DNA from: Taurinivorans muris
Lineage (GTDB): Bacteria > Desulfobacterota > Desulfovibrionia > Desulfovibrionales > Desulfovibrionaceae
Assembly: GCF_025232395.1 (NCBI RefSeq)
Contig: NZ_CP065938.1
Span: forward strand, 620,001-684,000
DNA: 64,000 nucleotides
Direction: 5' to 3'
Every line of letters begins with the position of its first letter. The stretch's first letter is position 1. The position numbers and the translations under genes are program-made. Below the pieces are notes generated by a model. The model was not told the origin of the DNA. It saw only the letters and a program-made list of their open reading frames with translations, and ran no database searches. Of this stretch, positions 1-64,000 are shown in pieces.

Positions 1-188
1 AGACAAAAGGCTTTCGCTTTTCCGCCTGAAGCGATAATTTCCTGCACAACATTTTCCGCTTCCTGCGGTTTTGATACATACGTGAGGTAAACCTGATACC
101 CGTCTTTCGCAAGAGTCAGGGCAACAGCTTTGCCGATACCCCGTGAAGCTCCCGTAACAAGAGCGGTTGAAACCAATTCGTTACTCAT
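1..188 (-). CDS. fabG: 3-oxoacyl-ACP reductase FabG, N-terminal part (cut by window edge)
   Basis: NADPH-dependent reductase of the fatty-acid elongation cycle, which reduces 3-oxoacyl-ACP to 3-hydroxyacyl-ACP in the cytoplasm. Only about the first 62 codons are in the window. They start MSNELVSTALVTGASRG and show the short-chain dehydrogenase cofactor motif TGASRGIG near residues 12-19, followed by the second beta strand. The start is the ATG at 188, which follows fabH by about 110 nt on the same strand. Its place behind plsX-fabH, in the usual rpmF-plsX-fabH-fabG order, supports FabG rather than another short-chain dehydrogenase. The rest lies beyond position 1. Confidence 0.87.
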   Translation of the reverse strand, partial: MSNELVSTALVTGASRGIGKAVALTLAKDGYQVYLTYVSKPQEAENVVQEIIASGGKAKAFC

Positions 189-297
189 AATCATACTCTG
201 TTTCAAATTTATTAAAAAACTTTAAAACAGTTTTTATGTTTTTTCAAGCTTTAATTTACTTTATTAAGAATTTTTTTTATAAAAAAAATTACTCATG

Positions 298-1317
298 TCA
301 TGAAATTAAAGCCGACCCCCAAGTCAAACCAGCTCCGAAAGCAGTCAGCAAAGTTTTTTGCCCCTTTTTCAAAAGGCCTTGTTCCCGCGCTTCCGCCATA
401 GCCAACACAATGGAACTTGCGGAAGTATTTCCATACTTCTCCAAGTTTGTAAAAACTTTCTCTTTGGGAATAGCCAAACGCTCGCCGACAGCCTCAATGA
501 TCCGCAAATTTGCCTGGTGGGCGAGGAACAAATCGACATCTTGCACGGACAAATTATTTTTTTCCAATAATTTCAAGCTTTCCTGAACCATTCCCCGTAC
601 TGCGCATTTAAAAACTTCCTTGCCTTGCATGGTCAAAAAAAAATCTTCAGAAATTCTGTCTCCGACCCGGACCTTTTTATCCGTTCCGCCGCCGATACGA
701 ATCAAATCCTTATAATCGCCATCCGCACCGAGCGATACATCAATAATATCAAAAAGCGCTTCGCCATTTTTTTGAATAACGACAGCCCCCGCCCCGTCAC
801 CGAACAAAACACTTGTGGTCCTGTCCTGAAAATTCATTCTCCGGGATAAACTTTCAGCCGTGACAAGCAAAACAACGGCATTATCATCAAGAGCGAGAAA
901 AGCGCGGGCAAGTTCAAGCCCGTAGACAAAACCGGAACAAGCCGCATTGAAATCAAAACAAACAAGGCTGGAATTGGAATTTGAGATGAGCTGCAAACCG
1001 GAATACTCTGAAAGCCCCAGTTTTTGCGCTATGATACAAGAAACGCTTGGCGACAATGTTTCAGGCGAACATGTGGCAACAAGCAGGTGGGTTATTTTAG
1101 AAAGGGGAATTTGCGCTTCTTCGATTGCTTTTCGAGCCGCAACACAAGCATATTCAGAAATATTTTCATCATCACGCAAAATACGGCGGTTTTTGATACC
1201 GGTACGGGTGCTTATCCACTCGTCACTCGTATCCATGATTTTTTCCAAATCAAAATTCGATACGGTATTTTCCGGAACACTGACACCAAGACCTGTGATT
1301 TGACAAAACATACTCAT
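298..1317 (-). CDS. fabH: Beta-ketoacyl-ACP synthase III (FabH)
   Basis: Starts fatty-acid synthesis by condensing acetyl-CoA with malonyl-ACP. The 339-residue protein has the full triad: Cys127 in AACSGF, His267 in AHQAN and Asn297 in YGNTSAS. The C-terminal GAGLTWG glycine motif is also present. There is a short extra segment (about residues 106-120, rich in Ser and Asn) before the active-site strand that I do not recall from typical FabH, so Cys sits later than the usual position near 112. The ATG at 1317 lies two bases after the plsX stop, indicating translational coupling. A second ATG two codons downstream is an equally possible start. Confidence 0.95.
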   Translation of the reverse strand: MSMFCQITGLGVSVPENTVSNFDLEKIMDTSDEWISTRTGIKNRRILRDDENISEYACVAARKAIEEAQIPLSKITHLLVATCSPETLSPSVSCIIAQKLGLSEYSGLQLISNSNSSLVCFDFNAACSGFVYGLELARAFLALDDNAVVLLVTAESLSRRMNFQDRTTSVLFGDGAGAVVIQKNGEALFDIIDVSLGADGDYKDLIRIGGGTDKKVRVGDRISEDFFLTMQGKEVFKCAVRGMVQESLKLLEKNNLSVQDVDLFLAHQANLRIIEAVGERLAIPKEKVFTNLEKYGNTSASSIVLAMAEAREQGLLKKGQKTLLTAFGAGLTWGSALIS

Positions 1318-1319
1318 GA

Positions 1320-2366
1320 TTATACGGAAGAACGGGCATAACTTGTAAGTTCTTCATTTTCTTTAAGATTTGCCAATAAACGGTTATGGGTGCCTTTTTC
1401 AAGATATGTATTCGCCATAAGGACGGCATTTTCAATAGCACGGGAATTGCTGGCGCCATGGCAAACAAAACTGCTGCCTTGCAACCCCAAAAGCGGCGCC
1501 GCGCCGTATTCGGCATAATCGATTTTTTTCGCTAAATTCTTAAAAGCTTTTTTCGCTAAAAAAGCGCCGATTTTCGGCAAAAGACCGTTTCCGAGCAATT
1601 CCTTTTTTAAAATATCGAAAAGGGAAAGAGCCAAGCCCTCACTCAATTTCAAAGCTATATTGCCGACAAATCCGTCGCAAACGATAACATCGACATTGCC
1701 GATAAAAATATCACGTCCTTCAACGTTTCCGACAAAATTGATATTATGGGCGACTTTCAATAAATCATAGGCTTCCTTAACGGTGCATGTGCCTTTGCCT
1801 TCTTCTTCACCGATACTTAAAATGCCAACGCTGGGTTCTTCATATCCCAAAATATCTTTGGCAAAGGCGGAACCCATTAAAGCAAATTGAAACAAATGAT
1901 GCGGTTTGCATTCAACATTGGCCCCGACATCAAGCACCAGCCGGGGAGTTGTTTTCGTAGGCATGATTGTTGCCAGACAAGGACGTTCAACCCCGGAAAT
2001 CCTGCCAATGATAAACATCCCGCAGGCAACGCAGGCCCCGGAATGACCGGCACTGATGACAGAATGGGCTTTTCCGTCCTTAACAAGCCTGCAAGCGACT
2101 TGAATGGAAGAATCTTTCTTCTGACGTAAAATATCCGATGGTTTTTCATGCATATCCACAACCTGCGAAGCATGGACAATGGAAAAATCCACTGTTTTCA
2201 AATCATCGGGAAGCGTATCCAAAACTTCCTGAATGGCGCTTTCAATGCCAACAAGAAGAATTTTGGCTCCGCATTTTTGACCGGCTTTCAAAGCTCCGGG
2301 GACAACAACGGAAGGTCCGAAATCCCCTCCCATTGCATCCACTGCCAAGATATTGCTATTCTTCAT
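1320..2366 (-). CDS. plsX: Phosphate acyltransferase PlsX
   Basis: Converts acyl-ACP to acyl-phosphate, the donor for PlsY in phospholipid synthesis. The 348-residue protein begins with the family signature LAVDAMGGDFGP and carries GANVECKP and GFVGNIALK segments typical of PlsX. Length is normal. Its start overlaps the end of rpmF by 11 nt and its stop is two bases before fabH, so rpmF, plsX and fabH are one transcript. Peripheral membrane protein by family knowledge. Confidence 0.95.
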   Translation of the reverse strand: MKNSNILAVDAMGGDFGPSVVVPGALKAGQKCGAKILLVGIESAIQEVLDTLPDDLKTVDFSIVHASQVVDMHEKPSDILRQKKDSSIQVACRLVKDGKAHSVISAGHSGACVACGMFIIGRISGVERPCLATIMPTKTTPRLVLDVGANVECKPHHLFQFALMGSAFAKDILGYEEPSVGILSIGEEEGKGTCTVKEAYDLLKVAHNINFVGNVEGRDIFIGNVDVIVCDGFVGNIALKLSEGLALSLFDILKKELLGNGLLPKIGAFLAKKAFKNLAKKIDYAEYGAAPLLGLQGSSFVCHGASNSRAIENAVLMANTYLEKGTHNRLLANLKENEELTSYARSSV

Positions 2367-2541
2367 TTCCGCTTACTGCTTCTACTTGGCGGCCTTTATA
2401 CTTTCCACAAGCAGGACATACCGCATGGGGAAGAGTCGGAGCACCACAGGAGCAATAAATTACAGAAGGTTTTGCAATGCGGTCATGTGATCGGCGCATA
2501 CCTTTTTTGGAATGAGATTTTTTATTTTGTTGAACAGCCAT
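2356..2541 (-). CDS. rpmF: 50S ribosomal protein L32 (bL32)
   Basis: A 61-residue ribosomal protein. The N-terminus MAVQQNKKSHSKKGMRRSHD is the classic basic L32 signature, and the Cys pattern CSC...CPAC (residues about 30-46) is the zinc-binding form of the protein. It overlaps the plsX start and follows the DUF177 gene by 27 nt, the conserved arrangement that ties ribosome supply to lipid synthesis in many bacteria. Confidence 0.95.
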   Translation of the reverse strand: MAVQQNKKSHSKKGMRRSHDRIAKPSVIYCSCGAPTLPHAVCPACGKYKGRQVEAVSGNEE

Positions 2542-2568
2542 TTCAATCTCCTTAATAAGCTTTTGGCT

Positions 2569-3108
2569 TTATTGTATTTTCAAGTTTCTAAGAACTGCAA
2601 AACGAGGGTCGCTTCCCTCATCTTCGCAAGCACAAATTCCTTCATTCAAATTCTTGCCGCACTTCGGACAAACCCCTTTGCAATTGTTTTTGCATAAAGG
2701 CTTCGTAGGCAGCGTCAAAACAAATTCTTCCCAAAGCAACGCTCCCATATCAAGAACAAGAGCATTCTTATCTTTGAAAATCACTCTGTTGTCGTCAAGG
2801 GTATCATCAAGAATTTCTTCTTGGTCCGCAGGGGGATACCCTTCAAATTCATCAAACACATAATCAATCTTGATTTCCGTTTCTTCCGCACACCTATCGC
2901 ATGGAACAGAAACCTTTCCGCGAAGCTTTCCTCTGAAAAGACAACCGTCCTCTTCGGGAAGAACAAAGACTTCAGCTTGGATATCGTCGATAATCTTGCA
3001 GGAAATATGAAATTCTTTCATGGGCTCAAGCCAAATTTTCTGATTATTATAGTGAAATGTCTGACCGTTTTGTTCAACATCCCGCAATAACATCTGAAAT
3101 TCTTTCAT
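2569..3108 (-). CDS. DUF177 / YceD family protein
   Basis: A 179-residue protein of the DUF177 (YceD) family, nearly always encoded directly upstream of rpmF. Links to ribosome or rRNA maturation have been suggested for the family; the exact role here is unknown. The central CDRC pair and the C-terminal zinc-ribbon-like cysteines (CKNNC, CPKCGKNLNEGICAC) are visible. The start at 3108 follows a good Shine-Dalgarno, AGGAGA, and it is the first gene of the rpmF-plsX-fabH-fabG transcript. Confidence 0.88.
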   Translation of the reverse strand: MKEFQMLLRDVEQNGQTFHYNNQKIWLEPMKEFHISCKIIDDIQAEVFVLPEEDGCLFRGKLRGKVSVPCDRCAEETEIKIDYVFDEFEGYPPADQEEILDDTLDDNRVIFKDKNALVLDMGALLWEEFVLTLPTKPLCKNNCKGVCPKCGKNLNEGICACEDEGSDPRFAVLRNLKIQ

Positions 3109-3112
3109 ATAC

Positions 3113-3159
3113 TCTCCTTGCGAAAGGGTAATTTACAGATAAGTTAATGAATTTGTCAA
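3113..3159 (-). promoter_or_regulatory. Sigma-70 type promoter and RBS of the DUF177-rpmF-plsX-fabH operon
   Basis: On the minus strand a perfect -35 TTGACA (complement of 3154-3159) is followed after 18 bp by TAAATT (3130-3135), then AGGAGA (3113-3118) five to nine bases before the ATG at 3108. The boxes are read directly; activity is inferred. Confidence 0.6.
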
Positions 3160-3203
3160 GAAAAATAATACCATTTACTGTTTTTTTCTAAAAAATTATG
3201 ATT

Positions 3204-4424
3204 TTAAACGTTCTTCCGATCTTGCTTCACGCTCCTTGCTTTATCCGCAGCCCGTTTAAAACCTTCGCGTGATTTTTCGATAACGCGCTCTTCAACAGCA
3301 TAACAAAGCCTTATATAGCCTGCAAGCCCGAAACCTTTTCCGGAAACACCCAATATTTTTTCTTCCTGCAGACATTTAATAAAGAGTTCGTCATCCCCGT
3401 CGGGCGCTTTCGGAAAAATATAAAACGCTCCCATTGGTTTTTGGTATTCAATGCCTGCGTTATCCAAAATATCGCAAAAAATTTCACGGCGTTTCGCATA
3501 GACAGACAAAGCATTTTCCGTGGAAGAACCGAGAGCCGCTTTCATTAAATACTGCCCGACCACAGGAGGATTAACAAATCCCAAAATCCTGTTGGACATG
3601 ATACAAGCCCCCATAAGCAATTCTTTGTCTTCAATTTCGGGAGATACAGCCAAATAGCCTATTCTTTCCCCTGCAATGCCGTATTTTTTGGAAAACGAAC
3701 TGATAACGACAGCATATGTATATAAAGGAAGAACAGAAGGAACTTGGCAATTGTCATAAGCCAAATAACGGTAAGGCTCATCGGAAACCAAATAAACGGG
3801 ACGACCGTTCTTTTTGCTTGCGCTTTCAAGAATTGCAACCAATTTTTTCAGCACACCCTCTGAATATATCACCCCCGTGGGATTATTGGGAGAATTGATG
3901 ATAAGAGCCCTTGTTTTAGGTGTGATGCTTTTTTCCAATGCATCAAAATCAGGCATGAAATCTTCACGGGTCGGAACGGTTTTTAAAATACCGCCATGGT
4001 TTCTCACATAAAATTTATATTCTCCGAAATACGGCGTAAAAGCCAAAACTTCATCATCACGTTCAAGCACGGAATGAAAAAAAGCGTTCATGGCGCCTGC
4101 CGCGCCGCAGCTCAGCATCACATCAAAACGGCTTAATCCGACTCCCTGTTCTTTGGACAATTCTTCCGCCAAAGCCTCAAGTGCCCATGCAAAGCCTGCA
4201 TTCTGCATATATCCTAAGCTTGCGGGACGATTAAGGTTTTTTGCCAAATCCGCCATTGCTTCCTGAACAACGGGAGGAGGAGGCAAATCGGGATTTCCAA
4301 GACTGAAATCCAATACATTCTCTTCTCCGTACTGCTGTTTCAGTTTTATTCCCAAATCAAACATTTGCCGGATAAGCGAACCTTGTTCAATACTTTCTTT
4401 CATCATTTCAGAAACAACAGCCAT
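3204..4424 (-). CDS. Class I/II PLP-dependent aminotransferase
   Basis: A 406-residue fold-type I aminotransferase. Visible landmarks are FSLGNPDLPPPP near residue 40, NSPNNPTG (the substrate and cofactor loop), SDEPYR (the Asp contacting pyridine N) and the Schiff-base lysine in SSFSKKYGIAGERIGY. It resembles AspC/AlaT-like enzymes of Desulfovibrio, but the substrate cannot be read from sequence. The stop is 95 nt upstream of the DUF177 operon start, with cbiK 9 nt upstream of its own start, so it is probably cotranscribed with cbiK. The extreme C-terminus is basic (ARSVKQDRK). Confidence 0.87.
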   Translation of the reverse strand: MAVVSEMMKESIEQGSLIRQMFDLGIKLKQQYGEENVLDFSLGNPDLPPPPVVQEAMADLAKNLNRPASLGYMQNAGFAWALEALAEELSKEQGVGLSRFDVMLSCGAAGAMNAFFHSVLERDDEVLAFTPYFGEYKFYVRNHGGILKTVPTREDFMPDFDALEKSITPKTRALIINSPNNPTGVIYSEGVLKKLVAILESASKKNGRPVYLVSDEPYRYLAYDNCQVPSVLPLYTYAVVISSFSKKYGIAGERIGYLAVSPEIEDKELLMGACIMSNRILGFVNPPVVGQYLMKAALGSSTENALSVYAKRREIFCDILDNAGIEYQKPMGAFYIFPKAPDGDDELFIKCLQEEKILGVSGKGFGLAGYIRLCYAVEERVIEKSREGFKRAADKARSVKQDRKNV

Positions 4425-4433
4425 TTTTCACTC

Positions 4434-5273
4434 CTATAACATTGCAATAGCTTGTTCAATTCTTCGTATCCAAATGTTTTGAATTTCATTTGATTCCGCC
4501 AAGCCTTTCAAATACGGCTCACATGAATAGCCTTGGCGAAGGACCCTGCTTTTCCATGAAAACTCGTCATCGCCCGCCATATCGCATAGAGCGTGTTTAC
4601 CAATAACCGTAAGCAAAGGCAAGAGCCATACCTTGTTAATACGGGCTTTTTTTTCCAGTTCGTCCAATACGTGCGTCAACGTATATGAACCTTCCATGCA
4701 TGCAGCATAAAGAGACGGATACGTTTCCGTTAATTTGGAAGAAAGGGCGAGGTAAAGCTGTTCCGCTTCATGGTTTGTGCCGTGCCCCATAAAAACAGCG
4801 ATATCGTTTTCCTGAAATTTTTCAGGAAGAATTTTATGCAGCGCTTTTACAACAGGCAAAATGTCTTCTTCAGCATTCAAAAGAGGTAACCCGAAACTGA
4901 TTTTCAACCTGCTTGAATTTCTTGCAATATTCGTATCTTCCAAAACATCGCAGTATTCCATGCCTGCGATTAAATGCAAACTTTGCACTACAATATGCGT
5001 AAAACGCTCAAATTCCATTTTTTTTAATGCTTTTAAAACAGAATCCGATTTTGTGCGCGCATGGGCTAAACGTTTGCGGAGCGTTTCCGAGGTAAATGCT
5101 ATACGTACGGGAATATTGAAATATCTTTCAAGCTTTGCTTGAAAGTTTCGTATCGCCTGACCGCTTTGCATATTTGAAGAACCGTAAGCGGCAATCAAAA
5201 TACCTGCTTTCGGCTTTGAAACTTCCAAAGAAAATTTTTCCAATTTTTCGGACCAGTCGTACGTATCATTCAT
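4434..5273 (-). CDS. cbiK: Anaerobic sirohydrochlorin cobaltochelatase CbiK
   Basis: Inserts cobalt (or iron) into sirohydrochlorin at the branch to cobalamin, siroheme and alternative haem. The two metal/porphyrin histidine regions typical of CbiK are visible: MGHGTNHEAEQLY in the middle and GKHALCDMAGDD in the C-terminal half. I see no signal peptide, so this would be the cytoplasmic form; Desulfovibrio can also have a periplasmic CbiK. An in-frame GTG at 5279 is possible, but the ATG at 5273 overlapping the DUF523 stop by 8 nt is the more natural coupled start. The product fits with the Ahb decarboxylase at 28.6 kb, which acts on siroheme. Confidence 0.9.
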   Translation of the reverse strand: MNDTYDWSEKLEKFSLEVSKPKAGILIAAYGSSNMQSGQAIRNFQAKLERYFNIPVRIAFTSETLRKRLAHARTKSDSVLKALKKMEFERFTHIVVQSLHLIAGMEYCDVLEDTNIARNSSRLKISFGLPLLNAEEDILPVVKALHKILPEKFQENDIAVFMGHGTNHEAEQLYLALSSKLTETYPSLYAACMEGSYTLTHVLDELEKKARINKVWLLPLLTVIGKHALCDMAGDDEFSWKSRVLRQGYSCEPYLKGLAESNEIQNIWIRRIEQAIAML

Positions 5274-5724
5274 AATCACAAGAAAACCAGGTTAAAAATT
5301 TTTCAAGAACACTGTCCTTTTCCGTACATACAAAAAAATTATTTTCCCTGAGCATACGGGCGAATATTCCGTCACCTTTGATGAGTGTCTTGGAAAAAGT
5401 TCCGTCGTAAACCTGCCCTACACCGCAGCTGGGTGATTTTTCTTTTAAAATTGCAAAGTTGGCGCCGTAAAAACGCGCATACTGCAACGCTAAAAATGCC
5501 CCCGACATAAAATTTTGCGTGCAGTCCGTTCCGTTTTTTGAAATAACCCTATCAGCCCGTATTTCACAGGGGGTTCTCGGAACAGGAAGTCCGCCTAAAC
5601 ATTCAGGGCAAAGAGGCAGAACCAAATTTCGTTCATACAGGCTTCGTATGAAAGGAACCGTATTGGCTTTACCGTCATATCTGCAGGAAAAACCCGCCAG
5701 ACAAGCGCTTACGACAATCCGCAT
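5266..5724 (-). CDS. DUF523 family protein (YbbK-like)
   Basis: A small (about 152 residues) cysteine-rich protein of unknown function. It starts MRIVVSACLAGFSCRYDG, the conserved DUF523 N-terminus, followed by LPLCPECLGGLPVPR and LKEKSPSCG motifs. I chose the ATG at 5724 because family members begin at this Met; an alternative TTG at 5748 lies inside the hairpin that follows purM. No clear Shine-Dalgarno is seen before 5724. Its stop overlaps the cbiK start. Confidence 0.82.
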   Translation of the reverse strand: MRIVVSACLAGFSCRYDGKANTVPFIRSLYERNLVLPLCPECLGGLPVPRTPCEIRADRVISKNGTDCTQNFMSGAFLALQYARFYGANFAILKEKSPSCGVGQVYDGTFSKTLIKGDGIFARMLRENNFFVCTEKDSVLEKFLTWFSCDYE

Positions 5725-5729
5725 ATCAT

Positions 5730-5753
5730 AAAAAAGGGCTGTGTCCAAGCCCT
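5730..5753 (-). terminator. Rho-independent terminator after purM
   Basis: On the minus strand AGGGCT, a 7-nt loop and AGCCCT form a stem followed by a run of six T, starting four bases after the purM stop. It ends only five bases before the DUF523 ATG, so DUF523 and cbiK would depend on read-through or a promoter buried in this hairpin. Confidence 0.7.
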
Positions 5754-5756
5754 ATT

Positions 5757-6809
5757 TTAAAAATTGATTTGCACGGCTTCGGCATCGCTGTCTGTTTTTA
5801 TTGCGATGGAACCGATTTGCCATGCTTTCATATTCACCCCGGCGAGCATATCCAAGGTCTTTTGAGCATATTCCTTATCAAGAATAAGAATGTAGCCTAT
5901 TCCGCTGTTGAAAATTTGCAGCATTTCAGCCCAAGACAAACCGCCTTGCTCTTTCAGCCAATTGAAAACCGGAGGAATATCCCAAGAGCCGAAATCAATG
6001 ACAGCTTTTACCGACTGAGGCAATACACGGGGGATATTGTCATAAAATCCGCCCCCGGTAACGTGCACCATACCTTTGATTTCAACTTCACGCATGACGG
6101 ATTTCAGACATTCCACATAAATAATCGTGGGTTCAAGCAAAACTTCGGCAAACGTCTTGTCTGTTCCGGGGAAAATATCATCCTTTTTCGCTCCGCTTTG
6201 AGCAAAAATCTTTCTTACCAAACTATAACCGTTGGAATGGACACCGGAAGACTGAATACCGATAATCACATCACCGCTTTTAATTTCGGAACCATCGACC
6301 AGCGATTCATTATCAACGAGCCCGACACAAAAACCTGCCAAATCGTAATCTTCATCTGCATACATTCCGGGCATTTCGGCAGTTTCGCCGCCAAGCAACG
6401 TACAAGCGGACTGCCGGCACCCTTCTGCAATTCCCGCAATCACTTGCTGGGCTTTTGCCACATCAAGCTTGCTGCATGCGTAGTAATCCAAAAAAAACAA
6501 AGGTTCCGCGCCTTGCACAAGAATATCGTTCACACTCATGGCGACAAGATCGATACCAACCGTGTCATGCTTATTAAATTCAAAAGCAAGTTTCAGTTTC
6601 GTGCCCACGCCGTCAGTCGAAGCAACCAAAATAGGATCTTTCATGCCTGCGATATTCGGTCTGAACAAACCTCCGAAACTGCCTATATCGGAAAGCACGC
6701 CTCTCGTGTGGGTTGTCGCCACAATAGATTTGATTTTGGAAACCAAATCATTGCCGGCTTCAATATTTACCCCTGCATTGGTATACACCTGTGAACGGGA
6801 AGAACTCAT
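5757..6809 (-). CDS. purM: Phosphoribosylformylglycinamidine cyclo-ligase (AIR synthetase)
   Basis: Fifth step of purine synthesis: ATP-dependent closure of FGAM to AIR. The 350-residue protein has the PurM landmarks: STDGVGTKLKLA, the VNDILVQGAEPLFFLDYYA segment, LLGGETAEMPGMY and HVTGGGFYDNIPR. Length is normal. The start at 6809 follows AAAGGAG with good spacing. It is monocistronic by appearance, with a terminator immediately downstream. Confidence 0.96.
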   Translation of the reverse strand: MSSSRSQVYTNAGVNIEAGNDLVSKIKSIVATTHTRGVLSDIGSFGGLFRPNIAGMKDPILVASTDGVGTKLKLAFEFNKHDTVGIDLVAMSVNDILVQGAEPLFFLDYYACSKLDVAKAQQVIAGIAEGCRQSACTLLGGETAEMPGMYADEDYDLAGFCVGLVDNESLVDGSEIKSGDVIIGIQSSGVHSNGYSLVRKIFAQSGAKKDDIFPGTDKTFAEVLLEPTIIYVECLKSVMREVEIKGMVHVTGGGFYDNIPRVLPQSVKAVIDFGSWDIPPVFNWLKEQGGLSWAEMLQIFNSGIGYILILDKEYAQKTLDMLAGVNMKAWQIGSIAIKTDSDAEAVQINF

Positions 6810-6897
6810 CTGAAACTCCTTTCATCTTTATCTATAACGTTAAAAAAAATAACGTATTTTTTAATTTTTGCCAAGCGCATAAAATCGGTCATTAAAA

Positions 6898-7887
6898 CTA
6901 ATAGCAATTGACAATTAAAAAGAAAATAAAGGCATTGAACACAAAATCAAGCACAGCGGCAGCATATATGCTGCTTTTTTTCTGCATGGGAACAGCCGCC
7001 AAACAAAAATTCTTCTTCAATTGTATGGAAAACAAAAAATACAAAACCGGCAAAACAACGCAGGCGGCCTGCAAAATAAAAACGGAAGAAAAATATTTTT
7101 GCAGAAGCTCTGCAAATGCAGGTTGAAACGGTAACTGGAAACCGATCAAAAGAATGAGAACAAGCCCGAAGGCAAGCAGTGAAAAAGAAAAAATCGCACG
7201 ACCGTATTTATTCAGCACAAAAATATAATAATCCCGTCCGTAATCCATTGAATTTCGGACAGCAATGCTCAAAATACAAACCAAATACAAGGCATACAGA
7301 AAAACGGAAAGGAAAAAGAACATCGTTGCAGCATAAGAAAAAACTTGGGTATTTTTTAAAAGCGCGTAAGGATTATCCATAAAAACATCCGAAGGCAAAG
7401 CAAAAAAATGGCTGACAACCTGCAGGCAATAGGCGGCGAAACCATTGGCATTTCCTTGCAAAACCGCAAATACGGCTGCGAAATTTATCCATTGCGCCAA
7501 TCCGGCAACAAGCAAAATACCCCCTAAGCCATTGACAAAATATAGAAATGTCAATTTGGGAAAGCGGACGGACAAAGCGCAAAAAAGGCATAAGACAAAA
7601 GACGCAAGCCCCAAATGCAGCAAAAAATCCTTCCAGAAATCAAGATTTGAAACAGCAGAAAAAGCGGAACTCGCTTCAAATAAAATACCCTGCATGAAAT
7701 AATCGGCAAAGAGAGCAAGGCTCACAAGAAATAAGAACGCGGCGGAAAAAACCTGTATTTGCATTGCGGCTTTTGCGAAAAGGGCTCTTTTGTGCACACC
7801 TTCGCAAATTTTATATCCAAGCCCGAGAACGGGCATGAGATAAATTGCAAACATAAAAAATAATCCAATAAAAATAACCAATTCCAT
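6898..7887 (-). CDS. Polytopic membrane protein of unknown function
   Basis: I do not recognise the family. The 329-residue protein is very hydrophobic, with about eight predicted membrane segments: residues 1-20, 45-62, 88-107, 115-135, 185-210, 230-250, 268-290 and 305-325. They are separated by short aromatic-rich loops. No catalytic motif, signal peptide or soluble domain is visible. It lies between purM and the divergently transcribed AsmA-like gene, with 145 nt to the latter. Base composition and codon use look like the neighbouring core genes. Confidence 0.62.
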   Translation of the reverse strand: MELVIFIGLFFMFAIYLMPVLGLGYKICEGVHKRALFAKAAMQIQVFSAAFLFLVSLALFADYFMQGILFEASSAFSAVSNLDFWKDFLLHLGLASFVLCLFCALSVRFPKLTFLYFVNGLGGILLVAGLAQWINFAAVFAVLQGNANGFAAYCLQVVSHFFALPSDVFMDNPYALLKNTQVFSYAATMFFFLSVFLYALYLVCILSIAVRNSMDYGRDYYIFVLNKYGRAIFSFSLLAFGLVLILLIGFQLPFQPAFAELLQKYFSSVFILQAACVVLPVLYFLFSIQLKKNFCLAAVPMQKKSSIYAAAVLDFVFNAFIFFLIVNCY

Positions 7888-8032
7888 AAATTAAAATCCT
7901 GTTTTTTTGCTACAATATAAAAACTATGCCCAAAGCGCAAGTAAAAACATGGGAAAATCATTAAAATCAATTCTTGAAAATTTCTGTAATAACGCATATA
8001 GTCCTCCCATAGTATACATATTCGGATAAACA

Positions 8033-11000
8033 GTGCGGAACGTTTCTTATGGTCTCATTTTTCTGATTTTTTGGCTGCTGTTGGTTTCAGCAGGTCTTTA
8101 CATCTACCTTTTTTATTTACAGCCGACAAAACTCGCTTCATCCATTTCATATTTGATAAAAGAAAAAACAAAACTCGAATTCAATATCGGTAGAGTAGAA
8201 CTCTCCTTCGCTCCGACTCCCACCATCAATATCCATTCCATTAAATTCTTCGATACTTCATTAAACACGGAAATTTCCATCAGCCGTCTTGAGGGAGTGC
8301 TGAGCTGGCGTTCCATCTTGCAGTTGAAACCAATCATCAACCGTCTTGCATGTTCCGGTGCAACCATACATTTGACATTGCCCCGAACAGAAAAAAAGGA
8401 ACCTGCGCTTGCAATGGATGAAATTTCACAAAATTTTTCCAATGCGCTTTTCGACCGATTGCAGGCATTTTCCATTCCCCATTATTTTTCAAGCATGCAA
8501 GTGACTGTCGCTAACGCCAACGGAGAAATCATCTCCCCTGACGCTTCCGTGAAATATGTTTTTAAAAATTTGAATATTTCAGCAAAAACACCCGATATTA
8601 TTGACGGAAATATGAATATCAGTCTTGATCACTTCGCAATTTATCACAACGATTATCTTTTGCTTGATTTTGGCAATTCAAAAATACACGCGGGCGATAT
8701 TTCTTACAGCCCGCGCAGCTACTCCGGAAACCTCGCAATAGAAACCAATCTGCATGTTTCTTCCCTGCAGCGGTTTTATGCCAAACCTATCAGCAAAGCA
8801 TACGACTATTTCCCCATGCCGGATCCGAGCTTCCTGCGATTAACCACTGATTTCAATATCCTTATCAAACAAAAAACAATGGAATTGTCGGGAACTTTTT
8901 ACAATAAGACCGTACTTCCCATGAATGGATACGATACCCCCATTGAACTTACGGTTCCTTTCCGTTTGATCAGCTCCCCAAAAAAAACAAAAGCCGCTTC
9001 TCTCAATTTTCCATACAATGACAATGATACATACGGCAAAGCTTTTTTGCAGGAAAACACCCTGAGCGATTATGCCCTCGACCTTGCGGGATTTTATGTA
9101 AATGAAATAACAATTGATAATGCGGTAATAAAGGCAGACACGGATTCATTGAAATTTTCCGGTGCGGTAACGGGACTTTATCCATTTAATCCTTTGATAT
9201 TCGGAAAAGCGCATGCGGATAATTTCAGTTTGCCAAGGTGGATAGGACCAACAAGGGAAATGAGCGCTGGACTGTACAATGCCCTTGACAAAATTAAAGC
9301 GGATATGGACGTTTACTGCACCCTCAAAGGGGTTTTTTCGCCAAACATTACAGCCAGAGTCTTAAATTATGCCATAAAAGGCAAAAGCGTGACCGCGAAC
9401 TTTTTAAAACCCGATATTTGTTTTGATTTGACCATTCCCGAACAAAACGGTTCTCCCATAAACCTCAATCCCCTTTTTCCGGAAATCAACGGAAAAAACA
9501 CCCAAAAAGTGCAGCTGCCGCCTCCTGCCGTCATCATATCGAAAAAAGACAAAAACAAATCTTCATTCGCCGTTTCCTATCATATCAATATCAATGTTCC
9601 CTCACAAGCACGGATTTGGAAAATCGACTGTTCAAAAACAAATGTCCTTATCGCTCCCGACAAAAACAATACGCCGACTATCAAAGTAACAACAGATGGG
9701 ATTTATGCAGGCAAAGCGACAGCCCTCGCAATACTGAGCAGCAGCCGGAAACACAGTATCACAGCACAAGCCGAAAACATCCTTATTGAAGCTCCTCTAA
9801 GAAACATCATGGGATATACCCCTTGCACAGGGCGGGCGGACGCAGACCTGACAATTCTTTTGCAAGGTTCAAACTTGGCAGCCATTCTCAATTCATTGGA
9901 AATAAAAGGAACAACCAATCTTAAAGATGGGGCGCTCCACTCCAAAAAAGAAATATTAACTCCTTTCAAAACATTGGCTGCCGATATTGATATAAAGACA
10001 GTGCCTTTCAAAACAGACAAAAGCATGCCTAAAACTTTTGCGCTGAACGGTTCATGGAAACTTGAAGGTGATTTTCCGGAATACGGGGCAAAATTGTTTT
10101 CAAAAAATTCTTCCATTGATTTCAGTGTGAATACGGGGCAACCGCTTATGCGTTCCCCTCAAGCGACGGATATTTTGCTTATCGAGAAAAAAGACGGGGC
10201 AACTGTTCTCAAAGGAAGCGCAAAATTGGGTTTTCAAAGTAATTCCAATAAACTGATTATTGAAAACTATAAAGGAATGCTGCGAAATTCCAAGCTGTTA
10301 GCCGATATTGTTTTTGAGCAAAAAGAAAAAGCCACGTTTAACGGAACATTGTATTTTCAGCATTTCAATCTTAGTGATTATGTGAAAACAGACCCGGACA
10401 AGGAACATACAAAAGACAAAGACCTGCCCCTTGATTTTATTTGCAGTCACGACATAGACCTGGCAATAAAAGCGGACAAACTCACGTTTTACGATATCAC
10501 AACCAGGGATTTCACAGGCAATATCAAAATCAAAGACAATAAAATAAGCGTAAACAACTTGAAAACAAAAACGAACAAGGGTTTTATTCAAGCCTTGCTT
10601 GAAGGTTCCGTCAAAAAAGAAAAGCGCAAATATCAAATGCAAACCTTATTCAAATTAAAAGGCGATACTATCGATATGCTGTCCATTACGAAAATGCGCA
10701 AACAAAAAACCCTCATGTCGGGAATAGGAAATATCGCCATACAAGGAAACGCCCTCATAAGCAAAAATTCCGACATTTTCAAAACCATGAACGCCGAATG
10801 GAATATGCAGTTCATCAATGGATATTTTCAAAGCGAAAAAGCCCATAACGCCATGCTTGAAGAACAGTCAGAAACACCCGAAACACTTTCAAACGCCAAC
10901 AATGTACCGCAATATACGGGAAAAACGAGTTTTTCAAATTTAAGCGCCAGCGGAACCATTACGAACGGTGTCGCCAAAACAAATAACCTTGTCTTGCAGG

Positions 11001-11248
11001 GAACGGGATTATTCATACATGGCGGCGGACAAATCGATTTGGTATCGGAAAAAATCGATGCCTTTGCAAAAGCGACATATCTAGGTATTCCTGAAATTCC
11101 CGTCATCATAACAGGAACAATCACAAAACCGGAATATGAAGTAAAAGTCCTCAATGCGGTATCGCATACCATCGGCAATATCGGAACGGGAATCGTCGAT
11201 ATTTTTTCCGGCGTGCTCACAGCACCTTTTAAACTTTTTATGCAATAA
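8033..11248 (+). CDS. AsmA family protein (large, N-terminally anchored)
   Basis: A 1071-residue protein with a single N-terminal membrane anchor (residues 7-28) and then a long beta-rich periplasmic body. The beginning (FNIGRVELSFAPTPTINI and the following repeat-like strands) and the C-terminal DLVSEKIDAFAKATYLGIPEIP stretch are typical of AsmA/AsmA_2 proteins, which form long grooves linked to phospholipid or LPS homeostasis between the membranes. The start is a GTG with no strong Shine-Dalgarno, so the true start could differ by a few codons. It stands alone, divergent from the membrane protein at 7887. Confidence 0.8.
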   Translation: MRNVSYGLIFLIFWLLLVSAGLYIYLFYLQPTKLASSISYLIKEKTKLEFNIGRVELSFAPTPTINIHSIKFFDTSLNTEISISRLEGVLSWRSILQLKPIINRLACSGATIHLTLPRTEKKEPALAMDEISQNFSNALFDRLQAFSIPHYFSSMQVTVANANGEIISPDASVKYVFKNLNISAKTPDIIDGNMNISLDHFAIYHNDYLLLDFGNSKIHAGDISYSPRSYSGNLAIETNLHVSSLQRFYAKPISKAYDYFPMPDPSFLRLTTDFNILIKQKTMELSGTFYNKTVLPMNGYDTPIELTVPFRLISSPKKTKAASLNFPYNDNDTYGKAFLQENTLSDYALDLAGFYVNEITIDNAVIKADTDSLKFSGAVTGLYPFNPLIFGKAHADNFSLPRWIGPTREMSAGLYNALDKIKADMDVYCTLKGVFSPNITARVLNYAIKGKSVTANFLKPDICFDLTIPEQNGSPINLNPLFPEINGKNTQKVQLPPPAVIISKKDKNKSSFAVSYHININVPSQARIWKIDCSKTNVLIAPDKNNTPTIKVTTDGIYAGKATALAILSSSRKHSITAQAENILIEAPLRNIMGYTPCTGRADADLTILLQGSNLAAILNSLEIKGTTNLKDGALHSKKEILTPFKTLAADIDIKTVPFKTDKSMPKTFALNGSWKLEGDFPEYGAKLFSKNSSIDFSVNTGQPLMRSPQATDILLIEKKDGATVLKGSAKLGFQSNSNKLIIENYKGMLRNSKLLADIVFEQKEKATFNGTLYFQHFNLSDYVKTDPDKEHTKDKDLPLDFICSHDIDLAIKADKLTFYDITTRDFTGNIKIKDNKISVNNLKTKTNKGFIQALLEGSVKKEKRKYQMQTLFKLKGDTIDMLSITKMRKQKTLMSGIGNIAIQGNALISKNSDIFKTMNAEWNMQFINGYFQSEKAHNAMLEEQSETPETLSNANNVPQYTGKTSFSNLSASGTITNGVAKTNNLVLQGTGLFIHGGGQIDLVSEKIDAFAKATYLGIPEIPVIITGTITKPEYEVKVLNAVSHTIGNIGTGIVDIFSGVLTAPFKLFMQ

Positions 11249-11316
11249 AAATTATTAACTTGCAATTTTTCCATAAGAGTTTATTTTTAAGAAAAATACC
11301 ATTGCGAGAGAGTATT

Positions 11317-12210
11317 ATGAAATTAAAAAAATTATGCGGTATAGCCGCAATTATCTTATCTTTGTCCGCTTTCGGCACTTTTTCCATGCCTGATGATGCT
11401 GACGCAAGAAGAATCGGCGGAGGACGGAGCATCGGCAGAACAACAACGGTAAGACCTTCCGCTCCTGCCGGAGTCACTACGGGACAGCAGCATTTTCAAC
11501 AGCAGCGTGCCGTCGGCAGCACTGCCGGCGCGGCCGCAGTGAACAGACGCGGCATGTTCGGCGGAGTTCTCGGAGGGCTTTTGGCCGGCAGCCTTATCGG
11601 CTCGCTTCTTATGGGCGGCGGATTTGCCGGCGGCGGCGGATTTCTCGACCTTATCATTATCGGTCTTCTCATTTATTTTGGTTTGAAATTCTTCAGAAAT
11701 CGTCAGCAAAACCAAAATAACGCGCAAACATACCGTCAAGCCCAAACCTATCAGGACGAAAAGGCACAAGGACCAAACACACAAGGTTCTTCCGCTTGGG
11801 ACAATTTGCGTTCGGAAAGAGCGCCGCGGACCGATGTTCAAACTTCAGGCACGTTCAATACGGAAGAATTTTTGGAAGGCGCCAAGAAATTATATGTCCG
11901 CATGCAGGAATCTTGGGATCTTCGCGATATTGAAGACATAAAACAATTTACGTCCCCTATCATGCATAAGGATATTGAAGAGCAGTTCAAAGAAGACCCA
12001 AATCCCTCCAAAACGGAATTGCTGCTCATCAATGCGCAGGTTTTGGAAGTAAAACAGGAAGGAAACTATGAACAAGTCGCTGTTTTGTTCGATGTGCTTA
12101 TGAAAGAAGCGGAAAATGAAAACAACGAACAAGTCAGAGAAATTTGGAATTTTTCAAGAAACAAAGCGGACAACGGCTCCTGGGTGCTTGACGGAATTCA
12201 GCAAGTCTAG
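11317..12210 (+). CDS. Tim44-like domain protein, membrane anchored
   Basis: About 297 residues. A signal or anchor segment (residues 5-25) ends before DADARR. A Gly/Ala-rich low-complexity stretch with two hydrophobic segments (about 78-125: GGVLGGLLAGSLIGSLLMGG, then LIIIGLLIYFGLKFF) follows, then a Gln/Asn-rich linker, then a Tim44-like C-terminal domain (about 185-297) related to the mitochondrial import factor. The bacterial role is unclear. The ATG at 11317 follows GAGAG; the upstream TTG at 11260 would give an unlikely extension. A terminator lies 20 nt after the stop. Confidence 0.78.
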   Translation: MKLKKLCGIAAIILSLSAFGTFSMPDDADARRIGGGRSIGRTTTVRPSAPAGVTTGQQHFQQQRAVGSTAGAAAVNRRGMFGGVLGGLLAGSLIGSLLMGGGFAGGGGFLDLIIIGLLIYFGLKFFRNRQQNQNNAQTYRQAQTYQDEKAQGPNTQGSSAWDNLRSERAPRTDVQTSGTFNTEEFLEGAKKLYVRMQESWDLRDIEDIKQFTSPIMHKDIEEQFKEDPNPSKTELLLINAQVLEVKQEGNYEQVAVLFDVLMKEAENENNEQVREIWNFSRNKADNGSWVLDGIQQV

Positions 12211-12230
12211 TCCGTATTGTATAAAACAAC

Positions 12231-12259
12231 AAAAAGGCAGTTCAATCCTGCCTTTTTTT
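12231..12259 (+). terminator. Rho-independent terminator after the Tim44-like gene
   Basis: The stem AAAAAGGCAG / CTGCCTTTTT with a 7-nt loop and a T run is read directly at these positions. Confidence 0.85.
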
Positions 12260-12329
12260 ATACCGTATTTGTTGCCATTATCCGTCATTTGTAATAATAA
12301 AAGTTTGTAGTTATTTTTGAGGGAATGCG

Positions 12330-13139
12330 ATGAACAATAAATCTATCGGTCTTTTTGATTCGGGTGTCGGCGGGCTGACTGTTTTAAAAGCCCTTTTGGA
12401 CGTTCTTCCGAATGAAAAATATGTGTATTTAGGCGACACCGCCCGTCTTCCTTACGGAACAAAAAGCAAAGAAACCATTATCCGCTATGCCCTGCAATGC
12501 ACGGAAAAACTTATGGACAGGGATTTGAAACTTCTTGTTGTCGCGTGCAACACCGTAAGCTCCGTCGCTCTTCCAAGCCTGAAAGAAAAATACCCGCAGA
12601 TTGAAATTGTCGGAGTCGTCACTCCTGGAGCGGAAGCCGCCTGCAATGCCACAAAAAACAACAATATTGCCGTACTCGGGACAGAATCGACAATAAAAGG
12701 CAAAGCTTACGATAATGCGATTTTAAAAATCAATCCCGAAGCCGTTGTCACAGGCAAGGCTTGCCCTCTTTTCGTAGGCATGGCGGAAGAAGGGCTTTCC
12801 AAGGGGTTTTTGGCGGAAGAAATGGCTAAACATTATCTGAAAGATATTTTATCGCAAGAAAATAAGCCTGATACCCTTGTGCTCGGCTGTACGCATTTTC
12901 CGCTTTTAAAACAAGCCATTCAAAATGTTGCGGGAAAAGATATGCAGTTGGTGGATTCCGCGCAAACAACAGCAAAAAAAGTTGCTGAACGTTTACGGAC
13001 GGCGAATGCGCTTGCGGACGGCAAAAATCCATCCGTCGCATTTTTAACGACTGATGACACGGAAAAATTCAAAGCTGTCGGCGAACCCTTTTTAGGATTC
13101 TCCCTGCGCGAAAGCCATGTGGAATTAGTGGATTTGTAA
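12330..13139 (+). CDS. murI: Glutamate racemase
   Basis: Makes D-glutamate for peptidoglycan. The 269-residue protein shows the two-cysteine mechanism: Cys in VACNTVSS (about residue 74) and Cys in LGCTHFPLL (about residue 186), each with the following Asn/Thr or Thr/His. The N-terminal FDSGVGGLTVL and GDTARLPYG motifs are also present. Its stop codon shares one base with the truA start, so murI, truA, the RluA gene and the HPP gene form a tight operon. Confidence 0.95.
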   Translation: MNNKSIGLFDSGVGGLTVLKALLDVLPNEKYVYLGDTARLPYGTKSKETIIRYALQCTEKLMDRDLKLLVVACNTVSSVALPSLKEKYPQIEIVGVVTPGAEAACNATKNNNIAVLGTESTIKGKAYDNAILKINPEAVVTGKACPLFVGMAEEGLSKGFLAEEMAKHYLKDILSQENKPDTLVLGCTHFPLLKQAIQNVAGKDMQLVDSAQTTAKKVAERLRTANALADGKNPSVAFLTTDDTEKFKAVGEPFLGFSLRESHVELVDL

Positions 13140-13921
13140 TGCCAAGGCTTCGTCTTACCTTAGCGTATGCAGGAACAAATTACAAAGGGTGGCAGCGCCA
13201 GCTTCAAGGCGATGTTGAATTACCAACCGTTCAAGGCGTTGTCGAGAAAGAAATTTCCCGTATTTGCGATACGAAAATTTCCCTGCAAGGCTCCGGAAGA
13301 ACCGATACGGGCGTGCATGCCGACTGCCAAGTCGCCCATTGCGATATTCCGGAAAACAAAACGAGGCTTAATTGGAAACTGGCGCTCAATACCGCTCTGC
13401 CCCATGATATACGTATCAAAGAATATGCGATTGTCGCCGATACCTTCCATGCCCTTTATGATGTTGAAAAAAAAGCCTATACGTATAGCCTGTGGCTTGA
13501 CAGAAATTTCGTTCCCCCCAAATTATATCCCTATACATGGGCTTGCGGAAAACTTAATTTAAATGCGGTTGACGAGGCAATACAATATCTCATCGGCGAA
13601 CACGATTTTTCTTTCGCGCAAAACCAAGGAACAAACATAAAAACCACAATCAGAACCGTTTACGAAATAAACCGCACTGATTTTGAAAAACAGCATTCAC
13701 AAGACCCGAGCAATTATGAATTAAAAATCACGTTCATCGCCAACGGTTATTTAAAACAAATGGTCAGAAACTTGGTTGGCATACTGGTTGCCTGCGGAAA
13801 AGGAAAAATGCGGGCAAACGACATTCCGGAACTTATTCTTGCAAAAGACAGGAAAAAATCTCCTCCTACGGCCCCTCCCCAAGGTTTGACCATGACGCGG
13901 ATTTGGTACAAAGATGAATGA
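13139..13921 (+). CDS. truA: tRNA pseudouridine synthase A
   Basis: Makes pseudouridine at positions 38-40 of tRNA anticodon stem-loops. The 260-residue protein has the catalytic Asp in SGRTDTGVHA (about residue 57), the KAYTY strand and the C-terminal FLRxMVRNL-like segment GYLKQMVRNLVG. The start overlaps the murI stop by one base and its end overlaps the next gene by 8 nt. Confidence 0.95.
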   Translation: MPRLRLTLAYAGTNYKGWQRQLQGDVELPTVQGVVEKEISRICDTKISLQGSGRTDTGVHADCQVAHCDIPENKTRLNWKLALNTALPHDIRIKEYAIVADTFHALYDVEKKAYTYSLWLDRNFVPPKLYPYTWACGKLNLNAVDEAIQYLIGEHDFSFAQNQGTNIKTTIRTVYEINRTDFEKQHSQDPSNYELKITFIANGYLKQMVRNLVGILVACGKGKMRANDIPELILAKDRKKSPPTAPPQGLTMTRIWYKDE

Positions 13922-14882
13922 ACAAAAATACGTTTGCAAAAATTCAGACGAAAATAACCGTCTTGATTATGTGCTTAAAACAGTCTTTTCAATGCACAGC
14001 ATACGCTCCGTCAAACGGCTTTGCGAACAAAATACTGTTCTTGTCAATGAAAAACCGGCAAAAGCAAGTTACAAGGTAAAAGAAAATGACTGCATTTCCA
14101 TAATCGGACAAGAAAAATCAGCCAACCACGCAGCCGTTCCTATTCTTTTTGAAAACAAGGGATATTTGGCTTGCTATAAAAAACCGTTTTGCCACAGTGA
14201 ACACCATGCCGGAAACAATGCTTTTTCTCTTGAATTTCTTGTCCGCACGCAAATCAATCCCGATTATATCTTATTAAACCGCCTTGATTTTGCAACATCC
14301 GGAATTATTGTTTTTGCAAAACATCATAACGATTATGAGCAATGGAAAAATTGGCAGAAAAATCAAAAAATTGAAAAAAAATACTTTGCCCTTGTTGAAG
14401 GAAAACTGGATACCCCGTATTCAATCAACAACAAAATCATCACCCGTAAACACAAAAAAGTCTATGTTTCCCATGAGCCGGGTGACAGAATAACGCAAAT
14501 CGCCCCCTTTGGAATACATGAAAACGCCAGTCTCGCGGACTGCACGATTTTTCAGGGAGCAAGACACCAAATACGCGCCCATTCGGCTTTTTTGGGATTT
14601 CCTCTTGTTGCGGACATGAAATACGGTGCAAAAACAGATACTTTCCAGACACTGAAAAATATTTTCCCTATTCGTCCAGCGCACGGCTCGGAAGCTGAGC
14701 AAAAACAAGAACTCAATAAGCCATATTTTCCATGCTCTTTGGAAACATACCGAAATGATACGGAACATTTTTGCCTGCACCATTATTTTGTAAGCTGCCC
14801 CGCTTTTTCCGTTCCCGTGCTTCCGCCGTATTTTCATATTCTCAATAAACCAATGCAAAACGCAATGCTAAAAATGCTATGA
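13914..14882 (+). CDS. RluA-family rRNA/tRNA pseudouridine synthase
   Basis: A 322-residue RluA-type enzyme. An N-terminal S4-like RNA-binding domain (about 15-70, NRLDYVL through VLVNEKPAKASYKV) precedes the catalytic domain with the active Asp in LLNRLDFATSG (about residue 125) and the GARHQIRAHSAFLGFPLVADMKYG-type binding loop. The target nucleotide cannot be inferred. The C-terminal 60 residues are a less conserved extension. It overlaps truA at the front and the HPP gene at the back (ATGA overlap). Confidence 0.88.
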   Translation: MNEQKYVCKNSDENNRLDYVLKTVFSMHSIRSVKRLCEQNTVLVNEKPAKASYKVKENDCISIIGQEKSANHAAVPILFENKGYLACYKKPFCHSEHHAGNNAFSLEFLVRTQINPDYILLNRLDFATSGIIVFAKHHNDYEQWKNWQKNQKIEKKYFALVEGKLDTPYSINNKIITRKHKKVYVSHEPGDRITQIAPFGIHENASLADCTIFQGARHQIRAHSAFLGFPLVADMKYGAKTDTFQTLKNIFPIRPAHGSEAEQKQELNKPYFPCSLETYRNDTEHFCLHHYFVSCPAFSVPVLPPYFHILNKPMQNAMLKML

Positions 14883-15427
14883 GTAAAAAATCCTATTTCC
14901 AAAAAATAAAAGGACAGGAAAAATGTCCTATACGGGAATTTCATTTTTCTGAAATGCTTCTCTCCTGCTTCGGCTGTTTTCTTGTGATACTGCTTATATC
15001 CATAATCGATGAACTTTCCCACGAACTTTTCACAAACCAGCCTCTTTTTGTCGCCCCGGTCGGAGCAAGCGCAGTCATGATTTTCGGTATTCCGACAAGC
15101 GTATACGCGCAGCCGAGAAATGTGATCGGCGGACATTTTCTTTCCGCCTTATGCGGGGTTTTCGCCTATTGGCTTTTTCCTCAAACGGTGATTTTCGCCG
15201 GTGCGTTTGCAGTCGCGCTTGCCATGGCTGTCATGTACACGACCCAAACCATACATCCGCCGGGAGGAGCCACAGCGCTTTTAGCCATTATCGGCGATGA
15301 AAGAATTACGAACTTGGGTTTTTCTTACGCTTTTGTCCCTTGCCTCAGCAATGCCGTTATCCTTGTGCTCTGCGGCATACTTATCAATAATCTTTCGGGC
15401 AAGCGCTCTTATCCGAAATTCTGGTAA
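14879..15427 (+). CDS. HPP family membrane protein
   Basis: A 182-residue integral membrane protein with the family signature TIHPPGGATALLA (about residues 124-136) and four to five membrane segments: 27-45, 60-75, 85-102, 104-122 and 145-172. Some HPP proteins are linked to nitrite transport in plastids and cyanobacteria; the bacterial substrate here is unknown. It starts within the stop codon of the RluA gene and is the last gene of the murI operon, followed by a strong terminator. Confidence 0.85.
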   Translation: MSKKSYFQKIKGQEKCPIREFHFSEMLLSCFGCFLVILLISIIDELSHELFTNQPLFVAPVGASAVMIFGIPTSVYAQPRNVIGGHFLSALCGVFAYWLFPQTVIFAGAFAVALAMAVMYTTQTIHPPGGATALLAIIGDERITNLGFSYAFVPCLSNAVILVLCGILINNLSGKRSYPKFW

Positions 15428-15431
15428 TAAA

Positions 15432-15479
15432 AAAGTCCCTTTTATCGAAACAAATTCAATAAAAGGGACTTTATTTTTA
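15432..15479. terminator. Bidirectional rho-independent terminator between the HPP gene and ackA
   Basis: A 14-bp perfect stem (15432-15445 with 15459-15472) is flanked by A and T runs on both sides, serving the convergent HPP (+) and ackA (-) transcripts. Confidence 0.9.
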
Positions 15480-15489
15480 TCTGAAAATC

Positions 15490-16713
15490 TTAGTAACCCA
15501 AAATCTTCAGCGTGGTTTGCATAATTTCAAGTTCTTCGTTGGTTGGAACGACAAGAGCTTTAATTTTGCTGCCTTTTTTATTGATTTCGCGAGGTTCGCC
15601 GGAACGGATTTGGTTCAATTCCTCATCAAGTTCCAAACCGAAAGGTTCAAAAGCTTTGCAGATAGGTTCACGGGTTACGGGAGCATTTTCGCCGATACCG
15701 CCGGTAAACAGAATACCGTCGATTTTTCCAAGCACGGCAAGGTATGCGCCGATATATTTGATGACGCGGTAATTGAAAATATTATTTGCCAAAACAGCGT
15801 TTTGATCACCTTTTTCAATCATGCTTTCGACATCGCGCATATCGTTGCTGCCGGTCAAAGCTTTCAAACCGGATTGTTTATTCAAAACATCAGACATTTG
15901 ACTTGGGCTGAGACCTTCCTGTTCCATGAGGAAAAGCGGCAAAGAAGCATCGATGTCACCGCAGCGGGTACCCATTAAAAGACCTTCCAGCGGAGTAAGC
16001 CCCATGGTGGTGTCGACACATTTTCCGTCTTTAATCGCAGTAATGGAGCAGCCATTTCCAAGATGACAGCAAACACCGGTAAACGTATCTTTGCCAAGAT
16101 ATTTCGCAGCGGTTTTGGAAACAAATTTGTGGGAAATGCCGTGAAAACCGTAACGGCGCAAACTGTATTTTTCGCTGTATTGTTTCGGAATGCCATAGGT
16201 GTAAGCGTAATCGGGCATGGTGGTATGGAAACCGGTATCGAAAACGGCGACAGCGGGAACACCGGGCAAAATTTCTTCAATAACCTCGATGCAAGCGAGG
16301 TTGGCTGGGTTATGCAAAGGTCCGAGCGGAATATAATCACGGATGACTTGCTTTACGGTTGCATCGATTTTCACTTCGGAATAATGAGGTCCGCCAAGAA
16401 GCACGCGGTGTCCGGAAGCGACGATTGAATCAAAATTAGGCAAAATGCCCATATCGACAATACGTTTCATCATGTCACGGATACCGTCGCCATGGGTTTT
16501 ATAGTGCACATCAAAAGCCTGTTTATCTTCTTTATCCGTATCGGGATTGATTTTAAAAATAATTCTGCCATTGTCACTGCCAATTCTTTCAGCCAAAACG
16601 GCAAGAATCGGTTTTTCATTTTCACAGGAAAGAATTTGTGTTTTAAATGATGAGCTGCCTGCGTTGATAACCAACACATATTTGCCCTTGAGTTCTGCAC
16701 TGACTGATGCCAT
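15490..16713 (-). CDS. ackA: Acetate kinase
   Basis: Interconverts acetyl phosphate and acetate with ATP, the substrate-level phosphorylation step typical of incomplete-oxidising sulfate reducers. The 407-residue protein has VLVINAGSSSFKTQ at the start, the RYGFHGISHKF active-site region, CHLGNGCSI and GDIDASLP, and the FTGGIGENA phosphate loop. The ATG at 16713 follows AAGGAGAAAATC; the longer open frame upstream has no support. I see no pta next to it. Confidence 0.96.
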   Translation of the reverse strand: MASVSAELKGKYVLVINAGSSSFKTQILSCENEKPILAVLAERIGSDNGRIIFKINPDTDKEDKQAFDVHYKTHGDGIRDMMKRIVDMGILPNFDSIVASGHRVLLGGPHYSEVKIDATVKQVIRDYIPLGPLHNPANLACIEVIEEILPGVPAVAVFDTGFHTTMPDYAYTYGIPKQYSEKYSLRRYGFHGISHKFVSKTAAKYLGKDTFTGVCCHLGNGCSITAIKDGKCVDTTMGLTPLEGLLMGTRCGDIDASLPLFLMEQEGLSPSQMSDVLNKQSGLKALTGSNDMRDVESMIEKGDQNAVLANNIFNYRVIKYIGAYLAVLGKIDGILFTGGIGENAPVTREPICKAFEPFGLELDEELNQIRSGEPREINKKGSKIKALVVPTNEELEIMQTTLKILGY

Positions 16714-16808
16714 GATTTTCTCCTTATCGCAACTGACAAAATTTAGTTTGTTTTTTCTTGTAAGCTCACAATTAAATTTTGTCAAGTAAAGCTTATAAAT
16801 AAGTAATT

Positions 16809-16824
16809 TGGCACAGTTTATGCT
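16809..16824 (+). promoter_or_regulatory. Sigma-54 (-24/-12) promoter upstream of flgE
   Basis: The sequence TGGCAC-N5-ATGCT, with GG at 16810-16811 and GC at 16822-16823, has the exact 10-nt GG-to-GC spacing of RpoN promoters. It lies 72-87 nt before the hook gene start. RpoN control of hook genes is common in this group, so the assignment is strong though not tested. Confidence 0.75.
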
Positions 16825-16895
16825 TAATACGCTGTAAGCAAAAAAAGAGGGAAAATTTTGCCGATCATTTCTATTTATTGGCAGGAGCAGCCATT

Positions 16896-18419
16896 ATGAT
16901 ACAAGGATTATATACAAGCGCAACAGGCATGATGAGCCACTCGTCAGGACTTAATGTCGTTTCGCAAAACATTGCAAACGTCAACACCGTTGCTTTCAAA
17001 CAACAGCTTTACCTGATCGGGGATTTGTCAAGCAAAAATTATTCCGCAGGCGGAGCGTACGAAGTCGAGGTCAAGCAAGTCGGCTTAGGTTCGCATATAA
17101 GTGAGGTCCGTTCCAATTTTAAAATCGGCAATTATGAAAACGGAAGCGCCGAAACGGACTTGGCTCTTTCCGGCAAAGGGTATTTCCAAGTCACCCTTGA
17201 AGATGAAACGTATTACACAAGAGCCGGCAACTTCAGATTTAATGAAAATGGTTTTTTACGCGCTCCGACCGGGCATTTTCTCATGGGAATACCTATTGAC
17301 GCCAATGGTAATGAAGCGAACTACATGGAACCTATTCAAATCAACACCAATGATGAACTTCTCGCCAGTGACCCGCCGAAAGCGACAACTTCGATAACTT
17401 CCTCGCTGAATGTTTATAACACCCAAAATGTTTACAATGACGAGAACAATCCGTATTTTTCCATGCTGCAAAGCTGGAACGGAAACAGTACCCCGCCGCT
17501 CAGCACTTCCGCAAAATCGCTCGGTTTGCAGTTCTATGACGCCAACGGGGTAAAACACAGTTTGAATGTCTATTTCGACCCTGCACCGTCAACAAACGGA
17601 AATCAAGTCTATGAATACATTGTAGCCATGGACCCCGAGCTTGACGCCCGTGCGGAATATCAGGGAACAAAAAGCGCGGGGCTTCTCATGACGGGTACAA
17701 TGACATTTTCCAGCGCAGGAGAACTTCAAAACATGAATTCCTTTTCTCCGCAAGGCGGAGATTTGACCAATCCCGCCAACTGGACCTTGTCCGAGCTGCA
17801 AAACGGCTTGCCAAGCGTAACCGTTCAATTAGCGGGACAACCAAGCCAAACCATAGCACTCAATTTAGGAATGAAAAGCAACGGAAATTCATGGACTAAC
17901 GGTCTGAACGGGGCTGTAAACGGCATAAGCGCCGCCGATATCGGCAAAACCTTTGTCAATATCCCCGGCATGACTAATCCGGAATTCAATTCCAACGCAA
18001 CAACAGCCCTGCGGACAAGCCCTTCCTTGAAAAACATGAGCCAAGACGGATATGGCGCCGGAGAACTGCAAACCATGTTCATCAATGAAAACGGCATAAT
18101 CCAGCTATCCTACACCAACGGACAAAGCCATGACCTCTACCGCATTCCCGTTGCGCGTTTCACAAGTGAAGACGGGCTTTACAGGGCGGGCAACAACCTT
18201 TATCAGCACACGTCAGAAGCAGGCAATGTGGAATTCGGCATCGCAGGAACGGAAAACTACGGCGAGGTCATGTCACAAACCCTTGAAACATCAAACGTGG
18301 ACATGGCGACGGAAATGGCAAATATGATTGTCTTGCAGCGCGGTTTCCAATCCAACAGCAAAAGCTTGCAAACCGTCGACACCATGCTGCAAAAAGCCGT
18401 TGAACTCAAGCGAAATTAA
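16896..18419 (+). CDS. flgE: Flagellar hook protein FlgE (FlgE/F/G family)
   Basis: Extracellular hook subunit exported by the flagellar type III system. The 507-residue protein has the N-terminal MIQGLYTSATGM and QNIANVNTVAFK rod/hook motif, a FlgE D2-like middle domain and the C-terminal coiled-coil motif EMANMIVLQRGFQSNSKSLQTVDTML. The ATG at 16896 follows AGGAG; the longer frame from 16878 is less likely. No other flagellar gene is adjacent, so it is an orphan with its own sigma-54 promoter and terminator. It could be a second, specialised FlgE. Confidence 0.88.
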   Translation: MIQGLYTSATGMMSHSSGLNVVSQNIANVNTVAFKQQLYLIGDLSSKNYSAGGAYEVEVKQVGLGSHISEVRSNFKIGNYENGSAETDLALSGKGYFQVTLEDETYYTRAGNFRFNENGFLRAPTGHFLMGIPIDANGNEANYMEPIQINTNDELLASDPPKATTSITSSLNVYNTQNVYNDENNPYFSMLQSWNGNSTPPLSTSAKSLGLQFYDANGVKHSLNVYFDPAPSTNGNQVYEYIVAMDPELDARAEYQGTKSAGLLMTGTMTFSSAGELQNMNSFSPQGGDLTNPANWTLSELQNGLPSVTVQLAGQPSQTIALNLGMKSNGNSWTNGLNGAVNGISAADIGKTFVNIPGMTNPEFNSNATTALRTSPSLKNMSQDGYGAGELQTMFINENGIIQLSYTNGQSHDLYRIPVARFTSEDGLYRAGNNLYQHTSEAGNVEFGIAGTENYGEVMSQTLETSNVDMATEMANMIVLQRGFQSNSKSLQTVDTMLQKAVELKRN

Positions 18420-18423
18420 CCTG

Positions 18424-18450
18424 AAGGCGGTATGAAAATACCGCCTTTGC
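18424..18450 (+). terminator. Terminator-like hairpin after flgE
   Basis: A 10-bp GC-rich perfect stem (AAGGCGGTAT / ATACCGCCTT) with a GAAA tetraloop and a short T run, four bases after the flgE stop. Confidence 0.7.
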
Positions 18451-18577
18451 CATACGTCCGAAAAATACGTTTATTTATTGCAGGATTGTTCGGCGCTTCT
18501 TTTTGCTTGCTCTTCCTGAAAGTTAACCGTATACTTTTTTTACAAAATAATACCGTATCGGATAGTTTCGGATAGTT

Positions 18578-18913
18578 ATGGAAAAATTACTTTTAAAACT
18601 CGCAAGCCAGCTTGATTCCATCGACCAAGCGTCTTTAGACGCCTTATGGGATAAATATGCCCAAATCGTCAACAACTTTGAACCGACAAAACGCTGGGAA
18701 GAAGCTGTGCTTGTTCTTTCTTTCATTCAAGCGAAAAACTGGAAAAATCAACTTTTCAACACCCAATGGGCAATGCGTTCCAAAGTTTCTTCCCTCATAG
18801 ACATTGACGGAACAGGAACAAAGAATACATTCAGCGGCATGGTGAAGGAACTGAAAAAAGAAGATAAGCCTAAGAAAAGAGCTGAAATTTTACAGTTCAC
18901 CCCCAAAGCATAA
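18578..18913 (+). CDS. Hypothetical protein, 111 residues
   Basis: Not recognised. A small, mostly helical, soluble protein without signal peptide or cysteines; it begins MEKLLLKLASQLDSIDQASL and ends in a Lys-rich stretch. The ATG is preceded by two tandem copies of CGGATAGTT and lacks a clear Shine-Dalgarno. It is convergent with the Aas-like gene, whose stop is two bases beyond. Normal codon use suggests a genuine conserved gene. Confidence 0.6.
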   Translation: MEKLLLKLASQLDSIDQASLDALWDKYAQIVNNFEPTKRWEEAVLVLSFIQAKNWKNQLFNTQWAMRSKVSSLIDIDGTGTKNTFSGMVKELKKEDKPKKRAEILQFTPKA

Positions 18914-18915
18914 AA

Positions 18916-21087
18916 TCAGCTTGCCGTCATTTCGTCTGCCATCACCTTTGCTTTGTTATAATCAAATTTGCCGCTTCCAAGCAAAGGCGCTTGTTTCACG
19001 CACAAAATTTTCTTCGGCGTCCACAAAGCGGAAACGCCTTTTGTTGCAAAATACGTCGCGATTTCATTTGTGGTGACATCCTGCTTTTCAATGATAAGAA
19101 CAAGCTGTTCCCCTTTTTTGGAATCAGGAACAGCAACAATTCCCAAGGGCACGTCAGGCCATAATTCCGACAAAGCCATTTCAATAGCGACAAGAGAAAC
19201 CATTTCCCCGCCCAATTTGGCAAAGCGCTTCGCACGCCCTTTTATGTAAATAAAACCGTATTGATCGACTTCCACAATATCGCCCGTGTCATACCACCCC
19301 TCAAGGATTTGCCCGTCAATTTCGGCTCGGGGTTTTTCCAAAACCCCTTTGTTGCTTGCACGCATATACCCGAGCATGACATTATCACCCTTGACGCATA
19401 AAGAGCCGCCTTCCGTTATGCCTTCAACTTTTTTCAGTTTGTATTCGAGTCCGGGCAGCAATCTGCCCACGCTGTTTTTTGCCTTGTTAGCATCCGTATT
19501 CACGGAAAGGACAGGGGAAGTTTCCGTCGCACCGTATCCTTCCATAATTTCAACGCCGAATTTTTCTTTCCAAGTCTTGGCTGTTGATTCGCGAAGTTTT
19601 TCCGCGCCTTCGATAACAAGCCGGGTATTGCAAAAATCATAAGGACGCCCGTAGCGTGCATAGCCTGCCAAAAACGTATCCGTTCCGCAAATGACCGTTG
19701 ACTGGCTTTCATAATACAGTTTCGGCACAATTCTGAAATGCAGCGGAGAAGGATAGAAAAATACCTTAATGCCGCTTGTCAAAGGCAAAACAGTACCCAC
19801 GCCAAGCCCAAAAACATGGAATAGAGGCAAACAGTTGAAAAGCCTGTCTCCGGAATGGACGGACAAAACCCCGAGGGCTTGCTCTTTGTTCACAAGAACG
19901 TTTTTATGGCTGATAAAAACAGATTTTGGCAATCCCTCCGTGCCGGAAGTAAAAAGAATGGCGAAAGGTTCGCTTGCAGGAGTTTTTACAACATGGCAAA
20001 ACATTGTCGCAAGAAGCCCTTTGATCTTATCCGTAAAAGCAATGCGTTTCGCAATATCCTCCAAGTAAAGAATGCGCATGCCCGCGTCCAGAATGGCTTT
20101 TTCCAAAAATTCCAACTCGCCGAGCCTGATAAAAGTACGCGAAGAAACAACGGTTTTCAAATCCAAAGTTTGGCAGCTGCCCACAACAGAATAGGCTCCT
20201 GCCGTAAAATTTATCATGACAGGAATTTTTTGTGTTAAATGAAATCCCAAAAAAGACACAATACCCGCCAACGAACTGGGAAGCATGAAACCGAGGCGCA
20301 GCTCGTTTTTTGTCAACCTGGCAAGGGCACGTCCGAGAACATTCGCTTTCAATAAAATTGTCTTGTAATCAACACACTTTCTTTCCTGATCTTCAGCAAT
20401 GATGTATTTTTTTCCGTGAACTTTCATCGCTTCCACAAAAGCTTGGGCGAAATTCATATCGGTATTTGTGGATTCAAGAAGAAGGTTGCTCATGATGTCA
20501 TACAGTCTTATCGCATTCAATTTTCTGCGTTTTTTGCCGCTTACCGTTAAATCTTTGTCAATGCTCTGCGCCGGAAGAACTGTCAAAGTAATTTTAGGAA
20601 AATACCGCAAAAGCTGTTTATGGCGAAAATAGGAAAATTTTGAATAGGCGGCGCCGCTGATACGTACGGGAACGATTTTAGCCTCCGTCCTTTCCGCTAT
20701 CATGGCTGTCGCTTCGAGGATTTTCATGAAATGACTGTCCTGCATGAACGATTTTTCATGAAAAACCATACAATGTTCGTGCTTTTCAAGAGCGTTGACA
20801 AGCTTAAGCGTTGATATGGGGGAATTGAAATCAGCCTCTAAAATTTTAGAACACAATAAAAACGGACGTATCCACCATTTTTTATAAATCTTACTGTCAA
20901 TGGCGACCGTAATCCTATTATTCAAAAAACAGGAAAGCAGGAGAGGGTCAAGCAAAGAACCGCAGTTTGAAACAAGCAAAACCCTGTCGCCTGCGTTCGT
21001 ATAGTGTTCAATATCGATAACTTGAACCCTAAAGAATATTTTCAATAAAAAACGTATGATAAAATGCAAAATTATTCCCTTCCCCAT
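18916..21087 (-). CDS. Aas-like acyltransferase / acyl-ACP synthetase with degenerate acyltransferase domain
   Basis: A 723-residue fusion like E. coli Aas, which re-acylates lysophosphatidylethanolamine. The N-terminal PlsC-like part (1-200) lacks the key residues: the H-x4-D motif reads Cys42...Asp47 (SNCGSLLD), and the FPEGR motif reads FHEKS at 109-113. The C-terminal AMP-binding part is intact, with LFTSGTEGLPKSV, the GYGATETSP motif and GWYDTGDIVE. I infer an active acyl-ACP or acyl-CoA ligase joined to an inactive or altered acyltransferase. It is the last gene of the Mla-type operon, starting directly after the lipoprotein stop. Confidence 0.82.
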   Translation of the reverse strand: MGKGIILHFIIRFLLKIFFRVQVIDIEHYTNAGDRVLLVSNCGSLLDPLLLSCFLNNRITVAIDSKIYKKWWIRPFLLCSKILEADFNSPISTLKLVNALEKHEHCMVFHEKSFMQDSHFMKILEATAMIAERTEAKIVPVRISGAAYSKFSYFRHKQLLRYFPKITLTVLPAQSIDKDLTVSGKKRRKLNAIRLYDIMSNLLLESTNTDMNFAQAFVEAMKVHGKKYIIAEDQERKCVDYKTILLKANVLGRALARLTKNELRLGFMLPSSLAGIVSFLGFHLTQKIPVMINFTAGAYSVVGSCQTLDLKTVVSSRTFIRLGELEFLEKAILDAGMRILYLEDIAKRIAFTDKIKGLLATMFCHVVKTPASEPFAILFTSGTEGLPKSVFISHKNVLVNKEQALGVLSVHSGDRLFNCLPLFHVFGLGVGTVLPLTSGIKVFFYPSPLHFRIVPKLYYESQSTVICGTDTFLAGYARYGRPYDFCNTRLVIEGAEKLRESTAKTWKEKFGVEIMEGYGATETSPVLSVNTDANKAKNSVGRLLPGLEYKLKKVEGITEGGSLCVKGDNVMLGYMRASNKGVLEKPRAEIDGQILEGWYDTGDIVEVDQYGFIYIKGRAKRFAKLGGEMVSLVAIEMALSELWPDVPLGIVAVPDSKKGEQLVLIIEKQDVTTNEIATYFATKGVSALWTPKKILCVKQAPLLGSGKFDYNKAKVMADEMTAS

Positions 21088-21675
21088 TTACCGGATATGT
21101 GCATAAATTGCATCGGACATGGCCTGCGCCAACAAATAAAGCAATTCCCCATAAGCTTGCACAAAACCTGAATAATTATGCTCCACAGACAATTTCTTAT
21201 AAAAACTGGCCTGCAAAATTTTCATTCCGCCTTTTTGCAGCGTCCAAAAAGCGTCTAATTCCAGATAATCATTGATATTGCCTTCAAAATGGCTGATATC
21301 GACTTGAATTGTATAATCAGGATGCATGCCGAGTTTTAAAGGAACGGCGACTCCGTTTATTGCCGTTAAATTATTGGTTAAAGCATCGGACAAAACCCGG
21401 CTTATCGCCTTATCCAAGTTTTCACCCCAGCGGTGGCGCTCTTCAATAATGATTTTCGCCCCTTTATCGCGCATAACAATTTGCGGTCTGTTCAAATATG
21501 AAGGAATATTGATATGCATAATGGCAAAAACCGGTCCCGAACCTGTTTGCAGCCTGTTCCTGTACTGCTCCGCGTACTCGTTTGGAACATCAATGATATA
21601 GACACTGGTAGGCATAGAAATATGACTGCAGGAACAAAGTAAAACTAAACAACAGAACATAAAAAACTTTTTCAT
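21088..21675 (-). CDS. PqiC/YmbA-like lipoprotein of an MCE transport system
   Basis: A 195-residue lipoprotein. The signal peptide ends in a lipobox with Cys at LLCSC (about residue 14-16), followed by a domain of the ABC-transport auxiliary lipoprotein family (PqiC/YmbA), including the helix-rich segment RHRWGENLDKAISRVLSDAL. Such proteins join MCE proteins to the outer membrane. Its ATG shares one base with the stop of the upstream MCE gene. Confidence 0.78.
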   Translation of the reverse strand: MKKFFMFCCLVLLCSCSHISMPTSVYIIDVPNEYAEQYRNRLQTGSGPVFAIMHINIPSYLNRPQIVMRDKGAKIIIEERHRWGENLDKAISRVLSDALTNNLTAINGVAVPLKLGMHPDYTIQVDISHFEGNINDYLELDAFWTLQKGGMKILQASFYKKLSVEHNYSGFVQAYGELLYLLAQAMSDAIYAHIR

Positions 21676-22592
21676 TATTTCGCCTTTCCGAAGATTAATG
21701 CATCCGGTTGGTTTTCCAAAAGTTCAGCTAAATGTGAAATGGAGTTGGCGGCATCACGCAGTGACTGCAAGGTTAAAAATACTTCCTGCATGAAAGCGGA
21801 ATCGTCCTGTGTCAGACGCGAACCGTTTTTTGCAAACCTGTCAACATATTTCAAAATAGCAGGAACAGCATGATTAAACAGCTGAGCCAATTTTCTGTAT
21901 TCCAAAACGGTATTTTTGGTTTCATTTTCAAGTTCGTTGACTTTAGCAAGAGCGGCATTTAAATTTTTGCTCATTTCAGGCACATTGATTTCAGCCAAAG
22001 CGGTATTTGCATTCTCCAATAAAAGCAATACGTTTTTACTGATGTCGCGGATAGGCAAATCTTCAACATTGGATAAAATGCTCTCAAAAACGTTAGGCAA
22101 AGTCGGAATTTGCACAATCCCTTCATATTTTTGTTTCTTTTCCTGAGATAAGGGTTCGGGGTCATTAACCATGACCAAATCCACAACAAGCTGCCCCGTA
22201 ATCAGGCTCGCTGTCGTGAGTTTCGCCCGCAGTCCTTTGTCAATAAGCTCATACACATAATTTTCGTCATCAATGTAATAGAGGAAATTATGATTTTCAT
22301 TGATTGAATCCACTCCCCCGGAATTTTCATTAAGTTCAATAATAACGACAGTTTTAAAAGAAGCGATTTCGGAAGTGGGCACAATGTAAATTGAACGGAC
22401 ACGCCCGACAGGAACACCATTAAAAAACACGGGGGAATTTATATTCAAGCCGCGCAGCGAGGAATCGAAAAACAACGCGAACGAAGACTGCTTTGTTCCG
22501 TAATTTCCATAACCAAGCAGAAAAAAAGCTAAGCATACCAATACAATAGAACCAAAAACAAAAGCCCCGACAACTGTTTTATTTTTAAACAC
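21675..22592 (-). CDS. mlaD: MCE-domain substrate-binding protein (MlaD/PqiB type)
   Basis: Periplasmic lipid-binding component of an Mla-type phospholipid transporter. The 305-residue protein has an N-terminal membrane anchor (8-28), one MCE domain (about 38-140; note GLNINSPVFFNGVPVGRV), then a long helical C-terminal part (155-300) typical of single-MCE proteins that form a tube or collar. It is 69 nt downstream of the ATPase gene and overlaps the lipoprotein gene. Confidence 0.88.
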   Translation of the reverse strand: MFKNKTVVGAFVFGSIVLVCLAFFLLGYGNYGTKQSSFALFFDSSLRGLNINSPVFFNGVPVGRVRSIYIVPTSEIASFKTVVIIELNENSGGVDSINENHNFLYYIDDENYVYELIDKGLRAKLTTASLITGQLVVDLVMVNDPEPLSQEKKQKYEGIVQIPTLPNVFESILSNVEDLPIRDISKNVLLLLENANTALAEINVPEMSKNLNAALAKVNELENETKNTVLEYRKLAQLFNHAVPAILKYVDRFAKNGSRLTQDDSAFMQEVFLTLQSLRDAANSISHLAELLENQPDALIFGKAK

Positions 22593-22661
22593 AATACTCT
22601 CGCCTTTTCTTATTGTTTTTCATACCATACTGAAAAAAAAGCAAAGTGTCGATATTAAAAA

Positions 22662-23405
22662 CTACCCTGCTTCCCGTTTTAAAAATTTCCGCACAGCCTC
22701 AGGACCATGTTTCAGCAATTCATGGGGATTGCCTTCCGCAAGCATGGTTTTAGACTGCGCATCAAGCCAGACCGCGTTGTTTGCAACAGCAAAAATACTT
22801 GCCAATTCATGAGTCACGATAATAATCGTCATACCCAAACTGTCACGCAGCTGCAAAATAAGTTCATCCAAACGGGCGGAACTCACGGGGTCAAGCCCGG
22901 CTGAAGGCTCATCCAAAAAAACAAAATCGGGGTCAAGAGCCAAAGCCCGTGCAATGCCTGCCCTTTTTCGCATACCGCCGCTGATTTCAGACGGATAATA
23001 CTCTTCAAATCCGCTCAAACCGACTTGTGCAAGTTTATACCTTGCCACTTCATAAATCTGTCTGGCATTTAAATTCGTAAACTGTTCCAAAGGAATAGCG
23101 ATATTTTCTGCCAAGGTTCTGGAAGTCCATAACGCCCCGCCCTGAAACATCACCCCTATCGAGCGCAAAATATCCTGCTGCACTTTTTCATTGCCCCAAA
23201 AATCGACACCGCGATAAAAAACCTGCCCCGCACATGGTTTCAAAAGCCCCATCAAGACCCGGAGCAAAGAACTTTTACCGCATCCGCTGCCTCCCATTAT
23301 CACAAAAATATCTTTTTCTTTCACCGAAAACGTTAAATTTTGCTGAATGATTTTACTTCCGTACGCGACGGTTAAATTCTTTACATCAATGAATGAAGCC
23401 TGCAT
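22662..23405 (-). CDS. mlaF: Mla-type ABC transporter ATPase
   Basis: Cytoplasmic ATPase driving lipid transport with the adjacent permease. Walker A GGSGCGKSS at 38-46, signature ISGGMRKRAGIARAL (the GGM variant is typical of MlaF/MCE ATPases) and Walker B FVFLDEPSAGLD are all present. 247 residues is the normal length. It is 9 nt after mlaE. Confidence 0.93.
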   Translation of the reverse strand: MQASFIDVKNLTVAYGSKIIQQNLTFSVKEKDIFVIMGGSGCGKSSLLRVLMGLLKPCAGQVFYRGVDFWGNEKVQQDILRSIGVMFQGGALWTSRTLAENIAIPLEQFTNLNARQIYEVARYKLAQVGLSGFEEYYPSEISGGMRKRAGIARALALDPDFVFLDEPSAGLDPVSSARLDELILQLRDSLGMTIIIVTHELASIFAVANNAVWLDAQSKTMLAEGNPHELLKHGPEAVRKFLKREAG

Positions 23406-23414
23406 GCCGACGCC

Positions 23415-24578
23415 TTATAAATTGAACTTGCTTAAAATAATGGTTAAAATCGAGGTTGATACGATTATGCCGATAATGGAATGAACAACCGCCAGCGTTG
23501 TCGCCCGTCCGACGGCTTCAGCGTCACGCCCGCTCACAATACCCTGATAACAGCCGGATAAGGCTATCAGTATGCCAAAAATAAAAGAATGAAGCAGCCC
23601 TACGATAATATGCTGAATCTGCGTAAAGCTTCTCACATTATCCAAAAAAGCATTGAACGATATGTCCCAGCCAAAGAAAATAACCGCATATCCGCCCAAA
23701 ATACCCATGAAATCGGAATAGACCGTCAAAAAAGGCATCATCAAAGCCAATGCTATAAAACGCGGCAAAACCAAAAATTCCATAGGATTTATGCCAAACG
23801 TTTTTAAAGCGTCAACTTCTTCATTTACCTGCATGCTCCCGATAGTTGCGGCATAACTCGCCCCAATCCGTCCGGCGATGACAATTCCCGTTAAAACCGG
23901 ACTCATCACCCGAACCATGGAAACGGTAATCAAAGAGGAAACATAAATTTCAGCCCCGAGAACCTGTAATTGAATGGCGCTGACAAAAGCCAAGATAAGC
24001 CCCAGCAATATGCTGACAAGGGAAATGATAGGCAAGGAAGAAGCGCCCGCATTATAAATTTCCTGCCAAACATCCTTGGAGCTGACGGCGGCTTTGCCTG
24101 ACACGAACTGCACCAAAGCGATGGCGACTTCACCGACAAAATCCATTGCAGTTTTAATCTGCCGGATTTTATAGAACGCCCAAGAACCTAACAGGGTTAA
24201 AGGGTTTCCGCCCGATTTTTGTTTTGCGTTACGGGGAGCGGAACTTGCATAACTGACAGCGATAAGTTCTTGCATTTGCAGAGGCAGCGCCCCAGCATCG
24301 CATTCTATTTTTCTTTTTTTCGCCTCATCGGCAAGAGAGCAAAAAAAGGATAAGAGAAGAGAACCCCAAACCGGGTCACGACCTGCCGATGAATGGTATT
24401 TCAATCGGATTTTCTGAATTTTTTCCTTGCGGATTCGGGATAAAACTTCTTTTTGCCGTTCGTACAAATCCTGCCGTGCCGAACGGGAAAGATTTTTTAT
24501 TGTCCAATCACCTTGGGCGGTTATTTCCAAATAAGAGCCGTTTATTGAATACAATAACAAATCGTCCATACCCTGCAC
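23415..24578 (-). CDS. mlaE: MlaE-type permease with N-terminal STAS-like domain
   Basis: Inner-membrane permease of the MCE transporter. The first about 120 residues look like a STAS-type soluble domain (GSYLEITAQGDWTI and following), fused to a MlaE domain (about 140-387) with the conserved AGRIGASYAATIGSMQVNEEVDAL loop and about five membrane segments. The fusion is seen in several MCE systems. The frame opens with GTG at 24578; an ATG at 24569 preceded by GGGTG is the alternative start. Confidence 0.9.
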   Translation of the reverse strand: MQGMDDLLLYSINGSYLEITAQGDWTIKNLSRSARQDLYERQKEVLSRIRKEKIQKIRLKYHSSAGRDPVWGSLLLSFFCSLADEAKKRKIECDAGALPLQMQELIAVSYASSAPRNAKQKSGGNPLTLLGSWAFYKIRQIKTAMDFVGEVAIALVQFVSGKAAVSSKDVWQEIYNAGASSLPIISLVSILLGLILAFVSAIQLQVLGAEIYVSSLITVSMVRVMSPVLTGIVIAGRIGASYAATIGSMQVNEEVDALKTFGINPMEFLVLPRFIALALMMPFLTVYSDFMGILGGYAVIFFGWDISFNAFLDNVRSFTQIQHIIVGLLHSFIFGILIALSGCYQGIVSGRDAEAVGRATTLAVVHSIIGIIVSTSILTIILSKFNL

Positions 24579-24589
24579 CCGAAAAAGGC

Positions 24590-25087
24590 TTATTTCGACA
24601 CGTGATGTGTTTTTGCAATCTTATCAGCCAAATTTGTGGTTGAATAACCTTGGATAAGCGGTAAGGAATAAACCTTGCCCCCATTGTCTTCAACAATTTC
24701 CCTGCCCACGATATTCTCTATCCGCCAATCTCCGCCTTTCACCAAGACATGGGGCACAAACGCTTCAATCAGCTTTATAGGCGTGTCTTCATCAAAAGAA
24801 ACGACAATATCCACGCTTTCCAAATGCGCAAGCACAAAAGCTCTCGCCTCATACGTATTAAACGGGCGGTCGTCCCCTTTGCCCTGATTTTTCACAGACG
24901 TATCGCTATTCAAACCAAGCACGAGAATATCGCCAAGTTCTTTCGCCCTTTGCAGCAAATCAACATGTCCGACATGCAAAATATCAAAACAACCGTTTGT
25001 AAAAACAATTTTCTTACCTTGCTGCTTATACCGTTCAATTCGGTTTTTCGCCGTTTCAAGACCGCACATTTTAGAATGCGTAAGCAT
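24590..25087 (-). CDS. rfaE2: D-glycero-beta-D-manno-heptose 1-phosphate adenylyltransferase
   Basis: Forms ADP-heptose precursors for the LPS core (the C-terminal half of E. coli HldE as a separate protein). The 165-residue protein has the nucleotidyltransferase HxGH motif in GCFDILHVGHVDLL, followed by GLNSDTSVK and LVKGGDW. It is 11 nt downstream of trpS and 11 nt upstream of mlaE. A heptose isomerase (gmhA) lies at the far end of the window. Confidence 0.92.
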   Translation of the reverse strand: MLTHSKMCGLETAKNRIERYKQQGKKIVFTNGCFDILHVGHVDLLQRAKELGDILVLGLNSDTSVKNQGKGDDRPFNTYEARAFVLAHLESVDIVVSFDEDTPIKLIEAFVPHVLVKGGDWRIENIVGREIVEDNGGKVYSLPLIQGYSTTNLADKIAKTHHVSK

Positions 25088-25098
25088 GGGATACCCTT

Positions 25099-26100
25099 TT
25101 ATACCAATTTCATTTGCTGACGGACTGTGCGCATAGTTTCCTCCGCGTTTTTACGGGCGACTTCATTGCCTTTCGCAAGCACGTCATGAATATAATCTTT
25201 GGTGATCGCCGCTCTTCTTTCATGAATGGGAGCTAAAAACGCTTCCAGACTTTGCATAAAGATTTTTTTGCATTCAACACAGCCTAAGCTTGCATTCTTA
25301 CAGCCTTCCCGTATCTCATTTTGTTTATCCGCATCCGTTAATAAAACATGATAAGGAAATAAATTGCACACGTTGGGATTTCCCGGATCGCTTTTGCGCA
25401 AACGGGCAGGATCGGTAAACATGGATTTTACTTTTGGAGCGATGGTTTCCATGGTATCGCTGAGGAAAATGCCATTTCCGTAGCTTTTGCTCATCTTGCG
25501 TCCGTCAAGACCGGGACATTTCGCGGCAGGCGTGAGCTTTGCCTGAGGTTCCGGAAATGTCTCCCCATACAAGTAATTGAAACGGCGTGCAATTTCGCGG
25601 GTCAGTTCCATATGGGGCAGCTGGTCCTGCCCGACCGGAACCCAATTGGGACGGTAAATGAGAATATCTGAAGCCATAAGCACCGGATAGCCTAAAAAAC
25701 CATAGTTCCCCAAATCTTTTGTTGAAATTTCCTGCTGCAGTTCTTTATAGGTCGGGTTTCTTTCAAGCCAGCTGTTGGGCGTTATCATGGAAAAAAGCAA
25801 ATGCAGTTCCGCATGCTGTTTTATTTGGGATTGACGGAAAATTGTGCATTTATTCGGGTCAAGACCGACGCTCAGCCAGTCGAGAACCATTTCGTCAACA
25901 AATTCATTGATACGTGAAGTATCCGCATAATCGCTGGTAAGCGCATGCCAGTCCGCCACAAAGAAAAAAGCCTTATTATCTTCCTGCATTTCAACAAAAT
26001 TTTTCAGCGCTCCGAAATAATGCCCGATATGCAGCGGTCCTGTCGGACGCATACCGGAAACCGTGCAGGAATTTTGAATTTTCGCTGTCTGTTCAATCAT
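25099..26100 (-). CDS. trpS: Tryptophanyl-tRNA synthetase
   Basis: Class I aminoacyl-tRNA synthetase charging tRNA-Trp. The 333-residue protein has the HIGH signature in GPLHIGHYFG and the KMSKS loop in GRKMSKSYGN. The start at 26100 follows AGGAGAAAAAT. It is the second gene of the operon that continues into rfaE2 and the mla genes, 9 nt after the M50 protease gene. Confidence 0.96.
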   Translation of the reverse strand: MIEQTAKIQNSCTVSGMRPTGPLHIGHYFGALKNFVEMQEDNKAFFFVADWHALTSDYADTSRINEFVDEMVLDWLSVGLDPNKCTIFRQSQIKQHAELHLLFSMITPNSWLERNPTYKELQQEISTKDLGNYGFLGYPVLMASDILIYRPNWVPVGQDQLPHMELTREIARRFNYLYGETFPEPQAKLTPAAKCPGLDGRKMSKSYGNGIFLSDTMETIAPKVKSMFTDPARLRKSDPGNPNVCNLFPYHVLLTDADKQNEIREGCKNASLGCVECKKIFMQSLEAFLAPIHERRAAITKDYIHDVLAKGNEVARKNAEETMRTVRQQMKLV

Positions 26101-26109
26101 ATTTTTCTC

Positions 26110-26784
26110 CTAATTTAAACCGAATATTGACAAAATAAGAAATCCCGTGCCACGAATGAAAGGCATGACGATATAGCTGAAAAGCCCAGTAAAAATGAGC
26201 AGCATCAAAACAAGCATACCGTAACGCCCGAACATTTCAAATTGATAAGCCATTTTTGCAGGCAAGATCCCCATAAGGATTTTGCTACCGTCAAGCGGAG
26301 GGATAGGCATAAGATTGAGCCACATAAGACCTATGTTCGCCCATATTCCCACAACGCACATATTGATGATGAAGTCCAGAGACGGACCGAATCCCATAAG
26401 CGTTTCATTCGGAAACAAAAGCAATACCCGCAGCAACAATGCAAAAAACAAGGCTAAAAAAAGATTTGCCATAGGTCCCGCAACGGAAACAAACATCATA
26501 TCCCTGCGGATATTTTTAAAATAACGGGGATTGACCGGAACCGGCTTGGCCCAGCCAAAAACAAAAGGACTGAACAGCGCCGTAAAAACAAAAACAATCA
26601 ACCCGACGGGATCGATATGAGGCAAAGGATTCAGGGTAATTCTGCCAAACATCATGGCAGTGGGATCGCCTTTTTTATAAGCGACATAACCATGTGCCAC
26701 TTCATGCAAAATAATTCCGAGCAAAACCGGAATGAATGAATAGGACAATTTCTGCAATGCCGCTGCTAACTCAAAGTTATTCAT
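26110..26784 (-). CDS. M50 family (site-2 protease-like) membrane metalloprotease
   Basis: About 224 residues with several membrane segments. The zinc motif HEVAH lies in the first membrane helix region (about residue 30), and the second metal site is LMPIPPLDGSKI, with Asp-Gly in the conserved NxxPxxxxDG form. Small rhomboid-neighbour type M50B proteases of this kind often have unknown substrates. The start is uncertain: Met codons at 26796 and 26784 are both possible and no Shine-Dalgarno is seen. Confidence 0.85.
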   Translation of the reverse strand: MNNFELAAALQKLSYSFIPVLLGIILHEVAHGYVAYKKGDPTAMMFGRITLNPLPHIDPVGLIVFVFTALFSPFVFGWAKPVPVNPRYFKNIRRDMMFVSVAGPMANLFLALFFALLLRVLLLFPNETLMGFGPSLDFIINMCVVGIWANIGLMWLNLMPIPPLDGSKILMGILPAKMAYQFEMFGRYGMLVLMLLIFTGLFSYIVMPFIRGTGFLILSIFGLN

Positions 26785-26832
26785 GGAAAACAACATATAC
26801 CGAAATTGTAAAAATCTCAAGAAAAAAGCTGT

Positions 26833-26857
26833 AAAAAAAGAGGGAAAACTCCCTCTT
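26833..26857 (-). terminator. Rho-independent terminator for the FlgO operon
   Basis: On the minus strand AAGAGGGA / TCCCTCTT with a 4-nt loop is followed by seven T. It lies 36 nt beyond the stop of the 26893 gene. Confidence 0.85.
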
Positions 26858-26892
26858 GTCCCCTCAACCCTTACGGTTATCCGTAATAAAAT

Positions 26893-27516
26893 TTATAATT
26901 TCGTCCGCACGCTTGGCGCCAATACCGGTTCTTCGTCAGGCTCTTCCTCAAGCAACGGGTAAATTTCCGCATAAACAGGCACTGTACCGTTTCCGGATGC
27001 GATCACTTCATGGGAACTTGCATGAAGCAAACGGCAATTGTAACGGACGGAACGGCTTGTTATCGTATATGTGCCGGTAAGCACGAGTTCGACTTCAAAT
27101 TCGGTTCTGAGCAATTCCTCATGCTTTCTTGACAAAAGGAACTCGCCTTTATGGGGAAAAATTTCAATATCGGTTCCCCTGCGTATCTCGAAAGTCCTAT
27201 ACCCTTTTATTTTCAGCTTATTGGCGATTTCTTCCGCGATTTGACGGGATAAGGTATTGGTCTTTTCAAAATCATTAATATTGACAGGTACTGTCATGAT
27301 AATTCTTAAATTCTTACGGGTGTAATTTTCGCCGAGCAATTCAAGAAGCTGTTTATCCATGGTATTGACAATTTCATCCGCGCAGGCGGGAACATATCCT
27401 GTTCCCAAGAGCGTTGACAATGCCCTGTTCAATGATGAGCTGAAATCATTCGCCGCTGCCGTAAAAGGAATAAGCATTGAAAGCAAAAGAAGGGTCAAGA
27501 TGATTATTCTTTTCAT
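26893..27516 (-). CDS. FlgO-family envelope protein
   Basis: A 207-residue secreted protein with signal peptide (1-21, ending AAA). The body matches the FlgO domain: LSRQIAEEIANKLKIKGYRTFEIRRG, then GEFLLSRKHEELL and the strand LVLTGTY. In Vibrio, FlgO is an outer-membrane protein needed for stable flagellar anchoring; here the role is inferred. The C-terminal tail is acidic and Pro-rich. It is the last of three genes, all exported. Confidence 0.75.
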   Translation of the reverse strand: MKRIIILTLLLLSMLIPFTAAANDFSSSLNRALSTLLGTGYVPACADEIVNTMDKQLLELLGENYTRKNLRIIMTVPVNINDFEKTNTLSRQIAEEIANKLKIKGYRTFEIRRGTDIEIFPHKGEFLLSRKHEELLRTEFEVELVLTGTYTITSRSVRYNCRLLHASSHEVIASGNGTVPVYAEIYPLLEEEPDEEPVLAPSVRTKL

Positions 27517-27524
27517 AATAATTC

Positions 27525-27773
27525 CTACCGCATTGCATGAATGGTTCTTTCAAGAGCTTCCATTTCGCTTTTCAAACGCAGAATAACCGGTTCCGTACGC
27601 GCAGATGAAAGAGCCAAAGAATAATACTGATACGCAAGTTCATAGCGTTCCGCATTTCTGTTTTCAATGGCTATGCGCCAATTGCTCATAGTGAAAGGGG
27701 ATTCTTCGATATATGTGTGCGAAGTCGAGCAAGCGCTCAAACATAAACAAAAGGCGATAAAAAACTTTTTCAT
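27525..27773 (-). CDS. Small lipoprotein, hypothetical
   Basis: An 82-residue lipoprotein: MKKFFIAFCLCLSACSTS has a clean lipobox LSAC with Cys at about residue 15. The mature part is helical, with Tyr-rich YELAYQYYSLAL resembling a single TPR-like hairpin. It lies between the two FlgO-domain genes and starts right after the stop of the upstream one, so it may be the counterpart of FlgP in that system, though I see no FlgP similarity. Confidence 0.68.
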   Translation of the reverse strand: MKKFFIAFCLCLSACSTSHTYIEESPFTMSNWRIAIENRNAERYELAYQYYSLALSSARTEPVILRLKSEMEALERTIHAMR

Positions 27774-27774
27774 G

Positions 27775-28506
27775 CTATTCACCGGGAACTACTTTTATGG
27801 AGGTGCTTGGCAAAACAGGAGGCAAAGGCTTCGGTTTCACTTTTGTCATTCTGCCGACTATGGGCGTCACGGGCATAACGATTTGCGCCGTCCGCAAAAC
27901 CATGCCGTCACTGCCCCGTATCAAACGGACATTGATAAAAATATATTCTTCATCGCGGTAAAACGTGCCGGTAACAAGAGCCGCTTTATTTTTAAGCACG
28001 GAAACCTTGTACGTTCCGTCGCTTATCCCATAGGCATTGCCGTTTTCATTAATAATGAGGTCCCTTGCACTGAAATCCCGGACGGCAAAACCCCGCTGAT
28101 TGAATTCATACATGAAAGCCTGACGCAAATACTGCCCCAAGTCCGTTTCCGCCCGCATGTCGTCCTGCGGAGTGAGGGTCGTGATATAAGCGACCATTCC
28201 TTTTATGTTTTCGGGATACCACATTTCCAAAAGCTGGGAAGTAAGTTCACGGGCTTTTAACCGCAGCTCATGGGCGTTCAGGTATGCTTCGCCCGGACGC
28301 TGTTTTTTTCTGATACCGAGTTTTACGGAAGAGCTGTTGGCGATGTTGGGAACCATGATGACTTCTTTTTCACCGAACGTATAACTTCCGTAATCACCGA
28401 CGGGCAAAGGCTCATCGGCTGTCCGCCCTGAACCGCTTTCGGCGCGGCAAGGAACTATGTAAACACTAAGAGCCAAAAAACTCAAAGCTATCAATCGTTT
28501 TATCAT
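27775..28506 (-). CDS. FlgO-family exported protein
   Basis: About 243 residues. Signal peptide MIKRLIALSFLALSVYIVPCRA, then a FlgO-type domain: LTSQLLEMW, VAYITTLTPQDDM, LGQYLRQAFMYEFNQRGFAVRDF and the strands ALVTGTFYRDEEYIFINVRLI. A Pro/Lys-rich tail (KVKPKPLPPVLP) follows. An in-frame ATG at 28527 adds seven residues. It is the first gene of the three-gene FlgO/lipoprotein/FlgO set. Confidence 0.75.
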   Translation of the reverse strand: MIKRLIALSFLALSVYIVPCRAESGSGRTADEPLPVGDYGSYTFGEKEVIMVPNIANSSSVKLGIRKKQRPGEAYLNAHELRLKARELTSQLLEMWYPENIKGMVAYITTLTPQDDMRAETDLGQYLRQAFMYEFNQRGFAVRDFSARDLIINENGNAYGISDGTYKVSVLKNKAALVTGTFYRDEEYIFINVRLIRGSDGMVLRTAQIVMPVTPIVGRMTKVKPKPLPPVLPSTSIKVVPGE

Positions 28507-28560
28507 AAAAACCCCGAATTTATTCATGTATCCGTTGAAACTACTTTTCGGAAAGTTTTT

Positions 28561-28589
28561 AAAAAAGTTTAGCCGGGACTTTAAACTTT
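28561..28589 (-). terminator. Terminator after the siroheme decarboxylase gene
   Basis: On the minus strand AAAGTTTA / TAAACTTT with a 10-nt loop is followed by six T, just 12 nt after the stop at 28602. Confidence 0.65.
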
Positions 28590-28601
28590 TTCTAGAAAAC
28601 T

Positions 28602-29066
28602 TTAATCATCCTGCATTGCGAAATCAACACGGATTTTAAACAGCTTTGTCGCCGGCAGATTCAAAATTTCGATTCCGGTTTTTGCGGTGATGCCAGCCAA
28701 CGTTTCGCAGACATTTTCCCAAGAAGGACCTATCAGTGTAAACCAGACATTATATTCATGCTTTCTCAAATAATTATGCGTCACGCCTTTTTTTGCGTTC
28801 ACTTCCTGAATGAACAAATCCAATTTATCATCCGGAACTTTCGCGGCGCAGAGGGTTGAACGGAAACCCAATTTTTTGGACTGAAAATTCGCCCCCAAAC
28901 GCCGGATAATGCCCTGTTTTTTTAAATTCAGAACATTGGCCAGAACCTCTTCTTCTTCCATGCCGATTTCATCGCCTATGACTTTGTAAGGACGGGAAGA
29001 CAAAGGAAAATTCGATTGAATGATATCCAATATTTTTTTATCGGCGTCATTTAATTGGTAACTCAT
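28602..29066 (-). CDS. Siroheme decarboxylase subunit (AhbA/AhbB, Lrp/AsnC-like)
   Basis: A 154-residue protein of the AhbA/AhbB (NirD/L/G/H) family. It removes acetate side-chain carboxyls from siroheme to make didecarboxysiroheme in the alternative haem pathway of sulfate reducers. It shows an N-terminal winged-helix part with GIIRRLGANFQSKKLGF and the active-site segment GVTHNYLRKHEYNVWFTLIG. It looks more like AhbA than AhbB, but I cannot be certain. No partner subunit is adjacent; the only neighbour is divergent icd. Confidence 0.82.
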   Translation of the reverse strand: MSYQLNDADKKILDIIQSNFPLSSRPYKVIGDEIGMEEEEVLANVLNLKKQGIIRRLGANFQSKKLGFRSTLCAAKVPDDKLDLFIQEVNAKKGVTHNYLRKHEYNVWFTLIGPSWENVCETLAGITAKTGIEILNLPATKLFKIRVDFAMQDD

Positions 29067-29106
29067 GATTCACCCGCTTTTTTTGGCGACATTAACTATT
29101 TTCCTA

Positions 29107-29126
29107 TTTTTTGACAAGTCAAAAAA
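29107..29126. promoter_or_regulatory. Inverted repeat in the divergent ahb-icd intergenic region
   Basis: TTTTTTGAC-AA-GTCAAAAAA is a perfect 9-bp inverted repeat between genes transcribed in opposite directions (starts at 29066 and 29185). The arms also supply -35-like TTGACA and TTGACT on the two strands. It could be an operator overlapping both promoters; no regulator is identified. Confidence 0.4.
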
Positions 29127-29184
29127 TCGCTTGCGTCCGAAATTATTTTGCAGGATACTGGGACTTTCCTTAGGGGGGTAAAGT

Positions 29185-30357
29185 ATGCAACATACGATTT
29201 ATTGGATTGAGGGCGACGGCATTGGCGCGGATATTTGGAAAGCCGCAAAGCCGGTAATAGACGCAGCTGTCGAATGCGCTTATCACGGACAGGAAGAACT
29301 TATTTGGAAAGAACTTTTGGCAGGCGAAAAAGCTTATAAGGAAACCGGTCAATATTTGCCGGAACAAACCTTGGAAGCATTGAAATCCGCCCGTGTCGCC
29401 ATAAAAGGACCGCTCGCGACACCGGTCGGAACCGGCATAAGAAGCCTCACTGTCGCTTTGCGTCAGACCTTTGATTTATACGCCTGCATACGGCCTGTGA
29501 AATGGTATGAAGGCATAATTGCCGCTGTCCGCCATCCTGAAAAGGTGAATATGACCATTTTTCGTGAAAACACGGAAGACGTTTATTCCGGCATTGAATT
29601 CGCCTCCAACACCGATGAAGCAAAAAAACTGATAAATTTCTTAAATCAAAACTTTAACAAAAACATTAAAAGCGAATGCGCCATCGGCATAAAACCGATG
29701 ACGGAATACGGCTGCAAACGTCTTGTGCGCAGGGCTGTCCAGTATGCTGTAAAAAACAATCTTCCCAGCGTAACCCTTGTGCATAAAGGCAATATCATGA
29801 AATTCACGGAAGGCGCCTTTCAAAAATGGGGCTATGAAGTGGCGAAAGAGGAATTTGCAGACTGCACGATTACGGAAAAAGAAGTACGTGAAGGAGCTGA
29901 CCCGCAAAATAAAATCATCATTAAAGACAGAATTGCCGATGCGATGTTCCAAGAAGCGCTTATCCGTCCGGAAGAATACAGCGTCATCGCAACCACAAAT
30001 TTAAACGGCGATTATCTGTCCGATGCCTTGGCGGCGCAAGTGGGAGGGCTCGGCATGGCTCCGGGTGTGAACATGTCTGACAGTTTGGCAATTTTTGAAG
30101 CGACACACGGCACCGCTCCGACCGTTGCGGGAAAAGATGTCGCCAATCCGTGCAGTCTGCTTCTTTCTTCCGCCATGCTTTTGGAGCATATCGGACTTGA
30201 CAGAGCCGGCACGGCAATTCAAAAAGCCATACAGAACTGCATAGATAAAAAAATCGTAACCCAAGACCTGGCAAAAGAAATCGAAAACGCCGAAACGGTT
30301 TCCTGTTCTTCTTTCGGAAAATTGCTGACCGCAGAAATACGGCAAATGTCTTTCTGA
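29185..30357 (+). CDS. icd: Isocitrate dehydrogenase (NADP-type)
   Basis: Oxidative decarboxylation of isocitrate to 2-oxoglutarate, in sulfate reducers mainly for glutamate supply. The 390-residue protein has IEGDGIGADIWKAA, FRENTEDVYSGIEF (substrate loop with phosphorylatable Ser region), KGNIMKFTEGAF and EATHGTAPTVAGKDVANP near the cofactor site. It is slightly shorter than the E. coli enzyme. The start follows TTAGGGGGGTAAAGT. It is monocistronic with a terminator. Confidence 0.93.
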   Translation: MQHTIYWIEGDGIGADIWKAAKPVIDAAVECAYHGQEELIWKELLAGEKAYKETGQYLPEQTLEALKSARVAIKGPLATPVGTGIRSLTVALRQTFDLYACIRPVKWYEGIIAAVRHPEKVNMTIFRENTEDVYSGIEFASNTDEAKKLINFLNQNFNKNIKSECAIGIKPMTEYGCKRLVRRAVQYAVKNNLPSVTLVHKGNIMKFTEGAFQKWGYEVAKEEFADCTITEKEVREGADPQNKIIIKDRIADAMFQEALIRPEEYSVIATTNLNGDYLSDALAAQVGGLGMAPGVNMSDSLAIFEATHGTAPTVAGKDVANPCSLLLSSAMLLEHIGLDRAGTAIQKAIQNCIDKKIVTQDLAKEIENAETVSCSSFGKLLTAEIRQMSF

Positions 30358-30380
30358 TCATTTTCTCAAAAAATAACAAT

Positions 30381-30415
30381 AAAAACACTATATTATCCTG
30401 GTGTTTTTATTTTTT
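30381..30415 (+). terminator. Terminator after icd
   Basis: The stem AAAAACAC / GTGTTTTT with a 12-nt loop is followed by ATTTTTTT. Confidence 0.75.
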
Positions 30416-30498
30416 TAATAAAAAAGCCTTGCCCTTCACACAAGAATGATTAAAATAATGACAAGCTTATACAGCGAATACAAAAAGAGGTGCTTTTT

Positions 30499-30750
30499 AT
30501 GCCAATGTTCGATTTTCTTTGTCCTAAGTGTCAGCATAAATTTGAGGAGTTGGTTTTTGGAGATGAAAAGGCAGTTTGTCCGCAATGCGGCGAAAAAGAC
30601 ATTGAAAAATTGGTAAGCGCCCCAAGTCCATTAAAAACAGGAGCTTTTCCTTTTAAAGTAGGTCCTGTGCACTCACGCGTCGCCATGAATAAGAATCTGG
30701 CGAAACCCGTATGCAGCGGAGCTTGTTCCGGTTCCGTTTCCAATGAGTGA
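30499..30750 (+). CDS. FmdB-type zinc ribbon protein
   Basis: An 83-residue putative regulatory protein of the FmdB family. The N-terminus MPMFDFLCPKC and the second CPQCG pair form the zinc ribbon; the C-terminus has CSGACSGS. I chose the ATG at 30499 after AGAGGTG because family members start MPxY/F. It sits directly before degP, and its end overlaps the frame upstream of that gene. Confidence 0.82.
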   Translation: MPMFDFLCPKCQHKFEELVFGDEKAVCPQCGEKDIEKLVSAPSPLKTGAFPFKVGPVHSRVAMNKNLAKPVCSGACSGSVSNE

Positions 30751-30773
30751 TTAATGGCGATCAAGGAGATTTC

Positions 30774-32186
30774 ATGAAAAAAATATTGTTAAACGTTTAT
30801 GTTGCCGCGCTCATAGCGGTAACAACAGTTTCTTCCGCTTTCGCGGGAATTGACCTTCCTTCAATCAGTCCTCTTGTGAAACAAGTGGGGTCCGCTGTTG
30901 TCAACATCAGCACGGAGCGCATGGTAAAAGACCAATTCGGCTTTCCCGGCATGCCCCGTGAATTTCAGGAATTTTTTGACCAATTCAGCCCCTTCATGGG
31001 ACCGCAGGGCGGAACGAGGGAACGCATGCAAAGTGCGTTGGGAACCGGTTTCATCATTTCCAAAGACGGTTATATTGTCACCAACAACCATGTGGTTCAA
31101 AACGCCGATAAAATCTATGTCACGTTAGCTGACCAAAACAATAAGCAAGACAAAGCGGAAGCCAAAATCATCGGAACCGATTCCGAAACCGACTTGGCAC
31201 TGCTGAAAATTTCCGTAAAAAATGATTTGCCTTCCGTAAAATTCGGTGACTCCGACAAAATGGAAGTCGGGGACTGGGTTGTCGCCATCGGCAATCCCTT
31301 TGGTTTGAGCAATACTGTCACAACCGGTATCGTCAGCGCCAAAGGCCGTGACATTCACGCCGGACCTTATGATAACTTCATTCAGACGGACGCTTCCATC
31401 AACCCCGGAAACTCCGGCGGACCGCTTCTCAATTTGGACGGTGAGGTTATCGGAATCAACACCGCCATTGCCGCAAGCGGACAAGGCATCGGATTCGCCA
31501 TTCCGAGCAAATTGGCTTCTTCCATTATCGAACAGCTGAAATCAGGACAAAAAGTAAGCCGCGGCTGGATTGGCGTAACCATTCAGGACCTTGACGATGT
31601 GACAGCCAAAGCCTTGGGGCTGAAAGACCAAAAAGGGGCGCTGATCGGTTCTGTGATGCCTAATGAACCCGCAGCCAAAGCGGGATTGAAAGCCGGCGAC
31701 ATCGTAATCAAAATCGGCAGCACCCCTATCAACAACGCCAGTGACCTGACAAGAGTCATCGCTTCTTATAAGCCGAACAACAAAGTGAATGTCACTGCCA
31801 TCCGTGACGGAAAAGAAAAACAGTTTACCGTTCAGCTCGGCGAAAGAAACACCAATTCCCAAGCCGGAAACAAGGATATTCAAAAAGGCTCCAGCTTAGG
31901 ACTTTCCTTGCGTGAACTTTCCAACCAAGACAGACAAGCGCTCAGAATACCTGAAAATATCAATGGTATTTTAATTGTCGATGTAAAACAAAACGGTTTG
32001 GCTGCCAAAGCAGGCATCATGCCTCAGGACATTATTCTTGCCGCCAACTTAAAACCGGTAAAAACAATAAAGGAACTCACCGATATTCTTGATAACGAAA
32101 GCAAAAAACGCGGGGCGATCGTTCTGCAAATCTACCGCCAAGGCAATTCTTTCATTATCAGCATTCCTTTGGAAGAAAAAAAATAA
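30774..32186 (+). CDS. degP: Periplasmic serine protease DegP/HtrA (protease Do)
   Basis: ATP-independent periplasmic protease and chaperone. The 470-residue protein has a signal peptide ending SAFA (about residue 24), trypsin-like domain with His in TNNHVV, Asp in TDLALLK and Ser in NPGNSGGPL, then two PDZ domains (about 265-355 and 375-465). The ATG at 30774 is preceded by CAAGGAGATTTC. A strong terminator follows. Confidence 0.96.
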   Translation: MKKILLNVYVAALIAVTTVSSAFAGIDLPSISPLVKQVGSAVVNISTERMVKDQFGFPGMPREFQEFFDQFSPFMGPQGGTRERMQSALGTGFIISKDGYIVTNNHVVQNADKIYVTLADQNNKQDKAEAKIIGTDSETDLALLKISVKNDLPSVKFGDSDKMEVGDWVVAIGNPFGLSNTVTTGIVSAKGRDIHAGPYDNFIQTDASINPGNSGGPLLNLDGEVIGINTAIAASGQGIGFAIPSKLASSIIEQLKSGQKVSRGWIGVTIQDLDDVTAKALGLKDQKGALIGSVMPNEPAAKAGLKAGDIVIKIGSTPINNASDLTRVIASYKPNNKVNVTAIRDGKEKQFTVQLGERNTNSQAGNKDIQKGSSLGLSLRELSNQDRQALRIPENINGILIVDVKQNGLAAKAGIMPQDIILAANLKPVKTIKELTDILDNESKKRGAIVLQIYRQGNSFIISIPLEEKK

Positions 32187-32197
32187 ACAATGAAACT

Positions 32198-32228
32198 AAA
32201 AAGCACTTCATAACGAAGTGCTTTTTTT
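32198..32228. terminator. Bidirectional terminator between degP and the convergent glycosyltransferase
   Basis: AAAAAGCACTTC / GAAGTGCTTTTT with a 5-nt loop, A-rich before and T-rich after, between two convergent genes. Confidence 0.88.
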
Positions 32229-32237
32229 ACATTCAAT

Positions 32238-33002
32238 TCATATTTTCAAAATACATTTATTCACATAAAATTCATATAACGGATACGTCACCCTATGCGA
32301 AAGCAATTTTAAAATAAAATTTCTCAACATGCTTCCCTTACGATACGAATATCCCTGTTCCGCAATACAGCAGCCCAATAACGCTTCACATTGATACGTG
32401 AAATCGGAAAAACGGTTGCCGCTTGTATTGACAAAATCATGAACAGCGTATTTGTGCTGCAAACACTTATACAAATGCGCCCTTACCATAAATATCGTAC
32501 CGCCATAATATTTATCGGGAGAATGAGGAATAGAAATTAAATAAGGAAAATACCCGCTTGCACCCAATTTTTCATCATCGATAAAATCCTGCAACCTATT
32601 CCTGACAGTGGTCTTTCCAAGAATATCATTGAGCATGCATTCCCGCCAGTAATGCAGACCGCAATTTATTCCATTGATTTTTCTTCGTTGTTTAACATCC
32701 CGTTTCGTATGAATTTTATAAAGAATATCATACTGGTCCAAATCAAGGGAATCAAGCACTTCAAAAAACGGGTATAAATCAGCTCCCTCATTTTTAACAA
32801 TATATATATATATATTAACTGCACAAGAAAAACTTTGTTTTATGCTGTCAAACAATTCCTTATTTTCAACAGGAGTCGTTATATATAAATCAAAAGCGCC
32901 AACCTCTTGTAAATTCAGCAAATACGGCTTTATTTTTTCCCAAAGCTCATGATAATACAAATGAAAAACAACCGCTTTCCTTAACTGCCCGACAGTTTCC
33001 AT
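32238..33002 (-). CDS. Rhamnan synthesis F (RgpF)-like glycosyltransferase with an internal (AT)8 tract
   Basis: A 254-residue protein of the RgpF-like group, with FHLYYHELWEKI at the start, DILYKIHTKRD, HYWRECMLND and YYGGTIFMVRA. It probably adds a sugar in surface polysaccharide. Starting at ATG 33002, seven bases after the M18 peptidase stop, it is the last gene of the hyp-fol-sel transcript. A 16-nt (AT)8 tract encodes Ile-Tyr-Ile-Tyr-Ile at about residues 63-68, so a change of one unit would truncate the protein early. At the present length the frame is open (ON). Confidence 0.8.
   Translation of the reverse strand: METVGQLRKAVVFHLYYHELWEKIKPYLLNLQEVGAFDLYITTPVENKELFDSIKQSFSCAVNIYIYIVKNEGADLYPFFEVLDSLDLDQYDILYKIHTKRDVKQRRKINGINCGLHYWRECMLNDILGKTTVRNRLQDFIDDEKLGASGYFPYLISIPHSPDKYYGGTIFMVRAHLYKCLQHKYAVHDFVNTSGNRFSDFTYQCEALLGCCIAEQGYSYRKGSMLRNFILKLLSHRVTYPLYEFYVNKCILKI
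32800..32815. repeat. (AT)8 dinucleotide tract inside the RgpF-like gene
   Basis: Sixteen alternating A/T bases in the coding region, read as IYIYI on the minus strand. It is one of seven such tracts in the window, a candidate slipped-strand phase-variation site. Confidence 0.95.
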
Positions 33003-33009
33003 ACCTACC

Positions 33010-34374
33010 CTATTCAGCGCTGTAAAAGACTTTATACGCTTCTTTCGTGTAATATATGTCAGCAACAGATGAAAGTTCAAAAGGACTGTGCATGCCGAGA
33101 AGGGAGGGACCCATATCAATGGTGTTCATTCCATAAACAGCGAGGAACAGGGCAACGGTTCCCCCGCCGCCGTGGTCGACTTTACCGAGAGCCGCCATTT
33201 GCCATGGAATTTCCTTTTCGGAAAAAATATTTCTCAACCATGCGACATATTCAGGATGGGCGTCATTAGCTCCGTATTTACCGCCGGATCCGGTAAACTT
33301 GCATAAGGTCGGACCATGCCCAATCGTGGAAGAGTTTTGCTTTTCGTGCAGTTCTTGCCAGTCAGGGTCGATAGCCGCGTGCACGTCAGCGGAAATCGCT
33401 TTGCTCGCAAGCATGACCGTACGCATTGTCGAATCGGCGGACCATGCCCGTATGCTGTCCTGAACGCAATATTCAAAAAAGCGGGAGCTTGCCCCTGTCG
33501 TGCCCTCGGACCCGATCTCTTCTTTATCCCAAAGCATTAAAGCTGTCGTATATTCAGGATTTTCAACTTCCAAAAAAGCTTCTAACGCCGTGTATACGCA
33601 AATTCTGTCATCTTGCCCGTAACCGCCGACAAGCCCGGAATCCAAGCCCACAAAACGGGCTTCGCCGGCAGGTACGACTTGAATTTCAGCGGAAAGCAAA
33701 TCTTCCTCGACAATGCCGAATTCCTTATGCAAAAGCTGCAGCACCTGCATTTTTATGGGATTTTCTTGTTTGTCTTTTCCTTTTTTAGACAATGGAATAT
33801 GCCCGATGACGACATTCAATTTTTCCGCTTCAAACGCTTTTGTCACGGTTTGCGCAACATGTTCCTTTGCCAAATGGGGCAATAAATCGGAAATGGTGAA
33901 AACAGGATCGCCCGCTTTTTCACCAATGACGATTTTAACCGTTTCACCGTTTTTTTTCACAACAACGCCATGCAAAGCCAAAGGACGCGCAAGCCATTGA
34001 TATTTTAAAATCCCGCCGTAATAGTGAGTTTTGGCTTGGGCAATGCCGACACTTTCAAGTATGGGATTTTGTTTGAAATCAAGACGCGGGCTGTCACTAT
34101 GGGCGGTGATGAGGCGAAAGCCTTCGGCTATGTCTTTCTTGCCTTTCCGGATTGCGAACAGGCTCTTATTATGCAGGACCGCAACGTATTTCCCGTTTTC
34201 AAAATCGGAACAAAAACCGGCTTCCCGCAAACGCTTTAAAGCCGCCGCAACGCATTCGCGCTCCGTTTTATTTTCAGAAATGAATTTCATGTATTTTTTT
34301 GCAAAATCATGCATGAGTTTTTGTTTTTTCGCATCCGTCTGTTCCCAAACCGATTTCACTTCATATTTTAACAT
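33010..34374 (-). CDS. M18 family aminopeptidase
   Basis: A 454-residue zinc aminopeptidase of the M18 (aminopeptidase I / ApeB) family. The metal-binding His-Asp pair is in LITAHSDSPRLD, the catalytic region in WDKEEIGSEGTTGASS, and the C-terminal metal His in LGMHSPFEL. Cytoplasmic, releasing N-terminal residues from peptides. It lies 13 nt after selA and 7 nt before the glycosyltransferase. Confidence 0.92.
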   Translation of the reverse strand: MLKYEVKSVWEQTDAKKQKLMHDFAKKYMKFISENKTERECVAAALKRLREAGFCSDFENGKYVAVLHNKSLFAIRKGKKDIAEGFRLITAHSDSPRLDFKQNPILESVGIAQAKTHYYGGILKYQWLARPLALHGVVVKKNGETVKIVIGEKAGDPVFTISDLLPHLAKEHVAQTVTKAFEAEKLNVVIGHIPLSKKGKDKQENPIKMQVLQLLHKEFGIVEEDLLSAEIQVVPAGEARFVGLDSGLVGGYGQDDRICVYTALEAFLEVENPEYTTALMLWDKEEIGSEGTTGASSRFFEYCVQDSIRAWSADSTMRTVMLASKAISADVHAAIDPDWQELHEKQNSSTIGHGPTLCKFTGSGGKYGANDAHPEYVAWLRNIFSEKEIPWQMAALGKVDHGGGGTVALFLAVYGMNTIDMGPSLLGMHSPFELSSVADIYYTKEAYKVFYSAE

Positions 34375-34387
34375 ATCCTTACTGCTC

Positions 34388-35779
34388 CTATAAAATTGAA
34401 AGAATACAATTTCTTATCAAAATGAATTCTTCATTTGCTATGGTTCTCACATCAAACAGAAACTTATCTCGTTCAACCCTGCCGACAATGGGCGGATCGG
34501 TTTTTAAAAACCTTTCTTTCCATGCCTTTGCCGAAAATGCGGAATTTTTTTCCAAAAACTCGACACAAACCGCATACGTCGGCAAATCGGTTTCAGGAAA
34601 CGCTCCGCCGCCTACCCGCGAAATATTTTCTTCAACCGTCAGTTTAACTTTTTCTTTCGGCATTATGCCTTTCAACATATTATGAAGTCTTTTCGCTTTC
34701 TTTTTTAAAATGTCTTTTGAAGCAGTCAGCGCATTGAGTGTCGGAATTTTTTCAAAAGCGAGCTTTTCATCATAATATAAGCGGAGCGTGGCGGATAATG
34801 CGGACAAAGTGAGCTTGTCACAGCGAAGAGCTCTCAGCATTTGATTTTTCTTTATTCTGTCAATATATTCCTTTTTACCGGCGATAATGCCCGCCTGCGG
34901 TCCCCCTAAAACCTTATCTCCGGAAAAGGTGACAATATCGATGCCGGAAGCGACGATTCCTTTCACGGTAGGCTCATTGCGCAAACCAAAAGCGGATAAA
35001 TCAATCAAACTTCCGCTGCCTAAATCGTGAATAAGCGGAATATTTCTCGAATGCGCAAATTCTGCAAGCTCATGATTGGGCACATCTGCCTGAAAACCGA
35101 TGATACGGTAATTTGAGGTATGAACTTTCAAAACAGCTTTCGTATTTTCCGAAAAAGCGTCCTGATAATCTTTCAAATGGGTCTTATTGGTCGTACCGAC
35201 TTCATGAAGCGCCGTTCCGCTTTGCTTCATGACTTCGGGTATTCTGAAACTTCCTCCGATTTCCACAAGTTCGCCGCGCGAAACAATGACTTCACCGCCA
35301 AAGCAGAGACTGTTCAGCACCAAATATACGGCAGAAGCGTTATTGTTGACGACAAGGGCGGCTTCCGCCCCCGTAAGTTTGCAAATATCTTTTTCAACCA
35401 AAGTATGACGGCTGCCGCGTTCACCTTTTTCAAGGTCAAATTCCAAATTGCAATAACCGCTTGCAGCAAGATTTACGGCGTCCAGCGCCTCTTTTGCCAA
35501 CACGGAACGCCCTAAATTCGTGTGGATGACAACCCCGCTCGCATTGATCACTTTTTTCACCCGGGGCGATAAGGCGTAACAAACATATTCTTTTAATGCA
35601 CTGAAAAGTTTTTCTTCTTTCAAGTCCTCTGCTTTTATCAGATTATCTTTTATTTGCCCGCGTTTTTCCGACAAAAAAGCATTGACAGCATCACAAAGCA
35701 AGGCATGCGGATACATGGTATCGCGAAATTGCCGTAAACAAATATCGACGGAAGGCAGCAGTCTGTATAAGTTACTCAT
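34388..35779 (-). CDS. selA: L-seryl-tRNA(Sec) selenium transferase
   Basis: PLP enzyme converting Ser-tRNA(Sec) to Sec-tRNA(Sec), so the organism makes selenoproteins. The 463-residue protein has HTNLGRSVL and, at the PLP lysine, TFSGDKVLGGPQAGII. The N-terminal SelA helical domain (LYRLLPSVDICL) is present. It sits between folC (8 nt) and the M18 gene (13 nt). Its presence close to hypA/hypB fits a cell with Ni-Fe-Se hydrogenase, though no hydrogenase is in the window. Confidence 0.95.
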   Translation of the reverse strand: MSNLYRLLPSVDICLRQFRDTMYPHALLCDAVNAFLSEKRGQIKDNLIKAEDLKEEKLFSALKEYVCYALSPRVKKVINASGVVIHTNLGRSVLAKEALDAVNLAASGYCNLEFDLEKGERGSRHTLVEKDICKLTGAEAALVVNNNASAVYLVLNSLCFGGEVIVSRGELVEIGGSFRIPEVMKQSGTALHEVGTTNKTHLKDYQDAFSENTKAVLKVHTSNYRIIGFQADVPNHELAEFAHSRNIPLIHDLGSGSLIDLSAFGLRNEPTVKGIVASGIDIVTFSGDKVLGGPQAGIIAGKKEYIDRIKKNQMLRALRCDKLTLSALSATLRLYYDEKLAFEKIPTLNALTASKDILKKKAKRLHNMLKGIMPKEKVKLTVEENISRVGGGAFPETDLPTYAVCVEFLEKNSAFSAKAWKERFLKTDPPIVGRVERDKFLFDVRTIANEEFILIRNCILSIL

Positions 35780-35787
35780 CAGCTATC

Positions 35788-37101
35788 CTAATATGATAAT
35801 TGAAGTTTTTCCGGATAAAGCGCATAAAATTCAGAAAGCAGGTACAAAGAACCGAAAATAACGCAAGGATTTTCTTTATTCGTCACAAGATCGGGTAATT
35901 TTTGCATGAGTTCTTTTAAATTTGTAAATTTCGTTACCGGAATGCTGAATAATTTTTCAAGTTCTTCCGCTTTCATCGCCCGCTCATTATCTTGAATTTC
36001 CGTAATATAAACAGGAACAGTCAAATGGTTTTCATGCAAATAGTTCTCAATCATTTCCACAAGCCGGACCGGGTTTTTATCTTTTAAACAGGAAAAAACA
36101 AGGGCGGAAGGCACAATCTCCTCAGTTTTCAAAGCAGACACTAAACTTTGCAGGCTATGCGCATTGTGCGCGCCGTCCAAAATAAGGGCGGGCATTTCAT
36201 TTTTGGCACTGACCTGCTGAAAACGTCCCGCAATGAACGCTGAACTCAATCCTTCGGCAAGGGCTTTTACCTCTAACGGCTTATGATATAAATCGCAAAA
36301 AACATGCCATGCCAAAAGCGCCGTCTGCGCATTGACATATTGATGTTCGCCTTTCAATCCAAGCTCATATTGCAGTCCGTCCTTATGAAAAACCTTTATG
36401 CAAGCCGGAAGTTCAGATACGCAAGACATGGTGTAATAAGGAATATTTAAAGCCTTGGCACGCTCTTTCAAAATTTTCTCGACGCTTTCATCCTGCGGAG
36501 CGGAAACAACGGCTTTTACCCCCTCACGAATGGCGTATGATTTGTCTTCAGCAATGTTTTCAATGCTTCCGCCAAGCAAATCGGTATGGTCCAAGGCGAT
36601 AGGCGTAAAAACCACAATGCTTGCCGGGATAACGGTTGTCGCGTCGTTTTTTGCCCCAAGTCCCGCCTCATAAACAAGCACGTCAGGTTCGGAATACATG
36701 AAAGCCATAACCGAAATCACGGTCAAAAGCTCAAAATACGTCAAATCCGGCACGGCGCCCGTTGCTTCGGCGATCAAACTCGCCCATGCGGCTTTCGGCA
36801 AAAGCCTGTCATTCATTTTTATACGCTCAAGCGGCGTCACAAAATGCGGTGAAGTAAAAATTCCTGCTCTGTATCCATATGATAAGGCTATGGAATGCAA
36901 AAAAGTGGCTGTCGAGCCCTTGCCGTTTGTGCCGACAACATGGAAAATCGGGCACGGAAAACGCAGTCCGAGCAAAAACTTTGCGTTTTCCATACGTTCC
37001 AGCCCTAATTCCATATGGAACATGCCAAGCTTGTTCAGATAATTTTCAACGTCTGCAAAACTCTTAAACTCATTGGAAATTTTACAAGAGCAATGTGTCA
37101 T
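35788..37101 (-). CDS. folC: Folylpolyglutamate synthase / dihydrofolate synthase
   Basis: Adds glutamates to folates (and glutamate to dihydropteroate). The 437-residue protein has the ATP loop VVGTNGKGSTATFL, the HVTPLERI-like FVTPLERIKM segment, TPIALDHTDLLG and ILDGAHNAHS. I use the ATG at 37101 (eight bases after the hypB stop, with AGG upstream); the longer frame to 37209 overlaps hypB and is not credible. Confidence 0.93.
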   Translation of the reverse strand: MTHCSCKISNEFKSFADVENYLNKLGMFHMELGLERMENAKFLLGLRFPCPIFHVVGTNGKGSTATFLHSIALSYGYRAGIFTSPHFVTPLERIKMNDRLLPKAAWASLIAEATGAVPDLTYFELLTVISVMAFMYSEPDVLVYEAGLGAKNDATTVIPASIVVFTPIALDHTDLLGGSIENIAEDKSYAIREGVKAVVSAPQDESVEKILKERAKALNIPYYTMSCVSELPACIKVFHKDGLQYELGLKGEHQYVNAQTALLAWHVFCDLYHKPLEVKALAEGLSSAFIAGRFQQVSAKNEMPALILDGAHNAHSLQSLVSALKTEEIVPSALVFSCLKDKNPVRLVEMIENYLHENHLTVPVYITEIQDNERAMKAEELEKLFSIPVTKFTNLKELMQKLPDLVTNKENPCVIFGSLYLLSEFYALYPEKLQLSY

Positions 37102-37108
37102 ACAATAC

Positions 37109-37765
37109 CTATCGTTGTTTGCATGCAACTTGTTTGCGAAGCCATGCATACCAATTCTGCAACCCCTGGCACGTCCTGCATGAAACTTCGAATATTTCAA
37201 TGTCACCATTCAAAGCTTTGCCGAACTTGGAAGCCTTCGCCACATCAAAATCAACATAATCGAGCAAATCAACCTTATTGATGACCATAGCATGGGCAAG
37301 CTGGAAAAGTCTGGGATATTTTTCAGGCTTATCATCGCCTTCGGCAGCACTCAAAAGAGCGATTTTTGCGTCTTCGCCGCAATCGAATTCAACCGGGCAA
37401 ACCAAGTTTCCCACATTCTCAATAAATAAAATATCAAGTTCTGACAAATCAAAAGCGCTGATCACGTTTTTAATCATTTTACTGTCCAAATGACAGCCGC
37501 CGTCCGTATTGATTTGAACGGCCTTGGCGCCTGTCGCCGCAACACGTTTGGCATCATTATCCGTTTGGCAGTCCCCTTCGATAACGCCCATTTTAAATTC
37601 ATTCCGCAAATCCGACAGCGTTTTTTCCAATAAGGAAGTTTTGCCGGAACCTGGTGAGCTGATTAAATTCAGCACCAAAACCTTATTTTTTGCGAAAATT
37701 TCCCTCAATTCACCGGCAATGCAATCATTCGCTTCCAAAATATTGCGTTCAATGGAAATATCCAT
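37109..37765 (-). CDS. hypB: Hydrogenase nickel incorporation GTPase HypB
   Basis: GTPase that helps insert nickel into NiFe hydrogenase. The 218-residue protein has the P-loop SSPGSGKTSLL, metal/switch residues in EGDCQTDNDA, IQINTDGGCHLD-type motif and FIENVGNLVCP. It lacks the N-terminal CxxCGC motif and a His-rich stretch, so it is the short form. The ATG at 37765 follows GAGG right after the hypA stop. Confidence 0.95.
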   Translation of the reverse strand: MDISIERNILEANDCIAGELREIFAKNKVLVLNLISSPGSGKTSLLEKTLSDLRNEFKMGVIEGDCQTDNDAKRVAATGAKAVQINTDGGCHLDSKMIKNVISAFDLSELDILFIENVGNLVCPVEFDCGEDAKIALLSAAEGDDKPEKYPRLFQLAHAMVINKVDLLDYVDFDVAKASKFGKALNGDIEIFEVSCRTCQGLQNWYAWLRKQVACKQR

Positions 37766-37772
37766 AAAAACC

Positions 37773-38129
37773 TCACTCATCTGCTTCAATTCTGTCTAAA
37801 AAAATGCCCTCGCCTTTCACAATCTCAAAACTTCCCTCTTCCCCGCACTTAGGGCAGGCAAGAAAAAAATAATCTTTTTGGTCAGTTATAAAACTATGGG
37901 AGCATAACCTGCATTTCAGCGCCAATTCATCCTTCACAAGATTGAGCTTTGCCCCTGCAAATTCAGAATCTTTTGTCAAAACTTCAAACGCAAAAGCCAA
38001 AGAATCAGCCACGATATTGGATAAAACCCCATAACGCACCGTTATGGAACGCAATTTCGCAACCTTGTGCTTTTCCATTTCTTGTGCTACCAATTCAAGC
38101 ACATTTGTCATCAGTGATACTTCATGCAT
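37773..38129 (-). CDS. hypA: Hydrogenase nickel-binding protein HypA
   Basis: Nickel chaperone partner of HypB. The 118-residue protein must start MHEVSL, because the Met-His-Glu N-terminus binds nickel; hence the ATG at 38129 rather than the longer frame to 38156. The zinc site CRLC...CPKC is present. First gene of the hypA-hypB-folC-selA-M18-glycosyltransferase transcript. No strong Shine-Dalgarno is seen. Confidence 0.94.
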   Translation of the reverse strand: MHEVSLMTNVLELVAQEMEKHKVAKLRSITVRYGVLSNIVADSLAFAFEVLTKDSEFAGAKLNLVKDELALKCRLCSHSFITDQKDYFFLACPKCGEEGSFEIVKGEGIFLDRIEADE

Positions 38130-38198
38130 AAATTGCTTTATAGTATAGAACAGCAAACTCGTCTAGATAAATTTTTTTTCACATGAGGATTTTCAAAA

Positions 38199-38762
38199 AT
38201 GAATGCAAATACACAGTGTTTCGCCTATATTCATGGTTTAAACAGCGACAAAAATTCCCGCTCCTGTAAAGAGATACATACATTGCTCGGTTCCGTGCAC
38301 GATTTTTATTATGATTATACGCAAAATGCCTTGCTTGCGCTTGCCGAAATTGAAAATAAATTATCGGACGTTCATAAAAACAATCCAAATCTCAAGCTTA
38401 TCGGCTCTTCCTTAGGCGGATTTTTCGCCCTTTATCTGGCGCGAAAATATCAATTATCCTGCACGGTCTTTAATCCTGTGACTTTCCCAAGTGAACAACT
38501 CGCCCCTTTTAAAGGAAAAAATTACAATTTCTACACCAACCGGGAATGGAATTTAACGGACGAAATTTTACAATCTTATACACGGTTACCGCTGTCAACG
38601 GATATGAAGCTCATGCCGGCTATTGTCCTCGGTCTGAATGACGAGACCGTTTCCCCAACGGTTACGATACATTTCTGGAAACACCACGCAAAAATACTGC
38701 TCACAACCGAAGAACATTCCATAACAAATTATCAAAAGTATTTATCGCTCCTAAAAAAATAA
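38199..38762 (+). CDS. YqiA/UPF0227 family alpha/beta hydrolase
   Basis: A 187-residue serine hydrolase like E. coli YqiA/YcfP. It has the oxyanion/His loop AYIHGLNSDKNS near the start, nucleophile Ser in LIGSSLGGFFA, Asp in GLNDETVSP and the catalytic His in EEHSITNY. Probably a cytoplasmic esterase of unknown substrate. It is divergent from hypA. Confidence 0.85.
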   Translation: MNANTQCFAYIHGLNSDKNSRSCKEIHTLLGSVHDFYYDYTQNALLALAEIENKLSDVHKNNPNLKLIGSSLGGFFALYLARKYQLSCTVFNPVTFPSEQLAPFKGKNYNFYTNREWNLTDEILQSYTRLPLSTDMKLMPAIVLGLNDETVSPTVTIHFWKHHAKILLTTEEHSITNYQKYLSLLKK

Positions 38763-38782
38763 GGCTGTCCCAAGACAACCTT
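38755..38782 (-). terminator. Terminator for the DegT pseudogene transcript
   Basis: On the minus strand AAGGTTGTC / GACAGCCTT (one mismatch, 4-nt loop) is followed by ATTTTTTT, which overlaps the end of the YqiA-like gene. A second perfect 10-bp inverted repeat (38790-38799 with 38811-38820) lies beside it. Confidence 0.55.
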
Positions 38783-38855
38783 ATTCACTCCATACAAACA
38801 ACAAAAAAAAGTTTGTATGGCATAAACCCTGCGCTAAATTCACGCTTTGTTCTTT

Positions 38856-39881
38856 TTAATTCAATCCTGTTTCTTTTACAACTTCCTCAATAATATCTGC
38901 AAGTAAATCACAATCATCAGTATCGAACGTAAGCGGCAAACGCATATCGCACATGGTTGCCAATACTTTTTTGGTATTTGGCAAATCCAAATTCGCCAAA
39001 TATGGGAAATATTGCCAGCTATCATAAGAGCTGGTAAATCCAGCAGGCTCTTTATTGCCGAACCACTTTACAGATACTCCGCGTTCTGCGCATTTTTCAA
39101 TAAATTCCTGAAGCTGTGCATAGCTTGCCTTTGGTAAATTCCATTGAATGGAACTGCCTACATAATATTCACGGCTATCGCGTTTCGGACATACACAGCC
39201 GGAAATTTTTTCAAGACGTGCCGCCATGTGATTGAGCAAAACATTCCAGCGACGGCACCGCTCATCCAAATTTTTCAATTGAGGCAATAAAATGCAGGCT
39301 CTCAAATTATCCATACGTGAACTGTAATTAGGAGTGATTTTCTTTACTTTTTCAAACACTTCAAGCGCCGGACGCCGTGTATGGGCGGAATAAAGCATAT
39401 AGGAACCGGAAAACATAATCGCTCTTGCCATTACATAATCATCATTCGTGATAAGAAGCCCGCCTTCGCCGGAATTCATATGCTTATATGTATGCGTGCT
39501 GTAACAAGCCGCTTTGCCGAACGTTCCGCTCTTTTTGCCGTTCCAGCAAGCACCCATTGTGTGGGCACAATCTTCAAGCATGATAAGATTATGTTTATTC
39601 ACAATTTCCATAACCCTGTCCATATTCGCCATATGCCCGCGCATGTGGGACAATAAGAGGAACTTGGCTTTCGTTTTTTCCGCTTTTCTATCCAACTCTG
39701 CAATATCAATGGTATAATCATCCGCAATTTCAACAAGTTCTATTTTACCGCTTGCATTCTCAATGGCACCGGGAACCGGGGCTAAGGTATACGCATTGCA
39801 AAGAACCGTATCACCATTTTGCACGCCTAGCGACTTTAGAGCAATGTATAAAGCACTGCCATAAGTTGAATTTATTTCATA
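38856..39881 (-). pseudogene. 5'-truncated DegT/DnrJ/EryC1/StrS sugar aminotransferase
   Basis: The open frame gives a 322-residue protein from a GTG at 39824, but recognisable DegT sequence continues upstream (STYGSALYIALKSLG, the substrate-side N-terminal part) with no start codon, to a TAA at 39882-39884. About 40-60 N-terminal residues are missing compared with full-length enzymes. The PLP region HTYKHMNSGEGG (Schiff-base Lys) and the ALMA-type Asp in EDCAHTMGA are intact. I infer a decayed gene cut by a deletion or recombination at the edge of the variable locus, although translation from an internal start cannot be excluded. Confidence 0.7.
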
Positions 39882-39884
39882 TTA

Positions 39885-40350
39885 AGCCTTATTTATGCCA
39901 AACCGCATGCTCTTTGACATATTTAATAAGATTATTTATGAAATATTTTATAAAATAATAAAATGAGAAAAAAAAATAATGCAAGATTAAAATTGAAATT
40001 TCATGTGAAATAATAAGCAATTTATCTTCAATACACTAATTTGATTGATAAAAAAAATAAAAATTTTTAAAAAAATATTTTAAGAATTATTTCATGAAAT
40101 ATTTGTTTTTTTTTGAATAATACAAATTAACTTAATTATTTCATAATATTGTAACAGCTACTCCGTTCTGATGAAATGACTGCAAAAATTTCAATCGCAG
40201 CAATACAGGAAAAACAAAGTAAAAACAATATGCATTACGCTTTCCCCTAAAAAATTTCACCGTTCCCAACTACAAAAAAATTCCCATTCATAAAATGCAT
40301 ATCAATTAATTTCAAAACATCGCATAGTGCAGAAAACCGATAAAAAAGAA
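39885..40350. other. AT-rich non-coding stretch with repeated TTTCAT palindromes
   Basis: About 465 nt with very high A+T and no credible ORF on either strand. It carries a perfect 12-bp palindrome ATTTCATGAAAT (40089-40100), a near-palindrome TTTCATGTGAAA (around 39998) and further ATTTCAT or ATGAAAT half sites near 39874, 39937 and 40140. It lies between the truncated aminotransferase and tRNA-Arg and may be the scar of past rearrangement or a regulatory region. Confidence 0.5.
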
Positions 40351-40351
40351 C

Positions 40352-40380
40352 TTGACTTTTATAATGAATTTACATACAAA
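40352..40380 (+). promoter_or_regulatory. Promoter of tRNA-Arg
   Basis: TTGACT (40352-40357), a 17-bp spacer and TACAAA (40375-40380) end 9 nt before the tRNA 5' end. Confidence 0.65.
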
Positions 40381-40389
40381 GCTTTGAAC

Positions 40390-40466
40390 GCGCTAGTAGC
40401 TCAGTCGGATAGAGCAACTGCCTTCTAAGCAGTCGGTCAGGAGTTCGAATCTCTTCTGGCGCGCCA
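40390..40466 (+). tRNA. tRNA-Arg (anticodon TCT)
   Basis: A 77-nt cloverleaf with encoded CCA. Acceptor stem GCGCTAG pairs with CTGGCGC (one G-T), D-loop AGCTCAGTCGGATAGAGC, anticodon loop CTTCTAA with TCT, and T-arm GGAGTTCGAATCTCT. It reads AGA codons. A strong terminator follows directly. Confidence 0.96.
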
Positions 40467-40474
40467 TATATTTC

Positions 40475-40507
40475 AAGAGTTATGGAACATCGCCATAACT
40501 CTTTTTT
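40475..40507 (+). terminator. Terminator after tRNA-Arg
   Basis: A perfect 11-bp stem AAGAGTTATGG / CCATAACTCTT with a 7-nt loop and T run. Confidence 0.92.
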
Positions 40508-40544
40508 ATTATTTGTTTTGGCTTCAGCCCATTCCTTTTTTTAT

Positions 40545-40573
40545 TTGACAAAACGAACAGTATGCAATAATGA
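40545..40573 (+). promoter_or_regulatory. Promoter of the plus-strand glycan operon
   Basis: A perfect TTGACA (40545-40550), 17-bp spacer and TAATGA (40568-40573), 25 nt before the first glycosyltransferase start. The -10 is only partly matching. Confidence 0.5.
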
Positions 40574-40597
40574 TTTTAAAAAAAATTAGGAAAAAAT

Positions 40598-41596
40598 ATG
40601 CCTCTTGTATCAGTTATTATGCCTTGTTATAATACGGAAGAAATGTATTTTAAAAATGCGGTTTCGAGTATTTTGGCACAAACAATGACTGATTTTGAAC
40701 TTATTATCATTGATGACGCTTCATTGCCCTATATTCAAGAAATAGCGAACAGCTTTCTTCACGATAAAAGAATCGTCTACCACCGTTTTTCACAAAATAA
40801 ACAAGCGCCGGCAGCCAGAAATTTCGGCATTTCATTAGCCAAGGGAAAATATATTGCGTTTTTGGATTCTGATGACTCCGCACATCCTGAACGTTTGCAA
40901 AAACAGGTTGATTTTTTGGAAAACAATCCCCAAGTCGGCGTCCTGGCGAGCAAAGTTGCCATTAACAATTCCACCTCCATTCCATTTTCATTCAAATATC
41001 TTGAAACACATAACGCCATAAGAAACCAACTGATTTTTAAAAACAACATCCTTTGCCAGTCAAGTATCATGCTCAGAAAAAACCTTTTGACCGACAATAA
41101 TATTTTTTATGCAACAGACCTCGCACCTATTGAAGATTACGCTCTTTGGCTTTCTTTGCTCAACCACACGAAATTTCATATTCTTAATGAAGAACTGACA
41201 ACCTATAATTTTTATGCGGAAAACTTATCAAACCGGAATGTTCACAAAAACATCATTAAAAATTTTGCGCTGCAATTTGACACTATCAACGCATTATTGG
41301 GCAACAAGTTAGCATATAAGGATAAATGGTTAAAAATCTGTCAAAACCAATTGTTATCCAAAGATGATTTTAACAATATCAATCAAAATTTGCGGGAAGT
41401 GTCTTCTTTTTTGGAAAAAGAAACAATTTTTCCCCGTGATGGTATGTATATTTTTAAAAATTGCTATAAATTTCTTTACAAAAATACGCTCAACCTTTCA
41501 GGGCAGTTATTTTTGTTTTTTTTGCCTATCAATAAAACACTCCGTATTCCATTTTACTGGAAAATTTCATCACTCATAACACGAGGGCTTTTTTAA
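40598..41596 (+). CDS. Family 2 glycosyltransferase
   Basis: A 332-residue GT-A enzyme, cytoplasmic or membrane-associated. It has the GT2 nucleotide-sugar segment [30 protein letters not shown], and the metal-binding [13 protein letters not shown]. The C-terminal third is basic and aromatic and probably lies at the membrane. The sugar is unknown. First gene of the plus-strand glycan operon; its stop shares one base with the start of the UDP-xylose synthase gene. Confidence 0.9.
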
Positions 41597-42552
41597 TGAA
41601 AACAATTTTAATTACCGGCGGCACCGGCTTTATCGGTGCAAACCTATGCGCAAGGCTTCTGAGCGAAGGTCATAAAATTATTTGCGTTGATAACAATTAC
41701 ACCGGCAGACTTGAAAATATCACCCCTCATTTGGACAATCCTTCCTTCACATTCATCAATCACGATATTTGCACGCCTTTGAAAATCGATACGAAAATCG
41801 ACCAAATCTATAACTTGGCCTGCCCCGCCTCCCCTCCCGCATATCAGGGAAAACATGCCATAAAAACGACCAAAACCTGCGTGTTCGGTGCAATCAACAT
41901 GCTTGAACTTGCCAAAGAACATAACGCTGTCATTTTGCAGGCCTCAACCTCGGAAGTATACGGAGAGCCTCTTGTCCATCCACAAGTTGAAACTTACCGC
42001 GGCAATGTCAATCCCATAGGAATACGAGCCTGTTATGATGAAGGCAAGCGCTGCGCCGAAAGTTTGTTTTTTGATTACCACAGACAAGAAGGCGTTGACA
42101 TAAAAGTCATCCGTATTTTCAATACTTATGGTCCGTATATGGATCCCAATGACGGACGGGTTGTTTCCAACTTCATTTGCCAGGCTTTATTGGGTAAAGA
42201 CATTACGATTTACGGCGACGGAACACAGACGCGTTCTTTTTGTTATGTCGATGACTTAATCGAGCTCATTATCCGTGTGATGAACAGCGGCAAAGATTTC
42301 ACCGGTCCTATCAATACCGGCAATCCTGACGAATTTACCATTAAGGAACTTGCCGAGCTTGTTATCGATAAAATAAAAGGCGCTTCCAAAATCGTTTATA
42401 AAGACTTGCCGGCTGACGATCCGACCCAAAGAAGACCGGACATCAGCCTTGCCAAAGCAAAATTCAATTGGCAGCCTTCCATTAAATTAACTGCCGGATT
42501 AGACAAGACCATTGAATATTTCAAAACCCAAATCCATTTGTTTAAAGCATAG
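41596..42552 (+). CDS. UDP-glucuronate decarboxylase (UDP-xylose synthase)
   Basis: A 318-residue extended short-chain dehydrogenase. N-terminal [11 protein letters not shown] binds NAD. The catalytic residues lie in STSEVYG and CYDEGKR (Tyr/Lys pair). The [13 protein letters not shown] and [20 protein letters not shown] segments are diagnostic of UXS. It converts UDP-glucuronate to UDP-xylose. The next gene supplies UDP-glucuronate, which supports the assignment. Confidence 0.9.
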
Positions 42553-42567
42553 CACAAGAGGACAAAT

Positions 42568-43866
42568 ATGAACGTTGCCATTATCGGAACAGGATATGTC
42601 GGCTTGCCGACCGGTGTCGGTTTAGCCGAATTGGGGCACCAGGTTGTCTGTATTGACAGGGAACAAAGCAAAATCGATGCGCTGCAGGCAGGAAAAATTA
42701 CCCTTTATGAAGACGGTCTCGAAGAACTTTTCCGCAAAAATACGAAAGAAAAACGGCTCCATTTTACAACTTCAATGAAAGACGGCATCAGCAATGCCGA
42801 ACTTGTCATTATCGCCGTGGGCACGCCTCCCCACCCTATCACCAAAGAAGCAGACATGAAATATATCCATGCCGCAGCAACGGAACTGGCGGAACACCTG
42901 ACCAGATACACTATCATCGCAACAAAATCCACAGTGCCAGTCGGCACAGGCGACGATATTGAAATCCTCATCGCCAAAAAAAATCCCCAAGCGGAATTCG
43001 ATGTGGTATCGCTTCCCGAATTTTTGCGTGAAGGATATGCCGTGCATGATTTTTTCAATCCTGACAGAATTATTGTCGGTGCCAACTCCGATAAAGCGAA
43101 AGAAAAAATCAAAGAGCTCTATAAAGCTTTTGACAATGAAATTCCCATGCTTTTTGTAAGCAGACGTTCCTCTGAAACAATAAAATATGCTTCCAATGCC
43201 TTTTTAGCGATGAAAATCCATTATATCAATGAAATGGCGAATTTTTGCGAAAAAGCTGACGCAAACATTTATGAAGTCGCTCAAGGCATGGGGCTTGACA
43301 GCAGAATCGGACCCAAATTTTTAACGCCCGGTCCCGGATACGGGGGAAGCTGCTTTCCTAAAGATACTCTCGCCATGGCGTATATGGCAAGACAGAATGA
43401 TGTTGAAATGTCTTTAATCACAGCAACAATAAAAGGAAACGACAACCGCAAAAAAGAAATGGCGGAACGCATTGTCAATGCTGTAAAATATATTGATAAT
43501 CCCAAGATTGCCGTTCTCGGTTTAGCATTTAAAAACGGCACGGACGATTGCCGCGAAAGTCCGGCGATAGAAATTGTTTCCGAACTTGTAAACAGAAAAT
43601 ATTCTGTCTTCGCCTACGATCCAAAAGCAATGAAAAATGCGGAAACCCTCATCGGCAGCAAAATCACGTATTGCCAAAGCGCATATGAAGCTGTTGAAAA
43701 TGCCGATGTTTTGGCAATTCTGACTGAATGGGAAGAATTTAAGAAACTTGATTTGAATAAAATTGCTTCTCTTATGAAAAACAAAACCATTATTGACTGC
43801 CGCAATATGCTTGATAAACAAAAAGCCCTTTCATTAGATTTCAATTACCAAGGAATCGGCATATGA
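42568..43866 (+). CDS. UDP-glucose 6-dehydrogenase
   Basis: Oxidises UDP-glucose to UDP-glucuronate in two NAD steps. The 432-residue protein has the N-terminal GTGYVGLPTGV Rossmann motif, KSTVPVGTGDD, the catalytic Cys in GPGYGGSCFPKD and the C-terminal LAFKNGTDDCRESPA domain. It is 15 nt after the decarboxylase gene and overlaps galE by 4 nt, so both products feed one nucleotide-sugar branch. Confidence 0.94.
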   Translation: MNVAIIGTGYVGLPTGVGLAELGHQVVCIDREQSKIDALQAGKITLYEDGLEELFRKNTKEKRLHFTTSMKDGISNAELVIIAVGTPPHPITKEADMKYIHAAATELAEHLTRYTIIATKSTVPVGTGDDIEILIAKKNPQAEFDVVSLPEFLREGYAVHDFFNPDRIIVGANSDKAKEKIKELYKAFDNEIPMLFVSRRSSETIKYASNAFLAMKIHYINEMANFCEKADANIYEVAQGMGLDSRIGPKFLTPGPGYGGSCFPKDTLAMAYMARQNDVEMSLITATIKGNDNRKKEMAERIVNAVKYIDNPKIAVLGLAFKNGTDDCRESPAIEIVSELVNRKYSVFAYDPKAMKNAETLIGSKITYCQSAYEAVENADVLAILTEWEEFKKLDLNKIASLMKNKTIIDCRNMLDKQKALSLDFNYQGIGI

Positions 43867-44840
43867 CAAAAACAGTATTAGTTATGGGAGGAGCCGGCTA
43901 TATCGGCTCCCATACCGTTAAACATCTGCTTGATAACGGTTATCGGGTAATTGTCGCCGACAATTTGGTATATGGGCATTTGGAAGCTATTGATAAACGG
44001 GCGGCATTCATCCATGCCGATTTATTGAACAGCGCTTCGTTGTATGCGATTTTCAACCGGCATGAAATTCATGCTGTCATCCATTTTGCAGCTTTCGCCT
44101 ATGTGGGAGAAAGCGTGCAAGACCCGCAAAAATACTATCTGAACAATGTTGTCGGCACAATAAATCTTTTAAATGCGATGCTTGCGAACAATGTTAAAAA
44201 TATTGTGTTTTCAAGCACCTGTGCAACATATGGCGAACCAAACTATATTCCGATAGATGAAAAACACCCGCAATCTCCCATAAATCCATACGGAAAAAGC
44301 AAGCTCATGATTGAGCAGATTTTTGCTGATTACGAAAAAGCGTATGGACTAAACCATATTTCATTAAGATATTTCAATGCGGCAGGCTGTTCGGCAGATG
44401 GCGAAATAGGCGAAAGCCATACGCCGGAAACACATTTGATTCCTCTTGTTCTAAAAGCCATCAAGGGCGAACGGGATTCCATACATGTGTTCGGAACTGA
44501 TTACGATACGCCGGACGGAACATGCATACGGGATTATATCCATATTGAGGATTTGGCGGCTGCGCATAGGCTGGCTTTGGAAAAACTGCCTGAATATTGC
44601 GGCTGTATAAACCTTGGAACAGGTACAGGCACAAGCGTAAAAGAAATTATTTTTGCCGCTGAAAAAGTAAGCGGCAAAAAATGCCCCACCGTATATGCCG
44701 AACGCCGCGCCGGCGACCCTGCAAAACTTTTTGCCGACAACACAAAGGCGAAAGAAATTCTCGGCTGGCAGCCACACTATGCAAGTATTGAAGAAATCAT
44801 CACAACAGCATGGAATTGGGAAACAAACAGGAAATTTTAA
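43863..44840 (+). CDS. galE: UDP-glucose 4-epimerase (GalE-type)
   Basis: A 325-residue extended SDR: GGAGYIGSHTVKHLL, catalytic Ser/Tyr in SSTCATYGEP and NPYGKSK, and the RYFNAAGCSADGEIGESH sugar-binding stretch. It interconverts UDP-glucose and UDP-galactose. Given the neighbours, it could instead epimerise UDP-xylose to UDP-arabinose; the sequence alone does not decide. It starts in the stop of the dehydrogenase gene. Confidence 0.9.
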   Translation: MTKTVLVMGGAGYIGSHTVKHLLDNGYRVIVADNLVYGHLEAIDKRAAFIHADLLNSASLYAIFNRHEIHAVIHFAAFAYVGESVQDPQKYYLNNVVGTINLLNAMLANNVKNIVFSSTCATYGEPNYIPIDEKHPQSPINPYGKSKLMIEQIFADYEKAYGLNHISLRYFNAAGCSADGEIGESHTPETHLIPLVLKAIKGERDSIHVFGTDYDTPDGTCIRDYIHIEDLAAAHRLALEKLPEYCGCINLGTGTGTSVKEIIFAAEKVSGKKCPTVYAERRAGDPAKLFADNTKAKEILGWQPHYASIEEIITTAWNWETNRKF

Positions 44841-44841
44841 T

Positions 44842-45645
44842 ATGGAAAAAAGGTTTGATCATATTATTTCATTAGGTTTAAATTGTGAAATTTCCTTTAT
44901 TTTGAAAAAAAAGTTTAACTTTGTTGAAAGTTCTTTGTTATCATGGAGTTACATTCCTATTTCAAGCCTTAATGATGTATTAAAAAATCCTCAGTTAATT
45001 TTTTCAGAAGGTATAGAAGACTTAACTGAATATAATATGTTCAAATGTTCTAAAACAGGAATTGCTTTTCATGGAAAAAACCCGCCAAGTTTTTATACGG
45101 ATAAAAAAGGCAATATCGATCAATCATTGTTATTACAAGAAAAAAATGACGTTATTTCAAGAGTTGAATATTTAAAACAAAAATTTATCAGAGTAGGTCA
45201 ATCATCGGAATCCAAATTGTACGTTTTAGGTATCAGCCATTATTTTACGCAAAACCTAAAACAATCGTTAAAAGACATCATACTAAATTGCTATGAAGCA
45301 ATCGCTCAATCACAGCAGAATGCTTCACTTTTGGTTCTTCTTGAAAAAGATATTGCAACAGCTGATTTATTTGATTTAAGTAATATATATATATATATTA
45401 GAACACTTGATTATTTCGCCCCAATCGATAAAGCAACATTTGAAGAATATGTTGATTTAAAAAATGCGTTTTTAATTTTTAAGGAATTTGTCCCAACAAT
45501 GACACATACAGAAAATAAAACATATAAATTTGAAAAAAATGTAGAGGAAAAGAACATGGGTTCAAATAATCGCAAAACTCCGACCATTTCAGTGGTAAGG
45601 GCAATTCGTTACCTTCTAACTATGAGAAAATGGGGTAAAGAATAA
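44842..45645 (+). CDS. DUF1796 (putative papain-like cysteine peptidase) protein with internal (AT)8 tract
   Basis: A 267-residue protein of the DUF1796 family, which is often found in polysaccharide clusters. FDHIISLGLNCEISFIL near the start has the SLGxxC motif, followed by SSLLSW. The C-terminal 50 residues are basic. The ATG at 44842 follows AGGAAA; the longer frame from 44695 overlaps galE. A 16-nt (AT)8 tract at 45383 encodes NIYIYI at about residues 181-186, so slippage would cut the last third. The present length leaves the frame open. The last stretch of this gene is duplicated at 46860-47020. Confidence 0.78.
   Translation: MEKRFDHIISLGLNCEISFILKKKFNFVESSLLSWSYIPISSLNDVLKNPQLIFSEGIEDLTEYNMFKCSKTGIAFHGKNPPSFYTDKKGNIDQSLLLQEKNDVISRVEYLKQKFIRVGQSSESKLYVLGISHYFTQNLKQSLKDIILNCYEAIAQSQQNASLLVLLEKDIATADLFDLSNIYIYIRTLDYFAPIDKATFEEYVDLKNAFLIFKEFVPTMTHTENKTYKFEKNVEEKNMGSNNRKTPTISVVRAIRYLLTMRKWGKE
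45383..45398. repeat. (AT)8 tract in the DUF1796 gene
   Basis: Sixteen alternating bases in frame, read IYIYI on the plus strand. Confidence 0.95.
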
Positions 45646-45697
45646 AAAAACAATAAAAGGATTTCAGATACCGTTAACGAAATAAAACAAACCCGTT

Positions 45698-46843
45698 ATG
45701 AATGATACCCAAAAATATAATACGACAATGAAAGCAATTTCCATTATTCTGCCTGTTTATAATGCGGAAAAATATCTTAACAAGTGTCTGAACGCATTAA
45801 TAAACCAAACATTTTCCGATATTGAAATACTGTGTATTAATGACGGCTCATCCGACAGTTCATTATCCATATTAGAAAAATTTGCTCATAATGATAAAAG
45901 AATAAGGATTTTTTCTGTTCCAAACCAAGGACCTGCGACAGCCCGCAATATCGGATTGCAAAACAGCACAGGAAAATATCTTATGTTTTGCGATTCAGAC
46001 GACTGGTATGCTCCGACATATTGCGAAGAAATGTTTGCAATAATGGAAAATGAACATGTTGATATTGCAATGTGTGCAGCAAACCTCATAAAAGAAAGCA
46101 GTAATTCAAGGCAAGATAATCTCGCATACTATCAATTACCATCATCAGGCAAGAAATATCTGTATACTTTTGAAGACATACATGAAATAAATGTTCTTTT
46201 ATGGTCTAAAATTTTTAAAAAATCTATTGTTGACCAATTTAATATTCGCTTTCCCGATAAACTTATTCATGACGATGACGCTTTTGTATTTTTATATACA
46301 CTGCATTGCAAAACAATTTATTATCACAATAAAGAACTCTATAATTATCTCATAAGAGATTTAAACAGCTCTGTATCACAATTTAATACCGCAATTAATT
46401 CCATGATGAGAATTAATATGACACATGCAGTATATGAACAATTAGTAAAAAATAACGTAATTGAACAATATAAAGATTATTATGCATCCTTTTACAATCA
46501 TAATTTTGGTATAACATTATTAATGACCGATTATAGAATGCTTATTGATTTTTTAGAAAAAGAACAAAAATTCATTAGAGAAAAAGATTTAAATTTTAAA
46601 ATTGATGATAACAATATCAATATACTTAAAAATGATATGAATGCATTTATAAAGTACAAAAAATTAACGTTATCCAGAAAAGAGTTAATCAAAAAAAGAA
46701 ATAGGCTCGAAAAAAAACTTGTATTTAAACAGATAATAAATATAATAACATTAAATTCTATCCGCGGAATTAGAAAAAGTATTAAAAATTTAAAGTTTTT
46801 AATAGATATTGCGGATAAACAACTTGAATCGGAAAATAAATAG
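45698..46843 (+). CDS. Family 2 glycosyltransferase
   Basis: A 381-residue GT2 enzyme: ISIILPVYNAEKYLNKCLNAL, CINDGSSDSSLSILE and the metal-binding FCDSDDWYAP. The C-terminal part (from about 330) is a basic coiled-coil-like stretch. The start at 45698 or the ATG at 45728 (MKAISII) are both possible; neither has a clear Shine-Dalgarno. Base composition is very A+T-rich compared with genes outside the locus. Confidence 0.88.
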   Translation: MNDTQKYNTTMKAISIILPVYNAEKYLNKCLNALINQTFSDIEILCINDGSSDSSLSILEKFAHNDKRIRIFSVPNQGPATARNIGLQNSTGKYLMFCDSDDWYAPTYCEEMFAIMENEHVDIAMCAANLIKESSNSRQDNLAYYQLPSSGKKYLYTFEDIHEINVLLWSKIFKKSIVDQFNIRFPDKLIHDDDAFVFLYTLHCKTIYYHNKELYNYLIRDLNSSVSQFNTAINSMMRINMTHAVYEQLVKNNVIEQYKDYYASFYNHNFGITLLMTDYRMLIDFLEKEQKFIREKDLNFKIDDNNINILKNDMNAFIKYKKLTLSRKELIKKRNRLEKKLVFKQIINIITLNSIRGIRKSIKNLKFLIDIADKQLESENK

Positions 46844-46846
46844 GAA

Positions 46847-46982
46847 ATGTTAATGATGTTCTTAAGTAATATATATATATATATTGAAGCACCGGATTAT
46901 TCTGCCCGATCGGTAAAGCAATACTTAAAGAATATATTGATTAAAAAATGTATCTTCAATCTTTAAGGAATTTGTAACAACG
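46847..46982 (+). pseudogene. Duplicated 3' fragment of the DUF1796 gene, with (AT)8 tract
   Basis: From about 46862 the sequence matches 45376-45539 (the tract, then DYxxP/ATFEEYVDLKNAFLIFKEFV-like codons) with substitutions and a one-base deletion near 46937 that shifts the frame. The following codons (MAHTENKTCKIEK) are in frame with, and form the N-terminus of, the next glycosyltransferase. A 39-codon ORF from ATG 46847 spans the tract but ends at 46966. I read it as a remnant of a lost second DUF1796 gene. Confidence 0.7.
46869..46884. repeat. (AT)8 tract in the duplicated fragment
   Basis: Sixteen alternating bases, same flank (TTAAGTA on the left) as the tract at 45383. It lies 99 nt before the start of the next glycosyltransferase. 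Confidence 0.95.
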
Positions 46983-48902
46983 ATGGCACATACAGAAAAT
47001 AAAACATGTAAAATTGAAAAATCTCCTATGATTTCAGTTATAATGTCAACATATAACCGTGAAAATTATTTGCCTGCTGCGATGGAATCCATTCTTAATC
47101 AAACGTATACCGATTTTGAATTCATTATCATTGATGACGCATCCACAGACAATACGGCGAAATTACTGCAAGAATATCAAGAAAAAGATTCCAGAATCGT
47201 TGTTATCAGCAATCCGCAGAACTTAGGGTACAATAAAAATCTTACAACCGGATTTAAGCTTGCAAAAGGCAAATATCTTGCCCGTATGGATGATGATGAT
47301 ATTTCGCTGCCAACCCGCTTTGAAAAGCAAGTCGATTTTTTAGAAAAAAACCCCGATATAACGGTTGTTGGCACATTTATTGAGATTTTCGGCAATAATC
47401 CTATGAAAAGCTGGTGTACGCTTACAGATTGGGATGAACTTGCCGTCGCAATGAATTTTTATAATCCGATATGCCACCCCTCCGTAATGATACGAAATTC
47501 TTTTTTAAAAGAACATAATTTAGCATATGACCCTGAAGTTCTGTATGCTGAAGAATATGATTTATGGAAAAATATTATTTTCTTGGGCGGAAAATTGGCG
47601 AATATTCCCGAAGTACTGCTCAAATACCGCAGTCACCTTCAAAACGTTTCGCAAAAAAAAGATACCTCAAAAATTCAGACTGATTTTGCAAATTCAATAC
47701 GCAACCAGTTACTTTCACGCATGTTTTCAAAAACTAAGATTGCGGAATTGAATAAAAAGCTCATATATTATCCCTTTGACTGCAATAAGAAAAAAATTCT
47801 TGAAGAAACTCTCAACACTTTAAAAAAATTCCCGGATATTCCAAGTTCAGGCATTGACAAACTTATGGATAAATTAGTCGGTAAAAAGTCCGATATTCAT
47901 ATTTTTTTTGCTTCTGACGATAACTATGCACAGCATTTAGCCATAGCCATCACCTCTCTTCTTATCAACTCAACTTCCTTTGACAACTTTCATCTCTATA
48001 TTTTAGACGGAAATATTTCCGAAAAGAATAAAAATAAAATCTTAGCATGTAAAAAAATAAAAGATTTTCAAATTGAATTTATTAAAATTGATGACAAACT
48101 CTTTGAAATATGCCCTCTCACCCCTGATTGCCAACATATTTCACGTCAAACATATTACAGATATATTATTCCTATTTTAAAACCGGAACTTGAAAAGTGT
48201 TTTTATTTTGACTGTGACATCATTATAACTGACAGTTTAAATAAATTTTGGAATATTGATTTAAAAGATAATTATATTGCAGCTGTTGAAGAATTATATG
48301 AAGGAGCTTCCGACGACTGCAGCAGATTGAATATCGAATACGAAATCAATGCCGGCATACTGCTTATCAACAATAAAAAATGGATTACAGACAACATTGT
48401 AGATTTATTATTCAAAAACACTGTAAAATTGACACAGCAAAACATTTTGAAATGGCAGGATCAAGATGTTATCAATTATACATTCAATAAAAAGATGTTA
48501 TTTGTTTCACCTGCGTATAATTTGCAATGCAATGCTTTTTATGACGGTCAACATTCTTTGTATACGGATTATGAAATGAAGTTGGCTAAATCACATTATG
48601 CAATTATTCATTATAACAGCAATTTAAAACCTTGGCATAACGACTGTAAACATCCGCTCTGGGAACAATATTTCTATTATTTGCAGCGCTCGCCCTATAA
48701 AAAAACTCACTATTTAAAGATTATTAAATTAAAGCTAAAAACACTAAAACATTTTTTCTTCATAAAAGAAAAAAATAAAGATAATACAGAACTCAGATAT
48801 AAAATCTTAAGAATACGAGTGGTAAAAGTTATCAGACGAAACAATACCAAAGAAATTTCAATTTTCGGATTTAAAATGAAATTTCCCAATACCCCCAAAT
48901 AA
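46983..48902 (+). CDS. Two-domain glycosyltransferase: GT2 + GT8
   Basis: A 639-residue fusion. Residues about 18-270 are GT2 ([48 protein letters not shown]). Residues about 300-570 are a GT8 (LgtC/glycogenin-like) domain: IHIFFASDDNYAQHLAIAITSLL, the metal-binding FYFDCDIII and the C-terminal HYNSNLKPWH. The last 60 residues are basic. The first about 15 residues derive from the duplicated DUF1796 fragment; Met at 47028 is an alternative start. It could add two sugars successively. Confidence 0.86.
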   Translation: MAHTENKTCKIEKSPMISVIMSTYNRENYLPAAMESILNQTYTDFEFIIIDDASTDNTAKLLQEYQEKDSRIVVISNPQNLGYNKNLTTGFKLAKGKYLARMDDDDISLPTRFEKQVDFLEKNPDITVVGTFIEIFGNNPMKSWCTLTDWDELAVAMNFYNPICHPSVMIRNSFLKEHNLAYDPEVLYAEEYDLWKNIIFLGGKLANIPEVLLKYRSHLQNVSQKKDTSKIQTDFANSIRNQLLSRMFSKTKIAELNKKLIYYPFDCNKKKILEETLNTLKKFPDIPSSGIDKLMDKLVGKKSDIHIFFASDDNYAQHLAIAITSLLINSTSFDNFHLYILDGNISEKNKNKILACKKIKDFQIEFIKIDDKLFEICPLTPDCQHISRQTYYRYIIPILKPELEKCFYFDCDIIITDSLNKFWNIDLKDNYIAAVEELYEGASDDCSRLNIEYEINAGILLINNKKWITDNIVDLLFKNTVKLTQQNILKWQDQDVINYTFNKKMLFVSPAYNLQCNAFYDGQHSLYTDYEMKLAKSHYAIIHYNSNLKPWHNDCKHPLWEQYFYYLQRSPYKKTHYLKIIKLKLKTLKHFFFIKEKNKDNTELRYKILRIRVVKVIRRNNTKEISIFGFKMKFPNTPK

Positions 48903-48918
48903 CAATATACCGCAACAT

Positions 48919-48957
48919 AAAAAAGACCACCGGCAGACGCAGCCGGAGGTCTTTTTT
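48919..48957 (+). terminator. Strong terminator ending the plus-strand glycan operon
   Basis: AAAAAAGACC-A-CCGGC pairs with GCCGG-A-GGTCTTTTTT around a 7-nt loop, 17 nt after the stop. Confidence 0.92.
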
Positions 48958-49231
48958 ATGCAAAGCCGACAACCGGCAAAAATTTAAAATAAAATTTTAC
49001 GCAGCCATGCGACGGTATACGGATACAAGCGCTTTGAAAACAAATGATACTCAATCAACGTCAGCACTATTGTCGCACCATGAAAAAAGAAAATACATAT
49101 CTTGATAACCAGTTAGCTTTATCTATTTTGTTGATTAAAATACTTATCATTCCATATATCATATGGCTTACGGAGATTGACTATAAAGATAAATTTAATT
49201 ATAGTCTATAAAAAAATCATGGAAGTACGAT
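48958..49231. other. Non-coding stretch before the ABC exporter
   Basis: About 270 nt with no credible gene. It is A+T rich and probably holds the promoter of the ABC exporter; a 13-codon ORF from ATG 49219 is out of frame with it. I see no strong promoter match. Confidence 0.45.
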
Positions 49232-51016
49232 TTGCTGTTATCAATCATAAAGAAAAATAATTTTGTCCAAAACTACCTCAAGATGTGGCCGTTTGTAAAA
49301 CCGATTTGGTTTATTTCACTGCTTTCCCTTGTTATCGGAGTGCCCATCGGTTCCCTTGACGCCACTATCGCACTATTTTTGAAGCCTTATACGGATTTGG
49401 TGATTGTAAGCAACAATGCCCAAGCTCCTTGGTATTTGCCTTTTTTAATCGTAGGCTTCACCATTATCCAAGGAGTGCTTCTCTATCTGTCCGCCTTTTT
49501 AACCGCTTATGCCGGCGGAAAATTAAATTTAAACGTTAAAGAAGCGTTATACAACAAATTGCTGTCACTTGACCCCAAATATTATGATGAACAAAATTCC
49601 GGAAGAATATTGATGCGGTTTTCCTCCGATGCGGATCTCGCCTGTTCCGGTTTGTTAAGCAATTTAAAAAACCTAGTGACAAGGGTCTGCTCCACCTTAT
49701 CCCTTCTTTGCGTGTTGATTTACACCTCATGGCAGCTTTCCATCATCGCCATTATCATTTTGGCGATAACCGTCGCCCCCCTTACCACGGTGCGAAGACT
49801 GCTCAAAAAAATCATTGCAAAAAATACCGATGTCATATCAACAATAAACACTAAATATAACGAAACCTATTCCGGAAACAGAACCATTTTAGCCTATAAT
49901 CTTCAAGATACGCAGCGAAATTCATTTATAATGAATTTAAATGAAATTTTTAAACTTTCCGTCAAAATGGTTAAAAGAACCGCATGGATTTCACCTTTCA
50001 TGCATTTTTCCGTATCAATCGGCATCAGTCTGACAATAGCGTATGGAAGCTGGCTCATTGTGCAGGGAACAATCACAGCCGGAGATTTCGTTTCCTTTCT
50101 AGCCGCTCTTCTAATGATGTACACCCCTTTGAAAGCGATGGGAAACACCATTGTCAACATTCAGCAAGGATTTTTAGCCATTGAACGTATTTATGACATT
50201 TTAGACATAGAACCGGACATACAAAACAGCCCTGAAGCTCTTAAAATCACCAATTTCGACCATGCAATCAAATTTCAAAACGTCAATTTTTCTTATAGGG
50301 AGGGGATACCCGTTCTGCATGATTTCTCCCTTGAGATAAAAAAGAATGAATCCATCGCCCTTGTCGGAAACTCCGGAGGCGGAAAAAGCACCATTGTTTC
50401 CCTTTTGCCGCGTTTTTACGATATTCAATCAGGCGCTATCACCATTGACGGCAACAATATAAAAAATATCGAGATTGAAGCGCTGCGTTCACAAATCACC
50501 ATTGTGTTTCAAGATAATTTTCTCTTTAATGGCACAATCCGCGATAATATTTTACTGGGCAAAGCAAATGCGACAGAAGAAGAAATCCGACAAGCCATAA
50601 AAGCGGCATATTTGGATGAATTTATCGCAGAACTTGAAAACGGACTTGACACTCCGATTGGCGAAAGGGGCAATCTTCTTTCCGGAGGACAAAAACAACG
50701 GGTGGCGATAGCCCGCGCATTTTTGCGCAATTCCCCCATTCTTATTTTGGATGAAGCGACTTCCGCCTTGGATAATAAATCAGAAGCCATTGTGCAAAAA
50801 GCCATTGAAAACCTTATGGCGAATAAGACTGTCATTATTATCGCCCACAGGCTTTCAACAATCAAAAATGTTGACAAAATCGCTTTTATTCAGGAAGGCA
50901 GCCTTGCCGAATTTGGTACCCATAACGAACTTATGAATATTAAAAACGGGCATTATAAAACATTATACAATCTGCAATTTAAAAGCAATACAGCAAGCGC
51001 TTATGATGAAGAATAA
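49232..51016 (+). CDS. MsbA-like ABC exporter (fused permease-ATPase)
   Basis: A 594-residue half-transporter. Six membrane segments occupy 20-310. The ATPase has Walker A VGNSGGGKSTI, signature LLSGGQKQRVAIARAF, Walker B ILILDEATSALD and the switch His in IAHRLSTIK. It belongs with lipid A/polysaccharide exporters such as MsbA and probably flips a lipid-linked glycan across the inner membrane. The start is a TTG after GGAAG with good spacing; no ATG fits. Confidence 0.88.
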   Translation: MLLSIIKKNNFVQNYLKMWPFVKPIWFISLLSLVIGVPIGSLDATIALFLKPYTDLVIVSNNAQAPWYLPFLIVGFTIIQGVLLYLSAFLTAYAGGKLNLNVKEALYNKLLSLDPKYYDEQNSGRILMRFSSDADLACSGLLSNLKNLVTRVCSTLSLLCVLIYTSWQLSIIAIIILAITVAPLTTVRRLLKKIIAKNTDVISTINTKYNETYSGNRTILAYNLQDTQRNSFIMNLNEIFKLSVKMVKRTAWISPFMHFSVSIGISLTIAYGSWLIVQGTITAGDFVSFLAALLMMYTPLKAMGNTIVNIQQGFLAIERIYDILDIEPDIQNSPEALKITNFDHAIKFQNVNFSYREGIPVLHDFSLEIKKNESIALVGNSGGGKSTIVSLLPRFYDIQSGAITIDGNNIKNIEIEALRSQITIVFQDNFLFNGTIRDNILLGKANATEEEIRQAIKAAYLDEFIAELENGLDTPIGERGNLLSGGQKQRVAIARAFLRNSPILILDEATSALDNKSEAIVQKAIENLMANKTVIIIAHRLSTIKNVDKIAFIQEGSLAEFGTHNELMNIKNGHYKTLYNLQFKSNTASAYDEE

Positions 51017-51169
51017 TTAATAAGGGATTAAACGCCTGTCCCTTTGCCAAAATTTTTTGGTATTATGCAAGCCAATTCCCTTATTTTTGAGAGCTTTTCA
51101 ATAAAGCAACACGCGAAACAACAGACTTGATGACACAAAGCCCAATAAAATCAGAACAGCGCTCTTGCA

Positions 51170-51285
51170 AAAGAAAAAAAATACAATCTTCCGAAATCAG
51201 TTTGCTTTGAAAATTGAAAGAAAAATATGCTGAACGGTATGAAGCCTGTTTGCGGAAATATGACTATTTAGCAAAATACAAATAA
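51170..51285 (+). pseudogene. Possible remnant of a C-terminal coding segment
   Basis: Plus-strand codons read FRNQFALKIER, then after a frame change KYAERYEACLRKYDYLAKYK and a stop at 51285, overlapping the stop of the convergent glycosyltransferase. The composition looks protein-like, but there is no start codon and the match to any family is unknown. Low confidence. Confidence 0.25.
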
Positions 51286-52367
51286 AAAATAAAACAGACA
51301 AGAGAGAAAGATAACGCCAAAAGATACCGGATCTGAACTGTTTTTTTCCGTTTTTTTGCAATTTCTCTTTCTAATTTTCGCATGTCTTCTGAGTGGTTAA
51401 TTTCCAATTTGAGCATATCGTCCATTATTTTATGCTGCCGTTCCTTTGACTCGCAATATCCGTTATAAAGATTGTCAATATTACGTAAATCATCGATTAT
51501 GGAATCAAATATCCCTTTGTCCAATTCTGCGAGCCGAGAAACTTGATCATATTGACCGGACGACAAAAAAGCGAGCAATATTCTTTTCATTTCCCATTTG
51601 ATTTGCGGGGAATAATCATGATTCCATCTTTTAGCGGCAGTTTGATAAAAATTAATGAACTTGATTCCGTTTTTTAAATAAAAACTGTCGTTTTCTCCTG
51701 CTCCGCTCCATACGCTGCCAGCATACTTTCTATATATGCCCATAACTTCCGGAATAAGTTTAACCTTTCCTTTTTCAGCATGCAAAAGATGTTTAAACCA
51801 ATCTCCCGGAAAAATCCCAAAAGCGAAAACGTCATTGAAATCTTTTCTCCAACGGTACAAAGCGGAACTTGTAGCGATAAAATTTTGTTCCAATAAATCT
51901 TCAAGGGTGAATTCAGTCTTGTTTTTATAAAATCCCGGTTCGGGATAAACAGAATTTTTGCTTTCATCATCTTCATATTTCACTTCCACCGGATTGAAGC
52001 AAATGGAAAAATCAGGATTATTGTCCAAAAAATCAACTTGCTTTTGCAGTTTCTGTTCATCAGTCCAATAATCATCACCATCACAAAAACCGAAATATTC
52101 GCTTGTTATATCGGAATGCAATTGCTCTTGTAAAAATTCGCCACCTTTTGAAAAACAATTATACTCATGAAATTTAGGAATAATAATTTCAGGATACAAT
52201 TTTTGATATTTTAAAATAATATTTTTCGTATCATCTGTGGAACAGTCATCATGCACATGCACCACAAAAGGGAAGTTGGTCTTTTGCATGATAAGACCTT
52301 GCAATGCCTGCTCAATATATTTTTCTTGGTTGTATGTCGGACAACAGATAATTACTTTTGGCTGCAT
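51264..52367 (-). CDS. Family 2 glycosyltransferase with C-terminal membrane anchor
   Basis: A 367-residue protein. GT2 part (1-240): VIICCPTYNQEKYIEQALQGL, VHDDCSTDDTKNII and GFCDGDDYWTDEQKLQ. A coiled-coil-like Glu/Lys segment (about 300-340) leads to one membrane helix near the end (345-365). Last gene of the minus-strand aminotransferase operon. Confidence 0.87.
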   Translation of the reverse strand: MQPKVIICCPTYNQEKYIEQALQGLIMQKTNFPFVVHVHDDCSTDDTKNIILKYQKLYPEIIIPKFHEYNCFSKGGEFLQEQLHSDITSEYFGFCDGDDYWTDEQKLQKQVDFLDNNPDFSICFNPVEVKYEDDESKNSVYPEPGFYKNKTEFTLEDLLEQNFIATSSALYRWRKDFNDVFAFGIFPGDWFKHLLHAEKGKVKLIPEVMGIYRKYAGSVWSGAGENDSFYLKNGIKFINFYQTAAKRWNHDYSPQIKWEMKRILLAFLSSGQYDQVSRLAELDKGIFDSIIDDLRNIDNLYNGYCESKERQHKIMDDMLKLEINHSEDMRKLEREIAKKRKKTVQIRYLLALSFSLVCFIFYLYFAK

Positions 52368-52372
52368 TGTGG

Positions 52373-53572
52373 CTACCTCTTTAAATTTTCCTTAATAGCA
52401 TCTGCATTTTGCTGAATGAACGAAATAAGTTCGCAAATTCGCTCAATATGTTCGTCCGTGACAATTTGCCCTGAAGGAAGCTGAAAAACTTCCTGTGTCA
52501 AAAGTTCCGTATTGGGAAGTTTCACCTTGGAACATTCCATATTGATATAAGGAACACTTTTATGCGCTGCGGGAATGAAATATTTACGGGCGATAATGTT
52601 TTCATTGCTCAAAATTTCAACCAGTAAATCCCGAGAAATGCCGAATTTTTCTTCATTGAGCCGAAAAACGACATATTGATAGTTGCCCTGCATGCTGTCG
52701 TCATATTGAATAACGGATACCCCGGGAACATCTTTCAATCTCTCTTTGTATAATAAATACCTATGCTTGTTATTGCTTACGTATTCAGGAAATTTTTCTA
52801 TGCTGAGCAAAGCCATGGCAGCCTGAAGTTCGGAAAAGCGAGCATTGAACACCATAGAATCGTTTACTTTTTTAGTTCTTCCGTATGTTCTGATATTTCT
52901 GATATGTTCAGCCAATTCATCATCATCCGTGCAAATAACTCCGCCCTCGGCAGCCTGCAAAACTTTTGTCGCATGCAATGAAAATGTCGCACAATGCCCG
53001 AATGACGCCAAGCTTTTATTTTTATATGCTGAACCGACAGCATGGGCGGCATCATAAAAAACAGGAATGCCGTATTGTTGTTCAATTTTATCCAACCGTT
53101 CGACATCGCAAGGATTTCCCCAAAGATGCACACCTAGGATTGCGCTGATATTTTTATTTTTTAAAAGAGGAGCGACCGTTTCATAGGTTATGGTATGGGT
53201 TTCAGGATCAATATCCGCAAAAACAGGTTCCAAGCCAGCCCAAGTCAAAGCTTGAACCGTGCCGATAAAGGTAAAAGAAGGGACAATCACTTTGCTTTTC
53301 ACAGGCAAATTCAGCGCCTTCGCCGCAATGCTGATTGCAACGGTTCCGTTCGTAACGGCAATGCTGTTTTTCATTCCGGAAAGCTCTGAAAATTTATCTT
53401 CAAATTCAAGGGTTAATTTACCGTGGTTGGCATAATATTTTCTATCGAAAACATCATTCATAAGAGCTTCGAAACGTTCATACTCAGGAATATTGATCTG
53501 TCCAACGGGCAGCAAAATATCAAAAAGAGGGGTTCCTCCGAAAAAAGCCAATTCGTTAATACTTTTTTTCAT
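52373..53572 (-). CDS. DegT/DnrJ/EryC1/StrS sugar aminotransferase
   Basis: A 399-residue PLP enzyme that aminates a nucleotide-linked keto-sugar. Visible are VTNGTVAISIAAKAL, the Asp in FYDAAHAVGSAY and the Schiff-base Lys in SLHATKVLQAAEGG. The ATG at 53572 has AGGTGA seven bases upstream and is preferred over GTG 53581. It is five bases upstream of the glycosyltransferase gene. No partner 4,6-dehydratase is in the window, so the substrate is uncertain. Confidence 0.88.
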   Translation of the reverse strand: MKKSINELAFFGGTPLFDILLPVGQINIPEYERFEALMNDVFDRKYYANHGKLTLEFEDKFSELSGMKNSIAVTNGTVAISIAAKALNLPVKSKVIVPSFTFIGTVQALTWAGLEPVFADIDPETHTITYETVAPLLKNKNISAILGVHLWGNPCDVERLDKIEQQYGIPVFYDAAHAVGSAYKNKSLASFGHCATFSLHATKVLQAAEGGVICTDDDELAEHIRNIRTYGRTKKVNDSMVFNARFSELQAAMALLSIEKFPEYVSNNKHRYLLYKERLKDVPGVSVIQYDDSMQGNYQYVVFRLNEEKFGISRDLLVEILSNENIIARKYFIPAAHKSVPYINMECSKVKLPNTELLTQEVFQLPSGQIVTDEHIERICELISFIQQNADAIKENLKR

Positions 53573-53581
53573 GCAAATCAC

Positions 53582-54766
53582 CTAGCCTTTCGCAAGAAGT
53601 TCATTTTTAAAACGCAGCATGGCTTTAAGAACATCTGCAATCATTTTTGTATCATCAACACTCATGGAATAGCCAAAAGGCAATAAAAAATATTCTTGGC
53701 AGACTTTTTCCGTGTTAGGTAAATCAGCATAAACACTTCTATCCCTAGAATAAATAAAATGCAAAGGCGGATTATAATATTCACGGGCGTTGATATTTTC
53801 CGCGTTAAGAATTTCAAGAGTCAAATCTCTCGTGAAAGGCCATTCGGAATTAATTTTTACAAGGCACGTTTTCCAATTTCTTTTTTCGTTTTCTGCATAG
53901 GGAACGATTTCCAAGCCGGCAATGTCTTTAAAATGCTCCTGATACGCCAAATGCATAGCTTTATTTTCACTGATTTGCCGTTCAATCCAAGATAAACCGG
54001 CAAGCCCCATGGCGGAATGCAGCTCATTAAGTTTAGTATTAAGCCCCAAACAATCCACCGTATCTTTAGCTACAAAACCAAATGCCCGCATTTTTCGCAG
54101 CAAATCGGCAAGTTCATCATTATTTGTCGTAATATAGCCGCCTTCTGCCGAATTTATAAGTTTACTGGCATGCATTGAAAACGTTTCCGCGTCGCCGAAC
54201 CCGCCAATCATCTTCCCTTTATAACTTGCCCCAACGGCTTCGACTGAATCAAAAATAAGGGGCAAACCATGTTTCTTCGCCAAAGCGACAATTTCGTCAA
54301 TATCGCAAAGCGTCACCATGGGATGAGGAATGGCAAGAGCCGCGGTGTTCTTATTGATGCACTTTTCAACGGTTTGCGCGGACACCGTCCGTGTTTGCGC
54401 TTCAACATCGCAAAAATGTGGAATAAAACCTGTCCATTCTATCATATACCCACTGGAACGATAGGCTAAAGAAGGAATAACGACCTCCGTCTTATGAGGC
54501 AGTGCCAAAGCCTTTACCGCTAACATGAAAGCCCTGAATCCATTTGAAACAGCAATGCAATGCTTCACTTCATGAAAAACAGCCAACTGCCTTTCCAATT
54601 CTTTAACATTTTCTCCGTTATTGGTGAATTGTCTGTTCTCAAAAGCTTTTTTCGCATAGTTAAAAAAAACTTCCCTGTCAGGCGGAACCATATTGGTTGT
54701 GGTTCTAAACGTTGAAAAAACTTTTTCCCCACCATATAACGCAAAATCTGAAATTGAATTTTTCAT
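53582..54766 (-). CDS. DegT/DnrJ/EryC1/StrS sugar aminotransferase (second copy, divergent)
   Basis: About 394 residues, clearly related to the neighbouring enzyme but distinct (MKNSISDFALYGGEKVF against MKKSINELAFFGGTPLF). Lys in SMHASKLINSAEGG and Asp in IFDSVEAVGASY are present. ATG 54766 aligns with the neighbour's start; ATG 54778 is also open. Two paralogues side by side suggest an old duplication or two different amino-sugar products. Confidence 0.86.
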   Translation of the reverse strand: MKNSISDFALYGGEKVFSTFRTTTNMVPPDREVFFNYAKKAFENRQFTNNGENVKELERQLAVFHEVKHCIAVSNGFRAFMLAVKALALPHKTEVVIPSLAYRSSGYMIEWTGFIPHFCDVEAQTRTVSAQTVEKCINKNTAALAIPHPMVTLCDIDEIVALAKKHGLPLIFDSVEAVGASYKGKMIGGFGDAETFSMHASKLINSAEGGYITTNNDELADLLRKMRAFGFVAKDTVDCLGLNTKLNELHSAMGLAGLSWIERQISENKAMHLAYQEHFKDIAGLEIVPYAENEKRNWKTCLVKINSEWPFTRDLTLEILNAENINAREYYNPPLHFIYSRDRSVYADLPNTEKVCQEYFLLPFGYSMSVDDTKMIADVLKAMLRFKNELLAKG

Positions 54767-54780
54767 AAGATTATCCATAA

Positions 54781-55491
54781 TTAGTGTATAATATAACTAT
54801 CAATTAAAAAATTTACTTTTTCAATGGAATTAAACATTAAAACATCTATAATCGAAAGTCCGGGAACATATGCCGTTTTGCCTTGAGAATATTCAATAAG
54901 ATTATTAACAATAAAATCAATTTTAATACCATTCTTTTCATATTTATCAATATCAAAGAAATCAATTCCGCCAATAGGATTGACATAATGGTCAACATTT
55001 CGGGATTTACAGATATTTAATGCCCACTCATCTCCTTTCCATGAAACATCAAATAAATTCTCTTCACTAAAGATAGTTATTGGCGTAACAATACCAAGAT
55101 AAGAGCAGATTGTTTCTAAAATATGTTTATTCAACAGCGTAATGCTTTCTGTTTCAATATTCAAACATTCCCGGATTAAATCAATAATAACAAAATAATT
55201 CTTTGTTTTTTTCCTGTAATGTTCCAATTGGGAAAAAATTTTTCCTCTCCAATCAATACTATTATTGATTAAAATATCTTTAATTAAGGTTTTTTGATGG
55301 TATTTTTTTAAAGGAACCATTACATATTGCCAATCAAGACCGTCTGGTTTTAAAATCCTATTTCGTTCAATCCACCCATGTTTTATAAATTGAACATCCT
55401 CAAGCAATATAAATTCATGACAAGCTTTAATTAAAGAAAAATACCCAAGATAAGGGAAAAAATATGGCTGCATTATCGCTAACGTCTTCAT
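54781..55491 (-). CDS. WbqC-like family protein
   Basis: A 236-residue member of the WbqC family found in O-antigen and capsule loci; its biochemistry is uncertain and it may be involved in amino-sugar or acyl modification. The N-terminus MKTLAIMQPYFFPYLGYFSLI and the later LEDVQFIKHGWIERNRIL motif are diagnostic. It is two nt after the methyltransferase stop and 14 nt before the aminotransferase start. Confidence 0.82.
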   Translation of the reverse strand: MKTLAIMQPYFFPYLGYFSLIKACHEFILLEDVQFIKHGWIERNRILKPDGLDWQYVMVPLKKYHQKTLIKDILINNSIDWRGKIFSQLEHYRKKTKNYFVIIDLIRECLNIETESITLLNKHILETICSYLGIVTPITIFSEENLFDVSWKGDEWALNICKSRNVDHYVNPIGGIDFFDIDKYEKNGIKIDFIVNNLIEYSQGKTAYVPGLSIIDVLMFNSIEKVNFLIDSYIIH

Positions 55492-55493
55492 AT

Positions 55494-56213
55494 TTACCTT
55501 GATAATAAAATATTAAAGCGGTAAAAAGATTGATAATGGCAATTTTCAAAAGGAATTTCACAAACTTTCCAACCGGCATTGTTTGCAATATCAACAAACT
55601 CTTCCGGATCATGCCAACAACCAAATTGAGAATTAACATCATCAAGATTGACTGTATTCACATCAATATTCCTTTTTTTAAAAAAATCAGCGGCATGATT
55701 TTTATTCGGAATAGGCGACATATACACATTTTTCACATTGATGAATTTTTCATACAAAAAAGTAAAGAAATCACCTAATAATGGTTTGGATATAAATTGG
55801 ATACTTCCAAAAATCAATATCTTAGTGAAATCTTCTTGTGAAAAATAGGAATTTTGCAAAATACCGTCCAAATCAAAATGTGACAAATCGGAACAGGCAT
55901 AGGAAGATTTGTTTTCAATACGGAAATTGTTATTGGCAACCTGAATTAAATAATCCGAACCGTCAACTCCGTGCAGCCCTTTTATGCTATCAAGAAAAAG
56001 AGACGATAAATGTCCGTTGCCGCAAAACAAATCCAACACGACATCGTCTTTTGATAACTTTAAAGCATTACGGATTGAATTGGTAATGAAATTCAATTGT
56101 TCCGCAGGAATATCCTCGCCATTCTCAGTTCGCCAAACTTGTTTCAAAAAATCTTTTGAATCATATTGTTCCGCATGCTTCGTGTAAATCTCTATCGCAC
56201 TCAATTTTGTCAT
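55494..56213 (-). CDS. Class I SAM-dependent methyltransferase (copy A, no tract)
   Basis: A 239-residue methyltransferase with motif I VVLDLFCGNGHLS and GVDGSDYLI. It is nearly identical in layout to the gene at 56472 (both begin MTKLSAIEIYTKHAEQYD and end YQSFYRFNxLLSR). At the place where copy B has the (TA)8 tract, copy A encodes NVKNVYMSP with the same length. The two genes and the piece behind each form a tandem duplication. Substrate unknown. Confidence 0.85.
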   Translation of the reverse strand: MTKLSAIEIYTKHAEQYDSKDFLKQVWRTENGEDIPAEQLNFITNSIRNALKLSKDDVVLDLFCGNGHLSSLFLDSIKGLHGVDGSDYLIQVANNNFRIENKSSYACSDLSHFDLDGILQNSYFSQEDFTKILIFGSIQFISKPLLGDFFTFLYEKFINVKNVYMSPIPNKNHAADFFKKRNIDVNTVNLDDVNSQFGCWHDPEEFVDIANNAGWKVCEIPFENCHYQSFYRFNILLSR

Positions 56214-56216
56214 AAC

Positions 56217-56440
56217 CTACCCATTATTCTCAAAAAATTTTTCCAAAACAAAAACAATCCTGTCCATGTCTTTTTTAGTATAGCGTTGGTCCATTGTCAA
56301 GGGAATAATGGTTTCACGGTTTTTTCTGCAATTCTCACTTGCCTGAGCACAGGGTATTCATTCGATTTCTAAAAATAACTCAACGCATGAATTTTATGTT
56401 ACAATAACGCTTGTAACTTTTCTTTTTTCATTATTTCAAA
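56217..56440 (-). pseudogene. Duplicated 3' remnant of the PLP-fold gene at 57195
   Basis: This stretch matches 57195-57427 (the C-terminal end of the PLP-dependent gene: VLEKFF, DRIVFVLEK and EYPM-region codons) with stop-causing changes near 56360-56400. It follows methyltransferase copy A just as the intact gene follows copy B, so both are halves of one tandem duplication with a spacing of 978 bp. Confidence 0.8.
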
Positions 56441-56471
56441 AAGACCGCATTTGCTGTTCGGCTTTCCACAT

Positions 56472-57191
56472 CTACCTTGATAATAAGACATTGAAACGGT
56501 AAAAAGATTGATAATGCCGATTTTCAAAAGGAATTTCCTGGGCTTTCCACCCGGCTCCGTTTGCAATATCCATAAATTCTTTTGGGTCATGCCAAGAACC
56601 GATAGGGGTATTATTGTCATCAAGATTTACGGTAGTTACATCAACATTTCTTTTCTTAAAAAAATCAGCGGCATATCTTTTGTTGGGGACAGGAGCTATA
56701 TATATATATATAGCATTAGTAAATTTCTTATACAAAAAAGTAAGAAAATCAGCCAGCAAAGACTTTGACAAATATTGAATGCTTCCAAAAATCAATATCT
56801 TAGTGAAATCTTTTTGTGAAAAAAGGGAATTTTGCAAAATGCCGTCCAAATTCAAAAGCGACAAATCGGAACAAGCATAGGAAGATTTATTTTCAATACG
56901 GAAATTTTCATTGGCAATTTTAATTAAATAATCTGAACCGTCAACCCCGTGTAATCCCTTTATTTCATCAATGAAAAAATGCGACAAATGCCCATTGCCG
57001 CAAAACAAATCCAACACGACATCGTCTTTTGACAATTTTAAAGCATTACGGATTGAATTGGTAATGAAATTCAATTGTTCCGCGGGAATATCCTCGCCGT
57101 CAACGGTTCGCCAAACATGTTTCAGAAAATCTTTTGTATCATATTGTTCCGCATGCTTCGTATAAATCTCTATCGCACTCAATTTTGTCAT
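56472..57191 (-). CDS. Class I SAM-dependent methyltransferase (copy B, with (TA)8 tract)
   Basis: A 239-residue methyltransferase, sister of copy A, with DVVLDLFCGNGHLS. The 16-nt tract at 56697-56712, flanked by a palindromic GC, encodes AIYIYIAP at about residues 160-165. A change of one unit would frameshift and remove about 75 residues including the C-terminal DxxxFF/NVLLSR part. At this length it is open (ON). It ends 36 nt before the truncated remnant and follows the PLP gene by 3 nt. Confidence 0.85.
   Translation of the reverse strand: MTKLSAIEIYTKHAEQYDTKDFLKHVWRTVDGEDIPAEQLNFITNSIRNALKLSKDDVVLDLFCGNGHLSHFFIDEIKGLHGVDGSDYLIKIANENFRIENKSSYACSDLSLLNLDGILQNSLFSQKDFTKILIFGSIQYLSKSLLADFLTFLYKKFTNAIYIYIAPVPNKRYAADFFKKRNVDVTTVNLDDNNTPIGSWHDPKEFMDIANGAGWKAQEIPFENRHYQSFYRFNVLLSR
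56697..56712. repeat. (TA)8 tract in methyltransferase copy B
   Basis: Sixteen alternating bases, absent from the otherwise similar copy A. Confidence 0.95.
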
Positions 57192-57194
57192 ACC

Positions 57195-58178
57195 CTACCC
57201 ATTATTCCCAAAAAATTTTTCCAAAACAAAAACAATTCTGTCCATATCTCTTTTAGTATAGCGTTGGTCTATTGTCAAGGGAATAATGGTTTCACGGTTT
57301 TCTCTGCAATTTTCACCCGCCATGTGCATAGGATATTCATTCGATTTCGGCCAATAACTCGCCGTATAGATTTTATGTTTCAGCAAATATGCTTGCAGTT
57401 CTTTTTTTTCATCAACTTTAAAAGGATACACCATGGGAACGTCATCCGTATCCGGTTCAAATTTCAGTAAATTTTTATTTTTTAGTCTATTATGCAAATA
57501 ATTGAAATTTCTTTTGCGTATTCGGGCAATTTTTTCATAATGAATACTCTTCATCAGGTTTTGTGTTAAAAATGACATTTTTTCTATTCCGCAACCGGCA
57601 ATTATCTGTCTGTTTTTAACAAATTCGTCATATCCTTCTTGGGCTTCCCGGTCATGCCGGATTAATAAATGACTGCATATTTCATAAGAATGAGAACGGG
57701 GCAATTTTTCATATTCTTCTTCCAAATTCAAATCCGTGCATAAAATGCCCCCGTCAGGCAGTCCGAAAAATTTTCTCGGACTGTAAATACCGGCGGTTCC
57801 ATATTGTTTTGAATAAAACGCCTGCGAATTGTCAAAAATAATATTCCCTTTTTTATTTTTACATAACATCGTATTTTTTTTGCCTGTAATTCCAAAATAA
57901 TTATTGATGAGATAAAATTGATTTTCCTGAAATTCAATAAGAGGAGTGAAATCGGTATCCACATCATAAGGAATTATTGTACAATTCGCCCTTTCCACGC
58001 TCTTCCAAATGGTTTCGCATGTGAACATGGGCACATGCAATTTTTTGATTTTTTTTTGCTGAAGATAAAAAGAAAGGGCGTTTCTTGAAGAATTGAATAA
58101 CAATGAAGAATTATGATAATTTTTATGAAATCCGCATTCCAGTTCAAAATATCCGCCGATTTCATTTTTATTTGACAT
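57195..58178 (-). CDS. DegT-like PLP-fold protein of unknown substrate
   Basis: A 327-residue protein resembling DegT/DnrJ aminotransferases in outline. Visible are LLFNSSRNALSFYL, IIFDNSQAFYS (Asp in place) and the likely PLP lysine in YSPRKFFGLPDGGIL. It is more distant from the two DegT genes below. I use ATG 58178 (MSNKNEIGGYF) after TGAGGA; the longer frame to 58241 runs through the AT tract. First gene of the minus-strand operon and divergent from the NeuD-like gene. Confidence 0.75.
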   Translation of the reverse strand: MSNKNEIGGYFELECGFHKNYHNSSLLFNSSRNALSFYLQQKKIKKLHVPMFTCETIWKSVERANCTIIPYDVDTDFTPLIEFQENQFYLINNYFGITGKKNTMLCKNKKGNIIFDNSQAFYSKQYGTAGIYSPRKFFGLPDGGILCTDLNLEEEYEKLPRSHSYEICSHLLIRHDREAQEGYDEFVKNRQIIAGCGIEKMSFLTQNLMKSIHYEKIARIRKRNFNYLHNRLKNKNLLKFEPDTDDVPMVYPFKVDEKKELQAYLLKHKIYTASYWPKSNEYPMHMAGENCRENRETIIPLTIDQRYTKRDMDRIVFVLEKFFGNNG

Positions 58179-58206
58179 TATCGCTGGTATCCTCAATAAA
58201 AAATTA

Positions 58207-58233
58207 TTGACCAACAATATATATATATATACT
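58207..58233 (+). promoter_or_regulatory. Possible phase-variable promoter of the NeuD-like gene
   Basis: TTGACC (58207-58212) and TATACT (58228-58233) are separated by 15 bp made almost entirely of the AT tract. One extra unit would give the optimal 17 bp. Transcription would start near 58240, at the ATG itself, implying a leaderless message. On the other strand TTGACA (complement of 58233-58238) abuts the tract. Boxes are seen; function is inferred. Confidence 0.45.
58217..58231. repeat. (AT)7A tract between divergent genes
   Basis: Fifteen alternating bases in the 61-bp gap between starts at 58178 and 58240. Also readable as codons of a TTG-started extension (NNIYIYT) of the plus-strand gene. 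Confidence 0.95.
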
Positions 58234-58239
58234 GTCAAC

Positions 58240-58923
58240 ATGAATTATCAGGTTATTATATTTGGCACCGGCGGGCTTGCACAAATTCTCTATACGAAGT
58301 TATGCCAAACAGGACATGCTGTTTCTGCGTTTGTTCTTGAGAAAAAATATAAAAATTGCGAACAATTTTTAGGACTGCCGGTAATTGACTTTGAAAAGAT
58401 AGAAGAAACATACCCTCCCCATTCCTATAAATTCATCATCGGAATTGGAGGAAACATGTTAAATAAGCTTAGAACAAGAATTTATCATGAATTTAAAGCA
58501 AAAGGATATCAGCCCATATCGTATATTGACAAGTCAGCAAGCATATTACCGGATTGCAGTGTCGGCGAACACTGCATTTTATTTGAAAATGTTGTCGCCC
58601 ATTCTAAGGTAAGAATTGGCGATAATGTTTATGTGCTTCCGAACACATATTTGGGGCATCACAGCGTTATCGAAGACAATTGCTTTATTGCAGCACAAGT
58701 TTCTTTGGCAGGCGGCGTAATCATAAAAAAAGGATGTTTTTTAGGCGCTTCTTCTTGTGTAGCCAACAGTGTCACTATCGGAGAAAGCTGTGTTTTGGCG
58801 ATGGGAAGTTACTGCACCAAAAGTTCCCCGCCTGACACATTGATCATCAACAATGAATTTTATGACGATGCGGAAAACCGGTTTGACAATTACTTTCAAA
58901 AAGCCAGAAAAAACTTTGAATAA
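58240..58923 (+). CDS. NeuD-like sugar O/N-acyltransferase (left-handed beta-helix)
   Basis: A 227-residue protein. The N-terminal Rossmann-like part has IFGTGGLAQIL, followed by hexapeptide repeats from about residue 105: SVGEHCILFENVVAHSKVRI, YLGHHSVIEDNCFI, GVIIKKGCFLGASSCV. It belongs with NeuD/PglD acetyltransferases that modify nonulosonic or amino sugars. ATG 58240 is the natural start; a TTG at 58207 would add the tract-coded residues. No Shine-Dalgarno is seen. Confidence 0.86.
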   Translation: MNYQVIIFGTGGLAQILYTKLCQTGHAVSAFVLEKKYKNCEQFLGLPVIDFEKIEETYPPHSYKFIIGIGGNMLNKLRTRIYHEFKAKGYQPISYIDKSASILPDCSVGEHCILFENVVAHSKVRIGDNVYVLPNTYLGHHSVIEDNCFIAAQVSLAGGVIIKKGCFLGASSCVANSVTIGESCVLAMGSYCTKSSPPDTLIINNEFYDDAENRFDNYFQKARKNFE

Positions 58924-58937
58924 AAGAATATAAATAA

Positions 58938-58986
58938 AAAAGCATTATGTTATTTTTTAGCAGTGAAAAAATAACATAATGCTTTT
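58938..58986. terminator. Bidirectional terminator, 21-bp perfect stem
   Basis: Positions 58938-58958 and 58966-58986 are perfect reverse complements with a 7-nt loop and A/T runs, lying between the convergent NeuD-like and radical SAM genes. Confidence 0.92.
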
Positions 58987-59010
58987 AACATGCGGCTGAT
59001 ATTTAAAAAA

Positions 59011-59766
59011 TCAGATAATTTTTCTAAAAAACCGTTTAACGTTCATCCAAGGTGACGTTTCCATTTTCTCTAATTGGGCATTGACTTTTTCCTGCAATTC
59101 CATGGGCATGAAAAACGGCTCGACAGCCATTCCATTCACTTTTGCCAAATGACGGAACAAAGCGGCGGCTTTTACAGATTGATCTGTCACGCTCTTGTCC
59201 CTGATATCACGAAAATCAAAAGAAAATTCAACCAATGAAACATTGGACTTTTTGCAAAATTCAAAAAACTTTTCAATTTGTTTCAGACTGTTGTTTTCTT
59301 TAAAAATTATATATTTTATGTTGACTTTATTCGTATCTTTCGCATTATTGACATAATCGGCGATATGCTTGGTAACGGCATCCCATTTATCAACGCCCTT
59401 CACCCTTTTATATGTTTCCCTGTCGCCGCAGTCCAGACTTATGTTAACACTTCCCTTATTTTCCTGTAAAAAATCAATGATTGACTGCGATAAATGAAAA
59501 CCGTTTGTATGGACATATTGAACAAAACCGTTATCCAAAGACCAACGGCTTGTTTCCTCAAAGTCTTTTAACAGCGTACTTTCCCCTCCGCCCCAATGAA
59601 GACTTGTTGTTTCCGGATTGATGGCTTTTTGTTCATATAAGGAAGTTAATGGCTCATACATGCTGTACGGTTTGATTTTTTCGGGATAATTCCATAAATG
59701 GCAGTAAACGCAGCGGCAATCACAATAATATTTGTGAGGATTGATGCTGACAATTCTTATATCCAT
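59011..59766 (-). CDS. Radical SAM protein, C-terminal part of a frame-split gene
   Basis: A 251-residue ORF with the radical SAM cluster CDCRCVYC (C-x3-C-x2-C) at about residues 15-22 and SLHWGGGESTLL with the SAM-binding GGE. It begins at an ATG that overlaps the end of the upstream piece. Codons upstream of this ATG in the same frame read SGQEFPP and enter the AT tract, and the family normally has a Cys-rich N-terminal domain like the upstream ORF. I therefore infer one gene, now split by tract length. The cluster motif remains in this part, so a residual product is possible. Confidence 0.85.
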   Translation of the reverse strand: MDIRIVSINPHKYYCDCRCVYCHLWNYPEKIKPYSMYEPLTSLYEQKAINPETTSLHWGGGESTLLKDFEETSRWSLDNGFVQYVHTNGFHLSQSIIDFLQENKGSVNISLDCGDRETYKRVKGVDKWDAVTKHIADYVNNAKDTNKVNIKYIIFKENNSLKQIEKFFEFCKKSNVSLVEFSFDFRDIRDKSVTDQSVKAAALFRHLAKVNGMAVEPFFMPMELQEKVNAQLEKMETSPWMNVKRFFRKII

Positions 59767-60005
59767 TGGCGGGAACTCTTGCCCGCTATATATATATATA
59801 TATCAGAACAGTCAGTGCAAAAAGCATTGGGCGGATTTTGAATTTTTTCCCTTACTTCTTCAATATGCTTGGTATATTTTTCAAAATCCACATATCCGCC
59901 GGTAAATGGAAATTCAGGCGCTCCCGCCCTATGGACATCGCAGCAAGGCGATATGCAAGTCGGCAAAAAATTCATGTGAAAATGCAGCTGATCACAATAA
60001 TTCAT
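59757..60005 (-). CDS. Radical SAM protein, N-terminal part of the same frame-split gene
   Basis: Starts MNYCDQLHFHMNFLP at ATG 60005 after AAGGAG, one base beyond the stop of the methyltransferase gene. It has Cys residues at CISPCCD and FCTDCSD, then the tract-coded IYIYI, and a short out-of-frame tail (AGKSSRQWI) before TAA. With one AT unit less, it would read DIYIYSGQEFPP and continue into the downstream ORF, giving 330 residues. At present it is probably OFF. Confidence 0.8.
   Translation of the reverse strand: MNYCDQLHFHMNFLPTCISPCCDVHRAGAPEFPFTGGYVDFEKYTKHIEEVREKIQNPPNAFCTDCSDIYIYIAGKSSRQWI
59787..59803. repeat. 17-nt AT tract at the frame break of the radical SAM gene
   Basis: Eight units plus one base. 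Length 15 or 21 nt would restore one frame; 17 does not. Confidence 0.95.
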
Positions 60006-60006
60006 A

Positions 60007-60810
60007 TTATTCTCCTTTGGTGATTTCAACAATCAATGTTGATTCTTTACGTGTTTCAAGATTATTCAGCGGAGCGTGCATGCTTTTATGCAGCTCGCAA
60101 AAAACGTACTTTTTAAATCCCAATTCCTCAATGCGTCTTGCCAATTCTTCTTCATCATACAACCATTTATGCCCCCATGAACGAAAAGCGATGTTCAAAT
60201 TTTCCGCCTGCGTCTTTATGTAGGTCAAATGAAATTTTTCAAACAATTCTTTTGTATCAGCAATCCATTGTTCTTTCGGCTTTAAATAATTGGCAACAGT
60301 ATTTTTTAAATCGGGCATGGCTATACGAAGAACGCCATGGGGCTTTAAAACCCTCATAAATTCGGAAACAGCCCTCTTTCCCTCATCAACGGTCAAATGT
60401 TCCAAAAAATGTTCATTAAAAATAAAATCAACGCTGTTATCAGGAAAAGGAAGAGGATTTGCAAGATCCAAATTCAAATCTAATTTTTCTATATTGTTGT
60501 CAGAGTTATTATCAATATTGATCCATCCGGGTTTATAGACCATACCGCAGCCTACATGAAGCTTTACGGCGCTGTCCTTATATTTTTCCAAAACTTCCTG
60601 CGCTGAAGAAAAATTCGGAATTAATCCGGAAGGTTCTTTATGCGGGAAAGAAGGTTTCACCTCTTCCGAATTTTCTGAACCGGATATATATATATATATT
60701 GGAACAGAAGATAAAATTACCTTAATACCGAAAATTGTGAGGATTTTTTCTTTTTCATTGATAACTGTTCTGTTTTTCACAGAAAATATCGTTTCTAAAA
60801 TTTTTTTCAA
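60007..60810 (-). CDS. SAM-dependent methyltransferase with N-terminal (AT)8 tract
   Basis: A 267-residue methyltransferase with motif I LHVGCGMVYKPGWINIDN and FIFNEHFLEHL, typical of glycan or lipid methyltransferases. The start is the TTG at 60810, five bases after a perfect AAGGAGG, in preference to TTG 60831. The tract at 60684-60699 encodes PIYIYISG at about residues 38-42, in a variable N-terminal extension before the catalytic domain. Slippage would abolish the enzyme. The frame is open now. It shares a transcript with the radical SAM gene. Confidence 0.85.
   Translation of the reverse strand: MKKILETIFSVKNRTVINEKEKILTIFGIKVILSSVPIYIYISGSENSEEVKPSFPHKEPSGLIPNFSSAQEVLEKYKDSAVKLHVGCGMVYKPGWINIDNNSDNNIEKLDLNLDLANPLPFPDNSVDFIFNEHFLEHLTVDEGKRAVSEFMRVLKPHGVLRIAMPDLKNTVANYLKPKEQWIADTKELFEKFHLTYIKTQAENLNIAFRSWGHKWLYDEEELARRIEELGFKKYVFCELHKSMHAPLNNLETRKESTLIVEITKGE
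60684..60699. repeat. (AT)8 tract near the start of the methyltransferase gene
   Basis: Sixteen alternating bases, in frame, about 110 nt after the start codon. Confidence 0.95.
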
Positions 60811-60831
60811 AACCGCCTCCTTATTCGTCAA

Positions 60832-60860
60832 ATTATATTCTCATGATACTGATTTGTCAA
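60832..60860 (-). promoter_or_regulatory. Consensus sigma-70 promoter of the methyltransferase-radical SAM transcript
   Basis: On the minus strand TTGACA (60855-60860), a 17-bp spacer and TATAAT (60832-60837): all twelve bases match consensus. The predicted start is about 60825, leaving a short leader that contains AAGGAGG. Confidence 0.8.
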
Positions 60861-60890
60861 ATCCAATGCGGAATTTCACACGCTTTATCC

Positions 60891-61805
60891 CTAAGCGGGA
60901 TTTACGTGTATCATGATATGTTTTACCTCCGGGAATGTCAGTTCCACGGCGGCATGCACGTTTTCCGCAATTTCATGGGCTTCTTTCAAGGACAAGGAAC
61001 CGTTTAAAGAAATTTCCAAATCGACATAAATTTTATTGCCGAACATTCTTGTTTGAAGCAAATCGATTCTAACAACATCAGGCTGCGCGGAAATGAAAGC
61101 GGACAATCTGCGCTCATATTCCGCACCGCTGGAAGTATCGAGAAGCTTTGAAAACGTATCGCGCATGATGTCATAAGACACTTTCAGAATGAAAAAGCAA
61201 ATGAATAAGGATGCCAAAGTGTCCATGACAGGATACCCGAGCATTGCTCCGCCAACACCTATGAGCGAGCCGATGGAAGAAATCGCGTCAGCCCTGTGAT
61301 GCCACGCATCGGCCATGAATGCGGGAGAATTGATGATTTTCGCATAATATCTCGTATACCAATACATGGTCTCTTTTCCGAGAATGGAAACAAGAGCCGC
61401 AATCAATGCGATACAAGTCGGAATTTGCGCGGTATGATAAGAACCCGATATGATATTTTCAATGCCCGCTTTTCCGATACCCAAGCCTGTCAGCATAAGG
61501 ATAATGCCGAGAACCAGCGATGCGACGCATTCATGCCGTTCATGCCCGTATTGGTGCTTCCGGTCGGCTTCCTGCCTTGAAACCTTTACCCCGACCCAAG
61601 CGATAATGGTTGTGATAATATCTGATAAGGAATGGACGGCGTCGGAAATCAATGCGCCGGAATGTCCTGAAACCCCGGCGAAAAGTTTGAAAATCGTCAA
61701 AAAAACATTGCCGATTATGCTCACCCAAGAGATTTTTTTTATGATTTTTTCTTCATTTGAAGAGTCGGAACACGTAAGACCGATATATTGTTTGCAGTCA
61801 GGCAT
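60891..61805 (-). CDS. Cation diffusion facilitator (CDF) family transporter
   Basis: A 304-residue inner-membrane metal/proton antiporter. Six membrane segments lie in 25-215. The metal sites are SDAVHSLSD (H-x3-D) in the second and ADAWHHRADAIS in the fifth helix; a cytoplasmic C-terminal domain (about 215-304) follows. The metal is unknown (zinc, iron or manganese). It is divergent from mrp. Confidence 0.92.
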   Translation of the reverse strand: MPDCKQYIGLTCSDSSNEEKIIKKISWVSIIGNVFLTIFKLFAGVSGHSGALISDAVHSLSDIITTIIAWVGVKVSRQEADRKHQYGHERHECVASLVLGIILMLTGLGIGKAGIENIISGSYHTAQIPTCIALIAALVSILGKETMYWYTRYYAKIINSPAFMADAWHHRADAISSIGSLIGVGGAMLGYPVMDTLASLFICFFILKVSYDIMRDTFSKLLDTSSGAEYERRLSAFISAQPDVVRIDLLQTRMFGNKIYVDLEISLNGSLSLKEAHEIAENVHAAVELTFPEVKHIMIHVNPA

Positions 61806-61894
61806 AACAAAATCCTCAATAATGGCAATAGGGTGATTTTAACGATATCATATAAAATTACAAGAAAAATCGAGTAAAAATTCAAATTTTCTTA

Positions 61895-61922
61895 TTGACA
61901 TAATCAAAAATAAACCTAAAAT
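61895..61922 (+). promoter_or_regulatory. Promoter of mrp
   Basis: TTGACA (61895-61900), 16-bp spacer, TAAAAT (61917-61922), 26 nt before the start. Confidence 0.6.
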
Positions 61923-61948
61923 ATTTATAAAAAACAAATGAGGTTTCT

Positions 61949-62761
61949 ATGAGTTCCTGTGATCATAACTGCTCAAGCTGCGGGCAAAACTGCGGCGAAA
62001 GAGATAAGGAAAGCCTGCTTGCTCCCGCACATCCACAGTCAAATGTGAAGAAAATCATCGCCGTTGTCAGCGGCAAGGGCGGTGTCGGAAAAAGTCTTGT
62101 CACAACGCTTTTGGCAACACAGATGAATAAAGACGGCTTTAAAACAGCCATTTTGGACGCCGATATAACCGGTCCTTCCATTCCTACGGCTTTCGGCGTT
62201 ACGGAAAGAATTTCCGGAAACGATATGGGCATGCTTCCCGCCGTAAGCAAAAAAGGCATTTCCATGATGAGCGTGAACCTTTTGCTTGAACGCGCAACGG
62301 ATCCCATTATTTGGCGCGGCGTCATCATTGCGAACACGGTAAAGCAGTTTTGGTCCGATACCGCTTGGGGGGACGTGGACTATATGTTTGTGGACATGCC
62401 TCCGGGAACGGGCGACGTGCCTCTTACGGTTTTCCAGTCTTTGCCTATTTCCGGAATTATCGTTGTCACTTCCCCGCAGGAGCTTGTGAGCATGATTGTT
62501 GAAAAAGCCGTGAATATGGCGGATATGATGAATATACCGATTTTGGCGCTTGTGGAAAACATGAGCTATTTCGAATGCGGCGGCTGCGGAAAACGCCATA
62601 AGATTTTCGGTGACAGCCATATTGAGGAAATTGCCAAAAAACACGGCATAAAACATATTTTCCAAATTCCTATCAATCCCGAAATTGCGAAAGCAGTGGA
62701 CAGCGGCACTATCGAAGACTTTGAAAACGATTATTTCAAAGACGCAAAAACACTCTTATAA
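61949..62761 (+). CDS. mrp: Mrp/ApbC family iron-sulfur carrier ATPase
   Basis: A 270-residue P-loop ATPase of the Mrp/NBP35 family. It has an N-terminal CSSCGQNCGE cysteine group, deviant Walker A VVSGKGGVGKS, the DADITGPSIP motif, FVDMPPGTGD and the C-terminal CGGCGKRH metal site (CxxC). It assembles or transfers Fe-S clusters. The start follows GAGG. Confidence 0.94.
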   Translation: MSSCDHNCSSCGQNCGERDKESLLAPAHPQSNVKKIIAVVSGKGGVGKSLVTTLLATQMNKDGFKTAILDADITGPSIPTAFGVTERISGNDMGMLPAVSKKGISMMSVNLLLERATDPIIWRGVIIANTVKQFWSDTAWGDVDYMFVDMPPGTGDVPLTVFQSLPISGIIVVTSPQELVSMIVEKAVNMADMMNIPILALVENMSYFECGGCGKRHKIFGDSHIEEIAKKHGIKHIFQIPINPEIAKAVDSGTIEDFENDYFKDAKTLL

Positions 62762-62763
62762 GC

Positions 62764-63021
62764 ATGATATATGATGAAATATGGGCAGTTCCCGTTTACA
62801 GAATCGAAGAATTTTTTCAAAGAGAAGACAACATGACCTCGAAAAATTCTGTTCACGGGACTGCGTATTTTTTTAAAAATTGCCAAATCACCCTTGAGAA
62901 ACTGCCTGCAAACGAAATGTTAAAAATTCCCCGAACAAAAGTTGTCATGCAAGGTGATGACAAGGACACAAAAGAAATACACGAAAAATTCTTCCTGAAT
63001 TTTCTTTCGGCAGGCGGATAA
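62764..63021 (+). CDS. Hypothetical protein, 85 residues
   Basis: Not recognised. It is three bases downstream of mrp and therefore probably cotranscribed. No membrane segment or metal motif is visible; it ends KFFLNFLSAGG. Met24 could be an alternative start after GAAGACAAC. Small partner proteins behind Mrp occur in other anaerobes, but I cannot assign a role. Confidence 0.55.
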   Translation: MIYDEIWAVPVYRIEEFFQREDNMTSKNSVHGTAYFFKNCQITLEKLPANEMLKIPRTKVVMQGDDKDTKEIHEKFFLNFLSAGG

Positions 63022-63024
63022 AAA

Positions 63025-63792
63025 TCAGCTCATAAAAAAATTATGCCAGCGCCTTTTCAAAGAACGCCACAAACCGGAAGGCTCGCGTTTTATGGGCATA
63101 TCCAGCTTTTTGCCCAGTTCTTTCGTAATCAGGCAATTAGAATAGGAATAGCGCGCATTTCGGTATTTTTCAGCCAGGTAATCGAAATTGTCATAAAAGC
63201 GCTGCCGCATGCTCCCATACGAATAATGCTGGCATTTAATACCCAGTATTTTTGATTTTATCCCATATGTTTCAAAAGCGTTTATGCAAAAGTCTTCAAC
63301 ATATAAATCAAACTGCAGCCGCTCGTCAAAACGCAAATGATATTTTCGCACCAAACTGGAATGAACTGCCAAGCACTGGCAATCAAACGTATCGACTTGC
63401 GTGAACAAAGGACATGAACACCCGTAAAAACGGATATTTTTTCCGTTTTTGTCAGAATTTTTCACATATCCCAAACTTCTTAACAGATACCTATTTCGAG
63501 CGGGCACAAAAACCGTGCCTATCGGACCATAAAGGCTGTCTTTGTCCGCGCACTCCAGTTTATCCGCAATAGGGGACAAAAGTTCCCAATCTTCATGACA
63601 AAAAACAAACCATGCCTCTTGGGAATAATCATAATCATCAAGAAAAGAATTATAACGTACTGAAATATATTGGTTGTCAACCCTATTGTCAAAATCTGCA
63701 AATTTTGCGGAAGCAAAAAATGTATTATTTGCCACCAAGTCAGAATACAAAGGATAATCGCGCACAACGCTTACAACAATAAGATCATCCAT
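63025..63792 (-). CDS. Glycosyltransferase family 2-like protein (StrF-type)
   Basis: A 255-residue protein with the start MDDLIVVSVVRDYPLYSDLVANN and the AWFVFCHEDWELL segment characteristic of the StrF-like glycosyltransferases. The ATG at 63792 lies five bases after the gmhA stop; the longer frame overlaps gmhA and is discarded. It probably acts in LPS or glycan assembly. Its acidic substrate-loop residues are not obvious, so activity is uncertain. Confidence 0.75.
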   Translation of the reverse strand: MDDLIVVSVVRDYPLYSDLVANNTFFASAKFADFDNRVDNQYISVRYNSFLDDYDYSQEAWFVFCHEDWELLSPIADKLECADKDSLYGPIGTVFVPARNRYLLRSLGYVKNSDKNGKNIRFYGCSCPLFTQVDTFDCQCLAVHSSLVRKYHLRFDERLQFDLYVEDFCINAFETYGIKSKILGIKCQHYSYGSMRQRFYDNFDYLAEKYRNARYSYSNCLITKELGKKLDMPIKREPSGLWRSLKRRWHNFFMS

Positions 63793-63797
63793 AACAA

Positions 63798-64000
63798 TCA
63801 ATCGGCAAAAAAATGGTTTTCCACAATTTCGCAAAGAATATGCCCGCAAGCAATGTGCATTTCTTGAACAGAATTGGTGACGGTCGAGGGAACATTCAAA
63901 CAAATATCAGCCAATTCTTTCATTTTTCCGCCATGCTCCCCGGTAAAAGCGACTGTCTTTATCCCCATTTCCTTGGCTTTTAAAAAAGCGTTGATGATAT
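63798..64000 (-). CDS. gmhA: Phosphoheptose isomerase GmhA, C-terminal end (cut by window edge)
   Basis: Converts sedoheptulose 7-phosphate to D-glycero-D-manno-heptose 7-phosphate for the LPS core. Only the last about 67 codons are in the window, including the SIS-domain segment GIKTVAFTGEHGG and the active-site NSVQEMHIACGHILCEIVE-type helix with Glu and His. It fits with rfaE2 at 24.6 kb. Confidence 0.88.
   Translation of the reverse strand, partial: IINAFLKAKEMGIKTVAFTGEHGGKMKELADICLNVPSTVTNSVQEMHIACGHILCEIVENHFFAD

Follow-up and report, generated by a model that had tools for sequence, protein, structure and literature searches.

Two adjacent open reading frames on the minus strand of the analyzed stretch of DNA (64,000 nt, hereafter the window) encode an N-terminal Cys domain and a radical SAM core, and a pure AT repeat puts them in different frames. 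The question is whether this gene is broken, codes for two proteins or is a phase-variable (contingency) gene that is OFF in the sequenced clone. We consider it very likely that the last applies and that the gene switches by slippage of its AT tract. That this particular tract slips is an inference, as neither read nor expression data are at hand.

The split gene and its transcription unit

ORF1 (59757-60005, minus strand) codes for the N-terminal Cys domain, with 82 aa from the ATG. The AAAGGAG immediately 5' of this ATG is a good Shine-Dalgarno sequence. ORF2 (59011-59766, minus strand, 251 aa) codes for the radical SAM core. It has a CxxxCxxC motif and a WGGGE motif and matches Pfam Radical_SAM (PF04055) with 50.9 bits (cut-off 29.5), so that the core predicted for this ORF in a preliminary description of the locus could be confirmed. 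The AT tract (59787-59803, minus strand) consists of 17 nt of pure AT alternation. It sits inside ORF1, which continues for 9 codons beyond the tract and then stops. The frame of ORF2 is open from the tract onward, for 257 codons.

The preliminary description had placed both ORFs and the 17-nt tract correctly. It had also stated that the ORFs meet at the tract, which is not the case: they overlap by 10 nt further 3' (59757-59766). Its count of 331 codons upon removal of one repeat unit is accurate (995 nt less 2 nt leaves 993 nt, stop included).

The split gene forms a two-gene unit on the minus strand, in which it follows a gene for a class I methyltransferase (60007-60831, minus strand; Methyltransf_11, 42.2 bits, cut-off 21.2). 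Judged by its sequence context, the true start of the methyltransferase is probably the TTG at 60810, which lies behind AAGGAGG. Ahead of the unit is a promoter-like TTGACA-17-TATAAT (60832-60860, minus strand) that matches the consensus at 12 of 12 positions. The promoter scan as a whole returned 10 sites, with a mean of 7.7 in shuffles, and we argue only for the perfect site. An intrinsic-terminator-like hairpin with a 20-pair stem and a T tail is found 3' of ORF2 (58939-58985, minus strand). The methyltransferase gene has an AT tract of its own (16 nt, 60684-60699, minus strand), which is in the ON frame now; thus, both genes of the unit can switch independently.

Under the proposed mechanism, replication slippage in the AT tract would change its length by 2-nt units, and these changes would join the radical SAM core to the reading frame of the N-terminal Cys domain or separate it from that frame. 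In an OFF clone, translation that starts from the Shine-Dalgarno sequence of ORF1 would stop 9 codons past the tract. We infer that no active enzyme is made in this state.

The five N-terminal cysteines of ORF1 (C4, C21, C22, C63 and C66) are kept, as is the core motif of ORF2, so that neither half looks decayed, and no second lesion besides the tract was seen in the split gene. This is difficult to reconcile with an ordinary, irreversible frameshift pseudogene, the more so as the frame is broken at a pure repeat, and repeats of this class differ between strains of the species by whole units (see below). The gene does lie within a stretch that is absent from another strain, represented by a metagenome-assembled genome (MAG), and one homolog, from G015, is itself truncated (265-codon open frame). 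Even so, we find a pseudogene hardly credible.

Homologs carry both domains in one chain

A search of 59 genomes, which included the genome under study (G000), identified good homologs in three further genera of this family. A profile search returned a match at E 1e-20 or better in 18 of 199 family genomes, again including G000. An alignment query of genome contigs led to 12 loci, mostly from Desulfovibrio or related MAGs, while a single-sequence scan of genome contigs with ORF2 gave no match. In total, 30 homolog loci were examined. Of these, 22 are close, seven are remote (L088-L092, L103 and L104, with E from 2e-16 to 7e-30), and one (L105) is truncated at the end of its contig.

At all 22 close loci, the Cys domain and the radical SAM core are encoded in one ORF. 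The homologs from the first two of the three other genera, L010 (322 aa) and L011 (327 aa), are likewise single proteins in which an ORF1-like Cys domain precedes the core. In alignments, ORF2 takes up where ORF1 ends along the homologs. The best match at each of the seven remote loci is again a single ORF. Judged by identical match statistics, L077/L101, L078/L098, L082/L100 and L086/L099 probably represent one record each that is present in two collections, which concerns at least four of the 22; about 17-18 of the close loci are distinct. The homolog in L077/L101 is short at its C terminus. AT runs of at least 9 nt are absent from all 30 loci.

The preliminary description had regarded Cys domain and core as one type of protein and had proposed a homolog search, by which its view would have been refuted if relatives always had two proteins. 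The single chains at the 22 close loci uphold that view. They also support its explanation of the split by tract length, together with the unit-wise variation of this class of tracts within the species.

Two functional proteins could nevertheless be made if ORF2 were translated by termination-reinitiation at its overlap with the ORF1 stop (ATGGATATAA). The 10-nt overlap, in which the ATG of ORF2 is just ahead of the stop of ORF1, would suit this, and ORF2 alone covers the core of a modeled homolog. We consider this improbable, given that the close homologs are single chains at 22 of 22 loci, that inspection by eye revealed no Shine-Dalgarno sequence ahead of the ORF2 ATG, and that the break is found at an AT tract, a kind of repeat that occurs 28 times in the genome. 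A single gene that is interrupted at its tract remains the preferred reading.

Which enzyme is encoded by this gene can be stated only in part. The five N-terminal cysteines are invariant in three homologs and in a ten-row alignment that includes ORF1, and the CxxxCxxC core motif is present in ORF2 and the homologs. When scanned alone, ORF1 exceeds no Pfam cut-off, and no NCBIfam model matches it. Among the named NCBIfam radical SAM equivalogs, ORF2 is far below the cut-off in all of the best 25 of 38 models, its best score among the matches listed being 49.2 bits as compared to 231 (MoaA model NF001199). A structure model was analyzed for a homolog, L100, rather than for the window protein (mean pLDDT 86.9, pTM 0.85). 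Its core aligns to the PFL-activating enzyme (8fo0; Z 14.9, rmsd 3.6, 207 residues) and to SkfB (6efn; Z 14.0, rmsd 3.1, 208 residues). Thus, the protein is a radical SAM enzyme with an unknown substrate. It is on this homolog model, and not on the window protein, that the partial TIM-barrel fold was established. The lowest ten-residue block of the model (residues 71-80, mean pLDDT 58) is the linker between the Cys domain and the core, and the tract falls at about this position.

The protein resembles the radical SAM superfamily (the cores of MoaA, PFL-activating enzyme and SkfB) in its PF04055 match, its CxxxCxxC and WGGGE motifs and the fold of the homolog. Unlike these cores, it has an N-terminal Cys domain of about 70 residues without a family match. 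A PDB sequence search also returned two chains of the CFA/I fimbrial subunit; these were dismissed as chance matches without a passing stretch.

A genome-wide class of AT tracts

The genome (2,172,708 bp, one contig) contains 28 long AT runs, all of 14-18 nt. There are 1, 3, 19, 4 and 1 runs of 14, 15, 16, 17 and 18 nt, respectively. Under a first-order Markov model, only 0.0017 AT runs of 15 nt or more are expected per genome and 5e-5 in the window, so that this class of tracts is not due to chance. The window has 27 AT runs of 6-8 nt (somewhat above chance), none of 9-14 nt and seven of 15-17 nt. As a control, (TA)6 and (AT)6 were counted in the whole genome (68 and 73 occurrences, respectively). 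These counts are fully explained by the 28 runs, and therefore the genome has no runs of 12 or 13 nt. Other repeats were analyzed only in the window, where other dinucleotide runs do not exceed 7 nt, A or T runs do not exceed 9 nt, and G or C runs are shorter than 7 nt. The window has a G+C content of 40.4%; for 235 kb, mostly tract loci, it is 42.1%. With a pure repeat beyond chance and a 2-nt unit within an otherwise intact gene, the split gene has two of the characteristics of a contingency locus.

The distribution of lengths also bears on a possible sequencing or assembly error in the tract. Repeats are error-prone, no reads are at hand, and the tract of an amidohydrolase gene (L036) adjoins a run of N in the MAG. 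On the other hand, the lengths scatter little, 19 of the 28 tracts having 16 nt, and a 17-nt repeat fits inside one short read. If the genome is that of Taurinivorans muris LT0009, it was assembled from Illumina and Nanopore data (PMC10507020). We regard an error as highly improbable and keep to a tract that is OFF in the sequenced clone.

In addition to the two tracts of the transcription unit, the window contains five others. A 16-nt tract (56697-56712, minus strand) is within a methyltransferase gene (56472-57191) and is ON; a tandem paralog of this gene (55494-56213) has no tract. Two more ON tracts of 16 nt are inside an RgpF-like gene (32800-32815, minus strand) and inside an ORF for a 316-aa protein without Pfam match (45383-45398, plus strand). 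A 16-nt tract (46869-46884) is upstream of a GT2/GT8 glycosyltransferase gene (46983-48902), and a 15-nt tract (58217-58231), which has TTGAC on both sides, separates divergent PglD-like and aminotransferase-like genes.

Four of the seven window tracts are in an accessory stretch of about 6 kb (54768-60725) that is absent from the MAG of the same species. The stretch codes for the radical SAM protein, methyltransferases, WbqC, and PglD-like and aminotransferase-like proteins. Two DegT genes located beside it are 88.5% identical between the strains, while the other flank is 98.4% identical.

Genome-wide, 14 of the 28 tracts are coding, and 14 are upstream of or between genes. These labels are our own and were derived from ORF positions. 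Among the tract-linked genes with Pfam matches are those for RgpF, GT2/GT8 and GT2 proteins, methyltransferases, the radical SAM protein and a ManC-like nucleotidyltransferase. Further matches are to ATP-grasp, PagL, MBOAT, two autotransporters, amidohydrolases, and histidine kinase or GGDEF proteins. An AT3-SGNH acyltransferase is also tract-linked (one of two tract-bearing paralogs was scanned). Several tract-linked proteins have no Pfam match, among them those of L038, L040 and L045 and the 316-aa ORF of the window. The radical SAM locus is a member of this set, together with genes for surface polysaccharides, lipid A, autotransporters, signaling and amidohydrolases and with prophage tail-linked genes. 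We infer that a surface glycan is modified by the enzyme.

Eight of the 14 coding tracts are in frame, five are out of frame with good support, and one (L038) is a candidate only. In the latter case, the frames suggest an OFF state, and no family match is available to support it. The five are the radical SAM tract, those of L036 and L042, and two in L045. The radical SAM tract had been described as the only one that directly shows an OFF state. This holds for the seven tracts of the window, and it does not hold for the genome (L042, L036 and two copies in L045). The manC-like gene in L042 is the cleanest second case, since its NTP_transferase domain is cut, with profile positions 2-75 and 80-243 in successive ORFs. 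The amidohydrolase gene in L036 is out of frame, and its N-terminal fragment resembles, as judged by eye, the intact protein of L052.

L045 has three tandem copies with identical ATGGGCAAATCC starts. The first copy has an 18-nt tract in frame, and the two others each have a 16-nt tract out of frame. These three tandem ORFs of about 200 aa (L045:4425-6955; G000:C1:738178-749178) are near a gene for a phage tail fiber and one for a tail/baseplate protein. This may be a prophage tail array that switches by slippage. The flanks of the L045 tracts had no matches in IMG/VR.

Three tandem radical SAM-like genes are encoded in L041 (L041:1877-4875), one of which is interrupted close to its 3' end by an AT tract that is in frame. 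An extra L041-like copy with its own tract (L111, at 1377) is present in the MAG of the same species, and arrays of relatives were also seen in two MAG loci, L103 and L104.

Tract lengths vary within the species

For comparison within the species, a single MAG (G137; 80% complete, 250 contigs) was used, its species assignment being that of its label. Nine tracts are comparable between G000 and G137, and five of them are of unequal length, the difference always being a multiple of 2 nt: L050 (16 nt in G000, 18 nt in G137), L048 (17 and 19 nt), L052 (16 and 18 nt), L040 (16 and 12 nt) and L049 (16 and 10 nt). Lengths are equal for L051, L047, L041 and L038. Both flanks are homologous (up to 1 kb per side) in five pairs, L050, L051, L048, L047 and L052, of which three differ in their tracts; the flanks of these five have 84 substitutions and 10 indels in 9,289 columns. 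The other pairs are weaker, as L040, L041 and L038 have one good flank or a shorter stretch, and L049 rests on a single alignment.

Unit-wise length variation is thus directly observed, at tracts other than that of the radical SAM gene. Only three of the comparable tracts are coding. Those of L041 and L038 are equal, and that of L049 differs by 6 nt. No frame flip was seen at clear orthologs: apart from L049, whose 6-nt change preserves the frame, all length differences concern non-coding tracts. Frame-changing lengths were encountered only among the prophage-linked L045 copies; in the MAG, such a copy has a 20-nt tract that breaks its frame, and it is unclear if this copy is an ortholog or a paralog. 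The MAG is fragmented and incomplete, and therefore its consensus tract lengths could be wrong.

The remaining tracts could not be compared. The accessory stretch 54768-60725, including the radical SAM gene, has no match in the MAG, where 148 bp separate both flanks on one contig. The window tracts at 32800, 45383 and 46869 are not covered, the only long match being to window positions 38137-43104. For the manC-like tract, the upstream part of the query alone matched. A second tract in L049 (at 6009) is outside the MAG match, which ends at L049 position 5935. Also outside the nine pairs are L036, where the MAG has a run of N at the tract, and L045, with its unresolved orthology. For the tracts of L107 and L110, which are found in the MAG only, and for the further L041-like copy (L111 at 1377), G000 has no corresponding tract; these were not counted.

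Beyond the species, (TA)7 occurs in five of the 59 genomes: G000, G001 and G004, which belong to the genus, and G007 and G010 from two other genera. It is absent from two of the four congeners (G002 and G003). The stretches fetched from G004 contain 18 tracts. Members of one acyltransferase family have tracts in both G000 (at about residues 158 and 170) and G004 (residues 267 and 270). The different positions in the protein may mean that the tract set turns over. MutL (PF01119) is encoded in 56 of the 59 genomes, including G000 and its four congeners. As MutL is present, loss of mismatch repair does not help the tracts to slip, and we rejected it as a cause.

Single-chain homologs, a class of tracts that is not due to chance and unit-wise changes within the species together lead us to conclude that the split is very likely due to slippage-driven phase variation.

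Tracts outside genes and a possible role in promoter spacing

A TTGAC is found within 10 nt of the tract in seven of the 14 non-coding tracts and in none of the 14 coding ones. The motif is as close to 1.8% of random positions (binomial 1.8e-9) and to one of 92 short AT runs. In the congener G004, six of 18 tracts have TTGAC within 10 nt, all kinds of tracts being pooled. We could not place a consensus -10 box for any of the seven TTGAC-linked tracts, and for this reason promoter spacing is an inference. One clear -35/-10 pair exists in L040, which is not among the seven: TTGATG is followed by a 17-nt gap (the tract and one base) and TATAAT. In the MAG, only 13 nt separate the two boxes. The set of 28 tracts would thus act in two ways, by frame in the 14 coding tracts and, probably, by promoter spacing in the TTGAC-linked half of the non-coding ones.

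Two autotransporter genes (L037:4000-4014 and L039:4000-4016) have near-identical TTGACA-tract upstream regions with tracts of 15 and 17 nt, one unit apart. In L051 (L051:481-7699), proteins of 1,150 and 1,126 aa are encoded in tandem, the first with amidohydrolase matches; the tracts upstream of the two (16 and 14 nt) both adjoin TTGAC.

The non-coding tracts also bear on a last alternative for the split gene, according to which transcriptional or ribosomal slippage yields a low level of full-length protein, so that the tract sets a level rather than an ON/OFF state. A long dinucleotide repeat that is followed by a GCGGG/CCCGC hairpin would be compatible with this. The predicted fold is, however, little better than those of shuffled sequences (z -1.19; 27 of 200 shuffles as good), and the hairpin was rejected as a signal for programmed frameshifting. 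A slippery heptamer was not apparent by eye, and tracts of this kind are also present in non-coding DNA, which is not translated. This alternative is thus very improbable, and we retain ON/OFF switching by replication slippage.

A precedent for AT repeats in promoters is hifA/hifB from Haemophilus influenzae, where (TA)9-11 has been proposed to set the -10/-35 spacing of surface genes (PMC2651432). The TTGAC-linked non-coding tracts share the AT dinucleotide with this system, and a similar role in promoter spacing is inferred for them. Among the non-coding tracts described here, a clear -10 box was placed only at L040, and the radical SAM tract differs in being coding.

Relation to known systems and biological meaning

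Switching by repeat slippage is well-known. In contingency loci of Campylobacter (poly-G), Helicobacter, Neisseria and Haemophilus, surface genes carry short pure non-triplet repeats, and unit changes flip the frame, which is how we interpret the locus described here. Phase-variable radical SAM genes are also not new: the PhasomeIt study (PMC6321876) includes two from C. fetus (G(9-10) and G(9) tracts), listed together with phase-variable methyltransferases whose locus tags are close by. The study gives 44 dinucleotide tracts for Campylobacter as compared to 1944 poly-G/C tracts. While the Campylobacter loci are mostly poly-G/C, the repeat that was sought and found here is an AT dinucleotide. 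We found no earlier report on phase variation of this type in Desulfovibrionaceae, which is weak evidence, as only open-access literature was covered. What looks new is the AT repeat class, the lineage, and the fact that the tracts are used both within genes and ahead of them.

It is tempting to speculate on a more general system, an AT-dinucleotide phasome of gut sulfidogens that combines frame switching with -35-linked promoter spacing, operates with MutL present and has a tract set that is turning over. In this reading, a specific process may also seed or protect the tracts, since runs of 12-13 nt are missing from the genome and runs of 9-14 nt from the window, as opposed to 28 runs of 14-18 nt. 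We propose this only tentatively and consider it unlikely to hold.

For genome annotation, the consequence is that such genes will be labeled as broken even though they are possibly merely OFF. The bacterium is probably a gut commensal that produces sulfide. Many of the 28 tracts are located at cell-surface genes, so that random changes of its coat are probable. If this is true, variation in O-antigen or capsule, in lipid A, in autotransporters and, perhaps, in sensitivity to phages is predicted for clonal populations. If the genome is that of Taurinivorans muris, a taurine-respiring, H2S-producing bacterium from the mouse gut, a culturable model of random surface switching would be available. 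It would be a commensal model outside the usual pathogens, with 28 listed loci that could be followed in mice.
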